A DNA stretch of 64,000 nucleotides from Paramyrothecium sp. XJ0827. Taxonomy: Eukaryota; Ascomycota; Sordariomycetes; Hypocreales; Stachybotryaceae. A program made the position numbers and the translations under genes. Below are positions 1 through 64,000 of the stretch, in pieces (the first letter of the stretch is position 1; every line of letters begins with the position of its first letter). Where the stretch lies: positions 248,001 through 312,000 of the forward strand of contig JAJFPB010000007.1 of assembly GCA_020881915.1 (NCBI GenBank), given 5' to 3'. The notes under the pieces were generated by a model, which saw only the letters and a list, made by a program, of their open reading frames with translations, was not told where the DNA came from and made no database searches.

Positions 1-354
1 GCTTTTAAGGAGATTCTGTAGGAGGTGTTGATCCGTGGCATTCTTGCTAGGGTGATATGATTGATCCTTCCTCATGATCAAACTGAGAAGCTTTTGCATG
101 TGCAGCAGGAAAGACTTGAGATTCGTGGTAACGGGGAACTCTGAACCGTCCAGAATAATTGTCGACGTCACATTTGGGTCTCCCCAAGTGTACGAAAGGG
201 CGACAAAACTAGGAGTTGTTTGCAGCGAAACATGCTCAAGAGTGCATTGAACTGGGCTCCCCTTCTTTCCAGGCAAAATCTTTACTAAACGAATTTCCGA
301 AGTATCACATGGGGAGAGTGGGCGATGGGGCAGATTTCCCGAAAAGGCATCCAT
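1..354 (-). CDS. HET-domain protein, N-terminal part (cut by window edge)
   Basis: An open minus-strand frame runs from an ATG at 354 to the left edge (118 codons, no stop), so only the N-terminus is visible. Around residues 18-75 it has the opening of the HET (heterokaryon incompatibility) domain: an 'IRLVKILPG' strand, then 'FVALSYTWGDP', then a 'VTTNL' strand. Spacing matches the family pattern (ALSYxWGDP followed by a strand and then VT.NL). HET proteins act in the cytoplasm in non-self recognition and programmed cell death after hyphal fusion; they form large, fast-evolving families in Pezizomycotina. The substrate or partner of this one cannot be told. The rest of the HET domain and any C-terminal domain lie outside the window, so whether the gene is intact is unknown. 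Confidence 0.8.
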   Translation of the reverse strand, partial: MDAFSGNLPHRPLSPCDTSEIRLVKILPGKKGSPVQCTLEHVSLQTTPSFVALSYTWGDPNVTSTIILDGSEFPVTTNLKSFLLHMQKLLSLIMRKDQSYHPSKNATDQHLLQNLLKS

Positions 355-836
355 GGTGACGATAAGTAGATGTAGACGTTCTATGCGAGGCTGGTGTGAC
401 CAGACAAATGTACGTATGATAGCTGACGGATAACTAAATAGAGACGAGATAGATATTTAGAAAAAGTCTCAAGCTGAGGTGGCAAAGCGGGGAAGCCTGC
501 AAATCGCATCACAGTCGCTGATCGAGTCTATCATAGTACTAACCCTAAATTGGAAATCGTCTTGTGGGATCTAAAATCCAGGAAGTATTGCGCGTATTGT
601 GTTGTAGAGAGTGTGAAATCATGGTGCTAAACCGAAACCCCGGAATGAAATTGGCCAAATGCAATTCAACAGCGCTTCTCTAGTCACTTAGAATTTTCCC
701 CGTGGTCTAAGGCCATCATTGAACAGTCTCGCACTCGGACCAGTAGGCGACAACTTTCCTGAGTAACAGCATAGCCGCAAAATTCTTGAATCTACTACTA
801 TTATGGCAACTGCGGAGTTTAGATCTTATATCCTGC
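355..836. other. Intergenic, no gene seen
   Basis: This holds the 5' flank of the HET gene and the 3' flank of the small secreted-protein gene. I see no supported ORF or RNA gene. Confidence 0.5.
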
Positions 837-1191
837 TTAGCAGTCTCCTTTCCGGTACCAGAAACCGCCAAGGCAATCCCGATCGAAAGGCTGGCACCAC
901 TATTCGAAAAACACAATGCCTTCGTTAGCCTCTTTTCGCCTGGTCTAGAATGTTGCGATTACTTACAAAGATCCAGCAGCCACCATCCGCACGGCACTCG
1001 CCGGCACAAGCTCGCTCTTTGAGAGCAGAACCCTGCTTGAGAGCAGAACTCTGCTTGGAAGTGGAGGTTAGCTTGACTACATCAGGCATTGGAGTGTTGC
1101 TTACAGCGACCTCGGCGGCAGGCGCAGCGGGTGAGGCGGGCGCGGCGACGGCAAGGCCGAGAAGTCCGGTGAAGATGATGGTCAACTTCAT
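837..1191 (-). CDS. Small secreted cysteine-rich protein (95 aa, one intron)
   Basis: Exon 1 is 1191..967 and exon 2 is 899..837, joined across a 67-bp intron (900..966, GTAAGT donor, AATAG acceptor, phase 0). The 95-aa product starts with a signal peptide (MKLTIIFTGLLGLAVAAPAS), then a low-complexity Ala/Pro/Ser/Lys stretch, then a compact C-terminal module of about 30 residues holding all six cysteines (C-x3-C-x5-C-x4-C-x6-C-x10-C). Two Lys/Glu/Arg-rich segments, 'SALKQGSALKERAC', precede the module and could be a pro-region. Size, secretion signal and an even cysteine count fit effector-like or antimicrobial small secreted proteins, but I recognise no family. The continuous frame into exon 2, with three more cysteines before the stop, supports the intron. 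An unspliced reading would end at 925. Confidence 0.65.
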
Positions 1192-3758
1192 TGTAATGGC
1201 TGTTGAGCTGCGCGACTAACATATGAGAAGTGTGACGAGTGGGATAAGATCGGTCTATGGACGGAACACCTATCTGTTTTATAGTCGTTGAAGAGGCAGT
1301 GGAAGAGAATGGACTTCGGAATATCGCAAGGGCTATATAAAATCTGCAAATACCTGCCTCTTTTGAAATTCATGTAGAGCTTGAAGAAGCAGGAGGGGAA
1401 GCATTGCCAAGACATGTGATGAGATGTTTAAACCCTGAAAGAAACATTCTCCCGCAATCATCCCTTCGCTACGACCCTGGTACTGATGGAAGTTGCGGAG
1501 TTCAAGGTTATCGAGCCAACAGTAATCTTCAATTCAAGGTTGAGCCCTTATTCCTCTGAATCCTTCACGATAGGGGGGATGCGAAATTGTGGGGAGGTAG
1601 GAACCGAACCAGCCAACAAGATGGTGGGCAAGGATCCGCCCTTGTAGTCTGCATCTTCTTGCATTATCAACTATTGCCACATATCTTCAGACTCCTAGTA
1701 ATTCATTCATTGTTCCTCGTATATCTGCCTGGAGATGTCAGTAGACGACGATCGGCAATCTATCGTCTCCACAAGAACATGCTGTTCTAGGAGTTTGCGA
1801 GACATTCGTACGCGTCTATTAATTGACTGTCGATGTAGTCTATCTGGGCACTCCTCACCTTCTCCACACAAGCAGAATACACAGGACGCCATTGCCGCCG
1901 GAAAAGAACGAGGGTTTTGGGGAGCACTTTCCCAGGAATGCAGCTGAGGCCATAGAAATGGTTGAGGCAGCTATAGCTAAGACGTTAACATAATGGAAGT
2001 TAAGTCCACTTATCCATCCCTAGTGACACGGGTAGACAACTTGAAATGGAAATGACGAACTTCCGCAGTGGTGATAGCTGACACGGAAAGCTTTGCCGAT
2101 GGGCAGCCTATAGACACGATTCTTCCCACTTGCGAAAAATTTCCGATCATAGCCGTATGCCGACAAAACGTATTTGGCAGCATTGGCCATATCTTAGTCG
2201 ACTTGAATATTCCGATGCCCGTGGCCACGGCCAATCTGACGGAGCGCTTCCAAGACTCTGACCGTCGCCCCCTCTCGAAGGCAATAATACCAAGATGGAG
2301 CAGATCCTTGCAGTTGTGTCCATTGCAGTCTCCACAATTGTGAAGGCGACTAAGATAAGTGTGTGGACAAAGCCATTGCTGCAAGTTTACCGAATGTAGA
2401 TAAGAAGGTACGGGCTACGGTCACGACGTTTCTCTTTCCAGATACCAGGTCTGACTCTATCGTCGTTTAGGCTCGAACAGTTCCTTCTAGGTGTGCGGCA
2501 TGATTGCTTCATGACCAGACTATCCACTTATCAAGGCCGAGGGCAAGGAGAAGCAGCGCCTTAATCCTTCGATTCTCGGCGTCAGTCTCCACTGGAATTA
2601 TGATACAGTCTTTGAGGACTTGCGAGTCGAAAAACTGCAGTCAGAAACATGCCCGGTTTCTCCACGCTCACGGTTCTATCGCGAACAGATAAGATCCGCC
2701 GCCAATATGATCTGATCTACATCACAGATGACCAGCAGTGAAGGGAGCTATCTTCATATACAGGGGACAGTGCATGGTTACAATGGTTGAGCAGATAGTT
2801 TCAGAGTGAATTTTTTGGTCGCATTTCACAAACTAGTAGATCGCTTCTGGGGTACATTACGCCTGCCAGGGCCAGGCAGAAGCCTCATTTTCGTGCTACG
2901 TTACCCCAACAGGTAAATGAAGGCCAATTTCATAGTCATTGGGTACACTTTTGAAAGACGTCCTGTATAAGGGCTCCACAGCTTAATGGCCCGTGAACCG
3001 CAGGAGGGCTCCTCACTCCATAGAATCTAAGTAGGCAGGGGAGCTCGGAAGGTCCTGGATCTTGGGCGAGTGCCGCTCTCGAAGACCGGTTAACGCAGAA
3101 CCAGAGAAGCAAGCAGCCTCTCACCTTTACCGGGGTCAAGGGGGCAAAAGAAAAATGGCAAAGATGCGGAGAAACTCATTGGCAGACACGACGCTTGATC
3201 CCATACAGCGTCACTCTCAGCAACCTATCTGCCAAACCACAAGAGCGCTTCCGCATGACGGAAGGGGACTGTAACATGAAACTAGCCAACGATATCTGAT
3301 TATAATATACACGTCCTCCCCATTAATTCCGGCAAATCCAGATTTGGACACTCTCATGAATCTCCATCCAGTCAGGAGTTTGTTGTTTGCCGAGGCGAGT
3401 GGGTTCAGCGTCCCCGCTCATGGCATTCCATTTGATGTCGACATCAGGGACAAGATGCTTCGAATAATCGTTTAAATGTGAGCTCGCCTGGCAAGACGGG
3501 TAATGGGCAGTGAGGTAGAATAATCGCTGTTTGTTTAAAATAAAATAAAAAAGACTGTTAACAACTTTGATTCGTCGTGGACAAGTATTCCCTGATGGCG
3601 GTTGGGTGTAGTAATGCATTTGGCATAAGCTTGCATATATCTGTTACATTTTGTACAACTATTAGGTAAACTATCATCTACCCAAAAGCGCTAGTTCTCA
3701 AAAGATATTTAAAGTAAAGTGATTATACATGAGCATCTCTAATTTCTCCTGCACGGCC
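1192..3758. other. Long intergenic stretch, no supported gene
   Basis: About 2.6 kb. A TATATA stretch at about 1333-1338 lies some 140 bp upstream of the 95-aa secreted gene and could be its promoter. Overlapping ORFs on both strands at 2010-2384 have no recognisable domain, signal peptide or consistent splice partners, so I do not call a gene. 3541-3560 is A/T-rich. Confidence 0.5.
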
Positions 3759-5279
3759 TTAGCATGCAGTGTCAGCAAGACCGCCGCCATAGAGGTCCTT
3801 CCACTGCTGGGATTGCTCTTCCATAGGCAGCTCGACACGGTCGGTGCAGCTGTGGTACCGGGGAATAACGACCACATCACCCTCATCATCACCCGTGATA
3901 GACTTGGCAACGGTATCAGAGCAAGCATTCGGCGTCGTCGAACTGAAGGGAGCATCCTTGAGGCAGTAGAGAATCATTTCACCGAAGTTGGGCTCATATT
4001 CGGAGAAGGTACCGCAGCTTTGCAGCATGGTGGGAACCTTCATCCAGAAGCCACATTTGCCCTCGCCGCCAAAATCAACACCCTGGGTAGTCATCTCTTG
4101 CTTGCCCCAGGTGAAACCAAAGCTGATACCGGCCGAGAGAATCTTTTCAATAGGGCTACCACCGCCGCCGCTCAGACCGAAGTTGGCGGCGATTGACCTT
4201 TCGAAGCTGTAGCCCTCACCTTCTTCGAGGTAGCAGCTATTTCCCAGGCAGAAGCGAGTTTTCTCGTACTCCTCGGCCTGGCCAAAATACTTGGTAGCAC
4301 GGACTTCGCAATACTGGCCGCAGCCGTCACCGTCATCTTGCTGTGTCCAGGGGCAGTCGCCAGATTCGTTCATGAGGATCTTGGGCTCGCAGACCTCTTC
4401 GGTGCAGCCCTTGACTTCAGGGGTATCCGGCCTGATGCAGCGCTTCTCGACGAGACCCCTCCTGTTCTTCTTGCCTGGGTTTCCGGCGCGACCAATTCCG
4501 GCACGGGCGAAGAGGTTATACCGAACCTTGTTGTCAAGGATAACCTTCCCAGATTTGCCGTTCGCGGAGCACTGCTCCTGCATCAGGTCGAGGGCAGCTT
4601 CGAGTTGGTCAATGTTGACCTGGTACTCGACGTCACCGTTGTTGCAAACCTCAGCAACAGTATTGCTAACATCCTGGTTGCGACAAGTATGAGGAGGGAG
4701 CGTCACGCCGTTTCTGATATGCTTCAGGAGGGCATCGGAGGCCGCTGCGGCGTTGTCTGCGTTAGTGGCAGCGTTGCCTAGACAGTCGATTATGGCGGTG
4801 TCACCGAGGAGCTCGAGGGCGTGGGAGACAATACTAGCGTCCTCACCACGCTTCACACGGTGGTTCTGAATCTCGCCAATGTAGTTGCCCGGGAAGTCGC
4901 GGTGGTCACGAGCGTCAAGGGGCACGATGGAGGCTGAGGCCTGCAACAGCAGGGTTCCGATGACGACAAGAGCAGCGGCCATTTTGGGGACCCTGAGTCT
5001 GGGGATTGCTGCGGATGTATTGCAAAGGGCGGCGATGAGACGAAAGTCTTGCTTGTGTTGGGCGAAGCAGGTGTCGCACGAGTCCAATTCGCAGATGCAG
5101 GTGGCGCGCTCTTCTCCGACAGGTTTTGCCTCGGAGCAGCAGGGTTGGAAGACGTTGGGGTCAGCGGTGATGTTGGACTTTTCAAATCCGGTGAGCAAGG
5201 AGCAGGATCCCGAGTCGGGAAAGCTAAGAATGGGCTCGGCGTGACTGAATAGTTCTGTTTCGTTGACGAAGCTGTTCAT
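3759..5279 (-). CDS. Secreted or membrane-anchored cysteine-rich protein with dibasic processing sites (506 aa)
   Basis: A single exon. The open frame extends upstream to 5357 but has no ATG there, so the first ATG is 5279. An alternative start is the ATG at 4982 (residue 100), which begins a good signal peptide (MAAALVVIGTLLLQASAS). If 5279 is used, that segment would be an internal membrane anchor after a cysteine-rich N-terminal domain. Dibasic Kex2-type sites follow at residues 143-144 (HRVKR) and 279-280 (LVEKR). The part after the second site (about 226 aa) contains 14 cysteines, a Gly-rich stretch near 'LSGGGGSP', and a 'GKCGFWMKVP..QSCGTFSE' region. I recognise no named family. The Cys-rich end and the CGFW..CGT pattern recall secreted proteins often found near killer-toxin-like chitinases, and such a chitinase lies 9 kb away; that link is inference. 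Confidence 0.7.
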   Translation of the reverse strand: MNSFVNETELFSHAEPILSFPDSGSCSLLTGFEKSNITADPNVFQPCCSEAKPVGEERATCICELDSCDTCFAQHKQDFRLIAALCNTSAAIPRLRVPKMAAALVVIGTLLLQASASIVPLDARDHRDFPGNYIGEIQNHRVKRGEDASIVSHALELLGDTAIIDCLGNAATNADNAAAASDALLKHIRNGVTLPPHTCRNQDVSNTVAEVCNNGDVEYQVNIDQLEAALDLMQEQCSANGKSGKVILDNKVRYNLFARAGIGRAGNPGKKNRRGLVEKRCIRPDTPEVKGCTEEVCEPKILMNESGDCPWTQQDDGDGCGQYCEVRATKYFGQAEEYEKTRFCLGNSCYLEEGEGYSFERSIAANFGLSGGGGSPIEKILSAGISFGFTWGKQEMTTQGVDFGGEGKCGFWMKVPTMLQSCGTFSEYEPNFGEMILYCLKDAPFSSTTPNACSDTVAKSITGDDEGDVVVIPRYHSCTDRVELPMEEQSQQWKDLYGGGLADTAC

Positions 5280-6772
5280 AATGGTTGAGATGAGACTGGA
5301 TATAATGAGAGCTCGTGATGAATGATGGAAGGAAACATGATGCTTTATAGTTATCACTCTGAATATCTATCTACAGCATCTGATAGCGAGTAGCACCATG
5401 GCCCTTGTAGGATGCTGGTGCTGCTCTTGATGATGACGATAACGGAAACTCGGCACATTCAACGTGAGCACGAGGAAGGAAAGGTGCCCCTGCGTAATGG
5501 CCTGGGGACGATGAGCTGAACATGGAGTTGGTGAGGCTGTAATGGCAACGGCTGTGGCGATCGTTAGGAAGACTGGAGTTGGGCTGTTTCATGTCGTCAA
5601 GAAGGAACAGAAATACAAGCGCTAATGGAAGGAATTGCTCAGTCGTTCCTTTGCTTTTGTCTCAATAGAGAGTATCTCGGCGTCAATCCTCATACATCCT
5701 TGCCTCTGTTCCCTATGAACGTGGCCCTAGCTACTCCTGACTTGTCGAGTATGGTTTAGCTGAAGTTAGTCCCTGCATCCTTCAGAGTCGTGGCGAAAAT
5801 GGGACCATGCCTTGCATGCATAGGAGCTGCAACCAGGTGAGCCTAGAAAGCGGGGGATTCTACGATGGAGACGGTGAGATTATGACGTTTTCTGTGTTAG
5901 GGGTGGTTTTTTGGGTAGCGGTAGGGACTAAATATAGTCCATAGCTGGGTTTCTCGGTTGTGTGGGATTCACATCCTGGTCTAATTGCAAATCCCCTACT
6001 TATGCAGAGTAGCCTAGAGCCATAAGTGCGATAGGTCAAATCACTGCAGGTTTATTTCTACCTACTTGGCTTAGTTACAGCCGATCTTTTAGAAACACTT
6101 AACTGGGCTTTTATGACGTAGGCCTGGAGAAAAGTGTAGTTCGCAATTGGGCAACGCACATAAATTTGGCTGGATTTCAATGTCACTTACGTCTCTAAGC
6201 CTTGTGCGCTTGTAGGAAATCAATTGGAATGTTAGAGAAATCACGGCGGTGACAATACCACCTGAACTTCCAATACTAAGAACCAGCCACGCGTGGGCCA
6301 TCTTCAATCTCATTAGGGCTATACAACATGTGCCTTTCAGCCGCTTGTTCTACCATAAAATCGCTTCACAGCACCGGCCTCAAGCTCATAAATCAGGTCT
6401 TCCATTTCGAGGGTGTGATCCAATAGCTTCGTGCTGCATTGGCAGGAGACGTGATTTTCGATTGCGAAGCGAGATAATTATCAGATGCCCAGCCAAAGAG
6501 AGCAGAATGCTCTCAAGATTAGGGAGAAGCACGTAATAATGGGACCTCTATATGTCTGGGGTTTCCGTAGTTGTTGTACGTCCGGGTCCAAGTCCTTGTT
6601 CACAAGGGGACATTTTGCATTAGGGTTCTCTCATCAAACAAGGCGCGGTTGATAAGATGAGTCTTTTACCGCAGGGTATTGCGAAAGATAACATTCGCGC
6701 GGCTTAACAAAAGAAAGTACAAAAACTCGATGCATTATACGTCAATCGCTTTGACAAACTCTAATTCGTCTC
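5280..6772. other. Intergenic, no supported gene
   Basis: Apart from the TATA-like box, about 1.5 kb with only short ORFs that overlap on both strands and show no family features. Confidence 0.5.
5343..5349 (-). promoter_or_regulatory. TATA-like box upstream of the 506-aa secreted protein
   Basis: TATAAAG on the minus strand, about 65-70 bp upstream of the ATG at 5279. It supports 5279 over the internal ATG as the start. Confidence 0.4.
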
Positions 6773-7517
6773 TTAACTCAAGAGAAATCCGACAACACCA
6801 CTAATTAAACATAGGTTCGCCAGTCCTATGCTCGAGAGCGCATCAGCTCCACCATCAGTAGGTTCCGAAGTCGGTGCTACGCCCGTCAGCGTCCTTTCCG
6901 TGACCAGCGACTCCAGCCCAGGCCCCTGCTGCTCGGCGGTGGCCGTGAAGTAATTGCTTGCAGCCGTCGGCTTCGTCGTGGTTGGCGTTTCGCCGGGAGC
7001 CCACTGGCCGCTCCAAGTTTCCGTGACCATGACGCCGCTAAGGATGGACGCGAGGTCTGGGGTCTCGGTTCCTTCGCAGTAGGCGCTCGACACGCTCGAC
7101 GCCAGTCTGCTTTCCTGGGAGTAGTCGTTTTCCGAGATGAGGTCTTGATATGCGAGGCAGGCACTGCAGCCGATAGTGTCTTCGAAAAATGATCCTAACA
7201 AAGGATGGTCAACGTTCGGTTGCTTAAGTCAGCTGTGTTGCCAAGAGGCAAAATATGTCAAATTTACCATTGCACACGCATTCTTGCATTTCGCTGGACG
7301 TCAGATTCGTGTCATCCCTGCCAATTCCGCAAGCCTCAGTGATCTTCCGCTGTCGAACACATGGCGGAAGCGACTCGTCGGCGTTACCACCCACAGTATC
7401 GAGATCGCTTGGGAAGCATGGATGAGATTCTTCGCGATCAGGACGGCCCGGCGGGGGGCGAGCCGATATCGTATGTGCGAGGGACGCAACCGCGATAAGA
7501 AGACTCGTCTTGAGCAT
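6773..7517 (-). CDS. Probable GPI-anchored Ser/Thr-rich cell-wall protein (223 aa, one intron)
   Basis: Exons are 7517..7268 and 7194..6773, split by a 73-bp intron (7195..7267, GTAAAT donor, TTGTTAG acceptor, phase 1). The ATG at 7517 opens a clear signal peptide (MLKTSLLIAVASLAHTISA); an in-frame extension upstream lacks a signal and is ignored. The N-terminal half carries spaced cysteines, including C-x-C (ECVCNG) just before the intron and GC-x2-C just after it. A Ser/Thr/Pro/Gly-rich stretch follows, and the chain ends in a hydrophobic tail (LISGVVGFLLS), the layout of GPI-anchored wall proteins. It probably sits in the plasma membrane or wall. Function is unknown. Confidence 0.72.
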
Positions 7518-8452
7518 TTTCTTTTTTAAATCCTCACGGGGACGAAGCAGCTGAGGTGGCCAGAAGCGTCGATGGCGATTGGTACAGCTTGCACGGAGAA
7601 AGCTGAGGCGGAATGCTAGCCAGCTCAGAGGCACCAGGGGGTTTAAGGTTAGTTGTAGTGGTGCCTAGTAGAAACAAGCTGAGGGAGTGTCAGGGGAGGT
7701 TTCATTCCAAGCACGCCTAAAATGTCCCACGTGGGGACCTTCGGCTCACAAGTATTACGTAGTGGTGCGATGACATCACTAGGGGGATTGCTATATTGGG
7801 ATATCCTGAGACTCGAGATCTGGGGACTCCGTTGCGGACCGGTACGTGCACCGCCACTTTGATCAAGGGTCGACTCATGGGACTCACGTGATGCCATCTG
7901 GCCCAGTTAGGAAGTAGATCTGTTCACTCAACACGGTGGGTCATTGGACTTCCCCCAGGATCACCACAAAGTGTTGCCTTTTTTCATTTAGTCATGGCAA
8001 GTTCTCACTAGCTACATCTCTACTAGCCCTAGCCTTCCGTCGTAGTTCTAAACTTATCTTGGAATTGATTAAGCCTTGCCAATATGGAACTTGACCCTTC
8101 CACATTCGATCACTTTGAGTGGATTCCACCGCTGCATAGACACGAAACCTCATGTCCGTGCAATTAGCAGGTGTGGCTATACTCGTAGCCTTCCAGTATA
8201 ACATACCTCACCCGCCTTGTATTGTGTCTCCTTTGTCTAGATTTTAACTAGAACCGGAAGAATGGTTAATTTAACCCATCCCTCTAGCTACCCTATACGC
8301 TTCAAATACCCTGTTCATGCAAACGTGGCCGCTGGTGCCTGTAATAATCCTTCCGATTTTCCTTCCATCCTTCCGAGCTTGCCGGCCAAGAACTGCGTAG
8401 ACACTGGTTTCTCAATCAAAGAGATAATTAACTGTGCCGAGACAAAATCAAA
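7518..8452. other. Divergent intergenic region, no gene seen
   Basis: Lies between the minus-strand GPI-protein gene and the plus-strand SDR, so it should contain both promoters. I see no supported ORF. Confidence 0.5.
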
Positions 8453-9445
8453 ATGGTTTCTTACAAACACATCGTCGCCTCCAATGCGCTCATCAATGAC
8501 GCAACGGCACCACGTGTCGCAGTCTTTGTCAGTGGCACATCTGGCATTGGCAGATTGACACTCCAGGCGCTTGTCTCTACGGGGACGAACATGCGAATTT
8601 ATCTGGTCGGGCGCAAAAGCTCTGAAGAACGGATGCAATCCTTCATTGAGGATCTTCATGTCAACAATCCCAAAGCGGAGATCATTTGGATCACAGCTGA
8701 AGTTTCACTCTTGGCAGAGACGAAGAGGGTGTGCGAGATTATCAAGCGCAAAGAGTCAACTGTAGACTTGCTCTTCCTAACGACCGGATATACGACGTTC
8801 GGCCCGCGTGATGAGACTGCGGAAGGCCTGGACACCTCTCAGAGCCTGGCCTACTACTCGCGAATGCTCTTCGTCTTGCAACTCTTGCCTCTCCTGAACC
8901 GGGCAGAGGCTGCCAAGGTCGTCAGCGTCCTGGCTGGAGGCCTTGAACGAGCAAATATTAATCTTGATGACTTGGACTTGAGGACACCCGGGAGCTTCGG
9001 AATCGTCCAGGCCTGGACGCATAATGTCGGCATGACCACAATGACCTTGGACAAGATAGCCAACGAGAATCCCAACGTCACATTCATACATTCTGCTCCG
9101 GGCTGGGTCAACACGGGAAATGTCAACAGGGGCAACCCCAACTGGCTCATGGGCTGGTTCGTTCGGCTAGTCCTTGAGCCACTCATCGTCCTGTTCAGTT
9201 TCAGCGATGAGGAGTCTTCCCAACGCTACCTGTTTCAAAGCACAAACGCGGCTTATGGTGGGCACGGTGTACCATGGACAGGCCAGCCAGGTGTGAATTC
9301 GAGAGGGAAGCCTGAAAATGGATTATTCCTAGTCAACTCCAAGTGTGACTGTGTTTCTAATGCGAAGACTCTCGAGGCGCTTAGAGAGGCGACGCAACAG
9401 AAGATTTGGGATCATACATTGGCGACTTTTCAGCCTTACCTTTGA
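8453..9445 (+). CDS. Short-chain dehydrogenase/reductase-like protein (330 aa)
   Basis: An intronless ORF. Near residues 21-33 it has a beta strand and the cofactor-binding glycine motif 'VAVFVSGTSGIGR' (TGxxxGIG-type), followed by an Arg-containing segment (LVGRKS) typical of NADP-binding members. The central 'DLLFLTTGY' is where NNAG sits in canonical SDRs, and 'VKVVSVLAGG'-like and 'HSAPGWVNT' segments match the Ser strand and the P-G loop after it. The expected YxxxK pair is not evident: the region after the Ser strand reads 'HNVGMTTMTLDK' with no Tyr four before the Lys. It belongs to a divergent fungal SDR group often annotated as hypothetical oxidoreductases of secondary metabolism. 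Activity is uncertain. The start is the first ATG of a long open frame. Confidence 0.82.
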   Translation: MVSYKHIVASNALINDATAPRVAVFVSGTSGIGRLTLQALVSTGTNMRIYLVGRKSSEERMQSFIEDLHVNNPKAEIIWITAEVSLLAETKRVCEIIKRKESTVDLLFLTTGYTTFGPRDETAEGLDTSQSLAYYSRMLFVLQLLPLLNRAEAAKVVSVLAGGLERANINLDDLDLRTPGSFGIVQAWTHNVGMTTMTLDKIANENPNVTFIHSAPGWVNTGNVNRGNPNWLMGWFVRLVLEPLIVLFSFSDEESSQRYLFQSTNAAYGGHGVPWTGQPGVNSRGKPENGLFLVNSKCDCVSNAKTLEALREATQQKIWDHTLATFQPYL

Positions 9446-9935
9446 TTGGCACAATCAACAACAAAACCGGCCAGACACAATCAGGCTCTGTGAAGGTTCG
9501 AAGCTGGGGATGGAGAATGGAAACCAACCTTGACCCCGCGAGCCCGACACCGCTCGCAAGCTGTGAAAACCAACCTGCACGGGTGTGACGGGTCCACCTC
9601 TCAACCTTTCCCTTTCTCTCATGCTTCTTCTGACTATGGCTCGACGTCCTTCCTGTTAGTCTTGTCGACAGCTTATTCATATGAAAAGCTGTCAGTTCTG
9701 TTTGGGATGCCAAAGATAGGAAAAAGGATTTTTAAAAATTTAGATCCGGAGATTTCCAGAAACTACTCTCGTCCTCCTCGTAAGAAAATTCTGTAATTTT
9801 GTCTTTGACGATAATCCGAAAAATTCCTGCCTGTCCAATTTCTGCATGTAGTCTCAACAGCCTACCGTCCAGACGCCATTCAAGACAATCCTCATAGATG
9901 AGAAGCCCAGCACCTTGCTACATCCGAGGGCTAGG
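9446..9935. other. Convergent intergenic region
   Basis: Lies between the 3' ends of the SDR and the minus-strand broken secreted protein. No gene seen. Confidence 0.5.
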
Positions 9936-10610
9936 TTAACTGCGCACTTGGAGCCAAGGTACGCGCCACTTAATTCCGGACGTGGACCATGTAGTTCCCG
10001 TTTGAATAAGCCCGGGCATATCCAGGGCATATCCAGAGACGTCACACGCGCAGCCCCCGTTGGTAGTCCTGCAGTTGTTGATGGGCCAATTCGCACCTCT
10101 GGCAACGTTGGAGCAGGCGGTCTCAGCCCAGCTCACGCCGTAGCGAGGCATGCCGTAGATCTTGCACTCTCTATTGTCGACCTTGATTACGCAGTTTGTC
10201 GTCAGGACCTGGCCGCCCATGACTCTGCAAATCCTGCTTCCAAGTGAGTGCCAGTAGTCGCGGCAGGCGTAGGCGGCCTGAACGTATCCGGCAACATCAA
10301 CACCCAAGCATCTGGATTCCTGTCGCTTTTCAAGCCCTTCAGGAATCGGGGACGGGGCGAAGGACTTGTCTCGAGGGTCCTAAAGTCCATGTTTGGCGGG
10401 GAACGCAGTATCCCAGAAGTCGGCCATGGTGATGTTGAGTTCCTCCAGGGTAGGCATGCCTTCGACGGGAACGAACTCGTAGTTGGCAGGGTTGGTCTGA
10501 AGATATTGCAGAAGGGCTACATTTTCGTCGCGTGGCCGAACCTGCTCAGCTGGAGCAGCAACGGCGGTGCCCAGTAGCACCGCAGAAGTGCAGAGAGCTG
10601 CTCGAACCAT
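9936..10610 (-). pseudogene. Secreted cysteine-rich protein interrupted by one in-frame amber codon
   Basis: The ATG at 10610 opens a signal peptide (MVRAALCTSAVLLGTAVAAP) and 76 codons, ending at TAG 10382-10380. The same frame then runs on without another stop for 147 codons to TAA at 9938-9936. The downstream part starts with a pro-region ending in a dibasic 'GLEKR' and continues with a cysteine-rich domain of at least ten cysteines, ending in a 'GGCACDVSGY' segment. This looks like the mature half of the same preproprotein, so I read one gene with a single nonsense codon. Alternatives: the first 76 codons are a real short product; the stop is read through; or an intron ending at this CTTTAG removes it, though I find no convincing donor. 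I recognise no family. Confidence 0.6.
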
Positions 10611-11299
10611 CTTGACAGAAGGGATTGAAGCATTGCTAATTGAATGCCAATTGTAATTCATCCACGGATAAGCCGTGAAAGATGCTCTCGCTGCCGCCTC
10701 CTATGCCTGGTGAGATTGTGCTTCGGGTATGGACGGCCATACATGGTAATCATTGGATGGTCTGGTGCTTGGCTTCCCGTTCTTCCCGTTTTTCCCGTCG
10801 TGGAGATCATGGGAACCGCACTTCGTCTTCTCGTCATAATCGAAATGCCTGTTTGCCAGCCAAGGATCTGGAGCACCTTCTACGATGGCTTTAACCACTT
10901 AAAACACAGGTGTGAAATAGAGAAAGTGTTGGTGCTTTGAAATCGAGTGAAGTATTGTCGCCCACGTATTCCTGGATCATTTTCTGCCTTACCCGGTAGG
11001 GAATGCTTCTCCATCACAAGAGTGCGCTGGTCCAATCACTTCATTTTGACTTTCTACATTTCGTCGGTCATGTTGCTCGTTATTAATGAAAATTCATCAC
11101 AGCCAGTGGTTGCTGAAAAGTGTTACCCATCAATCGATAGTGCCTCCATCCGCGTGTCAAATAACACGTCATCTGATCAAACGAGCGGGGTCCGCGGAGC
11201 CTATTTCAACCGAGTATTGGGCTTGCTTGTTTTAAAACACCTCCGGATACACCCTATTGCTCATCTTGATTCAGATCGCAAATATCTTAACTTTCAGAA
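10611..11299. other. Divergent intergenic region
   Basis: No supported gene. A short direct repeat of CCCGTT units lies near 10780-10800. A 65-codon minus-strand ORF at 10701-10898 has no recognisable feature. Confidence 0.45.
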
Positions 11300-12070
11300 A
11301 TGACGGCTCCTAAGCTGCCTCTATCTCCTGCGGATTTCCCCCGCATCCCTCTGGATCTCGGGCACCGCCTCGATCCAGCTAAAGAGGCCACGAGCCCTGA
11401 GATGATTGCGCACCTCCACGATGCCGTCAAAACGAAGGACCTAAAAAATTTAGACATAACACTCATCAATGCTTCTATGACATGCAAGTCAACACGGACA
11501 GCACTTTTGTTGATGGCAATAGATCCTGCTACCGGCGATTCACTTTTGCATACGGCTGTCTCTGCACGGCGCATTGACGCCATGGAATGCCTGCAACGCT
11601 TTCGAAGTCACAACGTGGAGCCTTATAGAAAGATCTTCACCATTTTATGTGGGCATCAAAACCACCAAGGAGAAACAATCCTGCACACTGCTGTGCGAAC
11701 CGGTGATAAAGACATGGTTCTTGCGGCATACCGAAGTTTCAGTCTCACGCATCTCCTCAACGAAGTGAGGGAATTCGTGAAGGTGCCAGATGAGGACGAA
11801 ACGTGGCATTTAGTTGCTGAGGACATGGACCAGTTCCGCATCCCTCATTATATGTTCCTCCTAACAAGGAATCTTGATGATCGAACTGCAGCCGACGAAG
11901 CCTGGGCACTTGGATATGACGGGATTGCTTCTTGGTTGGATCGAGCCTTAGACGAGAGTGACCCAAGAGGGGAGCGTCACGACCCATCCAACATTCAGCT
12001 GTGGCAGGAATGGTACAATGACAGCCTCGCTCTGGTTGAGAACAATCAGATTGCTTCAGATTGCAATTAA
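11300..12070 (+). CDS. Ankyrin-repeat-like hypothetical protein (256 aa)
   Basis: An intronless ORF with a clean ATG. Two segments have the ankyrin core pattern (G.(S/T).LHTAV followed by a helix): 'GDSLLHTAVSARRIDAMECL' near residues 77-96 and 'GETILHTAVRTGDKDMVLAA' near 126-145. The rest is mostly helical and acidic, with no signal peptide or membrane segment, so a cytosolic or nuclear protein-interaction role is likely. It sits about 400 bp upstream of a P450 on the same strand, but nothing shows they act together. With only two weak repeats the family assignment is modest. Confidence 0.7.
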   Translation: MTAPKLPLSPADFPRIPLDLGHRLDPAKEATSPEMIAHLHDAVKTKDLKNLDITLINASMTCKSTRTALLLMAIDPATGDSLLHTAVSARRIDAMECLQRFRSHNVEPYRKIFTILCGHQNHQGETILHTAVRTGDKDMVLAAYRSFSLTHLLNEVREFVKVPDEDETWHLVAEDMDQFRIPHYMFLLTRNLDDRTAADEAWALGYDGIASWLDRALDESDPRGERHDPSNIQLWQEWYNDSLALVENNQIASDCN

Positions 12071-12459
12071 GAGCGAAAGCGCACTTAGATATACGAAAGG
12101 ATCATGCGAAAATGGTAGTGGGAGTCGAAGTATTCTCGGGCCTGTTTTGCAGATCGCTCTTAAGTACCTTCTTGTTTTATAGCAATTTACAAATAAAGAA
12201 GGGTCTTCTGATTCGATAAGACGAATACTACATTCATGCCCAACACTACCATTTTGAGCCTAATTCAGGTACAGTAATACTACTAAACGTTCGCTGCAGT
12301 CAAAGCAATGAACTCTAACACATCCATTATTGAATTAAATCATATTTCGATTTTAAATCTTAATCTAAAATCTCCTACTATCAGGTAAATTCCCTTTATG
12401 GCATCCTCTGCTGTCTATTCATCGGCACATACTTCACAGTCTGGTTTTACAAGTATTTC
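12071..12459. other. Intergenic; may hold the missing N-terminal coding of the P450
   Basis: The frame of the downstream P450 stays open from 12364 and encodes a hydrophobic stretch (GILCCLFIGTYFTVWFYKYF) suited to a membrane anchor, but there is no ATG in that frame and a TAA lies at 12361-12363. A short upstream exon spliced at the TATCAG ending at 12384 could supply the start. Confidence 0.4.
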
Positions 12460-14234
12460 ATGGTCAGAAAGTCCGTAGCAGACTTACCGAATATCCACAG
12501 TGCAGTAGAGTTCTTCGAATCAGGGATGAGAATGCTGCTCCCACATATCCCATTCATTTGGCCGGCCAGAGCATACACTATCCATGATCCCTGGAAAAGT
12601 AAGCTAAAGGCCGCTCATCATCAACGAATGCTCACCTGCCTTAGAGTATGCCGATGCAAGATCAGACCTGATAGCCTTGACACAGTTGTCAACTCCGAGT
12701 TATGCCGTGTACATAACCTCTTGCCCAAAGACTTCTCGACTCATCTTGTCAAAAAGCAATGCTTTTCTGAAGCCGTTAGACATGTTTCGCTACCGCGCTA
12801 TCAATATATTCGGCAATCAGATTGTTTCTGCACAGAATGGCCTTGATCATAGGCGCCACCGAATAGCTGTACAAGGCTGTTTTGGGGAGTCGACCATGCA
12901 AGGCGGCTGGGGTTCCATGGCTGGCGCATTTCAAGAAATGATTCAGCAGGAGCAGCTTGCATCCGGAGGTGTGCTTGTCGATACTAGGGAGGTCATGATG
13001 AAGGTAAATTAGCCTCACTGTACTGTTCCCACTCTGACAGTTTCAGGTTACTACACGAGTAATCTTCCGTTCTTGGTTTGGAATTGAGTCGCCCTGGACT
13101 ATACCGGATACCAAGGATGCTATCAGTAAGATTTCTGATTCAATCTTTGGGCTCATGTCACTACTGATTTCCGTAAGTGCCTTTTTACGAAGCCCTCCAC
13201 GTCGTCGAGAGTTCAATGCTTCCTCAACTGCTATTACCATTGGTTAGTATTCAGATACATAGCCACAGCGTGCTGCAACCATGTTAATATGCCCTTTAGT
13301 GGTTCATGGAATACAATCCAATATCAAGCATACGCCGCATGGGCAGAGCTCAAAGGTGCATGTTGAACCATCTTAGATCGATGATGAAGAGAAGACGAGC
13401 CGAGTTGGCGGGGGATGCGAACGGGAAACAGCCCATCCCACTAGACATTCTCGGCGCCTTGGTCGCTGCTTCTCCAGTCAATGGGGATATCAACCTCAAT
13501 TCCGAGTCGGGGCTGAGCGAGGAGGAAATTATCGGCAACATCTTCTCTTTGTAGTGTAAGAAGGTCATGGTATTTTGTAGTTCACTCTAACATCCTCCAG
13601 GGCCGGACACGAGACGACATTAAACGCACTCACATTTACTCTAGCCTTCCTTGCAATCTACCCAGAATGGCAGGAAAAAATATACCTGGAAATAGTTCGA
13701 ACTGTTCAGGAAGGTCTGCCAACGTATCAAGACATCAACGCACTACCGTTAGTGCTGGCGACGTGTTATGAGGCAATCCGTCTGAGAGATCTGGTAATGA
13801 CGATGCCAAAGGTAACGAGCGAAGATATAGCAATACCTTACAAGACGTGGACCTCGGGAGGTGAAGCCACAGAAAGGGTTCGCGTTATTCCAAAAGGTTC
13901 ACATGTGGTTATCGACTCTCCAGCATGTCAGAGGAATCCATTTACTTGGGATGATGCCATGGAGTTCAGACCTACTCGTCACATGGTCGGACAAGCAATA
14001 AACTCTGAGAATTTCATAGGCTTCTCTAGAGGGGAAAGGAAGTGCATCGGGAAGAGGTTTGCAGAAGTTGAAATGGTTTGTTTCCTCTCTCACCTTGTTA
14101 AGACCTTTACGTGGACTGCAGTTCCTATTGACGGGGAGACCGAGGAACAACTGAAGGAGAGAATATTAAGTGGGAGAGAGGCGTTGAGTCTGAGACCCGG
14201 TTCTTTCAGTCTAAAACTTACGAAACGCCTTTAG
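12460..14234 (+). CDS. Cytochrome P450 (about 502 aa from 12460; start and one splice doubtful)
   Basis: Proposed exons are 12460..12598, 12645..13003, 13047..13172, 13300..13550 and 13601..14234. They sum to a whole number of codons. The I-helix has AGHETT, the K-helix has EAIR (ExxR), and the heme-binding loop is FSRGERKCIG, with the thiolate Cys conserved, so this is a class II-type fungal monooxygenase, normally ER-bound. Two doubts. First, a hydrophobic anchor is encoded just upstream of the ATG at 12460, so the true start may lie in an unseen upstream exon. Second, the intron before AGHETT needs a weak GTAGTG donor and leaves the I-helix about two residues short. One extra T at 13550 would instead permit a better GTAAGA donor and a full-length helix, so a 1-nt deletion is possible. 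Substrate unknown. Confidence 0.72.
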
Positions 14235-14456
14235 CCTCGGTGTATCCTTGGCCAACCTTGTGCAAATTAGCCAACTAAGAAACAACAGTTCACGTAGTTT
14301 TCAGAATCAAGATAAAAGGAAACACTTGAATCTGTTCAATTTTATATGGAACAAATCGTCGGCATGAAAATCGAATCTATTTACAACAAATTTGCACGAG
14401 CTTGTTTAGTCTCAGGCCGCCCCTACACAATGGCGGATACCATAGCCAAGCTGCCC

Positions 14457-17400
14457 CTATGCCTTGCTGAGGCCGCCGCTCAAGGTCTTGCATTTCGGGT
14501 CGAACTGCGCACAATTGAAAGCGCCGCAAGTGATGGGCACCGGACAGTTTTCACAGGTGCTAGCACCCCCGGTGCCGGTCCAGACAGTCTCGCGCCTCCA
14601 TCCACTCGTTCTGCCCAGTCCCGATGGGCAGACTATTTTGTCGTTGTACAACTGGTCCTTGAAGGTCATGGGGATGACGGTGCTATCCTTGTCTTTGTAC
14701 TCAAAGGTCACGCCCCCTCCAAGGACCCTGGCATTGGCCCCGTTGCCGCAGGTAAAGTCACGGCCACCAATGATTGGGCCCTTGTGGTACTCGTCGCACG
14801 TGAGAACGCCGTCCTCCCATGCCTGCACATACCAGAGGTCTGGCTCGTCATTGTCGCAGTGGTACATGAAGACGTGCACTGCCACGCAGGGTTTGCGTGC
14901 AGGAGGCTTTGGCGTATCGGTCTTCTTGGGCAGCTCCCACGATGCGCAGCCGCTGGTTGTTGCCGTTGCGTCGCCCTTGGGTCCGCCGGTGATGGTCCAG
15001 GTCTCGCTCTTGACGCAGCTGGCGCCGGACTCGGTAGGGCTCGGCACGCCAACGGGGTTCAGGGTGGGAAGGCCTTCAAGCGACGTTGGCTTTGGTTCAA
15101 CAGGCTTCCAGCTGATGCTCGTGAACCAGCCCCATCCCGGCGGCAGGCCCGGTCCGCTGCCGCCGTTGCTGCCGCCGGTAGAACTGGGCGCCGGCGAGCT
15201 GAAGTCTGGCGGCGTGCCGGTGGGGGTCGGGTTACAGTAGTAGCCCGAGCAGAGGCGGCCGCAGTTCTCCTGGCACAAGGGGCCCGGGGGTCCCGGCTTG
15301 TACTCAACTGGTGGGCCACGGGGTGACGGGACTTGATTGTTGCCGCCGCCCGGCAGCTCACAGGATTGACGCCCCTGGAGGTCGCGCTTACAAGCGCCGC
15401 CCTCGATGGGTCCTCGGGGGTATCCATTCCACACTACCTTTGGTCGGCCGCCGTCGGGCTTTTCGAAGAGTGTCACTACTCTCGACCTTGAAGTCACGGA
15501 CTGGAATGCTTGGGAGGGTGTGAGTGGCCTAATCCCTCGCATATATGCGACCAGGCCAGCGACCAAGGGACCGGCTGGAGCAAAAGCATATTAGATTCAA
15601 GGCGTCCCGGGGACCGTTCAGGGAGGTAAGGATGGATGCAACGTACCAAATGACGTGCCGTGAGCGCCTTTGCCGTAGTCTGCCTCCCAGAGGGCCCTAC
15701 CATTAGGCACGGGAGTAGGCAAATAGGAACCAGGAGCCCATACGTTCTGGAAATCGCCTCCATTATCACCAACCTTGGCGCCTTGCTTGTCAACGTAGCC
15801 CACGATGAGCATCGACCCAATGTGTTCGCGGCACATCTGCGGCCACTGCACGTCCTTCTCGTAATCGTACTGGCCACTGACAACAAAGGAAACGCCCTGC
15901 AACTGCTCCATCTTATGCATGATCATACAAACAACCAACCCCAGTCGTGGAGCGCTGAATAATCCGTCCAAATCAAATCCGAAGGCCATGGCGACAACGC
16001 TTGTGTCTTTGCCATTGATATCTTCCGCCACGTTGATAAGGCCTTCAATAAAGGATACGAAGTACCCTCCAGTAGGAGCAAAGACGACCTTTGCTTTAGG
16101 AGCAAGGCTGAAGCCTTGACCTGCGGCATACACTGCTGCAAGATATCCGTGGTCCTCGGCTGACCTAACCTTGGATGCGGGCCATTGTTCCTTCCATGAT
16201 TGCCAGGCCGTCGGGGGAGGGATCCCTCTGGGGCTCGCGTTTGAGATGGCCTGTGAGTTAATTGTTAGCCTCCCGGATAGGGCAAACAGACGTGGTCCCT
16301 TGTAATCTCACAGGTTGATCTGCTCCTCGCCAAACAACATCCATCACATAAATGGTCTGTCCAGAGCCAGCGCTGTCATCGAAACCATGAGAGTAACGGC
16401 CGATGACCGGCAGGTGATCCTCCTCGTTGTCATTCAAAAATTTGAAATCTTTGTCAAATGGCAAACCTTCGGGCAGAGACATCATGGATAAGAACCACTT
16501 GTCCGTTTGCTTTTCATCTCGCCTTGTCAAGTGCCCGCTGTTCATGGGTTGGAAGGATTCTTCTCTTGTGATGGGAACAAGTCTCTCCCGCGGCGCGCGC
16601 TCGGGGACTGAGGCTTGCCGGCGACCTGGAGAAGAAGGGTCTGCGAGCCTTGTCCCATCTGAATCCAATGCAAGCGCAACCTGGGGGAATTGAGTTGTTT
16701 GAAAATGAGAGCTGGGAACGACATGCCTCTTCACTCACCTCTGGGACTTGGTCCGAGCCAAAAAATGCAATGGACACTGGTCCCATGCTGTTCAACTGGA
16801 ACATGGCGGTGAAGCCTATTTTAGACGACCGGATTTCTCTCCAGCCTCCGTCCAGCTTTAGTGTCTTAAACTCATCTTCGCGATCTTCCAGGATGGCTCG
16901 TATCTCTTCGAGATCATTCTCGTTTTGTGATGCCGGCACGAGAAGACCTTGTTTTCCAGCCGTCTCACAATCCCAAGTGCCCTCCTCGTCGGCTCTCTTT
17001 CTATGCCTCTTTGGTTTGGTATCTTGCTTGTCATCTGCCAGGTCTACGAACTCGGGCACCTTTGTGGCCTCCGGTAACGGGGCCGCAGTACGGGGGCGGA
17101 GCTTGCAGGCATTCTCGACCTTTGATGTCTCAACATCACGGAGGTTGCAGCCTGTAATCGTAGCGCATTTTGACGTAGTCTGGGATGCTGTTGTTCTTGT
17201 TACTCCCCCAGATACTGTGGTGGCATATGAGAGGGTCGTGAGGCAGAAAGAGGCCTCCGCTGGAGTGCAGCCGTCCGGCTTGGGAGGAGGGCTGAACTTG
17301 CCACCGGGCCCCACGGTGATCTTTGGCCATGGAGGCAAGGTGCCCTTGATGGTAAAACCAGGAGGCAGCTTGATGAGACCGATGGGCGGCGGGCCAGGGC

Positions 17401-20097
17401 CCCAAATTCCTTGTGGCATATTCCATTCCCACCCTTGAAAGTTGATGTTGAACTCGGGCCAGCTGATGCAGAGAGTGAAAAACCAGAGGTTGCATGGCGA
17501 TTTGAAGTGCTCAGGATCACTGTCGTCGCCGTCTTCGGGAACCTTGGTCGGCACGGGGGTACCTTCAATCTCGTCCGGCCAAGTCCCTGTTGGTTGTACC
17601 TGGCCACCAGGAAAAGTAAACGGAGGCTTCGATGTGACTTCAAAAGTAGGCATGGGAAAATTAACAGGAGGTGGGAATGTGGTAGGAATGCCTGTCTCCC
17701 CCGGAGGCTTCCCATCAGTAGGCCCTGGCGGCTGTCCACTGTTCGGAGGACGGACACCCACGATGGCAGGCCAGGGCGGCAGCTCAAGCGTTCTGACCTG
17801 GGTCTCGCCGGCGGGTATCGTAATTGTAGTCGTGATTGGCCGGATTGAAAGGCTGACGAAAGGAGTAAATGTCGACTGAGCTGAAGAGCCAGATGGAACC
17901 ATCTGGTTGTAGAACTCCAGAGTGTCGGTTGTGATTGCAGGGATGGGGATGGTGAGTGTAGTCGTGGTACCTGGCTTCAGTTCGATGGATGTAACGTAGG
18001 GCGGGATTGAGATGGTTGTCTTTGATGGCAGAGCCCTAGGAGGGAGCACAAACTGACAGGGCGCGGAGCATTGCGCGGGTTTGCCGGTGTAAACGGCCGG
18101 GTCAAGATAAACAACTTCGCCGTACTCGTCCTCCGCATTGCCGGAGCCGGTGGATTGGAAGTCAATAGACCAAATCATGGTACCGCCAAAGCAAAGCCCA
18201 TCTGCAAAGGCCCGCTTGGCCGCAAAGGTCTCTTCGTCATCATAGCCGATCCACTGATCATCCCAGGTGATTTGCTTCATCATAGAGTCAGCAAGATACT
18301 TGGGCGTCAACCTCCTCTTCTTAATTAGTTGCTCAATTTCAACTAGGGACATGACACCTTCAAAGTTAGTACAGGGCGCCGGCTTACTAGGCCCAGCAAA
18401 GGGACACAGTAAATCTGTGCAACTAGGGTCTGCTAAGGTATAACCACGGCCGTATAGGGCTAGGCCAAAGTTGATCTTAGCAGGGTTGAGGCCGTCGAAC
18501 CACAAAGGGATAGTATTCTTTTCGATTTCCCGGATATCGGCCTGGCCGCGGACCTTTTTGCCCAATGCCTTAACGTCGGCATCCCACGAGCCGTGGAGAT
18601 CTGTCATGAATTAGCCAGTGGACTCAGCTTACAATCAATATGCTGAGGGCCATACCATAGGCCATGAAGCCAAAGAAATCAACATAAGGCTCCATTGCCT
18701 TAGCATCGAACCACCGTAGGTACCAGTAGTCAGGCGCAAGCGTAAGGCTAATACCATAGCTTGTACCGTATGCTGCCCGCATCTCCTTAAGCAAAAGAGA
18801 GAAATTGCGAGTGTCGGCAAGCTTATTGCCGCCTCGTTCAGGAGCGCCTGGATACTCCCAGTCAAGGTCAACGCCAGTAAAGCCATAGGTATCCATATAC
18901 ACCTTGACCGAAGCAATAAATGCCGCTCTGTTAGCTTTAGTGGAAACCATCTCGCTCCTAGAAGAGGTTAGCATAGCCAAAAGGGTTCACTCATATTTAC
19001 ATACCAGGTCTTGTGTGTGGCAGCCTTGGGTTCACTCATATCGAAGCCACCAATCGCTATCCATGTTTTCAGGTTACTGCCCTTCGAAAGATCGGTAAAC
19101 TCTTTCATCAAGGTCTTATCATCAGGGTGTGCCTCAGTTACCATATAGGTATAGGGGTTAATAAAAGCAAAAGAATAGAATAGGTGGGTATAGCCATTTG
19201 TATTGAGCTGCTTTGGCGTAACCTTATTGCATACCCGGTCCCTAGCATTCCAAGACTGGTAATAACCGATGGTACGGCCCTTGGAGCTACCGCTCCCCTT
19301 CGCGCATGAAGGGGAACCGGTAATAGAACAGGAGCCATAGCCGGACTGACATGGGAGGGTGCCGTGGAGAGGGTCGGCATTATGGCAGTAGACATCCGTG
19401 GCTGAAAGCTGTCAGTGATCATGGCTTATACGCCGCCTACTTCGTCACTCACTTCCGCACCAGCCGGTAGCCGAACAACAAAGTTTCATTCCACACGGCA
19501 TTTCCGCATTCTCGCTGTACTCGCCACACATAGCCGTGGCATTGCATTGCGAGCTGCAACCATCGCCACAGAAATCAGGACCGTAACCACAAATGCCTTG
19601 CTTGCCACAACAGCTTTGTTCGTGTTAGTTGCATCAAGATCTTGAGAGTTGAGAAGCATAAATTAGAACCCCTACCTTCCGTCAATGCAAGGGCCATCTT
19701 TGCAGTAGAGCGGACCTGAATTGTCGGGCTCGGCGCGTGAGGTCAGGTTCGAGTCCAATTGCGGATGCCCGGAAGCCAAGTCGAAATCACCCGGCATAGC
19801 CTGAGGCGGGGCCTGGACCGGGTTCTGGTGGGCCGGGTTGAAACTGATCGTATCCCGCCATGCTGCGGCACATTAATCTCTGAATAGAGGGCCAGGACCA
19901 AGGAACATACATTCGTCAATGGTGGATCGCTGGATAACATCAGTCTGGTCGAGAGCAGATCGAGGGACAATGTTGGGCTGACGGTAGGTACGTTGGTAAC
20001 GAGGGACACTGGCATCTCCGTAGCTAGAGATTAGCAGCCAGAAAAAGAAAAGGCTGGCCGCGCTCCAAGCGGCCCATCGCCCAGCTTGTGAATACAT
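14457..20097 (-). CDS. Hevein/GH18 chitinase fused to a subtilisin-like domain and a cysteine-rich tail (1,728 aa, 9 exons)
   Basis: Exons: 20097..19911, 19862..19676, 19613..19453, 19401..19005, 18957..18656, 18600..16739, 16680..16312, 16250..15647, 15574..14457. All junctions are GT..AG and frame-consistent (5,187 nt). Order: signal peptide; two hevein-like chitin-binding segments (about 125-186, CCGKQGICG and CCSATGWCGTT); GH18 (about 221-560) with FTGVDLDWEYP, catalytic Glu 345, and FMAYDLHGSWD across a splice; Pro/Thr-rich region; dibasic KRHRKR (946-947); propeptide-like segment; S8 domain with Asp 1146 (IYVMD), His 1189 (DHG), Ser 1355 (GTSF); second KR (1419-1420); Cys-rich tail. The chitinase resembles the killer-toxin-like class V subgroup C and should act outside the cell on chitin. 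The S8 motifs are eroded: DVV for DTG, HGYLAAV for HGTxVAG, and Gln 1282 where the oxyanion Asn is expected. Two adjacent genes remain possible, but no stop or promoter separates them. Confidence 0.75.
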
Positions 20098-21368
20098 GCT
20101 GGCTTGCCGAATTCACTGCTGTTGCTGGATTCTCCTAGAGAGCAAGAACCCCCAAGATTATAAGTCTTTGGCTCCATCGTCCCTGCCTATGGCCGCAAGC
20201 CTGCACGTATAATCCTTGCCGGGAACACGATGCCGCCTCAGCCGAGACTCAAGAAAGAGATGGGGTGATTCTCCCCTGGTGCTTCTTTCAATTCTTTTAG
20301 TGCATCCTTCAAGAAGTGGAGACACCTCCCTTGTCATCCCAGCAACTAACGCTAGTTGCAACTTTGACAAGAAAGAGTCTCGTGGTCCTAACCGACGAAT
20401 CCTAGAACGTCGAAACTGTGTATCGATTGACTAGGGATTCCAAAGCCGCAATAGAATTTCCCAGTGCGCTGGTTCCGGTATTCTCCACAGCCGACAGACA
20501 GGGCCATGAAGCATGAGGCAACCACATGTCGATCATAGGCTAGTGGTTATTTGTGTACGGCAACAAGTCCTTGGATACGAGTTTGCGCTAAATATTAAAT
20601 TAGAACGGCCTCGACTTACGGTTTCGGACTCTAAATGAAGATGGAGGAAAATATGCGATAGTATCCACAAAGGACTGTTCCACAACTCATTACTGAACCC
20701 TGCCTTTGCCTCCAGACTTTTCGCTGAAACATTGTAAGCGGTATGGTTTACCGAGCTGATCATGGACCCATTCCGATAGTGGATTCCAACTACTAGGGGG
20801 TTCACCTTTCCTCGGGTCCTATTGGTCATATCCCGCCACTCTGCAGGTCTTTTAGGTGAGATTGGTAGGGCAGTGAACATAGCCTAGGATACGATACCCT
20901 TGCTAGCGATGCGGCCGCGACCGAAGGTAGGGCTACCGGTACTGTACAGTAGAAACGTGAGGAGCTCATTCTACCATAAGAAGCGGGCCGACGGCTATGC
21001 TAAGGCCTAGTGGATAAAGCCTCTTATTTAGAATGGAGTTCAGAACGCTCCAATTCCCCAATTGAAAACACGGAGAGAGAAAAAAACTTGATGCAACGTT
21101 GTTGATTCGCTCAAGGCTCTCGACCCGCTGACGAGGAGAATCTTTTCCGTACCTCCCTGCGGAACTTCACGGCATCCTGACAACCTCTCCGATCCAATAA
21201 GGCTTCTCGGCCCGCAGCTGCATTGGTGGATTTGGGTCTCCGTGACTAATTGCCACACGATAGTCGCGACCATCCTTCGGAGTTATTGGTCACTAGTAAG
21301 CATCCTACTATCCAGCATTATGAGCCCTGCGACTCTACAATCCTCATCCTTCGCGGCAGTAGCCGTCA
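20098..21368. other. Intergenic upstream of the chitinase-subtilase gene
   Basis: Should contain the chitinase promoter. ORFs at 20533-20880 and elsewhere show no family feature. No RNA gene seen. Confidence 0.45.
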
Positions 21369-21677
21369 CACACCCTGGCTATAATTAAGACCCAAGTTGA
21401 CATTCGCTTCTCAGTTTCGGACCCGGCCGTAGTTGATGCCTCAGTCCTGTCTGAGGGCCCCGTTATTGCTCAGAACTCAGGCCCGTTTTGAGAAAATGCA
21501 CCTGAACTGTGCACTCGTTTTCAAGAGGGCTATGTTGTCATGAACACTTACTTGGACTCAGCGAATGCTCTAAAAATCCACAGATCGTATCTTGGTCATT
21601 CACGATTCATAGGACACCTGCAGTCATCCCGGCATTTCGCATATTTCTTACTTTGCACTACTCAATCGGGAGCCGTC
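21369..21677 (+). repeat. Dispersed repeat, copy A (less mutated)
   Basis: About 300 bp, matching copy B at 23803-24098 in the same orientation, from 'CCTGGCTATAATTAAGA' to 'AGCCGT'. Shared blocks include 'ATTCGCTTCTCAGTTT' and 'GAACTGTGCACTC'. Copy A keeps more C and G at the differing sites. No coding capacity; a transposon or LTR fragment is likely. Confidence 0.7.
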
Positions 21678-21871
21678 CCAATCTATTCTAGGGAGAGGTT
21701 GGTTAAAACTTTAATTCAGTTCGCAGATACGCTTAGATATGTTCAATAAACAAAAGTGGGCTTGGTGGCTCTCTATCTAGCACATTAATGGCATGTCTGG
21801 CAACGATTGCTAGGCCATTTGTGCTGTGGAAAGTTTTAAATTGACTAGCTGTATTCCAGACTGTATGACGC
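21678..21871. other. Short spacer between repeat A and the adenosine-deaminase-like gene
   Basis: No feature seen. Confidence 0.4.
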
Positions 21872-23125
21872 CTATACTAGTGAACGTGAAGAGATTGCGA
21901 AAAACGCTTTGATCTCTTCTTTTATGGCTGTCTTTACATCCTCCTCGGCCCAAGACATATCAACTGAATCTTTCTCCACCCTCATGATTTCCTCATCCGT
22001 GAACTGGGCTTTGATTCTCAACAGCGCCAGATTCTGTGTGATCCAGTTGCTTTCGACATACGCCGGGCTGTCCGAGCTAATATTGACCTTGATTCCAGCA
22101 TCAAACAGCTTCCTGACATGCGCAAATAGATCCTCTTCTTTATGATGCCTAACATAAGCCCAAGGACAGAGCGTGACACCGATTCCCTTGTCTTTGATCA
22201 GAGCAATCAACTCAGGTCTTTCGGCAGTGTCAAGTCCGTGGTCGAGCCGGTCGGCTCCCGTACCTCCCACGCATTCGGCCACTTGGCGAATATGTTCATG
22301 TGTGTCTTTCTGCGTAACATCGCAGTGGCATGTGAGTTTGAAACCATCTGCTCGGGCACGGAGATAGATTGGCTCGAAAAGGGACGGTGGACGATCATAC
22401 TCGTTAGAGTCGAGACCGATGCCTATGATCATGTCTCTGTACGGGAGTGCGGCTTCGTAGTGCTCCATTGCTGATTCGGGTGGCATATCGCGCAGCATGC
22501 ACATGATCCAATGCGATTTGACCTTGAATCATCAGCCTCGTCGTAATTTTTTAGTCGGCAGGTGACAAACATTAAGATTCTTCGCAGCGTCGATCTGGGC
22601 CCTCCTAAATGCTTTCATAAAGATTTCGAATTCGACACCTCGCCGAGTGTGCGCTTGCGGATCGAAGAATGGCTCACAGTACCTAACATTCATCCTGGCA
22701 CATTTCATAAAGTAATCCATAGCCAACTCGTAGAAGTCCTCTTCTGTTCTTAGTACTTCCATACCACCGTAATAAGCATCGAAAAATGCAGAAATTTGAT
22801 TTGCTCCTTTAATGCTTCGAGGTTGAAGAAGGTTGTACATTTCTTTTAGTTCATCCAATGTAGTGAAGGTCCTATTGAGTCGCTTAGAGTGAAGAGGGAT
22901 ATTGTTGGCTTGCCCAAGCTTGAAGCGCAGCTCGGGAGTGAGAGTCCCTTCGATGTGGACATGAAGCTCCACTTTGGGAATTCGGGCTATGAAGGGGTCA
23001 TGAAGCGAATTGGCTTGTTGCTTCCCTGGTCGGCGGCAAATTAGCTGCGCGTTGGCTTACTTTGCTTCTGCATTTGCCAGAATCAACTTACAATCCTGAA
23101 GTGTCTCATAAGGGATGGGACCCAT
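21872..23125 (-). CDS. Adenosine-deaminase-family protein (375 aa, 3 exons)
   Basis: Exons are 23125..23092, 23013..22571 and 22522..21872, with introns of 78 and 48 bp (donors GTAAGT and GTTTGT); the total is a whole number of codons. The first exon supplies the ATG. The metal-binding 'VELHVHIEGTL' (HxH), 'SHWIMCMLRD', 'GIGLDSNE', 'RLDHG' and 'SSDSPAYV' blocks are in family order and at family length (about 350 aa). Known members hydrolyse adenosine or adenine in purine salvage. Here the HAGE block, whose Glu is the proton shuttle, reads 'CHCDVTQ', and the SDDP block reads SDSP. The first change is shared, as far as I recall, by a fungal clade; the second is less usual. Cytosolic, no signal peptide. 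Substrate is uncertain. The gene lies between two copies of a RIP-marked repeat. Confidence 0.8.
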
Positions 23126-23802
23126 GACTGACGTGGCAGTCTAGGAGGCGAGGTATGGCAAGTGGGCTACGCAACCGACCGGATACCGCTGGATACCAAG
23201 GCTACAAGCTTTCGGAGACAGCGGAGACGGTGTTTGGTGATGATGTTTGGATGGCAGGACTAGACCACTGCGGCACGACCTCTGAGCAATTAATGGGGTC
23301 AAGGCTTGAAAAGGGGGCTGACGTATGTACTTATGCAAAACGCAAATAAGTAACGTGACATTGCACTTATCATGCAACGAACTTGTGGAGATCCTTTTCG
23401 TGAAATACTAAAATGAAACTAAGATCCGATGTCGGAAAGAGCGATTTGAACTCAACCACGGGCGCCGTGTTAACTAAACTAAAAAAACAAATGATGTTGA
23501 AATTTACCTACCGCCTTTTTATTTGTGAGCCTAGCTACCACTAGCCATATTTGATCAAGTCAAGTGTTGGCTCTGCCCGCTTTATAACTCGGCCTCAGAA
23601 GCCAAGGAACCTACATTTTGATTGGAATATTGCTGCTCCTTTTAACACTTCCAATGCTGCCTTTTCATTGCGAACCACAGGACAGTTTCAATATTCTCCA
23701 TTTTAAATCTCCATTATAGCACTTATACGGTTTATAGAGGCCGGTCTGTAATGTCCATCTCCATGTCCTGCGGCAAATGAAAACAATGGTGTCACAAGGA
23801 GT
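23126..23802. other. Intergenic, no gene seen
   Basis: Promoter side of the adenosine-deaminase-like gene. No supported ORF. Confidence 0.45.
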
Positions 23803-24098
23803 CCACATCCTGGCTATAATTAAGATCAAGAATAATATTCGCTTCTCAGTTTTAGACCCAGCCGTAGTTAATACCTTAGTCCTATCTGAGGGCCCCCGTT
23901 ATTGCCAAGAACCTAGACCTGTATTGAGAGAATGCTTTTGAACTGTGCACTCAAGGAGCTATATCTTGGTGAACTCCCGGGCTCAACATATTCTCACAAC
24001 GTTCCATAAATCGTAGCTTGATCGTTCACCATTGTTGGGAGATCTGCAGCCACCCCGACGTGTCGTATAGTTCTTGATTTGCACTATTCAACAGCCGT
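23803..24098 (+). repeat. Dispersed repeat, copy B (AT-shifted, RIP-like)
   Basis: Direct-orientation partner of 21369-21677. In the best-aligned first 100 bp most differences from copy A are C-to-T or G-to-A (for example TTTCGGACCCGG to TTTTAGACCCAG, and GTTGATGCCTCAG to GTTAATACCTTAG). That is the signature of repeat-induced point mutation acting on this copy. Confidence 0.65.
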
Positions 24099-24584
24099 TC
24101 TCGTCGCTTCCCTGACATTGCCCCAGATTCGCACAGAGAATCAGCGAAATCCCAAGGAATATCGCCACAGTTATCCACGGCCTCCTCGTCAACTACTTCA
24201 ACTCCTTGAGCTCCCTTCCCATAATACTAGGCCAATGTTCGGCGACCCAGTGGAGCGGTGTCGGCCGTGGATGACTACGAAAGATGATGGCTACTCGTCA
24301 GGCTGAACAAGCATTTTCCTAACTCGCTTGCCCCAGGTTTCCCAAGTCCCGTATCGCGGTTTCCCTTGATCTGCTTTCTGTGTAGACCAGATAATTAATC
24401 ACTCTCAATCGGCGGTAGTTCTTGGAGTCCTGTCAACAGTTCTCGCGATAGAGCAGCGGCGAAGCCGCTCTATCTTTAGTAGTTATTCTTTCAAAACAAG
24501 GATTACTTAATCAATTACCTACTAACTTGGATATATGTAGATATACAAAGAAAGACGTAAGGAATTAAGTAACTCCAAAAATTA
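24099..24584. other. Intergenic downstream of the 25-kb SDR
   Basis: Contains a GC-rich hairpin (listed separately). No gene seen. Confidence 0.45.
24447..24474. repeat. GC-rich imperfect hairpin
   Basis: Arms GATAGAGCAGCGGC and GCCGCTCTATC pair around a GAA loop with a three-base bulge. It is followed by TTTAGT in an otherwise AT-rich stretch. It could be the end of a transposon relic; its role is unknown. Confidence 0.4.
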
Positions 24585-25559
24585 CTACATAAATGCCTCC
24601 GTTTTAGTCATACAAAAGTCCCAAAATTCCATTGCAAGACCCGTTCCCCCATCACTTTCCAGCTTCATTGCTAGTGCCAGGTCATCCCGCACATAAGCAG
24701 CAATTCTGCCCCAAGGGACAACATGACATCCGTTTCTATCATTTGTGATTTCTTTAGAAAAGCCCGAATACAATGCTGTTAAGGCACCTTGGCTAGGGCT
24801 ATGCATGAGAGGCATGGCTAAGTATGGTAGCCACGGTGAATGGCGGAATAGGCTCGTATGGCATGCGCCCGGATTCATAGATACGCTGATAATGCCGTCT
24901 GCTGTGCCGTAGCGCCGCGCGAATTCGGCACTCAAAAACATGTTTCCTGTCTTGGAATTGGTGTAGTTTCGGGTCTTGTTTTGAGGTGGGTTATGGATCT
25001 CATCCATGATAATGCCTCCTTTTGGGGCTGAAAGCTCAGCGATCTGGCTGCTGCTCCAAACCACTCTAGGTGAACTAGCTTGTTGCGAGCCATTCGAGGC
25101 CGCTGATCTCAGAAGCGGCAGAAGTAATTGTGAGAGGAGAAAGGGTGCGAGGCAGTTGACAGCCAGTTGCAGCTCGTTACCTTGCTGTGACACGCTACCC
25201 AAAGGAGGCTGTGACACACCAGCATTGTTCCACAGAACATGAAGCCTCTTCTCCTTTTTTCTGAACATCTCTGCAAAGTCCTTCACACTATTCAAATCTT
25301 CGAGGTTCAGAAATACGAACTCGATGGATCCACCTGCAGGAATGGTCGATCGTATATCCTCAATTACTTGCGCTCCCCGAACTTGAGAGCGACCTGCAAT
25401 GTAAACTGTAGCCTTCTTGCTGTACAGGACCTTGGCCAACTCAAGACCTATGCCCGAGTAGCCTCCTGTGACGAGACAAACTTTGCCATCAAGGGCTTCA
25501 AGATCAAAAACAGAAAAGTCTGGCTTCGGGGGAAAAAACTGAGACCACTGGGAACCCAT
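24585..25559 (-). CDS. Short-chain dehydrogenase/reductase, retinol-dehydrogenase-like (324 aa)
   Basis: An intronless ORF from an ATG at 25559. It has the Rossmann motif TGGYSGIG (about 32-39), NNAG (about 113-116), the catalytic Tyr-Lys pair in YTNSK, a Ser-rich strand (VVWSSSQ) before it, and the PG loop (NPGACHTSLF). Length and order match classical NAD(P)-dependent SDRs of the WW-oxidoreductase/retinol-dehydrogenase type common in fungal secondary metabolism and detoxification. Unlike the SDR at 8.4 kb, all catalytic positions are present. It is cytosolic with no signal. Just upstream lies a dead terpene synthase and beyond that an intact P450, so it may once have been a tailoring enzyme of a terpenoid cluster; that is inference. 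Confidence 0.88.
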   Translation of the reverse strand: MGSQWSQFFPPKPDFSVFDLEALDGKVCLVTGGYSGIGLELAKVLYSKKATVYIAGRSQVRGAQVIEDIRSTIPAGGSIEFVFLNLEDLNSVKDFAEMFRKKEKRLHVLWNNAGVSQPPLGSVSQQGNELQLAVNCLAPFLLSQLLLPLLRSAASNGSQQASSPRVVWSSSQIAELSAPKGGIIMDEIHNPPQNKTRNYTNSKTGNMFLSAEFARRYGTADGIISVSMNPGACHTSLFRHSPWLPYLAMPLMHSPSQGALTALYSGFSKEITNDRNGCHVVPWGRIAAYVRDDLALAMKLESDGGTGLAMEFWDFCMTKTEAFM

Positions 25560-25981
25560 ATTGCCCTTTGGGAGAGTTCTTGGATGTCATGCGAGGACGC
25601 TCAGAGCTACAATGATCGAGGCCTCCGAGATCGACTCTTGAACTGGCAGATAAATACTTTACCAAAGCCGAGAAATCAAATTCGTTGGTTCTCAGCCTCA
25701 ATTTTCAGCCTGCAACGACAGAGCGGGGTAGGTTACCAGAAGAACCAACAATGTCACCCGCATCTGCAGAGTGATGAAGCATGCAGGACGGGCCAGGCCG
25801 TCGCAAGTACAAGTTTGTATCTGATCCTAGAGAAGCAACAAGAAGATTCTTGAATAGGAAGGAAGTTTCGGGTTCTTCTTGCATCACTGCCAGGTCACAG
25901 AAGTTATTCCATCCTTGTGAGACTCTGTTGGGGTCTAATAGCATTCCTTGCATAATAAGGTGTGTACATGGTCACGAACCA
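25560..25981. other. Spacer between SDR and terpene-synthase relic
   Basis: No prenyltransferase-type sequence (DDxxD, as in the C-terminal half of chimeric terpene synthases) is visible here, so the relic lacks that half. Otherwise nothing supported. Confidence 0.4.
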
Positions 25982-27046
25982 TCAGAGCTCGTGGTACCTA
26001 GGACAAGAACTGCTCCACACAAGATTACCAATGTAGCTCAACATAACCGCCTCAATATACACTTTCAGGTCGCGAGAAAGATCTAGGTTGGCTTTAGTTT
26101 CCTCCACGATGTGGCTGAACTGGGTCACATATTTCATCAACTCTTCTCCACAGGCCGCTTTTGCCTGTGACTCATTTACCGACCTCTCTTCCATTATGAC
26201 CCAGATTGCGTTGAATACATAGTTCTGCCCTGCATTGTTTGCTGCTTCGCGCTCTTTGTCCCATGACTACAGGTCATTCGCAAGACCCAAGTCTGCGTAA
26301 CCTGGTCTAGCTAGAGCCATGCATTGATCGTACTCGTGGTCCTGGATTGTGAGGGCCATGCCAAAGATCAAAGTCCCATACCATATACTGTAGATGATGA
26401 GCATTGGCCCAAATTAGAAGCATATTCTACTCACAGTTCACCTGCGTCAATGAACTTGCTGGGATATATTCATCCAGTGTTCTGAGCGGAGTGCTTCTCG
26501 TCTGGGATGCCAGCTCCACAAACTTTGCCCATGCTCTCATGGATATAATTGCTCGATCCTGGTCGATTGCCATCATCTCGAAAAGGATTTGTGCCTGTAC
26601 CTGCTTCTCGGGTCTTGTATGCTTATCGATTTTGTTGGAAGTGGTTGAAAAAACTGTAACGAAGAAACTCCTATGGCTACTGGGGCCATTACTAAAATCG
26701 AGGGATTCCATAGCATCTATCTGACGTTAGTTGAAGTCAATTTAGCTTGAATTGGAAGACTTGGCTAGCCGTCGTATAGAAACGTCAACTCGTTGGCATA
26801 AGAGACAATCTCCAGTCTCCCAGGGACACATTGCGGAACTGTAACACTGATGAAGCTAAAGCGGGGCCCAAGACCACCTTTGTAGTCTTTCAGTGGTCGT
26901 ACGCGTCTGGCCCAGTCATGTTGTGCTCTAAGTGTTCCTATCTTTTCTCCTTCTTTGTCTTTATGAATCCGAAGAAGGATACCATTATCGAATCCATCAG
27001 TTTTGTAGGCGTTCGGGGACACCTGCTCTGAATATTGGAAGTTCAT
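25982..27046 (-). pseudogene. Class I terpene synthase (fusicoccadiene/ophiobolin-synthase type cyclase domain), degraded
   Basis: Collinear minus-strand pieces match the N-terminal cyclase domain of chimeric fungal di/sesterterpene synthases. From 27046: an opening segment with 'RAQHDWARRVRPL', 'GGLGPRFSFI' and 'RLEIVSYANELTFLYDG', where the metal-binding Asp-rich motif is expected; then 'QILFEMMAIDQDRA' and 'SMRAWAKFVELAS'; then 'FIDAGE', an intron at 26388..26434 and 'IFGMALTIQD'; then 'GLANDL' stop 'SWDKE', the NSE metal-binding motif; then 'CPRY' near the end. Damage: the Asp-rich motif is lost, with no normal GT donor after it; a frame change lies near 26451-26460; and TAG at 26269-26267 falls inside the NSE motif. 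There is no downstream prenyltransferase domain. A live enzyme would cyclise GGPP or GFPP. Confidence 0.78.
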
Positions 27047-28215
27047 GTTATGAACTTTGACCGAACACGCCAAGAAAAGCTCTGGCGAAGACGAAATCAG
27101 GTAACGGGCATTACTAGGAAAATAAGGACTTTAAATACTCATGTAGCCCGGGAAAAGCAGCTACGCCATATGCTACTCTGCGTGGAACCCAAATAAGTCT
27201 GTTGGTTGAACCATGATGATCAAAACTAGAACTGCAACTTGATCCCGAGCCGGGTTTACTTAATAGTGCCACCCAGTGCTGCAGGATTGAAAGTCTGCAT
27301 TATGCAAGTCCTGCATCAGCATGAGCCAAATTCCCTTGGGTGTGAAGGTGTTACCCTCGAATGACTTATTCGTTGACCGAGACATAAGTGAATATGGGAT
27401 GCCCGTCGCTGCCACCACTATACGTGAAATGCTTTATGCTGAAAGTCCTTGCTCTGAATTGTCAGTCAAATAGACTGAAAATAATTAGATTGTTTCGAGT
27501 CATATCACAGTTGTACTTCAGCATAATGTTGGTTCATCCCTAATATTAATATCGGCAAGCCAAGCAACTTTCCGCGTCGGTACCCAAGTGCCTCAGGCAA
27601 TCCCCGCCACGCATTGAATGGGCCGCCGCACAACGCATTGTAGGCATGTTCAGGCTGACATGAAAATGGATCAAATGGAACATAATGATGCCCAAGTTGT
27701 GATTTTGCTAGACTCAATTTCAACCTAGGCTTCACGTGCCAACAATCGCCCTTGGTACTTGAGTGCGCCAAGGCATTTTTAATGCAGGGTACATTAACTT
27801 GGGCAAACCTCAAGAACGCAAAGCTTGAGAATATCTTATGACTATGAAACTAATGGATTCTTCCACATAGTTGCGCACTTCAGATCTCCCAAAGTATCGC
27901 AAGGGAGAGCTTCCAGTAGACGCCGCGGGCGATTGCGCATGTTGGCTAATTCATGTAACACCTGGAAGTCTCTGTGGCCCCACCCGTAGTCGTCCATTCA
28001 AGTGCTCGAGGAGGTTGTAGCGTCCTGTATGTGGGGAGCGGATCTGACCGAATCTGACAAATAATTCCGCACTGGTGTACTCTGTACAGTATAAGAATAT
28101 ATTACTCTAAATCCCACTGACTGGGGGGCATGTACTTATGTAACAAGGACGATTCCCCTCCTCCATCGTCACTCTGTAAAATCTCGTACAGGACTTGGCC
28201 CTTTAAAGCAAAAAA
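27047..28215. other. Divergent intergenic region between terpene-synthase relic and P450
   Basis: About 1.2 kb shared upstream region. No supported ORF. Confidence 0.45.
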
Positions 28216-29916
28216 ATGTCGCTGACCGCCAAAGACTGTATCCTGCTCGCCATAGCCACTTGGGCGGCTTTCAAGTTCCTGCAGGCATTGTATAACATCT
28301 CGCCGCTTCATCCACTAAGCAAAGTGCCAGGGCCAAAACTCGCGGCAGCCACATATTTGCCCGAATTTTACCACGATGTGATTCTCGTTGGCCGCTATAC
28401 CCATGTCATCAGGCAAATGCATGAAAAATATGGTAAAACATCTTTCCGATTTCTTCGCTTGCCTTGTGGATAAAAGGAGAATTTACTCTAACCTTACTGC
28501 GTTCTTAGGGCCGGTTGTCCGCATCAACCCCAATGAAACTCACTGTGTCGACATGGCATTCTCGGATGAGATTTACGCACTTGGCGGGCGTAAACGTGAT
28601 AAGCCCACGCATCAAGTGAACGGATCAGCCATCACGACGACCAATGGCTTCGGTACGACTGACCATGACCTGCACCGTAGCCGACGTGTGCCATTGGCTA
28701 GATTCTTCTCACGAGGAATGATTGCACGACTGGAAGGGGAGATCCACGAGCTAGTACAAACGCTCTGCAACAGACTTTTGGCTGAAAACGGCCGCAGTCA
28801 TGGTGACAAGAAGCCCGAGGCTTTTGATATTGCGCATGCTTACAGCTGTTTTACATCTGACGCCATCTCCAGCTACTGTTTCGGTGAAGCTTTTGGGCTC
28901 TTGTCACGCGATACTTGGCAACCTAACTACCGTGAAGCGACACTAGCAGTACTCAAGCCCGTCTTCGTCTTCCGCTTCTTTCCATTCCTGGTTGCCAGTG
29001 CAAATATTGGCAAATATGTCCTGGATTATCTCCCCACGGACATTGCACTGCTAATTCGGACGCTGCAAATCGACATACCGTCACGTGTACGGAAGACTAA
29101 AGCAGACTTGGATGCTGGTATCATCAGTGACCGGCCAACTGTTTTTGCCGACCTACTTCACTCCGAGCTTGAGGAAAGTGAAAAGGGTGCGGATCGTCTC
29201 GCTGATGAGGCCGTTGCTGTTGTCAACGCTGGAACAGAAACGACAAGTTGGGCAATGGCTGTTACGACCTACTTCCTCTTGTCACAACCAGAGACCTTTG
29301 CCAAGTTGCAAGCCGAATTGAAGCAGGTCGTTGATGATCCATGTCATCTGCCTTCTTGGACGACACTTGAAAAGCTCCCATACCTCGGAGCTGTGATTCA
29401 GGAGGGGTTGCGTCTGTCCTATGGCGTCTCCAGTCGCACAGCCCGCGTGCCGACGCAGGAAGACCTTGTGTATCGAGGAGAGTTCAACAAGAAGCCTGTT
29501 ACTCTGGTGCTACCTCGAGGCTATGCGATCGGCATGTCGTCGGCCATCTCACATCACGATGAGGCTATCTTTCCCGACTCATACGCCTTCAAGCCTGAAC
29601 GATGGCTAGACGAGAACAACAAGTTCAGAAAAGATCTAGAGAAATCCATGCTTGCTTTCTCCAAAGGCAGTCGAGGATGTCTTGGCAAAAAGTAAGCTAT
29701 AACCCACCGTCGGGCAAATGAAAATCCTCTACTAAAATAATGTTTAGTCTCGCATTATGTGAGCTGTTCCTCTCGCTGACGGCTTTGACCTTGAGAGTGA
29801 TGCCATACATGCGTCTGTACCAGACGACAGAGCGAGATGTCCGTTACGATCATGACATGTTCGTTCCAGTTACGGAACAGGGAAGCAAGGGAGTCAGAGT
29901 TACTGTAGAATACTGA
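28216..29916 (+). CDS. Cytochrome P450 monooxygenase (522 aa, 3 exons)
   Basis: Exons are 28216..28432, 28509..29691 and 29748..29916 (introns 76 and 56 bp; the total is a whole number of codons). The N-terminus has a single hydrophobic ER anchor (about 6-25) and a proline hinge (KVPGPKL). The I-helix is AGTETT, the K-helix EGLR (ExxR), then PERW, and the heme loop FSKGSRGCLGKN, split by the second intron at the usual place just after the Cys. All key residues are intact. It resembles CYP families of fungal terpenoid pathways (trichodiene-oxygenase-like), but I cannot place it in a family. It is divergent from the dead terpene synthase about 1.2 kb away, which suggests a tailoring oxidase that outlived its cyclase. 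Confidence 0.9.
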
Positions 29917-31060
29917 ACTTTGGAAACATAGGAAGGAAGAAAGCTTGACCCGCTACGCGAGGTAAGTATATTCCTCCTTCAAGGTACACAAACAGTGTGG
30001 ACAGCGCTGATACTTTACTTATGAAGTACTAATGCCTCCAGTTACATGCACTGAGAGCCTATATCGGCCACCATCTTACCTCCAGCGTGTCCGAGGAGTG
30101 GCGGTGTGTATGAGTCTTAGTATTTGCTGCAATGGGAAAAAATCTTCTTCGTACCTACCTATTTCGATGACTCAAAGCCGACGGCTAAGCCCATCTTATT
30201 ATGACGGCATTGCTTATGACACTGAATGCCCCAGAAACAACAGCCGAACTACTTGAACAGGTCCGCCCCAGAAACAAGAGCCGAACTACTTGGACACTTC
30301 CGCCCCAACAGTGTGATTATGCAAACCATGCCACATGCACCTGATAGCGGCTTGCAGCCAGTGAGAAAGGCTGGAATTACCAGACACAGGATCCACATCG
30401 CAGTACCCCTCATGTGGTCCGAACAGCCTTCCTTTTCCAGAAAGCCGTCTGGGGCTAGCCATCCCATTTTGGTTGTGGATTCCGTGATGCCTCGGCACCG
30501 GGTTGGTTCGATCGCTTACCCATTTCTAGCCTGAAACAAAATGGCCGAAATAGGCTACTGCACGAAACAGGCTGCACAATGGTTGCAGGTGGCTTCTCAG
30601 CTGCAGCAGGGTAGGATTTGGCCGGCTTTTCATCGAAATCAATTATTGACCGGGATATATTTCTTTTGGAACTACCCACTACTTCGAGGTTACTCGGCGC
30701 ACACGTTGATTGATTGCTTGGCTCGTTTTAAGTATGGCACCTACTTGTGGGTCATGATCGTGTGAACAGCATTTTCAATTTGTCCCAAAACATTGAGAGA
30801 GCTCCAACGCCGGCTCATACTCCAGGAAAGAACCAAACGGAAACATAGGTACGAAGGTTTGAAGAAGGTTCTGGAAGATGCCTGGGATCAATCAATTACC
30901 TGTGGGCTCAGAGGGTGCTGCTGCGCTCTCCTTGACATATTCTGGTATCAGTCTCATCTGCAGTTGTACTCTTGTCTGGCTCACGATCACCCATGGCGAG
31001 CGTTGGTCATGTAAGTACACATTCCATTCACTACATTAGAACCAACCCACGCTTACACAG
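29917..31060. other. Intergenic; may contain the 5' exon of the membrane-protein gene
   Basis: In-frame coding reaches 31010 before a good donor (GTAAGT at 31011) that splices to 31061, but that frame has no ATG, so the first exon(s) of the downstream gene are unresolved. A 37-bp tandem duplication lies at 30228-30300. Confidence 0.4.
30228..30300. repeat. Tandem duplication of a 37-bp unit
   Basis: Two copies of 'GCCCCAGAAACAA' + 'AGCCGAACTACTTG' start at 30228 and 30265 and differ at a few positions. No coding role seen. Confidence 0.55.
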
Positions 31061-32504
31061 AGGAGCCAAAGACATTTCCCTGCTTGCTTTGAGTTGTACT
31101 ATCAGTACCGTTGCATCTCTCAGCCAGCAGATTCATGACATTACTCTATACGAGTACATCGTCCGAGAGCAATTCAAAAGAAGGAAAGGGGTCTTTCACA
31201 AGCCAGAGCTCGCAATTTCGAATGGTTCTTTTGGAGTCGACCTTGTCCTGTATTACATACGTAAGGACCACAAATTTCCTCCTTTTGAACCACAGCCTTA
31301 CATTTTCGGCAGAGTACTATTTATACAATGTGCAATCATTGCTCGTCATGTTCTGGTAAGCCCCCTACACTCCGCCGAGTCATCCATGGCTGTCTCTTAT
31401 CTGTGGTGCTCATTTTCTCAGGGCTGCAGAATTGGCACAATCAGTGTATGGAGTCGGTTCCAGTACCCGTACGAGACAAATTTCCCGATGTATAAACTCG
31501 GCTGGGAAAGCGTCCTCCTTCTTGGTACCACTCACGACAATCTTGGTACTTCGCTCTCCTTCCATTCAAGGCGATTATGTTGCCTTCATTCTAGTAGCGG
31601 ATCTTCCACGTAAGCCCTCGTATGCTCAGTCCGCTTATGATGACTCGTATTGACTGTGCGGAAGTAATGATTAGTCTGGGAATTGGATCCGCCTTGATGT
31701 GCGCTATCTTGGGACGCTACCTTCATACCAAGAGAAAGATTACGGACTGGCCACCTCATTCCGGACATTCGACAGATCACGGTGATACAGCATCGGGCTT
31801 ATCGGGCTTGAATACCCGCAGTTCCGCATTTACAGCTTCAAGGAGCGGCCCTCAAAATCTGAAAAGCTTTCATGATCGATGGCTTATGGTGCGCTTCTTC
31901 GTGTCATTCGTTATCCTTGCGTAAGTCCAAGCCGCTGCGTGCATACGAAAAGTTCAAAATGGTCCTGACAGGGCATTTAACTGCTTTTGACAGATGTTTC
32001 GAAGTTACGAATGCACTCTTCCAATTTCAGTCTATGAGAAACCTGAAAAAGGATGCTACACTGTCAGAGCCAGACCTAAGCGCCGAGCGAGCAAGGACGA
32101 CGCTATACTTGTTCCTTCCGGGCACAACTGCCGGAATCTTCCTTTTCATCATCTTCGGCACTACAGCAAATTGTCGTTCCACTATCTGCCGAACTATCGT
32201 TCCTCGGCGATGGCGGAGATATGAACCTTCCACAGGATGGAAACTAAGGCTGAGAAGAAATGACTCTCTCGAATCTGGAAGGGACAGCGGATCGGCGCTG
32301 GGAACAGCATATTTTTCTGATGTGCCATCCATCATGTCACGCGATAATGGGGATATGGAAATGGCCAAGATGCCCGGACGCGTAGTTGTCTATCATCGGG
32401 ACCTGATGAAGCCCCTCCCGGAGGTGCCCTTGAGGCGAGTGCCAATATCCAGGTTCGTAGGCGAACTTAACCACACGTACAACAATCCGCTTCAAAAACT
32501 GTAA
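31061..32504 (+). CDS. Multi-pass membrane protein of unknown function (5' end unresolved)
   Basis: Frame-consistent exons: 31061..31260, 31313..31355, 31422..31609, 31665..31920 and 31994..32504, all with GT..AG introns (GTAAGG, GTAAGC, GTAAGC and GTAAGT donors). They encode about six hydrophobic segments, such as 'ISLLALSCTISTVASLSQQI', 'LLVMFWAAELAQSV', 'LMISLGIGSALMCAILGRYL', 'WLMVRFFVSFVILACFEV' and 'FLPGTTAGIFLFIIFGTT'. A long hydrophilic C-terminal tail rich in Arg/Ser follows. Together with one more segment expected at the missing N-terminus this resembles orphan seven-helix fungal receptors or related plasma-membrane proteins. No ATG was found upstream in frame. Function is unknown. 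Confidence 0.6.
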
Positions 32505-32964
32505 TAGATACTAAGGCAAAATCACGCCTTATTGAATATTTAGTTTATTATAAGCTACGAAGATCCGATTACATGTGTTATGAGGTCTCAGAGCGACCCG
32601 CAAGGCCACTCAGTAGTTGCAATTTACCATCACGCTTTGGCGTATTCTGTCAAGTCGCGCACAAGACCTGGCTTCCATATTAGCACGGAATTCTTATCTT
32701 CTTTCCATGCAAAACGCAATTGACAAGCAATAAAAAAATTGGATGAGCGGGGTTCGAATGTATCAGATGAGAAATGCATCATTGAAACCTCGTTCATCGC
32801 CTGCTGCAGATAATCAAATATGCAAGTCAAACATAGATGTATACTCATCGTCTCTTGCATTCATGATCTCTCCCTAGATATATTTTAACCAATTAGACTG
32901 CCATGTTTGTAACATTGAATAGCTGTCATGTTTACCTAGTACTCCGACCGTGGTGTGCGTGTTT
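32505..32964. other. Convergent intergenic region
   Basis: No gene seen; AT-rich. Confidence 0.45.
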
Positions 32965-33839
32965 TTACCCAACTTCTTCGACCCAGTGACCCTCTTGGGC
33001 CCCAGTATGCCAGGACCTCTCTGCTTTCACATCTTCGTCCTCATGCCATGAGAACGATTGACTTCCACGAAGATCACCCCAGAACTTATCATAAAAGCCA
33101 ACCGGAATCCTTCGGCCCCTTTGGCGGATAGAATACACAAGCTCAACAGTGTCCGATTTGAGTCGGGCCAGAAGCTGTCGTGTGAAAGCAGGTGGGGTGC
33201 TATGCCCTGGTAGCGGCCACAAGTGCGTGCGCACGAAAGCTCTCATGTTCTGTATTGTAGCTTTGCTCGAAGTGCATTTCCACACTTCTTCAGTTCCATC
33301 AACATATCGACATTTGCCAATGTGAGAAAGTCAAGGTGCATCCCTCCGCGCTTCTTGATATCCCCTAATACTTCAAACCAGTCTTCTGTTGCGCCTGCTG
33401 TATTCTCTTCTTGTACGATGCCAAACCATCGAAGATCCAGCGAAGTAATATAACGCAAAGATGCGACCGGCACAGCACCACTCAGGAACTCACTCGCAGA
33501 GAAACGCTTCGGTATAGTAGAAGACTCCTCTGGTTTGGTAGACCCGTAGAGAGACTGAAAGTGGACATACGTCTCGAAATGGTTACATTTCCAGAAGACC
33601 TCTCTTGCCATTTGGCAGACCGACCGGTTCACCAAGAAAAAAGGTTCTGGAGTCTGCCAGGACCCTCTTTTCTGGCCTGGTGGTAGGTGAAACTTCCGCT
33701 GAGGGTCCCATATGACATGCTGTGAGGGAGTTACAAGATCTGTGTGTTTGAGGACGTTCAGTTGGGTCTCTTGAGGAAAGTTGAGAAAGGGGAAGCCGGT
33801 CAAGCTAGTTGGCAGAAGATCGTTCGCTGTCTCTCGCAT
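32965..33839 (-). pseudogene. F-box-like protein with a probable frameshift
   Basis: The ATG at 33839 opens 'GFPFLNFPQETQLNVLKHTDLV', an F-box-type start (leucine-rich helix after a short proline motif). 'FFLVNRSVCQMAREVFWKCN', the segment that usually follows in fungal F-box-like proteins, and 'ITSLDLRWFGI' come after it. This frame stops at 33243. A second frame, open across 33243-33285 and beyond, continues with plausible C-terminal sequence (PPAFTRQLLARLK.. to ..GFYDKFWGDLRG) and ends at 32965. No intron of normal length joins them (the only GT..AG is 36 bp and does not restore frame), so I infer a 1-nt frameshift near 33250-33285. The alternative is a genuine shorter protein of 198 aa. 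Partners of F-box proteins are SCF ubiquitin ligases. Confidence 0.5.
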
Positions 33840-34501
33840 GGTAATGATTTCCTGTTTAGCTTGAGCGTATGCTGGAGAGCAACTCACGACTTCAAATCGT
33901 TTTAGAGTGGGAACAATCACGCCGTTGTTTTCAATCAAGAAGGCCCCTCAAGGCAGGCACATGCTGATGTAAGATGACGTAGGTTCGTCGGTCTGAGAAT
34001 TACGTGGTCAGTTACATCAAGTAACATATGGTGTCAACGTAACCTTCATCTCCAAGCATCACTTGCGTTAAGATCAAGTTGGATCTGGGAGCATGAATCG
34101 GATTACAGCCTTGCATACTCGAGGGGATATGTATTGGTGACTGAATCGTTAGCAAACCCAATAGCCGAACGTATGATGGTTATGATGTCTGATGATACAT
34201 GCAGGGTAGTCTTGGAAGAAAGGCCATCTGAATTCAGCTTGCATGGACTTCCTGGGAAAACGGCAAGTAAAAGAATACATTCATCTCCAACGGTATGTTT
34301 GATAAACACATGTAACAATATTCATGCAGCCATAGCTGCAGTGCTGCCTGACTCTTTCAGACAAGGCCTGGCCTCTTTTGCACGCCTCACTTATTCAACC
34401 CCGCACGACACCTTTTGCGATAACATCATGCAGCTTCACAAAGGTCTCTGTCAAAGACCCTCTACATTCTCGGCCTAGGCTTATTTCACGAGTCTCATGT
34501 C
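33840..34501. other. Divergent intergenic region
   Basis: A plus-strand ORF at 34134-34478 ends just before the next gene but has no recognisable feature and no splice join that keeps frame. No gene called. Confidence 0.45.
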
Positions 34502-37500
34502 ATGGCGAATCTAGGCGGTTTTACAGCCTCCGCCATTTCGGCCAAGAACGAGAACACTGCAGCGCTAGTCAACATCAATTTGGACATTTCCTTGTGGCGC
34601 TGTGAACCCCCTCAAGAATTCCTCCCAATTGGCTCTTCACTAGCTCCATGGAGAAAGAGAGAAGCCGAAGATGGCGAGCTTCATAAAACGGCCTGCCGAC
34701 TCGGATTTTTGTTCCACGAGTTTGTGCCAGAAACGCCTTGTCTAATGCGCTGCTTTGGTACAAGAGCCTCCGAGATCATGAAGAGCCCTCACATCAATCC
34801 CCAAGGCAACGCCAGTGATGGCCCCTTCTGCGACTTTGTCGGCGCCGACGGCACTTGTATTTGGGCTGTCGCAACGTCTATCCCGGCCTCTTTCAGCACA
34901 TTTCTCCTTGCATGTATGTTGGTTAGAGCTTGGGATGCAAGGCAGGCCATCAGTATATGGGCAGAGCTGGTTCACGAAAGAGTGTCGCAAGTAGAGGCTC
35001 AGATTTCGATGAACAAAGTTGTGAATCCCCACACCGTCATGGCCGTCAGACAAGCAATCAGTCGGGATGACCTTGCAAAGTGGGATGCAAGGGTGAGGGC
35101 TTGGATCCGAAGGGCTGATCAGAGTATGATGCGCAACCACGATCAATTCGCATTAATCATGAAGAATGTTAAAACACCCTTTGTCGATCCTGGCACAACA
35201 TACGAGAAAGTCACGCGAGCCTGGATACGATCACTAACGGTAATGGAAGATCTTTTCAAGAATGTGCCGCAGCAGGTGCCAGATCGAGCGGTGTTAATAG
35301 CCATCTCAGCCTGGCACATGTATCCAGATTTGCTGGTGTGCCAGGAAAAGATCACCAAGGTCACCTTTAGTGATTCATTGTTCCCTCCCACTGCAATTCT
35401 CACTCTGGGCTTGGAGCCTCGAAATCCCAAGCACGGGAGTCTTTGCCAATGGTCACTGGCGTTATCACACTTGAAGTACTACGGCGATCCTGTAAAGGTC
35501 AGATGTGAAGAAGATTTCCAAAGGGTGGCTTTTCGGGACTTATGGCTCGTCGCTTTGGGTGCGATCATGAGGCAATGGGGGCTCCCCTCATCTAGTCTAG
35601 GACCTACAATTGCTTGGTTTAGGACTCTTGGAGAGATTCTCACCACAAACCCCTCCTCGAAGGCCCCAGAGCTCTCATGGCTAATGGAGTTGTGCAATGC
35701 AGCAGCGACCATACAAGAGCCATTCAAAACCAACCCAAAAATGCTTATTGTTCAATTTGGGTGGCGACGAGCAACTAGCTTCCTTGGCTCTTCCGGTGGC
35801 ATCATCCAGCCACATCTTTTTGGTCTATGCAAACTCAATGTCATGAGCAGTTTGCACCATGAGGAGGATGTTGAATTTGGGTTCCGATATGTTCGCAATA
35901 TAGCAATGGAACTAGGACTCAAAGCCAACGAGGCTATTGCAGTTTATATCAGAAAGACCGACAAGGGAGTTTATGTTGAATGGGCAACAATTCTACCAGT
36001 CCCTGTGCAACCCGATGGAACGCCTCTAGAGGGGAGCGACAAGGACACTGATAAACGTGGCTTGAGATGGATGTACTGTATGTCGACGCCGGATACTAGG
36101 CTCTGTGACATCCCTCTTCTTGAAGCCAACCGCAAGAAAAGAGAAGAGCTCGGGGAAGTTGCATTGCCAATTCTTGGAGAGAATGACGGGCGTGCATTGT
36201 CTTTCGTTGTCGGAACAGTAGATGACATGATATGCAATTGGGCGAAGCCTCACCCCCTATTCGGAGATCCAGACGACAAGATCCTTTTCAAGGCACTATA
36301 CCGGGGGCATGCGGTCCTTGGCATGCAAAACTTCCGTCTGTACATAAGAGAAGATGTTGTGCTGGAACGACAACCACGAGCGCTTGTTAATTATGGTATC
36401 TTGTTCGGCACGCAGTGGCTAAGAGAAACATTGGATGCAGAAGCATTGGTGGACTGGTTCAAAGACATACAGGTATAGCCCCATCAACTTCCCCCAATGT
36501 AGTCCATGCTAACCTGATGATGCCAATAGGGCAGTCTACAAGCCAAGAAATCAGGAACTGCTCCACAGAAACGCAAGGTCATAGGGCCGCAGTCCAGGAT
36601 TTCCAGATTTTCCGTTAAGGTTGATGAAACTCAAAATGAGCACCCTCAATACTATACATTCGAAGTATTATTCGCCTCTCCTGAAGTGCTCATATCACTA
36701 CGGGCTCTTGAACTTGCGTCTGAACTATACCGGCATCTACCTATGGCTACGGTTTCGCTTAAAATAATTGAACAGCAGTTATGGAAGTCTCACTGGCTCC
36801 CCAAAGCTCTTAAAATGTTCACAAACCCAGGCCACTGGGAGTTTGATCTGGCTCGGCGAATGGACGTTCACGAGGAGAGCAAGATGTTACCTCGTCATCA
36901 TGTATTCGCCGCAATCGCCATGTTTGACGCTGGCCTTTTCAATATCGAGGTTGAACATTTAGAGAATGTTGTTGCTTTATGCTCCGAGGATTCAATATTT
37001 GTATCGGACATACTCCTTTCAGACCCCAGCACAGAGCTTTGTGGCATTAACATGCGTCACATGGTTGGAAATATTGGCCAAGCTGGCATGGTCTTCATGG
37101 TCGCACCAATGGATCCTCGCATTCGATCCGCAAGCTACAATCCTCAGGCCGTGAAACAGCGTGAATATGATGGAGAATGTACCGACCAGTTTGCAGGTAC
37201 TTCTTTACATCTCTCCTTCACGAATTGGAAAGTTGCCCTGGATTGGAATAATACGGGTGAAATTGATCAGCAAGTATTTCTTATCGAATCCGTGATCTCG
37301 GTGCAGGATGAAGGGAAATGGGTGGCAGACATTGATGTCCTAGAGTGGGAAACAAGCGACACGCAAATCATAGAGTTTGAATGCCATTGTCAGCGTGACA
37401 GACCACCTCCAAGCGAGGAGGACATTCTATCATTGGAAACTTGGGACGAAATACTCGATCCCCCAGCAGCTGTCGGTATTATCCGTGCGAGCGGCAATTG

Positions 37501-37651
37501 GGCTGCGCGGCTTGCGGCCGCCACCATCTTGGCACAAAAGGGCCAAAGTCATGCGGTTGTGGTTCTAGGAAACCACCCAGTATGCTGGGTGTGCTTGAGT
37601 AGTCTATTTTCGGAACCTGAGTTAAGGCTTCCTTCGTTTATTGTTCACTAA
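34502..37651 (+). CDS. Large conserved fungal protein of unknown function (1,030 aa, one intron)
   Basis: Exons are 34502..36472 and 36530..37651, with a 57-bp intron (GTATAG donor, CAATAG acceptor, phase 0) between 'DWFKDIQ' and 'GSLQAKKSG'. The product starts MANLGGFTASAIS and has no signal peptide or obvious membrane segment. The N-terminal pattern (LGFLFHEFVPETP.., then GADGTCIWAVATSIPASFSTFLLACMLVRAWDA) is one I know from long hypothetical proteins in many filamentous ascomycetes. The repeated W/C-rich blocks in the C-terminal half (HPVCWVCLSSLF) also look conserved. I know no function. The gene appears intact, in contrast to several neighbours. Confidence 0.82.
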
Positions 37652-38484
37652 TTATTGCAACCTATTGAATTTAAACACGAAGTACAAGGCAACGATTGAA
37701 TGGTCCACAAGCTCAACGCATCATATAAGCACTGAGAAACACACCATCTCAGTAACTCTGTGCCACCGTTGACTAGCCATTCAATTGAATGACAAGTTAT
37801 TGCATGTCCTGTGATACGAGTAGTCACTATGGAAATACAAACTATCAGGATCAAGTACCGTAATAAGTTATGGGAGGCAAAAAACCATTAGTAGTGAAAC
37901 ACCTGTCAGTGGTTGCAGCTGAAGACGTCACGACGTATTGAGAGCGTAATAATATCCTGTCACTCAACCTAGGCATGGTGCTACAAGTGTGGCGATCCAT
38001 CTAAAGCTTGGTTGCCAAGCTCATACAACTAGTAGCCTTGCTGTGAATTAATGAAGGCGAAACACCATGGAAGAGCAAGGCGTGCTCAGGTGCTCGGAGG
38101 GCGTCGTAACGCTAACTTTAGACCAAGTACGAAAAGTACTCTGCGGCCACCGAAGAGTTCTATTTGTCCAATTTAATATTACCTTGATGGCCATCAACGT
38201 TTTGATAACATCGGGACGTCGTTCGGAACTTAGCACCGACAATATGGTACCACCCATGGACAAATAATTTCAGCTTGGCCTTCGTGGGAAATTCCTCCAA
38301 GATGATAGCGTTGTCGTAAATGCGCGTCACACCATAGAATTTCTCCAGCTACATATACCTCTCGCATAAATTTTCATTGAAAATATTGGTATTCCAACAG
38401 GTAAAGGGCCTATGCAGATAGGCTTCGACAGTGATCTCGAGATGTTCCCAAATTGACGAAGGAAATTTGCGTCCAACAACCGAT
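37652..38484. other. Convergent intergenic region
   Basis: No supported gene. Confidence 0.45.
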
Positions 38485-41235
38485 TCACGAGTCAATCTGC
38501 TCACTCATTTTGTCCGCGGCGCGTGAGAGGCCTTCTGAAATAACTTCGACTACGCCGAAAACGTGGTAGCCGTCCAGGGCGTCGGCCCAAATGCGAATTG
38601 TGCATGCGGCAAGCCTACGAATACGCACAACAACACTCATGTTCTGCTGAAAATCAGCCGCTGATGGCGTCTCGTTGATAATGCTAGTAATCATGCCGAG
38701 CAGAGTTCTCTGCTCTTCGTGTAGCACGGTCGTACCACACGCTCCGACCTGGGATGCGAGGCTTCGCAGCCACAGGCTAAGCAGGCACGCGCACTCGAGG
38801 TTACTCAGCGTGTGCACGATGCTCCAGTTCTGCGAGTTTGTGCGGGAGACATAGGCTATCCCGGCCCGCACAAGGACTCCCAGCGCATGAATACACTGCA
38901 AGACGGCAAGATTTGTATATGGCGTTTGGTTGATGCTTGAGATGGGCAGACTGCTGACCGACTCGGCAAGGCAAGCTGGGTTGCGCGTCATGACGCTCCG
39001 CAGAGGGCCCAGATCAATCACAAGACGTATGTATGCGATTCTCAACAAGGCCGTCGACGTGAACGCCAGTGGACCCTTGGACGACAGCGGATCTAGGGTT
39101 GACTCGAGTGCGCGGCTCCAACACTTCTGCCACGACCGCAAAGCATTGTCTAGTTGGGCCAACGTCTTCGAGTCGAAGCCCTGCCTGGGTGTCAAGAGGG
39201 CGGCTCCCTGACGAAGGAGAAGAATTTGTTGAACAAGCCCGTGCACGACCACAAAGTTGCCGAACGCGGAAATATCCGCTGGCGATGACACATCCTGGCC
39301 CGAGAGCAGCTCGTCCAGGACCCCTCGCAGTGTCCTCTCGGCGTGGCCACCCGCGGCCCGTATCCGAATCCACTCCTGTTCTGTTGTAGCGCGCCAGAGA
39401 ACCATGGAGTGCGGCAGGCACAGTTGGATCTCACACGACGTCAGCGCGGATGGCGTATTGAATGCCACGCTCTGAAGGTTCAGGAGGCTGTACGCGACCA
39501 AAACAGTACGCCGTCTCTCCTCTCTCTCGATCCATGTCTTCCACGACAAGTTGTCAGGCATGACATCGGACTGTAGCATTTTTGACGATTTGAGTATGAC
39601 AGCCACATGACTAGCCAGGGCCAGGCCCTCCGCAACAAAGCAGCCCTGCGCCCAGGAGGACATGGCGACGAGGATGAGTGTCGCTTGCACAAGAGAAAAT
39701 ACGGTCCTTCTCGCTCTCGGCCGGCGAGTCTGCCTTTTCTGTAAATCTAACAGGGGACCGGCCCTCAGTATTTTGTGTGGACGACAATGGGAGCGAGCTT
39801 CGGTTTGAGGCTCGCTTATCCTGGTTTGTCTGAAGCCGATGGTTGACTAGTGCCTTGGCTGCAAAGTAGAGGTCGTATCCGGCATCTGCCTCGAACTTGT
39901 AGAGCGCGCCCACGGCCACCAGCGACAAGGTGAGATCAATGGGGATGTCGGAAACACGCAACGTCGCGAGGTGCAGCATAGGCAGATGTTCATGAAAACC
40001 TCTGAAATAGCCCTCCAGGTACCGCGACAAAGTGTGGCGTGTTGGCATTTGGAAGCCCGCTGGCAGAAGATCTCGCTTAAGCATTGCCTTACTATGTACT
40101 TCGTCATAGTCTTTGGCACTGAGACGCCAGGGGCAGGGGATTGCCTGCTCCACAACCGCTTGCTCGTTATCGATGCCTGTGGGAAAACTTTCCGTTGAAG
40201 GCTGTTGTTGTGCTTGGGGCATTTGGCTTGGTAGGAACGACGAACCCGTTGCGACGTTGTGATCATTCCTGCTACTGCTGCTGTCAACCTGGTCATCGAC
40301 TCCTAATGCTTCCACAGTAGCGACGGAGACCGGAGTCTGGGCATGATTGGCTGATGGATAAATCGATCGGTGCAAGTCCGCGGTGAAGCCTGGTCCTGCC
40401 ACAGGTTCCGAATGCATATACGGTGGTTGGAAAGCCTCTTCAATGTGCAGAGACCCAGCGGTAGTATTGTCCCTTTCGGACCAAGTCATGTTGGTGTCTT
40501 CCGGTAGCACCAAGGGGAGGAATGCCGCGGATGCATTAAAGTCATTGGTCCAGAGCCAATCAAAACTGTCGATTCCAGCAAATACGTCCTCCAGATCCTG
40601 CGACAGTTGACCGCCGGCGTCGTGCCCTTGTATGTGGGATGTTGAGTGAAGGGGCCAGTCGGGCACGTTGCTGTCAGTATTTGTTGCTGCTCCTGGTGCC
40701 ACCACTCTGTCTGTGGTGTTGAAGAAGCCCTCTGTGCGGTCGGTCCTGAGGGATGTGGTGGGCGTCGGTAGGGACTCTTGTGAGCTCGACTGGGGATGAG
40801 CCGCATGGTTGGCAAGCTTATCGCTAGGGTCCACGTCTCCTTCCAGCTGTGTGGGATGTGTCGTCTTCACATGCCTTACGAGAAGATCTCTGAATGTTTG
40901 CGAGGTGCATTAGCCTAGTCCAGGGTCGCGGCCACGGCGAGGTGGGACATGCCCCCGTGAAGATTGTAGATACCTAGTATTCACTCAAAGACGTGGAAGC
41001 AGACGACTAACTTACTGGCGGGTGAACGCTTGGTCACACTCGATGCACGAGTAGGGCTTCACCTGCGTGTCTAAAACTGGGTCAGCTGTCGACGTGATGG
41101 AAGGCCATGGCGTGGAGCAGTAAACTCACGGGTCCTCTCATGGCGCTTCAGGTGCTCTTGTCGCTTGAACGTCTTGTGGCAATATGCGCAAGGAGCTACA
41201 GGGACTCGAGGGCGTCCGCGTTTCGTTGGGGTCAT
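38485..41235 (-). CDS. C2H2 zinc-finger / fungal-specific transcription factor, with a frame break
   Basis: Exons are 41235..41130, 41070..41016 and 40889..38485. The first two encode two C2H2 fingers split by introns (CAYCHKTFKRQEHLKRH; CIECDQAFTRQDLLVRHVKTTH) after a basic AT-hook-like 'TKRGRPR'. Exon 3 carries a long acidic/Ser-rich linker, then the fungal-specific TF domain ('GYFRGFHEHLPMLHLATL', 'FAAKALVNHRL', then 'VQATLILVAMSSWAQGCF'). The total is one nucleotide off a whole number of codons. The frame ending at 39611 and the frame ending at 38485 must be joined by a shift somewhere in about 39690-39840, where both are open; I find no intron that does it. So it is either a 1-nt indel (mutation or assembly error) or an unusual splice. 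It probably regulates the adjacent deacetylase, amidase and transporter genes. Confidence 0.75.
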
Positions 41236-41543
41236 TGTGTTGATCTGCAGTCATTCGACACGCGTGTTTGATGGCCACGGCACGGCTCTGGACAGTCATG
41301 GGCAGAAATTGCCGTGTGGGGTAAGAAGTAATGGAGAGGAATATAAACCCAATCACGAAGAAAGACACGAACGACTGCACCTCATCTTTTCTACTCCGCA
41401 CATTTCAAGCCACAGACGTAGATGGGAAAAATCAAATCAAAAGTGGATTAACTAGTGCGGTTTCTACGCTGGCCTATTTGGCCCTCGCGCGCCCTGGGGA
41501 AGTGGGTTCCGGCGCTTGAAGTCGTCCGAGATTTCCTCCATCT

Positions 41544-42545
41544 TTACGAATTCAACACCTTCGTGCGATTCATGTACTCGATAAGGCTGCATTGGTGGAT
41601 TAGCCCAGACCAACATTGTCGGCGTCTGAAGACCTACCGTTCGTGCATCATCAGAACGTGGGGACGACCAGACACATCTGGGTGACAGCTAATGGGAAAG
41701 ACGAACTCGTCGTACTCCCTGTAGAAGTAGTCAAAATGATCGCGCCAAATATCCTCGATATCACGGGGATTCATGAATCCATGCGAATTGGCATGAGACT
41801 TGATGAACATCATGGGAGGCAGGTCATCGATGTACCAATTACTGCGCTGAAGCTGATTAGTCGAACCATTGCGTGAAAGCAGGTGGATTGTCTCGCGTAC
41901 CCCGGTATTTCGACCAGCCCAGTGACCTCACCCTTCTCCATGGGCTTCATCCAAGTGTCCGGGTGCTTGGAGTAATCGATCTTGGTCCATGAGTCGCCGG
42001 TGCGCAGGTAATAAACTTGACAATCGTGATGGCTCAGACTATGGTCATATTCGACACCATAATCAAGCAACAGTTCAGCTCCCTCTTTGCTCGTTTCCCA
42101 CCAAGGGGCAACGCTGCCACGAGGCGGCTTTCCCGTAAAGTCCGTGATAAGCTTTACGCACTTATCGAGGATAATCTTCTGTTGCTCAACAGTCATATCA
42201 GCTGGGTTCTCGTGGGTGTATCCGTGGAGGCCAATCTCATGCCCCGCATCTCGGACTTTCGCCATTTCCTCTGGGAATGATTCCAGAGTATGGCCGGGAA
42301 TAAACCAGGTTGCCTTGATGCCATACTTGTCGAACATTTTGAGCATACGTTCCGTTCCCACAGTCCCGGCCCAGATACCTACGATGCACAAAAGCATTAG
42401 GCCAAGGCCCCGGAAATTTATCGAGGGAAGGGCACGCACCGCGGCTGATGTCGTTGGCCGAGTCTTCTCCACCGTACGATCCAATCCAGCCAGCGACGGC
42501 ATCAACATCGACACACCAACTGACCAAAACACGCTTTTTCCCCAT
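41544..42545 (-). CDS. Polysaccharide-deacetylase-family protein, NodB/PuuE-like (276 aa, 4 exons)
   Basis: Exons are 42545..42440, 42378..41901, 41841..41638 and 41586..41544. The ATG at 42545 gives [16 protein letters not shown], whose second Asp is the first CE4 metal-site residue. '[11 protein letters not shown]' supplies the HxxxH pair and 'RGSVAPWWE' the third motif. Sequence and length resemble the cytosolic PuuE-allantoinase / HP0310-type branch, not secreted chitin deacetylases; there is no signal peptide. The last exon ends '[13 protein letters not shown]'. In a shifted frame the same DNA continues '[20 protein letters not shown]' to a stop at 41464, which looks like the normal C-terminus, so a 1-nt deletion near 41565-41570 probably shortened the protein. 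It lies just downstream of the regulator and is divergent from the amidase. Confidence 0.82.
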
Positions 42546-43240
42546 CTTGATCTGTTGCTTTGTCTGTGGTTTGGGCCACTCGCTTTTCGAGTTAAGGTTG
42601 CGCAATGTACAGTGAAAGGGGTAAATGGGGAGGTACACGATTGGAGCAAATCACCATCACTGCGGTTCTTATAGTCAGGAGACGCTATAGCTACAAGCAT
42701 TCACTATCCTCCGGTCTTATCAGCAATACAGAGGTCAATCAAGCCTGAATGAAACGAGACGTCTCTTATCAAGGAACAGATATCGCTCCGTCCAGCGTAT
42801 ACGAGGGCCCGCTAACTAGGCCAGGTTTCTTGTGTGGGGTGCTTTGGGGTAGAAAAGAAAGCAGAAACCATTGCCGAGTTCGGGGGAAGCGAAGAGGTAG
42901 AAAATGCTCCGGGACCGCTGCCGCTTTACAACAGCCGCGTTTCTCCAGCTGTGATGCCGTAATGGCAATTATGAAGCCAGCTTGAGACATGGGCAATTTA
43001 TCGTCTATTGCTCTCGTTGTACGACCCCATGACCTTTCCATGCGCTGTTCACGTAAGAGATAAAATCGAAATTTTAGGGAAAATTGATAAAGGTCGTTTT
43101 TGTACCTGGCTACTCTTCGCTACGCCTTCTGGTATGCCCAATATTAGAAATTAGTTACCCATGGTTCTGTTACCTGCAAGAACGGGATACAACACGTAAC
43201 TATAACTCGTTAATGCTCCAAGCTTGCATGTCCTGCTCGA
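42546..43240. promoter_or_regulatory. Shared divergent promoter region of deacetylase and amidase
   Basis: About 700 bp between two divergently transcribed catabolic genes. It probably holds the operators of the C2H2 regulator, but I cannot pick out a site with confidence. Confidence 0.4.
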
Positions 43241-44992
43241 ATGTCTGTTCTATTCACTTCCAAGTCTCCGTAAGTTCAAACGCCTAGCCTCCCTTGCTGG
43301 CTGCGTGCACACAACACATACTGACCGGGATACGTGTAAAGGGACAACCCGGTACGCAAAGGCGACGCTGAGAAGACACTTAGGCGAATCAACTTGAAAA
43401 TCCAACCCCAAGACTCAGATGACTTTGACGAACTCCTAGCCGCTATCCACGAATGCGCTGAATTCGTATCGGCCAAGCCAGACTATCAACCGCAACCAGA
43501 CCTGGAACGGTTCCCACGAAAGGATGTTCGCCGTCCTTCTGCCGAGGAAAATGAATTTGGTGTCGCTTGGGCACACAAGTTCTCCATCGGCAACGACAAG
43601 CAGCAGGGGACCCTGCGGAACATGACAGTGTGCCTAAAGGACAACGTCGCCGTGGCCGGTGTGCCTATGTTCTACGGTACCACTGCTACAAAGCCACTCG
43701 TACCCAAAACCGACGCCATAGTGGTCACGCGTCTGCTCGAAGCAGGGGCGCATATCGTGGGAACGACGGTATGCGAAAACTTTTGCCACTCCACGTCATC
43801 GTACACGAGCGGACAAGGCACGGTTGAGAATCCTCATGCCAGCGGCCGTTCAGCGGGGGGGAGCACGTCTGGGGGTGCCGCACTAGTCGGTGGGAAAAGC
43901 GTCGACGTTGCCATTGGTGCCGATCAGGGCGGCAGTGTGAGGATTCCAGCTGCACTCTGTGGATGTACGTTTCTTCTGCCGCGGCTCCCTAACTGATATG
44001 CGCAGAGTGCTGATCAAAACTCAGGCGTGGGATTCAAGCCAACCCACGGCCTTGTGCCTTACTCCGGGTTGTTGAGCGGCGACGCTATCATCGACCACGT
44101 CGGCCCCCTGACCAGAACCGTACTCACGGCTGCGAAGATCATGGATGCCATCAGTGGCTCGGACAACATGGATGACCGCTGTCTCGGAGCAGGTCCGGTC
44201 GCGTCTTTCAACTTTGCTTCCAGTTTGGAAGGTGTCGTAGTTGGGGGTCAGCCCCTCGCCGGCATGCGTATTGGAATACTGGCCGAGGGCTTCATACCCC
44301 CAAGTATGGAGTCTGCGGTCGCCACCATTGTCAGCGAGGCTGCCGGGCGCTTTAACCAGCTCGGCGCCACAGTCGTGCCATTCTCCTTGCCGCAGCATAC
44401 TGACGGCCCAGCCTTCTGGTCTATCCAGCAACGCGTCGCTGGTTCACAGAACCTCTTGGGCCGACAGCATGGGCGCCATGGCCTCTACTTGCACGCGTTT
44501 GACACGGCGCGTCTTCCTTGGACCCAAACCTCGTTTGACAGACTTTTCCCTTCGACGCAGAACGTTTTGATCAACGGCATGTATCTAGAAGAGAATTTCC
44601 CAGGACTTTACGGCAAGACGATGAACCTCATCCGAGGCCTTCGTGACTCATACGAGGCAGCGTTCAAGGACGTGGACATTCTGATCACTCCAACTACCCC
44701 TAAGGTGGCGCCTCAGCATGGTAGTAGGGAACGCCCGATGAAGTCCATGGAGCCCAGCATCGGCTTGACAGTGAACACTTGTGGGCTTAATGTTACGGGG
44801 CATCCAGCATTAGCATTACCCGTGGGACTCGCGCGCCCTCCAATGTCCATGAAGGACGGCGAAGCCCCTCTGCTTCCTGTTAGCATGCAGATAATTGGGG
44901 CGCTTGGACAGGACAGCAAAGTTCTTCGCGTTGGTAGAGTCTGGGAGGTAAATTTCGACTGGACAACAAACCTGCTAGATGGTAATAAATAG
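43241..44992 (+). CDS. Amidase-signature-family hydrolase (539 aa, 3 exons)
   Basis: Exons are 43241..43269, 43342..43964 and 44025..44992; the total is a whole number of codons. The long frame lacks an ATG, and the first exon (MSVLFTSKS) joined at GTAAGT supplies it. The catalytic triad of the amidase signature is in order: Lys in 'VCLKDNVAVAGVPM', cis-Ser in 'GRSAGGSTSGGAALV', and the nucleophile Ser in 'GADQGGSVRIPAALCG' just before the second intron; 'VGFKPTHGLVPYSG' follows. It hydrolyses a C-N amide bond and releases ammonia; the substrate is unknown. No signal peptide, so it is cytosolic. The setting (a PuuE-like enzyme on the other strand, an amino-acid transporter next door, a regulator nearby) suggests uptake and breakdown of a nitrogenous compound. 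Confidence 0.9.
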
Positions 44993-45296
44993 AGTAGCTC
45001 GTAAGTGGAAAGCAACGGTTGACAGAAGTAAATATACTGCTGAAGTCTCGCTAGCTAGAAAAGCTGAACAAATAAATTGGCTACAACTCGATTATTTCGG
45101 ACCCGACTTTCATGTATACACCGAAACCAGCTTTGCATAAGGACCAACAGTGGTGACTCTCCCTGACTAAAGACTTATATTGTCAGATTTGTTTATGAAT
45201 AGTAGCATTGACTTCTTTCAATAAGATGTCCGGCGATTCGCCCGTACCATACTCAAGTTACATTGTTTCCAACCATCTCGCAGACTGAATAATCGA
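44993..45296. other. Convergent spacer between amidase and transporter
   Basis: No gene. Should contain both 3' ends. Confidence 0.45.
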
Positions 45297-46877
45297 TTAC
45301 GAAGAATTGCTGTTGTCCGCACAGGAGAATGCTGCGCCAATCAAACCACTCCTGTACGCTTTGGTGATTTCATGAATGACGGCGTACGTGCCGCCAATTG
45401 TGATAAAGGCGCCCCAGCATACCAAGAGACAATTGAGAACGAACGCACATTTGTGCCACAGGGTCCCGCACCGGTAATCGCCATGCAAATAAAGCCAAAA
45501 GAGTCCAGGTAAGACGAGAGCCAAAGGGGCGAAGGCAATGCTCCCGGCGATGCCAATAATAAACTCAAAGATAGGCACCCCCGAGGCGATCAAGAAGCTG
45601 GTGATAACCATGAAAACCACACATGCAGCCCAACAGGACCAGTGCACCATAGAGTTCCTAACAAGATGCTCTGAGTTGCGTAGGGCACGGACAAAGAGAT
45701 ACTTTGCGCCAATATGCGCCCAAAGGGCGGCACTGACAAGTAGGCCGACAAGAGCAACACCGTAAGCAACCTTCTTGAGAACAGGCCCACCGCTGCCGAG
45801 CGACGGAGAGGCTATCCACTTGCCGCAGTAGGCATATACGACAAGACTGAAAGCCAGGTAGCATGAGGTCACAACGCTCATGCAGCATATCGCGGCCTTT
45901 TTGTACTCGCGTGGGTCCTTCATCTCTGAAATGACGGGCACGAATGCTGAGTTGGCTGCCGCGGCGCAGAAAATATTGGTCATGGCAAGGACGATGGCCG
46001 CGAAGCTGGACTCGCGGTTGACAAGGACAAACCCCAAATCAAAGTCACCCGTTTGCGGAGCTGCGGCCGGTTGATCGAGCGTTGTCACGCCCACCCTGGA
46101 AACATGTTATCAATGGGCCCGCTTTCCACATGAGAAGGTAGCTTCTGATTTACTCACACGACAATAAAGATTGCGATGAAGACAGAGGCAAAACCTGCCC
46201 ATGAGAACCACGCCATCTTCTCGAACTTCCTCACGCTAGCGATGAGGGCGATAGCAATTGTCGCGACGGTGGAGAACCAGTTGGTGCATATGGCGTGATT
46301 GGACAACGCGTTCAGCCCGACTGAGACGCCAATGATGCCAGAGCCCGTGCAGACAATATAGGCGATGAGGAACAGCACGCCCGTCACCTCGCGCAGGATG
46401 GGACCTCCCAAAATGTATGCCATGTCGGCAATAGAGTGGCAAGATGGGTACTTGGACTGGAAATGGCCAAGGACGAGCGCCGCGTATAGGTTGATGAGCT
46501 GGAAGATGCCAATCGCAAAGCCGCCAGGCACGGCGCCAAGGAGATGGACAGACGGTGGGATTGCCAGGACACCCGTGGCAAAAACGGCTGTGTGAAAGCT
46601 CCCGTTAGCATGATTCTCAAGCAATAAAGGCCGGTAGCCGTTCATTGTGAAGGGTTTGGGCGGAGTCACGGCTGAACTAACTTTTCAAGAAGATCATTGA
46701 GGCATGCTGCCAGCTGACAGTCCGGAAGTTAACACCACCATTTTCGCTGTCAAAGACGCCTCCCGCGGGCTGCGAGTGTTCGGGCTTCCCGATATTGACG
46801 CTCTCGGTGGTGCCGGCGCGCTGTATGGTCAGAGACCGGCGCTCACCAAGGGCATTCTCGTGCTTCTCAACCGACAT
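45297..46877 (-). CDS. Amino-acid transporter, AAAP family (474 aa, 3 exons)
   Basis: Exons are 46877..46682, 46587..46158 and 46095..45297 (introns 94 and 62 bp; donors GTTAGT and GTGAGT; the total is a whole number of codons). The hydrophilic N-terminus ends in 'FRTVSWQHASMIFLK', followed across the first intron by 'TVFATGVLAIPPSVHLLG', the first transmembrane segment and start motif of the AAAP (Pfam Aa_trans) family. About ten to eleven hydrophobic segments follow. Members are proton-coupled amino-acid permeases of the plasma membrane or vacuole. It is convergent with the amidase, 300 bp away, so it is likely the uptake partner of that pathway (inference). Confidence 0.9.
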
Positions 46878-48452
46878 GATTGGAACTACCGGACAGAAGA
46901 TGCGAGGAAAGATCACGCAGCCAACAAAGACGGATAGGGGTAAGTGTAGAGAGGAAAGAATCAACTAAATAGTTTGCAGGACAAGGGGGATATCAGGTAA
47001 GCTTCAAAGATTCTTTGTCTGTAAGGGTGAAATCTGTATCTTGTATCAAGCTTGGTTAACAGCGCCTAGCTGATGATAACAAGGTAGTGAGGTCGCTATC
47101 AGTTAGTAACTGGAGTCCCCCGCAAATTTGTTGAACGAGGCTAGCTCAGCCAAGGGCGCTATCTGTTAGCTGTTGGAGCTCTCCGCAAAGTTGGTGGACT
47201 CGCTGATAAGAGGATAAAAACAAGTCCTGTATAGATCTAAAGACAGTGACCTTCTGGTCTGTGGAGAAGTAATCACAATAGGAACTTCATGATTCATGCA
47301 GATCGTAGATAACATCACCCGCCACGTTCTTCACAACCCCGGATTATATGTCAAGGCATGTTCTTGTGAAGTCATTTGTGCTTTGACTTTATGACGAGAC
47401 AAACGAGAAAGCCGTGCGACTCGACACCGCTCTATCAGATCATAAGCGCGGTTACTTGTTTGTTTTTTCATTTTACGCGATATTTGGAAACACTACGGTC
47501 ACTTGGACATCTTGTATTGCAGCATATTTCCAAGCCATTCAACTCAACCTCGTATAGCATTCTTAGGAGTTGCGATAAAATGCAAATAACATCCTTGGGC
47601 TTAGTCTTGATTGTTTCTAGAAGATAAGATGGCATATCAGAGTTTCAGGACCATCTTCTTGCTATTGATAGGTGGTGACCCATTCCCAAAATCAAGTACC
47701 TGAATGCAGACAACTTCAATATCTACCCCAGCAGCAAAAGGCATATAATCGAGCGGGCTTTCCTGGTGGGGCGGTTATTACAAATCACAACTCCTTGACC
47801 CAACTTAGCAGATTGGGGTTGAAATTCCAGTGCTAGCTGGAACCCAGATGCATGCATGGTGGAGTAAGAATACCAGTCTGCATTCGAGTCATTCGCCTGC
47901 TGTACAACCCATGTAAAATACACAAACACCTACGGCTTCCTTGACTTGTGCAGTAATTCGCTAGCTTAGGTCAAGCGTCAAGCGTGATCTTATGGTTCAC
48001 GATAACAAAGGTCCTGGCTGATCTCCGCAAAGAGGTGGCGCCCAGCTTGTCGTCTGTTTATACCAAGCCTGACTCAGAAATGCCAAAGACCAGCACATCA
48101 GAGACCCACGCCAGCACCATCAGCCGCAGTGCATCAGCACTACACCTTACTGAAGTCGACTAGTTCGATTATCTCTCAAGTGACTGCATGTTCAACTCCA
48201 TCCAGCAGCACCCTACACAATCTCGTAGTTTTTGCCAGAGGTTAAACTGACGATCAAGTATTTGTGGACCTAAGCATGCAGGATGCAGCCTCCCTTGTCC
48301 ATCCTGGCCGCTGATATGTCTCCTGCTTACTTGCTCGATATCATCGCAAAGTTCCATAAGAATGACTATAAATATTCCCCTCTCATTTCACTCTAGCTAA
48401 CTCCTTTCTTCCAAGGCACGACACCCTTGGTTTCATCGTTTCACTTCCCATC
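46878..48452. other. Divergent intergenic region with an imperfect tandem repeat
   Basis: About 1.6 kb. A roughly 65-bp unit starting 'CGCTATC.GTTAG' occurs at about 47091 and again at about 47157, with CCGCAAA in both. No supported gene. Confidence 0.45.
48367..48373 (+). promoter_or_regulatory. TATA box of the GMC oxidoreductase
   Basis: TATAAAT, about 80 bp upstream of the ATG at 48453, followed by a C/T-rich leader as is common in highly expressed fungal genes. Confidence 0.5.
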
Positions 48453-50492
48453 ATGATTTACTCTCATCTTACCGCTTTCACTGTGGTGACCCGCTTCCTG
48501 GTGCACCCCGCTTCTGCTGCCCCTTTCTTCAAGGGTGTCCCTCGTACGGCCTCTCAAATTGATGAGTCGTACGACTATGTCGTTATTGGCTCTGGCGCCG
48601 GTGGCCTCGTGCTGGCCAACAGGCTGTCTGCAGATCCCAGTGCGTGAACAGGAATCCGCCAAGGATACGAGTACTGTAGACTGACAGAGTTCCCAACAGA
48701 CAACAAAGTCCTCCTAATTGAGGCCGGTGACTTGTAGGTATAGCCCTAGGAAAAGAAGCATGCAATTGCTGACGCACGCAAAAGTCCCCAAAAGGAGAAT
48801 TACGTCGAGGTACCAGGGTATTTGCCCTTGAGCGAGATCGTCGGTAGTCAATATGATTGGAACTTTACTTGGGCTGCCAACCCCGACACCAATGGCCGTG
48901 CCATCAAACTCGCCCAAGGCAAAATGGTCGGTGGCGGCACCGGCTTTAACCGACTGAATTTGGACCGGGGTTTTGTGCAAGACTACGACAATTGGGAGGC
49001 CCTCGGCAACAAGGGCTGGAATTGGAACAACCTCTTGCCGTACTTCAAGAAGAACGAGAGAGTGATCCACCCGGATCCAGTCCACGCCAAGGAGTGGGGC
49101 ATGTACGTCCAGGACGAGTTTCATGGCCATGACGGCGAGATGTACTCGCTGTACTCACCATGGATCTTCCCCTCGACACACAATATCATTGATGCCGTCA
49201 ATGAGCTCGGTCTTCCATTCGCCAAAGACCAAGCCAACGGCCGCCCTTTGGGTGCATATTGGTGCCCTCACAACCAGTCCCCAAAGAACTATACCAAATG
49301 GGACGCTCGAGATGCGTGGTGGGAAGGTGTCAGTCGGCAGAACTTCCACCTCCTGGCTGGTAATACCGTGACGAAGCTGGTGACCAAGAAGTCTAACGGC
49401 GAAGTTAGAGTCACTGATGTTGAGTTCGCTGCCAGCGCTTCGGCCCAAAGGCAGACGGTCAGGGTCAACAAGGAGGCCATTCTGTCAGCCGGTGCCATCT
49501 TCTCCCCTCAGATCCTACAGGTGTCTGGGATCGGGGACCGCGAGCACCTAGAGAAGATCGGAATCGAGACTATTGTCAATCTGCCTGGCGTTGGTCACAA
49601 CTTACACGATCACCCTCTGCTGCGCGTCACCAACGACCTCAACATCGACATCCAGTATCGAAACCTGTGGACAAACGAAACTTTCCTTGCTGAGGCCTGG
49701 GAGCAGTTTGAACAGGGCACCGGTCCCCTCACTACACCTGGAGGTGATTTCCTCATCTACCTACCCCTGTCCCTCTTTTCTCAAAGCTCCAAGAAGCTTG
49801 CCAAAGCCGCTGAGAAGCAAAAGCCGGAATTCTACAACGGCAGGGGCATTCCCAAAGATGTTATAAAAGGCTACCAGCGCCAACACAAGCTTCTCACCGA
49901 TGTTCTGACGTCCAAAGATACTGGCATGGTCGAACTGCTATGGGATGACGGTTCTTTCTCCATCGGCTTGTCCCAGCCCTTCTCTCGCGGGAGTGTCAAG
50001 GCTATATCTGACAATGTTTTCGACTACCCGGTCGCTGACGTTGCCTACCTGCGCAATCCTATTGATATCTCAGTTGGCATTGACGCTATCCGCCTCACCC
50101 GTGATCTTATCCGCTCCGATGCTCTCGCGCCCCTCGAGCCTATTGCCGTGAACCCCACCGACGACCTGGAAAGTGATGCTCAACTTGAGAAATGGGTCCG
50201 TGATAATGTTGGTCCTTTCCATCACCCTGTCGGCACAACATCGCTGCTCCCTCGTGAGAATGGTGGTGTCGTTGACACTAACCTCAAAGTCTACGGTACC
50301 ACCAATTTGCGTGTGGTTGACGCCGGTGTTATCCCTTTGATCCCAGCTACCCATATTCAGCAGAGTGTCCAAGCTATTTCTGAAAGAGTCAGTCATCCAC
50401 TTCCTGTGCCCCCATTAATCACCAACTCGACGTACTAACTACACGCGTAGGCCGCAGATATCATTCTTGGAAGGATCAATAATTATGACTAG
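48453..50492 (+). CDS. Secreted GMC oxidoreductase (624 aa, 4 exons)
   Basis: Exons are 48453..48639, 48700..48733, 48786..50397 and 50451..50492; the total is a whole number of codons. The last intron has a perfect TACTAAC branch site. A signal peptide (MIYSHLTAFTVVTRFLVHPASA) precedes the FAD-binding 'YVVIGSGAGGLVLANRL' and 'VLLIEAGD', then 'LAQGKMVGGGTGFN' (GMC signature 1) and 'GAIFSPQILQVSGIG' (signature 2). Near the C-terminus are 'GPFHHPVGTTSL' and 'PATHIQQSVQAISE', which carry the catalytic His and its partner. Such flavoenzymes (aryl-alcohol, glucose or choline-type oxidases/dehydrogenases) oxidise alcohols outside the cell and often make H2O2. The exact substrate cannot be told. It is convergent with a CMD-like gene. 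Confidence 0.92.
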
Positions 50493-50811
50493 GTCGTTAG
50501 AGCAACGATAGACCAAAGTTAAAAGAGTTCAGATTTTACGTCATATGTTTCTGAAAAAGTGGTTTTTGGAAACCACTTTGCGTAAAAGGCTAGGCGAGAT
50601 TTCTTCCAAATCGTGGTGAACATGCATGAAAGTGATACCCTTGGTGTAATCTTTGTGACATAATTTTGAACGTACTATCTGCTTCCGGATGCCATTTTTC
50701 AATTGCAATGTTTTATTTGAATAATTCCTCATGGTCACTCGGGCATTTGGGTCATCTTGACTTATCGTGTGCAGTGTACAGCGAGACTTTTGTGTTTTCA
50801 TATATCCATGT
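50493..50811. other. Convergent intergenic region
   Basis: No gene seen. Confidence 0.45.
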
Positions 50812-51353
50812 TTAAGCTTCCGCCGATTTCCCGCCAAGCTGCCTCTTATGCTCACCAGCAGCTGCCATATCGTTTATAGTCTTTTCAGCAACCTTCATGG
50901 CTTCGACGCCTGCGGGGACACCGACGTAGATTGTGGCCTGGAGAACTGCCTCGCGAATCTCAAGCTCGGATAAACCATTGTTCAACGCGCCACGGACGTG
51001 AATACCCAATTCAGGCCAGCTCTTGATGGCAATAAGCATTCCAATATCTGAAGAAACCTGTCAGTAACACTCGTTTCTAGGCTTTGAGCTTGGGAGTAGT
51101 ACTAAGTAGACTGCGTTGTTTGCGGTCGAGGCCAGTTCGAGACCAGATATTTCCCCAGCACCATCTGTTATGTGTCAGCTATGGTAGACATGGTTAACAG
51201 ATCGTAGTGAGCATACTCAGTAACCAGCTGTTGACCAGGGAAGGCGAATTCGCTGGACCCGTTTCTTAGAGCATTGTTGACGTATTGCTCACCCACAACC
51301 TCACGACGGTTCTTCAGACCCTGCTCGAACAACTCTTTGTTTCCTAAGGACAT
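50812..51353 (-). CDS. Carboxymuconolactone-decarboxylase-like protein (144 aa, 3 exons)
   Basis: Exons are 51353..51217, 51164..51103 and 51047..50812 (introns 52 and 55 bp; the total is a whole number of codons). The start is the ATG giving [21 protein letters not shown]; the frame extends upstream without an ATG. The order 'GEQYVNNAL', '[19 protein letters not shown]', '[20 protein letters not shown]' and '[15 protein letters not shown]' is the CMD/AhpD-like helical fold at its usual single-domain length. In bacteria such proteins act in the beta-ketoadipate branch of aromatic breakdown or as peroxidase partners; fungal members are often of unknown role. The nearby lactonase-like and hydroxyacid dehydrogenase genes fit a catabolic setting. 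Confidence 0.87.
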
Positions 51354-52149
51354 GATGGCGATGGCTTGAGTTCCGTGTTTCAAGTAGTGCTTTCACAGAT
51401 AATAACATACAAAAGACGCGAATTATCAGGCTGTAAATATGTGCACCCCGACATCTCCGGTCGGTTGCCGGCTACGTTTTCCTCTCCAACAATTCCTGAC
51501 TTTCAACCCCGACCCTGACGTCAAGGTTACCTTAAACGCAACACTAGCTGACCCTGGTAGCGCCAACATTGTTTGTGGGGTTGTACCACTAGAGCTGACA
51601 CTTTTCCTTTGCATTAGCAATTCAGATGTGTCAGCTTGACTTAATTTGTGCGATGTGGGATTTGCTACCCTTTTAATCCCCACGTGAAGTGAATAACTCA
51701 CTCAACGAGACAATGGCTATCTTAGGGGATCAAAGTCAGCCCTTCACCCCGTTCCGCAGGGCGAGGGCCACGCCGATCTCGGAAATAATGAATTGAACTC
51801 CAACAAAGCTGAGCTTACTGTGGAGGAGGTTCTCACTTGACGCCTTTGTGAAGCCAGTGTGTACCTTTTGGTATAGTGAGCCTTGCCTTGATCAGTTGGG
51901 GAATGTGAATGTTAGCCAGGAACTTTAGAGAGATGCATGTGAAATACAAGCAATCTAACGTACTGAGCCTTTAATCATGTTTCTCAGCTATTGCTTAATA
52001 TGGTGGAATGACTTGACTCGTCCTAGCAACGTCTAGCCCTCGATCTACGCGTCCAATACATATTGTGGCGTAATGTGAACCGTACCATTAGTGCCTGAAC
52101 TGATCCAACATGTGTCTCTGCGTCTGTTCAATCAACTATCAAGGCTAAG
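51354..52149. other. Intergenic, no supported gene
   Basis: Only short overlapping ORFs. Probable promoter of the CMD-like gene and 3' flank of the hydrolase. Confidence 0.45.
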
Positions 52150-53169
52150 TCAAAGTACTCCTGGGAAAAACCGCCCCAGGCGTTTCGCCTCCTTCTCCCA
52201 AACCACGTCGTGCGCAAACACCACCTCCACCGGCCCAAGCTCCGACTCTCCTCTCATAGTCCGCCTGATAACGTCGAGAGTTCTTTCAGCAGCCGCCTTG
52301 TTCTTGTGGATGCAGCAGATCGTGCGGTTCGGTGGTAATTGTCCGATCTCGTCGACCCAAGTGGCGATCTGTTTCTCACCTGTAAGAAGTCGTTCGTCAT
52401 GGCATGAATCTCCTGCAAGATAGATGTACCGCCCGTCTTCAAGACGGCAAAGCAGGTTAATGTGCCCATCTAGGTGACCTGGTGCCGAGACGACGTGAAC
52501 GCTCCCGTCACCGAAGACATCTAGCGTGGCATCGAAGAGTCCAAGTGGTCGCCAAGACCTATCCAGCAGCAGTGGAGAGGACAATTCTGTCCTCGTGGTC
52601 AGGCTCAGGGTCGGTTTGGATACGCGTTTAGGATCAAGGGGCGTCAATGGCCCGCCAATTGGACCGAGCTCCACCGTTCTCTTGGGGTCGAGGATGCCCT
52701 CCTCAAAGTGGTTATGGGCACCGGAAGCCCCACCTGGGTGACTACCATCTATGAGACTCACGGCTCCAGGACCCACAATATACGTGCTTCGCGGGTAATG
52801 GGATGGGGTTCCGATATGATCCCAGTGCAGGTGGCTAAAAATAACGTGATTGATGTCGTCTGGCCCAAGGCCGCCTCGTGCTAGCGAAGCAACAGTGTCT
52901 GGGTCGCCTGATACGGGCTCGCGCGTTTGCAAGTGTCTCTGGATGGAGGCCGCATAATCAGTAAGGGTCTGGCGGATGCCAAGGTCGAAAATGAGGCGTG
53001 TTGTCAAGCACGTCGTACTGTTGGTGTGTTGAATAAGGAATGAAAGCGAGGGAACCGTTTTACGTGCTGTAGGGTCGTCAAGTGGTGTGACGAAAAGTCG
53101 TTCGGGTAATGTTAAGAAGCCGCCGTCAAGGGCATGCACTGAAACGTGACCCGTAGTCGAAAATGCCAT
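52150..53169 (-). CDS. Metallo-beta-lactamase-fold hydrolase, lactonase-like (339 aa)
   Basis: An intronless ORF; the start chosen is the ATG at 53169 (MAFSTTGHVSVHALDGG), because the 32 codons upstream do not resemble the family. The zinc-binding HxHxDH motif is 'SHLHWDHIG' (about 142-150), with further ligands in 'APGHLDGHINLL' and 'LAGDSCHD'. A closing 'VVFAHDVVWE' gives the last metal-site His/Asp. The layout fits quorum-quenching-lactonase/AttM-like fungal hydrolases, which open lactone or lactam rings. No signal peptide. It is in tandem with the dehydrogenase at 53.6-54.7 kb and close to the CMD-like gene. Confidence 0.88.
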   Translation of the reverse strand: MAFSTTGHVSVHALDGGFLTLPERLFVTPLDDPTARKTVPSLSFLIQHTNSTTCLTTRLIFDLGIRQTLTDYAASIQRHLQTREPVSGDPDTVASLARGGLGPDDINHVIFSHLHWDHIGTPSHYPRSTYIVGPGAVSLIDGSHPGGASGAHNHFEEGILDPKRTVELGPIGGPLTPLDPKRVSKPTLSLTTRTELSSPLLLDRSWRPLGLFDATLDVFGDGSVHVVSAPGHLDGHINLLCRLEDGRYIYLAGDSCHDERLLTGEKQIATWVDEIGQLPPNRTICCIHKNKAAAERTLDVIRRTMRGESELGPVEVVFAHDVVWEKEAKRLGRFFPGVL

Positions 53170-53592
53170 TGTGTGTCCCTTCGCACCGAGGACAGAAGCA
53201 AAGGAAAAAAGGTCGATCAAAGCAGAAGACAGTGCAGCACGTTGGTGCAAGCAGCATCCGCGCACAAATATGCTATCAAGTAACTAGCGTCGATTGGTGC
53301 AAATAGATCCACCTCCTTCATATAGCTCTAATTTGACTTGAGTGAGCACTAGGAAGGATGTATGTCTGGATGGGACTGATCCTGAGCTGGGGTAGAAATA
53401 CCAAGCTTCTCAGATTACCCAGACCACCCTTTGTGAAAATTCTGTGTTTATTGGCCGCACTTTATTTATACAGATTGTAAAAGAAGCAAGTAAAACGCCA
53501 AACCTCAGAAGTGGTCGTGGCGGTCAAAGAGACGCTGCTATGGCTTGTTTTTCCAATCCTAGAGTTCACCTTTAAGTATACTAGCCTTTCGA
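53170..53592. other. Intergenic between two tandem minus-strand genes
   Basis: Should contain the promoter of the hydrolase. No gene seen. Confidence 0.45.
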
Positions 53593-54679
53593 TCAGCTCT
53601 GCAAACCTATTTGTGGTGATTCACCCTCATTCTCCTCCGAAAATAGTTTGTAGATGCTGCGGAAATCCTTTCCCCGCGTTTTGTCGTTTTCCAATGCCCT
53701 GCCATATAGTTCGCGGACTGTAGGTGCTGTGACAAGCTTGGCATCGAGGTGTTCGGCGAGCTCAAGGGCCATGTCAATAACGCCAGTGCACAGCTCAGTC
53801 GAGAAACCGCCCACAAAATCTTTAGCAGATGATGCCGTTTGCGAGATGCCTTTGACAGGGTTTTGCTCGCGACTGTTGTGTGACATGCCGGTAGATGTGT
53901 TGATGACGCTGGCGAGCTTAGGTAGGTCCAGGCCATACAACCGGCCCATATTCATGCCTTCGCAAACTCCGATCATGTTTAGAGCGGACATGTAGTTGTT
54001 GATAAGTTTGGTTGCTAGTCCGGCACCAGGTTTGCCGCAGTATGTGATTTCTTTTCCCATGAGTGCGAGAAGTGAGCGGTTGGCCTCAAAAACAGACTCG
54101 CAGCCACCGACCATGAATGTCAGCGTGCCAGCTAAGGCACCGTCGACTCCACCGGACACAGGGGCGTCGATAAAGTTGCCTAGTCCCGACTTTTCGACGG
54201 CTAATGCAACTTCCTGCGATGTCTTCACATCAATAGTTGAGCAGTCGATGAATGTCTTCGCCCTGTTGTGCATCTTTGGTTTGACGGCAAGCAGGCCGTT
54301 GTTCGGGTCCGTGAAGACACCACGTACATGCTTACCTTGGGGAAGCATGGTAATGATGACATCCTGAAGAGGTGCAAATTGTCAGCCACAACCGTCATTC
54401 AAAGTGGTCTTCAGCCATTTCGTTGTTCTGCTTGGTATCTCATTTTTTCAAGGTGCAACTCACACTTTGCTGTGCGACCTCAAGTGGATTCTGGGCGACG
54501 TGGATGATACCCGGAGTTTCGGCCAGCCACTGGTTTAGACGTGCAGTATTGATTTCGCTGACAGTGAGAGACGATTCGGCGGGTATGCCTTTCCGTAGAT
54601 TCTTGGCCATACCCCATCCCATAACTCCGAGGCCGATGAAACCATACGAGATAGGCTGAGACTCTTGCTCGCAGGACAT
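53593..54679 (-). CDS. 3-hydroxyisobutyrate-dehydrogenase-like oxidoreductase (328 aa, one intron)
   Basis: Exons are 54679..54464 and 54363..53593, with a 100-bp intron (GTGAGT donor, CTTCAG acceptor, phase 0); the total is a whole number of codons. The N-terminal Rossmann motif is 'GFIGLGVMGWGMAKNL'. After the intron come 'DVIITMLPQ', then the family's substrate-binding 'DAPVSGGVDGALAGTLTFMVGG', and 'GKPGAGLATKLINNYM' with the catalytic Lys and Asn. This is the beta-hydroxyacid dehydrogenase family (3-hydroxyisobutyrate, tartronate-semialdehyde, 6-phosphogluconate types), acting on a short hydroxyacid with NAD(P). No clear mitochondrial presequence is seen, so a cytosolic member is likely. 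It could finish the degradation of products from the neighbouring hydrolase. Confidence 0.9.
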
Positions 54680-55618
54680 GATTGCAGAGAATTGTGGATG
54701 CTGTGCCGAATTCTTGTTGATATAATTGAGGCCCATCACAATACCTCAAGAATCTGGCCGACTTTGAGGATTTCTTCGCCGGTATATTCACTGACATTGA
54801 GTGATAGTCGTCTCCGTATCTATCGCCGTCCCTGTTGGAGAGGAAACTCGGGTGTGGAGTTGCTGTTGGAGTCGAATTACTAAGGGCCTTTACAAAAACC
54901 CATAATCTTGAGATGGAAGGTAGAAAAGCGGGGTTCTTGTTTTCCCCGGGACAAGGATATCGTTAGCGCATGGTGCGGGCCATTTTGATGTTTTACCAAA
55001 AGCAAAGCCAACGGCTCTATTTTCCAAGGTTCAGGATAACAGCTGAGCTCTTCAGCTGAACATAGAAACATTTGATGAGCCTTTAGTGCCCAGGTAGCAT
55101 GACCATTCATAGATGTTATTCTACGAATACAGTCCAACATATTGCTGAGACAATGGGACCAAGAAAAATACAGAATTACGCATTTAATCAGCCTTTTGTT
55201 ACGAGGTTCGCCTGGTTTGAGTAGTTTTTGGGGCGCAGAGTAACTAAATTTGAATAAAATACATAAGCAGTCTAAGTTGCCCACATTGTGGCTTCCCGAA
55301 TGTCTCAGGAGTATCAAGATAGACAAAGATGGGAATGTTTACGCGCGTCGGTTGGCGCCTTGGTAACAGTATCCCCTGGAGCTGATAAGACCAGACGCTA
55401 CATGAAGCTCCAGTTTTCTCGCTAGCCCCCAGATCTCCTGCGTCTCCTAATACCAAAGTCACCCTCAAAAGCTTCAGTGAGATCCTCTTTCGTTCCCCCT
55501 TTCAGTGGCACGAGCAGCCTTGAAACCAAGCCCATATCAATTCGTAAAGAACAGGTCCATCCGATTAGTCAATTAAGATTAGAAATTAAGTTACTCTCCG
55601 CATAGCAAGAATAGATAA
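54680..55618. other. Intergenic, no supported gene
   Basis: About 940 bp; a minus-strand ORF at 54880-55326 has no family feature. Confidence 0.45.
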
Positions 55619-56028
55619 CTATTCCATCCGCTGTACCCGTCGCATGCGCCGGGACGAGCAAGGTGCAGGTGTATGAACTGGCACGCCGGGACTGGTAGAG
55701 TTTCCAGGGACTTCTGGCGCGACAACAACAGGTGTCTCGTTGATAGGAGTTTCATAAATAGGAGGCTTGACTGGTGTCTCGACTGGAGGCTCGACCGGAG
55801 TAGGAACAGGGGTCTCAACTGGTGTCTCGACAGGTGGTTCAATAGGAGTCTCGACAGGAGTCTCAATAGGCGGTATCACAGGTGTCGGAGTTGGAGTTTC
55901 GATCGGAGTTTGAACAGGAGTCTTGATAGGGGTTTCGCTGGGCGGCTGCACTGGGGTCTCAACCGGCGTTTCAACCGGAGTCTCGATAGGAGTTTCAACA
56001 GGAGTCTGGACAGGAGTCTCGACGGGCG

Positions 56029-56160
56029 TCTCAATGGGCGTCTCAATGGGCGTCTCAATGGGCGTCTCAATGGGCGTCTCAATGGGCGTCTCAATGGGCG
56101 TCTCAATGGGCGTCTCAATGGGCGTCTCAATGGGCGTCTCAATGGGCGTCTCAATGGGCG
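56029..56160 (-). repeat. 12-bp minisatellite, 11 perfect copies
   Basis: TCTCAATGGGCG repeated head-to-tail, encoding Pro-Ile-Glu-Thr on the minus strand within the split gene. It lies between more diverged copies of the same unit, so it is probably a recent expansion by slippage or unequal exchange. Confidence 0.95.
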
Positions 56161-56193
56161 TCTCCACCGGCGGTTCAACCGGAGTCTCAACGG

Positions 56194-56400
56194 GAGGCTC
56201 GACAGGAGGCTCGGCAGGAGGCTCGACAGGAGGCTCAACAGGTGGCTCAACAGGGGGTTGAACGGGGGGTTCGACAGGAGGCTCGGCAGGAGGCTCGACA
56301 GGAGGCTCAACAGGTGGCTCAACAGGGGGTTGAACGGGGGGTTCGACAGGAGGCTCAACGGGAGGTTCAACAGGGGGTTGAACGGGGGGCTCAACAGGAG
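56194..56400 (-). repeat. Degenerate proline-rich coding repeat with a tandem block duplication
   Basis: Units of 12 bp (for example CAGGAGGCTCGA) encode Pro-Val-Glu-Pro and variants. A block containing CAGGTGGCTCAACAGG is present twice, about 80 bp apart. Confidence 0.8.
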
Positions 56401-56539
56401 GTTGTGGAATCTCGACTGGTCTTTCCTCAAGAACCAAGCACTCACCCCACAATTCATGTCGAAGACGAAGGAGCTGGATCTTATTCGGTTGATCTTTGGG
56501 CTTTCCGATGCCGTAGAAGAAATTTAGGTTAGCTCCGAC

Positions 56540-56547
56540 ACCAACAC
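56540..56547. repeat. Target-site duplication, left copy
   Basis: ACCAACAC, directly repeated at 57409-57416 on the other side of the element. Confidence 0.9.
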
Positions 56548-57011
56548 CAGTGAAGTAAATAGTGCAAAATACGGTATACGATATTTTTTCAACGCCACAC
56601 TGCACTGGATTGTTTAGGAATTCGGTGCACTGCACGGCATACGGTATTCCACTATATTTAAGCAATATCGTATCGTAATATCATATCGCACGGCGTGCGA
56701 AGAGCCGCATGGCCTAAGCATAAAACTAACCAAATTGAGTAAGGTTGAGGCTCAAGATAGTCTCACGGACCCTAACAAGATGAAGCCATTCACAGCCAAC
56801 ATATAAGATTATACTATTGCCAGATAACGAGAACGCTCGGGAAAACGTTTTCCTAGACCTCGCTCGCGTATGTTAAGGGTTTACTTAAGCTACATTATTG
56901 ACTAATTTAACGTCACTCCTATTGCTTAGGTGTGAGAATGAAATAGGTAGATCTAGAGGTCAAAAGAAAACTCCACAGATTCGAGCATTATGAGTTTGAA
57001 TTGTTTGCATA

Positions 57012-57194
57012 CTATCTATTGCTCGTAATATCAGGTATAATGTTAGAAGACCCCTGCTGTTCCTCTTCTCCAATGATAGCTGTATCCAAGACAAGCGCAA
57101 CGTCGTCAACCCAAGCCAAGTTGTGAGTCTTCGACCAGGACTTTATGCACTCAATTGCCTCGATTATATCAATCCCTAACCTGTTCCTGCGATC
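57012..57194 (-). pseudogene. hAT transposase C-terminal relic inside the element
   Basis: A minus-strand frame reads 'DRRNRLGIDIIEAIECIKSW' and continues 'SKTHNLAWVDD' to a TAG at 57014-57012. This matches the conserved dimerisation end of hAT transposases (D.RR.RL....IEA.ECLKSW). No upstream catalytic region remains. Confidence 0.7.
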
Positions 57195-57324
57195 TTGGAG
57201 GCATATATGGGGAGAGTCCTCGTATTACTCGTATTACATAGTACTTGCACTATATTTGATATCATATTTATACGATATTTGAACGACCATGCACTGTATT
57301 ACACGGTTTCCGGTGTTGCTTGCA

Positions 57325-57350
57325 CTGCACGGTATAAAAATACCGTGCAG
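57325..57350. repeat. Palindrome near the right end of the hAT element
   Basis: CTGCACGGTAT and ATACCGTGCAG form an 11-bp perfect stem around AAAA. It may be a subterminal transposase-binding site. Confidence 0.75.
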
Positions 57351-57408
57351 GCAATACGATATTGAATATGATATTGTCTTATTTACGGCCACACTATTTA
57401 CTTCACTG

Positions 57409-57416
57409 ACCAACAC
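57409..57416. repeat. Target-site duplication, right copy
   Basis: ACCAACAC, identical to 56540-56547. Confidence 0.9.
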
Positions 57417-58805
57417 TGCCGCTCAAGCCGAGAATAGCATTTGGGTTGCCGCAGACACCCTCCGTGTTTGCTTCAATAGCGAGCTTAGCATCCAGCGCCG
57501 GGGCCTCGAGACCGAATCCGACTGTTACACCCTTGCTGAGGACCTCCGCCGTAATGTCTAGGGTCACCAGAGGTGTAAGCAGAGCTCCAACGCTAACCTT
57601 GCCCTTGATTTCAGGCCCAATCATTTCAAAGTTGGGGTTAATTGGGTCTGACTTTCCATTTATGCGCAGCGTCGTGCCGTCGGGGATGGTCATTCCGACA
57701 CCAAACTTGGCTTCCACCTCAGCCTGGATGGCAGAGATTGAAGCTTTGGCATTGACGGTGATCTGAGGAGTCAGCTTGGCGATTTTCCCAAGGCTGATAG
57801 GCGTGAGGGGGATGGCAAGAAGCTCCAAGTCAGCAAGGTCGATCCCTTCAAGCAATTCGCCCGATGCCTTGACACCGAGAGCGAAGCGTCCGCCGAATCC
57901 GTTGGCCGTGCTCATTTTGCCTTCGGGACCAAAGTCATCGCTGAAAATATTCTTGTTGAAGGTAAAGTCCCAGTTGAATCCACCTGTCAACTTGCACTCA
58001 GCGCAGGTCAGTTGCAGATTGATGCCATTCCGGACCTGGTTGACGAGAGAAAACCCAGAGAAGTCTCTGGCGAGATCCAGGAATCCGGATGCTCTTTTGA
58101 TAAGTCCGCCCTCCACCTCTTCCACGAAAATTCCGAATGGCTCGCTTGACACATGCAGCTGGGTCTCGACGCCAAGCGCTGCCCATTCCGCCGGTCGGCC
58201 CTTGAGCGTCAGCCCACCAGTGCTTTTACTGAGCTCAAGTTTTTTGATAATGTAGGGTTGCCTGCCATCATCCCCACCACATCTTTCATTCGTGACGAAG
58301 ATGAAATGGTTGTCCTCCGCTTCGTTGACCCACCCCAACTGGGATTGCATTTCTTCAAGGGAAACCTGGTCGTCCAGGTTGATAGTGATGTCCGAAGAGG
58401 AAGGGCATTCAATAGAGGTGATCGACTCCTCCCATTTCTCAACACTAACAATTTTCTGCTTGTTGTCAACAGTTGTAAAAGTTGCAGAGGCATAGTAACC
58501 TATATGTTCAACGAGAAATGATTAGTGAGATGACATATACCAGCCAGGACGTACGTACCGTCAGAGAACCAGTACAAAGTCTCGCTGGCTTGTAACATCG
58601 TAGCTGCAGCTGCCATGAGGGACACCTGTTTCTTGGGGCGATACGGTGCCAGTACGATTGGTTCAACCTCGGTGAGCCTCGTGGAGCCATGGCTTGGGAC
58701 AGCGGATGGGACCTGGTGCTCTCGAGGAGGCAGGGCAGCGGCCTGAACCAAGACGCTCCCAAGAGCAGCTAGGCCAGCCACAATCAAGTTAGATTTATGA
58801 AGCAT

Positions 58806-60878
58806 GACGGAAATAACGAGAGTGTTCGGCAATATTAGAGAAAGCAAAGGCCAAGGATGGACGTGGACCGAGAAGGGTCAAACTCAAATGAAACACAAAA
58901 TAGAGCAAGGTGCTGTAATGAACGCAAGTCTCAAAAAGAGTGTTGAGGGTGCCTCTTCAACTAAAAGCGAGTCGGGTATCATGGACTATATACGTGATGT
59001 CTAGGACGATGGCAAGTCGGGCGGGACCATGCGTCCACCGGAATGGTATACTGCAGGCCAGGGAGCCTCAGCCGTCAGCCTGATAGGGAGTAGGTTTGTG
59101 AGCAATCCGATTCGCTATGAACATCTCTAAACTACATGGCCCGGCACTGCCGTCATAAGATTTGATAGGAACTGGAAGGAGACGGTGAGGGTGGCGGCGC
59201 AAAGGACACTCTCCGGTCGACATGCTGTTGGCTGGGAGTAATATTCTGGTCATTGTCATCAGCTGAAAGCAATATTATGAGCATTGATCATCATAGAGCA
59301 CAGCGCAGCAACGTTTTGGTGCATCTGGCGCCAAATTCCGCCTGCTCCTGTGTCAATTACAGCCCCCAGCTGCCTTTTTCGTACGTGAGTGCGCACAGGC
59401 CAAAAGCTTGAAACACGCATTGACCCACGAGGATAGGGGTACTAGGAAAGGGATTTTTGCCGGTTCCAGAAGTCTTCTACTTGGCAAAACACATCCGACT
59501 TCATCAGGACGCAGCATACGATATGTCGAACAAGCCTGTTCGCGTGACCTGTCTGACGTGAAGTGGCTGACCACGAAGCATGTGGCCTTTGGAGAGCATC
59601 AAACAATAGCGCATGATCGCGTCACAATTAGCTATCGGCAGATGGAATTTCTTGTATGTTATTCATTGAGGTCCATCAAATATTGCGTGACACTTATGAA
59701 AGGAGTTATTCTACAGCAGCGCCTCTCGTCTCCCAATGTGTGCCACAACCGGCGGTGGGATGGATGCGCTATGCCAATCGGGGGTAACTTGCTGTAGTCC
59801 ACATAGTTCATGGTATCCTTAGAAGTCTACTGGGAATTAAACAATAATTCAGTTTCAGTATTATAAGGCAATGTTTTAAGGAATTGGGTCGTTCTGTTTA
59901 AGCATAAAGCTAGAAGTGCTAGTTTGCAAAAACCCCTTAACTGGTAGCCGCTTTTTAGTCTAAAAGGGGGAGTAGGGAGAGGTTATCATTTTGCGTTCTG
60001 TTCATGCGATCAGAGGAACTGCAATGCCATCTCCTGATACGGACTAGTGATCTCACGTCATATTCCTACGCCCTCCGTGCATTGCAGAGTGTTCTATCGA
60101 GTTTCCAAGGTTATGGAATGTTCAGCCTCCAGGTGCAATCCTTACATTTCTACAACCCATCTGCCTATTTGGCCTTTGGTGCGGCGAGAGGACAGGCAAA
60201 GCTGAAATTGCTCTGCTCGGATTCTAAGATGCACCCGGTTGCCAAAATAACAACTAGTACCTTAGACTGTCCAAGTTGCTTCTAGTAGTTCCGGCAAGCA
60301 TCAACGAACACAATCTGCCCGGCTCCTTACTCATCAATCCCCAGACAAGGTTCTATGAGATGACTGTGGCTCGTACTTCTAAATATACCAATGCCAGACC
60401 GTCCTTTGTGCACACTACGAGCAAATAGCAGGAACACAAAACCGTGTTGCAAGCAAGAGCAAAGAGTGGCAATAGAGGAAAGGGCTGCAGAGCATCTTGT
60501 GAAGTTCAACCTCTGCTAGATAATAATAGGAGGTGGTATAAGGATTCGACTGCTAAATCTGGGCGAATAAAATCAAGTCTCACATCATTGCAGACAACAA
60601 TTCGCTTACCATTCATTGCCTCATCGCACAGGAGAGACTGATCGGATGAATGTCATACACCGCTGATATTTTCGAAGCACAATAGGTCATGAATATATAC
60701 TCAACTCAGTAAACCCCTTTTCGGCAACTAATCGGATCATTTGGATCAATTCTGGGATTGTCGCGCGATCCAAACAGACAAGATCATACAGAGTGTGACT
60801 AAGGATGTGCTTGAGTTGATGATGTAAGAGTAACCGCTCTTATTGATGGGGTAGGAAAGTACAGATTTGTTGCAAGAG
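58806..60878. other. Long intergenic stretch, no supported gene
   Basis: About 2.1 kb. A TATATA stretch near 58985-58992 lies about 185 bp upstream of the split secreted-protein gene. Other ORFs (for example 59408-59797) show no family features. Confidence 0.45.
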
Positions 60879-62030
60879 CTAAGCGACGCTTGATCTCTTA
60901 AAGGTAATGATGTACCTGCCTCCGGCTACTTCGGTCAAACCATACAGCTCATCTCCATGCTTGTTATAGCTTAGGTCCTCAGGACTAGGAGGGAAGAATC
61001 CATTGTTTTCTTTCGCTGTGTTGCCGGGAACCCAGCTAAGTAGATCGCCTTTGCTCTCTCCATTACTTTGAGAGATGAAAATTCTGCCATCAACTGAAAC
61101 AGCACCCTGCATACGCAGAATGCCTACACAGTAGGCCCAGGCCCCACGGACAGTCGTTCCGCTAGCAACGAGTTTGCGAGTGGTGTAGTCCAGCTGGTAT
61201 TGAACCATACGTGTCGGCGAGTCTTCACCGCTTTGATACTCCCCGAGGAGAAGGCGATCCGGAGTGGCAGTTCGGTCCAATGCGATGAAGGAGTGTCTGA
61301 ACGGAGTGGACGGAGTCCATTTGTACCATCTACCTTGATTAGTACTCAAAAGTAGTTAGAGTAGAGCCAAGGAAATGGCATACCTGATCTGGGGAATAAC
61401 ATATGCGTAGCCAGCTGCAGAGTAGGTCCCATCGGCGTTCTTGCCAACATTATCCCCGGAGCCAACTTGCCAGATGTTGCTCATATCAAAAACTCTGATT
61501 CCATTGGATGTGTCCACAACCCAAAGAGTGTTACCGTACCACGCAATACCACCGGCATGAATAGGGACCTCCCTAAAGTCATCAGCTGCCTCTGGATAAA
61601 CGAGCAGCGCATGCCGATATTTCTTGGTCGACTTGTCAACAAATGTGACACGGGCGCTTTTGTCATCCTCTCGATGCCAACTGACAATCCACCCATCTAT
61701 GCCCTCGTATGTCCCCACATCTAACGCATCAGCTGTGGAGCTGATACCCTGAGGCACCCACTTGTTCGTATTGAAGTCATCAAAATCGGGCTTGGACTCC
61801 CAGGCAAGCTTGCTGTTGGGGCCAGTCATAACATGATTCCCGTCCTTGAATACGTCGGAAACTTTCACCCTTTTACCTGCCTTCTCGAAAACGGCGGACA
61901 AAGGAGGCAAATATTTGTTGTCGCCTTGATCATTGAGAATGAAGTCGGCAGCGTTGAGTGGGCCAACCGTACACTGCTGAGCAGAGCAGATTATAGCGGT
62001 GGCGAGAGTTAAGAGGACGGAGTTCTTCAT
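60879..62030 (-). CDS. Secreted propeller-like protein of unknown function (365 aa, one intron)
   Basis: Exons are 62030..61384 and 61329..60879, with a 54-bp intron (GTATGC donor, AAGGTAG acceptor, phase 2); the total is a whole number of codons. The ATG at 62030 opens a signal peptide (MKNSVLLTLATAIICSAQQC); the frame upstream has no ATG. Repeated strand-like blocks such as 'HAGGIAWYGNTLWVVDTSNG', 'IRVFDMSNIW', 'LGEYQSG' and 'DELYGLTEVAGGRYIITFK' suggest a beta-propeller. I recall similar secreted proteins of unknown function in Hypocreales. No catalytic motif is evident. Confidence 0.78.
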
Positions 62031-62444
62031 GACAAAAACGGAGAAAAGAGCCACAAAAGGTATTTTGGCAAAGTGATCCCAGTGACAAGACCGTTCTGGT
62101 TATTTCCCAAGGACTCTCTGCTGAGTTTTAAAGGGAGAACAATGATTTGAAGCTCAGCTGACCGAAACAAGGCTGCAGGATTCATACGTGGTGTGCTCCA
62201 GACACGAACAAAAAAGCGACCAGAAAGAACTGCTATTGGGTGGCCATAATGTACTAGCACGAACTTTTGTCCGCGAACAATCAGACGGATCGGGCCCATC
62301 CATGTCCGTCTGACATCCCTTATAGTCCAAGACTCAACTGGGCTTCCACATCCGGCAAGGTGGAATTGAAACGCATTCGTTTAAGCATCTGCGAAACCGA
62401 AGGCCAACGGAGACTTCTCAGGGTACCGCTAGCCTGCCCCTCAA
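62031..62444. other. Intergenic between two tandem secreted-protein genes
   Basis: Promoter side of the propeller-like gene. No gene seen. Confidence 0.45.
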
Positions 62445-63562
62445 TTATTCAGGCTTGGGGAAGACATGAATATCCTCGCCAAATGTGTTGCCCTCGAGGA
62501 CTTCAATTTGAGTTCCATTAATGAACGTGTCGGGCTGAGGTCCAGCAACTCTAGCTCCAGTTCTCATAGCAACCGTCTGCGAGTTTTGTAGTCGAGTCGT
62601 GCACTTAGCCTTAGAGCGGGGAATAATGGCATTTCCCATGAAACCTTGAAGGGTGGCGTACTGATGGAAAACCTAGAAATACCAAATCCTGTTAATTTGA
62701 TACTTCACATGATAGCCTGGCTGGCCAGCTGACCAGGCAAAGCCAGATAACAGAAGGGGCTCATTTCAGTAAACATACCGCGTTCCAGTTAGGCTGGATG
62801 CCACCAATGCCACCTGGTACCACCTTGTCGTAGACAGCAATGATGGCAGTCTCGGCAAAGTTCTCGGCCCAAGATGTGCGAGCATATGATGACACCACAG
62901 CAGAATCCTGGTTGTAGTTGTCTCTCCAAATGGCATGTGAGCTGAAACCACTAGTTGTGATATCTCTGCGGCCATGCGAATCCAAAGAATGGCCAGACTC
63001 GTGGACCATGACATGGTTGTTCAGGTAATTGTCATCAAACAGGATGCTGTCGCCTGTGGTATATGCCGCGGCGCCAGTGCCGATGTTGGGGACAACGGCA
63101 ACGTGCCTGACAAACTCTCGCATGCCGAGAGGTAGTCTTCCGAAGATCTTGATGGTTGTTAGTTTCTTCAGAGCTCGTTCTGGTTAAGGAAGGGAATATG
63201 GCTCATCCATAGACACAGACATCGATCATATCAATTTGACTTTTACTTGAAGCCCTGTGACGGCACATGATCCAGGCAACATCACAGTCGGTGTAGCGGA
63301 CATTGAATATTTCGAAATCAGCAGGGTTATAACCATGTCTCTGGGCAAAGGCCTTGCAGTCCGCGACAGTCCAACCGGCACCCCATTGATCCCAGGTGGA
63401 TTGAGTTGGGTGGAGGTTGTTTGCGAGGCCATTTTCGACTCTGCCCCAGTCAAATCCTGGAGAAATGACTGGCTTGGTGTTGGGTGCGCTTTGAGCGAGG
63501 ACGAGGTTCGCGCCATTCAAGAACAGCAGGGCCAGCGAGGACAGGATAGAAGAGGGAGCCAT
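62445..63562 (-). CDS. Secreted HExxH zincin-like protein (312 aa, 3 exons; possibly CON-13-like)
   Basis: Exons are 63562..63221, 63147..62779 and 62672..62445 (introns 73 and 106 bp; the total is a whole number of codons). The ATG at 63562 opens a signal peptide (MAPSSILSSLALLFLNGANLVLA). Then come 'GFDWGRVENGL', 'STWDQWGAGWTVADCKAFA' and 'DCDVAWIMCRH'. The second exon has 'HVMVHESGHSLDSHGR', an HExxH zinc motif, and 'TSWAENFAETAIIAVYD', whose acidic residues could supply the third ligand. The layout is that of a secreted metallopeptidase-like family; I associate it with the Neurospora conidiation-specific protein CON-13, with modest certainty. No gene damage seen. Confidence 0.8.
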
Positions 63563-64000
63563 GGCTAAAACTGGATGTAGCAATGATTGAGGAAGTAAAC
63601 AAGTGCGCGACAATTTATGTCTATTCAATGGAAGGGTACTAAGTCTTATATAGATCACCTTAGCGAACTTCATTATGAAGCTCCAGGATCCAAGGCCAAC
63701 ATTCTTGTTCGTGAGCCCTGCATGAACCACCGAACTATATGCCAAGACCCTTGTAAGTTTTACGGTCGATATGAGTCTAGACGACTTGCGGTCTCGTTTA
63801 GGAAGGTCGTGTCCAACGCTAGCAGTAGTCGAGGATAATTAGGCTGTAATCCAGTTAAACTCATATACAACGGCAATATCTAGAAGAGCCTATTCTACAA
63901 GGGCCTCATAGCACACAAAGGAAAAGGGTATCTCATTCATGTCTCATCGTTCTCGATTCGTAGTTTGGGATAAACAATTCTTGAAAAATATCTTCACAGT
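63563..64000. other. Right-end intergenic stretch
   Basis: Contains the promoter of the HExxH protein gene. No other gene seen up to the edge. Confidence 0.45.
63645..63652 (-). promoter_or_regulatory. TATA box of the HExxH protein gene
   Basis: TATATAAG on the minus strand, about 80 bp upstream of the ATG at 63562. Confidence 0.5.

Follow-up and report, generated by a model that had tools for sequence, protein, structure and literature searches.

A chitinase and a divergent subtilase-like domain encoded in one predicted precursor, and a fungal family with the same domain order

Described chitinase fusions and the present locus

Killer-toxin-like (group C) GH18 chitinases of fungi have long C-terminal parts for which, to our knowledge, no role has been established. 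Group C genes described from Mycogone perniciosa encode proteins of up to 1,406 aa (PMC7829358), and the main text of a 373-genome chitinase survey nowhere uses the words ‘peptidase’, ‘protease’ or ‘subtilase’ (PMC8042737). GH18 proteins with LysM or chitin-binding parts have been described with Hce2, a putative effector domain (PMC8042737; PMC3689799). pDH5A ORF2p of Debaryomyces hansenii has been described with ChtBD1, GH18, several Kex2 motifs and a terminal nuclease fragment, and active killer toxins are stated to need KEX1/KEX2 processing for secretion (PMC8472843). All S8 subtilases covered by one survey contain the DHS triad (PMC5371821).

We analysed a 64,000-nt stretch of the Paramyrothecium sp. 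XJ0827 genome (hereafter the window; contig JAJFPB010000007.1, positions 248,001 to 312,000), in which a preliminary description had placed a chitinase and a subtilisin-like domain in one polypeptide. No description of a chitinase–S8 family was met in the literature searched. Our analysis suggests that the same S8-like part stands behind different wall enzymes as a swappable payload, which may serve wall remodelling or fungal rivalry. A recognisable enzyme domain in the C-terminal part offers a testable activity and target. The features of the gene are as follows.

14457..20097, minus strand: whole coding region, 9 exons, 1,728 aa (homology to P0001)
20011..20097, minus strand: hydrophobic N-terminus (about aa 1–29), signal-peptide-like, read from sequence
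19367..19701, minus strand: hevein-type chitin-binding region (aa 117–190) with introns 19675–19614 and 19452–19402; PF00187, 13 Cys
18161..19276, minus strand: GH18 domain (aa 221–558) with introns 19004–18958 and 18655–18601; PF00704
18855..18857, minus strand: GH18 catalytic Glu345, in the DLDWEYPG motif
16994..18142, minus strand: Pro/Thr/Cys linker (aa 565–947), wholly within exon 6; sequence and P0001
16994..17011, minus strand: dibasic site 1, KRHRKR (aa 942–947), before the leader; KR/RR pair in relatives
16519..16993, minus strand: leader (aa 948–1086), holding intron 16738–16681; not I9-like by sequence
16681..16738, minus strand: phase-0 intron, GTGAGT..CCCCAG, 58 nt; splicing, with homology continuing across the splice
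16519..16524, minus strand: dibasic site 2, RR (aa 1085–1086), just before the S8 start; KR/RR in relatives
15408..16518, minus strand: S8-like domain (aa 1087–1412) with introns 16311–16251 and 15646–15575; PF00082
16339..16341, minus strand: S8 Asp1146; residue column table, aligned in register to a proteinase K-type chain of known structure
16149..16151, minus strand: S8 His1189; residue column table
15867..15872, minus strand: oxyanion position, Gln1282-Tyr1283, Asn in most relatives; residue column table
15651..15653, minus strand: S8 Ser1355, shortly before intron 15646–15575; residue column table
15384..15389, minus strand: dibasic site 3, KR (aa 1419–1420), after the S8 domain; KR/RR in relatives
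14457..15383, minus strand: Cys-rich tail (aa 1421–1728) and stop codon; no Pfam match
14459–14457, minus strand: stop codon TAG, from splicing

Gene model and domain content

Independent splicing gave nine exons in one frame, eight GT-AG introns of 47–72 nt and a product of 1,728 aa on the minus strand (20097–14457), exactly as first described. Exon 6 (18600–16739; 1,862 nt) spans the end of the GH18 domain to the S8 leader without a stop in the coding frame, in agreement with the earlier claim that no stop separates the chitinase and protease parts; each of the remaining five frames of this stretch has 10–48 stops, and none of 2,000 first-order Markov simulations was open in a given frame. 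P0001 of Paramyrothecium foliicola, annotated as one protein of 1,747 aa, is 80% identical to the window protein over query residues 780–1728, and all 121 window residues from 880 to 1000 are matched (80.2% identity); P0001 carries 4 extra residues close to the dibasic site. Since P0001 homology continues across the 16738–16681 splice, that intron, which had been described as phase 0 and frame-keeping, is supported. One gene and one precursor for the chitinase and S8 parts are well supported by these comparisons, because the GH18 end and the S8 leader lie in one exon and relatives are annotated as single proteins.

That two adjoining genes were joined in error is extremely improbable. In one further copy in the genome (L035), no hydrolase can be recognised directly in frame with the S8 part; a two-gene model is nonetheless rejected on the stop-free exon and on the fused relatives, with 27 cluster representatives annotated as carrying hydrolase and S8 in one protein rather than as two genes.

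A Pfam search of the spliced product, a check proposed in the preliminary description, matched Chitin_bind_1 (PF00187; 27.9 bits, a bare pass against the cut-off of 27.8), Glyco_hydro_18 (PF00704; 173 bits) and Peptidase_S8 (PF00082; 24.2 bits, just above the cut-off of 21.8); these are the only families listed at E ≤ 10, with no match to Hce2. The chitin-binding segments, the GH18 domain with catalytic Glu345 (in GVDLDWEYPG), the Pro/Thr linker (86.5% identical to that of P0001) and the Cys-rich tail (18 Cys within aa 1413–1728) were all recovered. Compared with the GH18 domains of the LysM protein P0007 and of P0022, that of the window protein shows 31.7% and 29% identity, respectively. The segment called ‘propeptide-like’ did not hold up under that name: Inhibitor_I9 had no Pfam match in any of the 10 family members of alignment A1, and an hhalign comparison with 11 I9 segments from the window's genome gave a probability of 0.3%. 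An I9 propeptide identity is rejected, with no detectable similarity by either method, and the segment is therefore named leader only.

In alignment A1, each of the 10 members matches PF00082 at E ≤ 1, the best of them at 5.6e-21. The family S8 profile finds proteinase K-type chains, with E values down to 4e-26. The NCBIfam model for bacterial T7SS mycosins is also matched by 10 of 10 members (best E 5.6e-17), the single member with bits shown scoring 26.1, far below the cut-off of 278.75. Judged by the profile, the S8 match of the window gene is a divergent one, because the gene is not among the 92 matches listed in a six-frame, exon-by-exon search of the genome with PF00082.

Active-site residues and dibasic sites across the family

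Residues were counted, gaps excluded, in 38 rows (8 loci, 29 proteins and the window protein), with P0015, P0017, P0018 and P0019 left out. The S8 His is kept in 37/37 rows covered and the Ser in 33/33 (that of L039 read directly, as GTSMG). The catalytic Asp column holds Asp in 12 of 34 rows, Glu in 17 and Gly or Asn in 5; among ordinary subtilases of the same genome, all 17 loci matched (out of 20) have Asp and none has Glu. The oxyanion Asn is present in 29/36 family rows, and two more (L035 and P0020) keep it, their Tyr in that column being due to a register shift of one residue (LAGNY). The window copy has Asp1146, His1189 and Ser1355 (in GTSFAGPLVAG) in register, bearing out the triad first read there, and its oxyanion stretch is VVSGQYD, compared with xxxGN in most relatives; the Asn is lost in P0001, P0004, L033 and P0025 as well. 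Because of this loss, the window copy may have an S8 part of little or no activity, though Asp, His and Ser remain, and together with the Gly or Asn rows it means that activity is not assured.

The same losses, and the faster evolution of S8 relative to GH18, could point to a pseudoprotease: a domain with a subtilisin scaffold, secreted for binding or docking, that no longer cleaves, at least in the window copy. We consider this unlikely: His and Ser are unvarying despite pairs that are mostly 22–43% identical, Asp or Glu occupies the acidic position in 29/34 rows, and the oxyanion Asn is widespread. For the family as a whole, the residue pattern suits catalysis better than binding. The Asp-to-Glu subtilases form a natural series for examining the textbook catalytic triad; among them L034, a copy in the window's genome, combines Glu-His-Ser with the oxyanion Asn.

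A KR/RR pair lies up to 30 aa before the leader in 14/14 testable proteins (site 1), up to 20 aa ahead of the S8 domain in 15/22 (site 2) and up to 40 aa after the S8 domain in 16/28 (site 3); the background of 369 in 8,400 random windows refers to 20 aa only, whereas the site windows are 30, 20 and 40 aa. The eight Onygenales rows have fewer of them: 1 of 7 tested shows site 2, and 3 of 8 show site 3. With dibasic sites on either side of the module, the chitinase and S8 parts are probably separated by kexin-type cutting, as in killer-toxin precursors. The preliminary description had coupled chitin attack to proteolysis or protein binding in one secreted precursor: the single precursor stands, given the shared exon and the single-protein relatives, but it is doubtful that the parts stay joined in one mature chain, because dibasic sites precede both the leader and the S8 domain and another follows the S8 domain.

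Partner swapping, proposed role and known systems

GH18 and S8 occur together in 15 cluster representatives, answering the proposed search of fungal proteins for this pair, and PF12708 (GH55-type) occurs with S8 in 12. The domain order is, on these matches, not a one-off but a family, present in several Sordariomycete genera and, in its GH55-type version, also in Onygenales. The genome of the window has the S8 module in eight further places, not counting C8:4116072, which matches weakly (E 0.066) and lies at the locus of an ordinary subtilase. Partners there are hevein-GH18 at L033, L034 and L036 (tblastn), LysM-GH18 at L038 (Pfam) and GH71 at L039, split by a transposon (Pfam). A common junction motif stands behind GH18, LysM-GH18 and GH55-type domains alike, and its strict pattern is matched by 17/35 proteins.

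On the best S8 tree the partner changes 8 times, against a minimum of 3; the tree keeps 34 rows, L035 and L037 among them without a partner label, and leaves out P0008, P0014, P0015, P0017, P0018, P0019, L036 and L040 (short, bacterial, fragment or degenerate), while P0016 has no S8 match. When only well-supported branches are considered, fewer label changes are required than on the best tree (at least 4 for GH18 and 3 for GH55). Two sister pairs unite different partners: P0004 (GH55-type) with L033 (GH18; support 100/98), and P0007 (LysM-GH18) with L034 (hevein-GH18; 100/99). GH18 pairs that are 80–90% identical carry S8 domains only 25–43% identical (37 of 78 pairs, from 13 of 14 proteins, P0020 having too little GH18 coverage); the 12 pairs with <40% GH18 identity, each of which involves P0022, lie outside the bins. 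At the sequence level, then, an S8 part common to chitinases, GH55-type glucanases and one GH71 glucanase is swapped among carriers and evolves far faster than they do. A profile search for a stand-alone S8 form, which scored the 8,000 candidates with the most words in common, found none, its three matches being P0017 (236 aa, leader only), P0018 (a Chloroflexi protein, hence bacterial, annotated as S8/S53 peptidase) and P0019 (an unnamed protein that matches PF00082).

Chitinases and hydrolases of the GH55 type and GH71 act on fungal wall polymers. We propose, with a probability of roughly 0.55, a secreted precursor, split by kexin, that pairs a wall-polysaccharide hydrolase with a swappable, fast-evolving S8 cassette. 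The carrier (in the window gene, the hevein-GH18 chitinase) is followed by linker, leader, S8 serine-peptidase-like domain and Cys-rich tail, with a dibasic site at each of the three junctions between them. Kexin of the secretory pathway would cut the precursor, and the chitinase and S8 part would be exported in equal amounts, as separate chains unless otherwise held together. The hydrolase would open chitin or glucan; proteins bared in this way in or under a fungal wall, whether a rival's or the fungus's own, would then be cut or bound by the S8 part.

The fusion might instead serve wall self-remodelling or nutrition, with hydrolase and protease digesting the wall together and neither rival nor special delivery involved, an appreciable possibility that we place short of even odds. 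Histoplasma, Blastomyces and Paracoccidioides, none of which we know as an attacker of fungi, have GH55-type fusions, and free-living digestion requires only the two activities; however, a conserved carrier with a payload 25–43% identical, many copies and partner swapping are together more typical of conflict systems. An extension of the kexin-split precursor reading, which we offer tentatively and with low confidence, is that the family may be a polymorphic antagonism system of filamentous fungi, with conserved, interchangeable chitin, beta-glucan and alpha-glucan hydrolase carriers, a rapidly diverging kexin-released S8 payload and many Glu-His-Ser triads.

The window protein, with its DxDxE core GH18 and chitin-binding module, resembles the group C chitinases, which are large GH18 proteins with hevein or LysM parts and long extensions, and the family member P0007 is named ‘Killer toxin subunits alpha/beta’; the window protein differs in that its extension holds an S8 domain. 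Hce2-GH18 proteins likewise add a domain to a chitinase, but Hce2 is no enzyme of the S8 fold. Proteinase K-type S8 subtilases share the profile match and four active-site positions in register (one alignment shown), whereas the window family has Glu for Asp in half of its covered rows and no stand-alone form was found by the profile search; the window copy itself has the profile match and the Asp-His-Ser triad without the oxyanion Asn or an I9-type propeptide. Yeast killer-toxin precursors with GH18 (zymocin, pDH5A ORF2p) share the plan of chitinase carrier, cut sites and C-terminal payload with the window protein, whose putative sites lie at aa 942–947, 1085–1086 and 1419–1420. Their payload is a nuclease fragment (in zymocin, the tRNA-cutting subunit) rather than a serine peptidase domain, and they are encoded on cytoplasmic yeast plasmids, whereas the window family consists of chromosomal genes of filamentous fungi.

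One gene for a chitinase and a subtilisin-like part

Joining minus-strand exons with GT-AG introns reproduced to the residue the gene model of the preliminary description, giving nine exons and a 1,728-aa protein with introns of 47-72 nt in phases 1, 2, 1, 2, 1, 0, 0 and 1.

Features of the window
20097 to 14457, minus strand: coding region of the gene, nine exons, GT-AG introns
18600-16739, minus strand: exon 6, encoding the GH18 end, the entire linker and the start of the S8 leader in a single stop-free frame
13581-14234, plus strand: neighbouring cytochrome P450 (PF00067)
21872-22528, minus strand: neighbouring adenosine deaminase-like frame (PF00962)
34424-36478, plus strand: open frame of 684 codons, no Pfam match at E <= 0.001
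3759-5366, minus strand: open frame of 535 codons, no Pfam match at E <= 0.001
55619-58521, minus strand: two frames matching DUF7223, one of them also DUF7029

Exon 6 carries the case for a single gene. Each of the five remaining frames of this stretch holds 10-48 stops, and none of 2,000 Markov simulations was open in a given frame. The same protein from Paramyrothecium foliicola (P0001, 1,747 aa) is annotated as one; residues 880-1000 of the window protein, all 121 of them, can be aligned to it at 80.2% identity, P0001 having a single 4-residue insertion there, and homology continues over the splice at 16738-16681. Identity to P0001 is 97.3% in the hevein region, 95.9% in GH18, 86.5% in the linker, 76.3% in the leader, 81.2% in S8 and 86.9% in the tail. 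The observation that chitinase and subtilisin-like part are encoded as one polypeptide is confirmed, on the strength of the shared stop-free exon and of relatives annotated as single proteins.

Pfam calls Chitin_bind_1 (27.9 bits, cut-off 27.8), Glyco_hydro_18 (173 bits) and Peptidase_S8 (24.2 bits, cut-off 21.8). The DxDxE core of GH18 is intact and includes Glu345, and the proposed S8 triad was found as Asp1146 (YVMD), His1189 (DHGY) and Ser1355 (GTSFAGPLVAG); the place of the oxyanion Asn of subtilases is taken by VVSGQYD. The gene matches S8 as a divergent member, since an exon-by-exon search of the genome for PF00082 (92 matches) misses the gene.

A family with exchanged partners

The domain order is not unique. 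Residues 780-1728 matched at least 16 proteins, namely 11 with GH18 and S8, two with PF12708 and S8, and three with a hydrolase domain lacking an S8 call; the S8 part of P0007, a LysM-GH18 protein, matched at least 19, of which 15 were new (four GH18+S8, ten PF12708+S8 and one S8 only, named glucan 1,3-beta-glucosidase, partial). Both searches scored about 8,000 candidates, so these counts are lower bounds. Sources include Fusarium, Colletotrichum, Verticillium, Apiospora, Diaporthe and Podospora, with PF12708+S8 fusions also from Histoplasma, Blastomyces and Paracoccidioides (P0024-P0027, P0030, P0031, P0033 and P0034, annotated as glucanases, hypothetical proteins and once as a LysM protein). 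Many PF12708 fusions, which we take to be family GH55, bear the names glucan 1,3-beta-glucosidase or exo-beta-1,3-glucanase.

No convincing stand-alone S8 member from fungi emerged from a profile search that scored 8,000 candidates of roughly S8 length; one of its three matches was a Chloroflexi S8 peptidase. All ten members of A1, an alignment of S8-module proteins, also hit NCBIfam's mycosin model for the bacterial T7SS (best E 5.6e-17), the single bit score given being far under the cut-off. P0013 shows GTSFGKLQDPLPHC at the position of its relatives' intron, and its gene model has probably retained an intron.

The genome of the window (51.8 Mb, 15 contigs) holds eight more module places, which together with the window's own four matches account for 27 of 28 matches, the remaining, weak match lying in an ordinary subtilase and being left out.

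Further module places in the same genome
L033, L034, L036: upstream hevein-GH18 by tblastn to the window protein; in L036 GH18 also by Pfam, 178 bits
L038: upstream LysM, Chitin_bind_1 and GH18 (24.1, 28.2 and 111 bits)
L039: upstream GH71 (PF03659), 148 and 209 bits in two frames
L039:4900-7040 (G000:C9:2012399-2014539): 2.1-kb element with inverted ends, between GH71-linker and S8 module
L035, reverse-complement coordinates 446-4981 and 6595-9880: GH55-type gene, then S8 copy
L037: no hydrolase in the two upstream frames scanned, one of them synaptobrevin-like
L040: remnant

The element in L039 has four further copies at 99-100% identity and matches seven additional places at 68%; because it splits GH71-linker from S8 module, the gene was probably disrupted by a recent transposon. 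At L035 the GH55-type gene has linker and Cys tail without S8, and the adjoining module lacks a recognisable hydrolase; its S8 part is sister to that of P0020, a GH18 fusion of Fusarium avenaceum. In L033-L039 the reading is interrupted immediately behind a G[TS]Sx motif and picks up again at A[AT]P[LMV]VAG, past a stop but in the same frame in L038 and in a different frame in the other six. This break lies at the position of the window intron 15646-15575, and an intron shared at the same place suggests that the module copies have a common ancestor.

A junction of the approximate form VV-Y/F-L-x-P-x-VY-x-G-x-PAQC-xx-PC follows GH18, LysM-GH18 (P0007) and GH55-type domains (P0004, P0010, P0023) alike; the strict form of its Cys part matches 17 of 35 proteins. 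On an IQ-TREE phylogeny of S8 (34 rows, four partner classes), eight partner changes are needed (least possible, three; shuffled mean, 12.7), and well-supported branches alone force at least four for GH18 and at least three for GH55. As 13 of the 31 inner branches are open and four rows are long-branched, the evidence for swapping lies mainly in two sister pairs: GH55-type P0004 with GH18-bearing L033 (support 100/98), and P0007 with hevein-GH18 L034 (100/99). P0004 and others come from automatic gene modelling, and a faulty model could imitate a swap; that of P0004 shows additional Pfam domains and may take in an adjoining gene.

Divergence and probable processing of the S8 part

Among 13 GH18+S8 proteins (78 pairs, mature S8 parts), the 37 pairs whose GH18 domains share 80-90% identity share only 25-43% in S8 (mean 32.1). 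S8 identity was 22-34% in the 25 pairs at 70-80% and 61-82% in the four above 90%; the 12 below 40% all involve P0022. The S8 His (37/37 rows) and Ser (33/33) are conserved; at the Asp position 17 of 34 rows have Glu, 12 Asp, three Gly and two Asn. By comparison, 20 loci of ordinary subtilases in the genome were examined with an Asp-or-Glu pattern; 17 matched, and all 17 carry Asp. The oxyanion Asn occurs in 29 of 36 rows, plus two through a register shift, and is absent from five (the window copy, P0001, P0004, L033, P0025). The rows behind these residue counts are mutually related and do not represent independent events. In the single alignment shown, of the family profile with one proteinase K-type chain, all four active-site positions are in register. 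With the oxyanion Asn lost, the S8 part of the window copy may be weakened or inactive; the genome has better-kept copies, L034 (Glu, His, Asn, Ser) being an example.

All 14 testable proteins have a dibasic pair in the 30 aa preceding the leader; 15 of 22 have one in the 20 aa preceding S8, and 16 of 28 in the 40 aa following it. Random 20-aa windows taken from other parts of these proteins contain one in 369 of 8,400 cases. The natural reading is that kexin would release hydrolase, leader, S8 part and tail from the GH18-group precursor. The preliminary interpretation is partly supported: its single precursor stands, but a coupling of the parts in one mature chain is doubtful. The Histoplasma, Blastomyces and Paracoccidioides fusions mostly lack dibasic sites; among eight Onygenales rows, the site before S8 occurs in one of seven tested and that after it in three of eight.

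Possible role and known systems

We propose that the hydrolase would bind and open a fungal wall polymer and that the S8 part would act on proteins at the wall so opened, be it a rival's or the producer's own. That the payload evolves fast while its carrier is conserved, that copies are numerous and that partners are exchanged leads us to favour a role in conflict for the family; for at least some of its members, the fusions of Onygenales speak rather for self-remodelling.

GH18-S8 and PF12708-S8 proteins are already in public databases with both domains called. In the limited set of papers searched (PMC5371821, PMC5567314, PMC6240243, PMC8042737, PMC3689799, PMC7829358, PMC8472843) we found no description of a GH18-S8 or GH55-S8 protein; in the main text of PMC8042737, the words peptidase, protease and subtilase occur nowhere. 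PMC5567314 reports single-domain proteins for most serine-protease families. Within this literature we found no earlier reading of this payload as an enzyme domain. The nearest architectural parallel there is a yeast plasmid protein combining ChtBD1, GH18, Kex2 motifs and, as payload, a nuclease fragment (PMC8472843). The window protein is a variant of such killer-toxin-like multidomain hydrolases.
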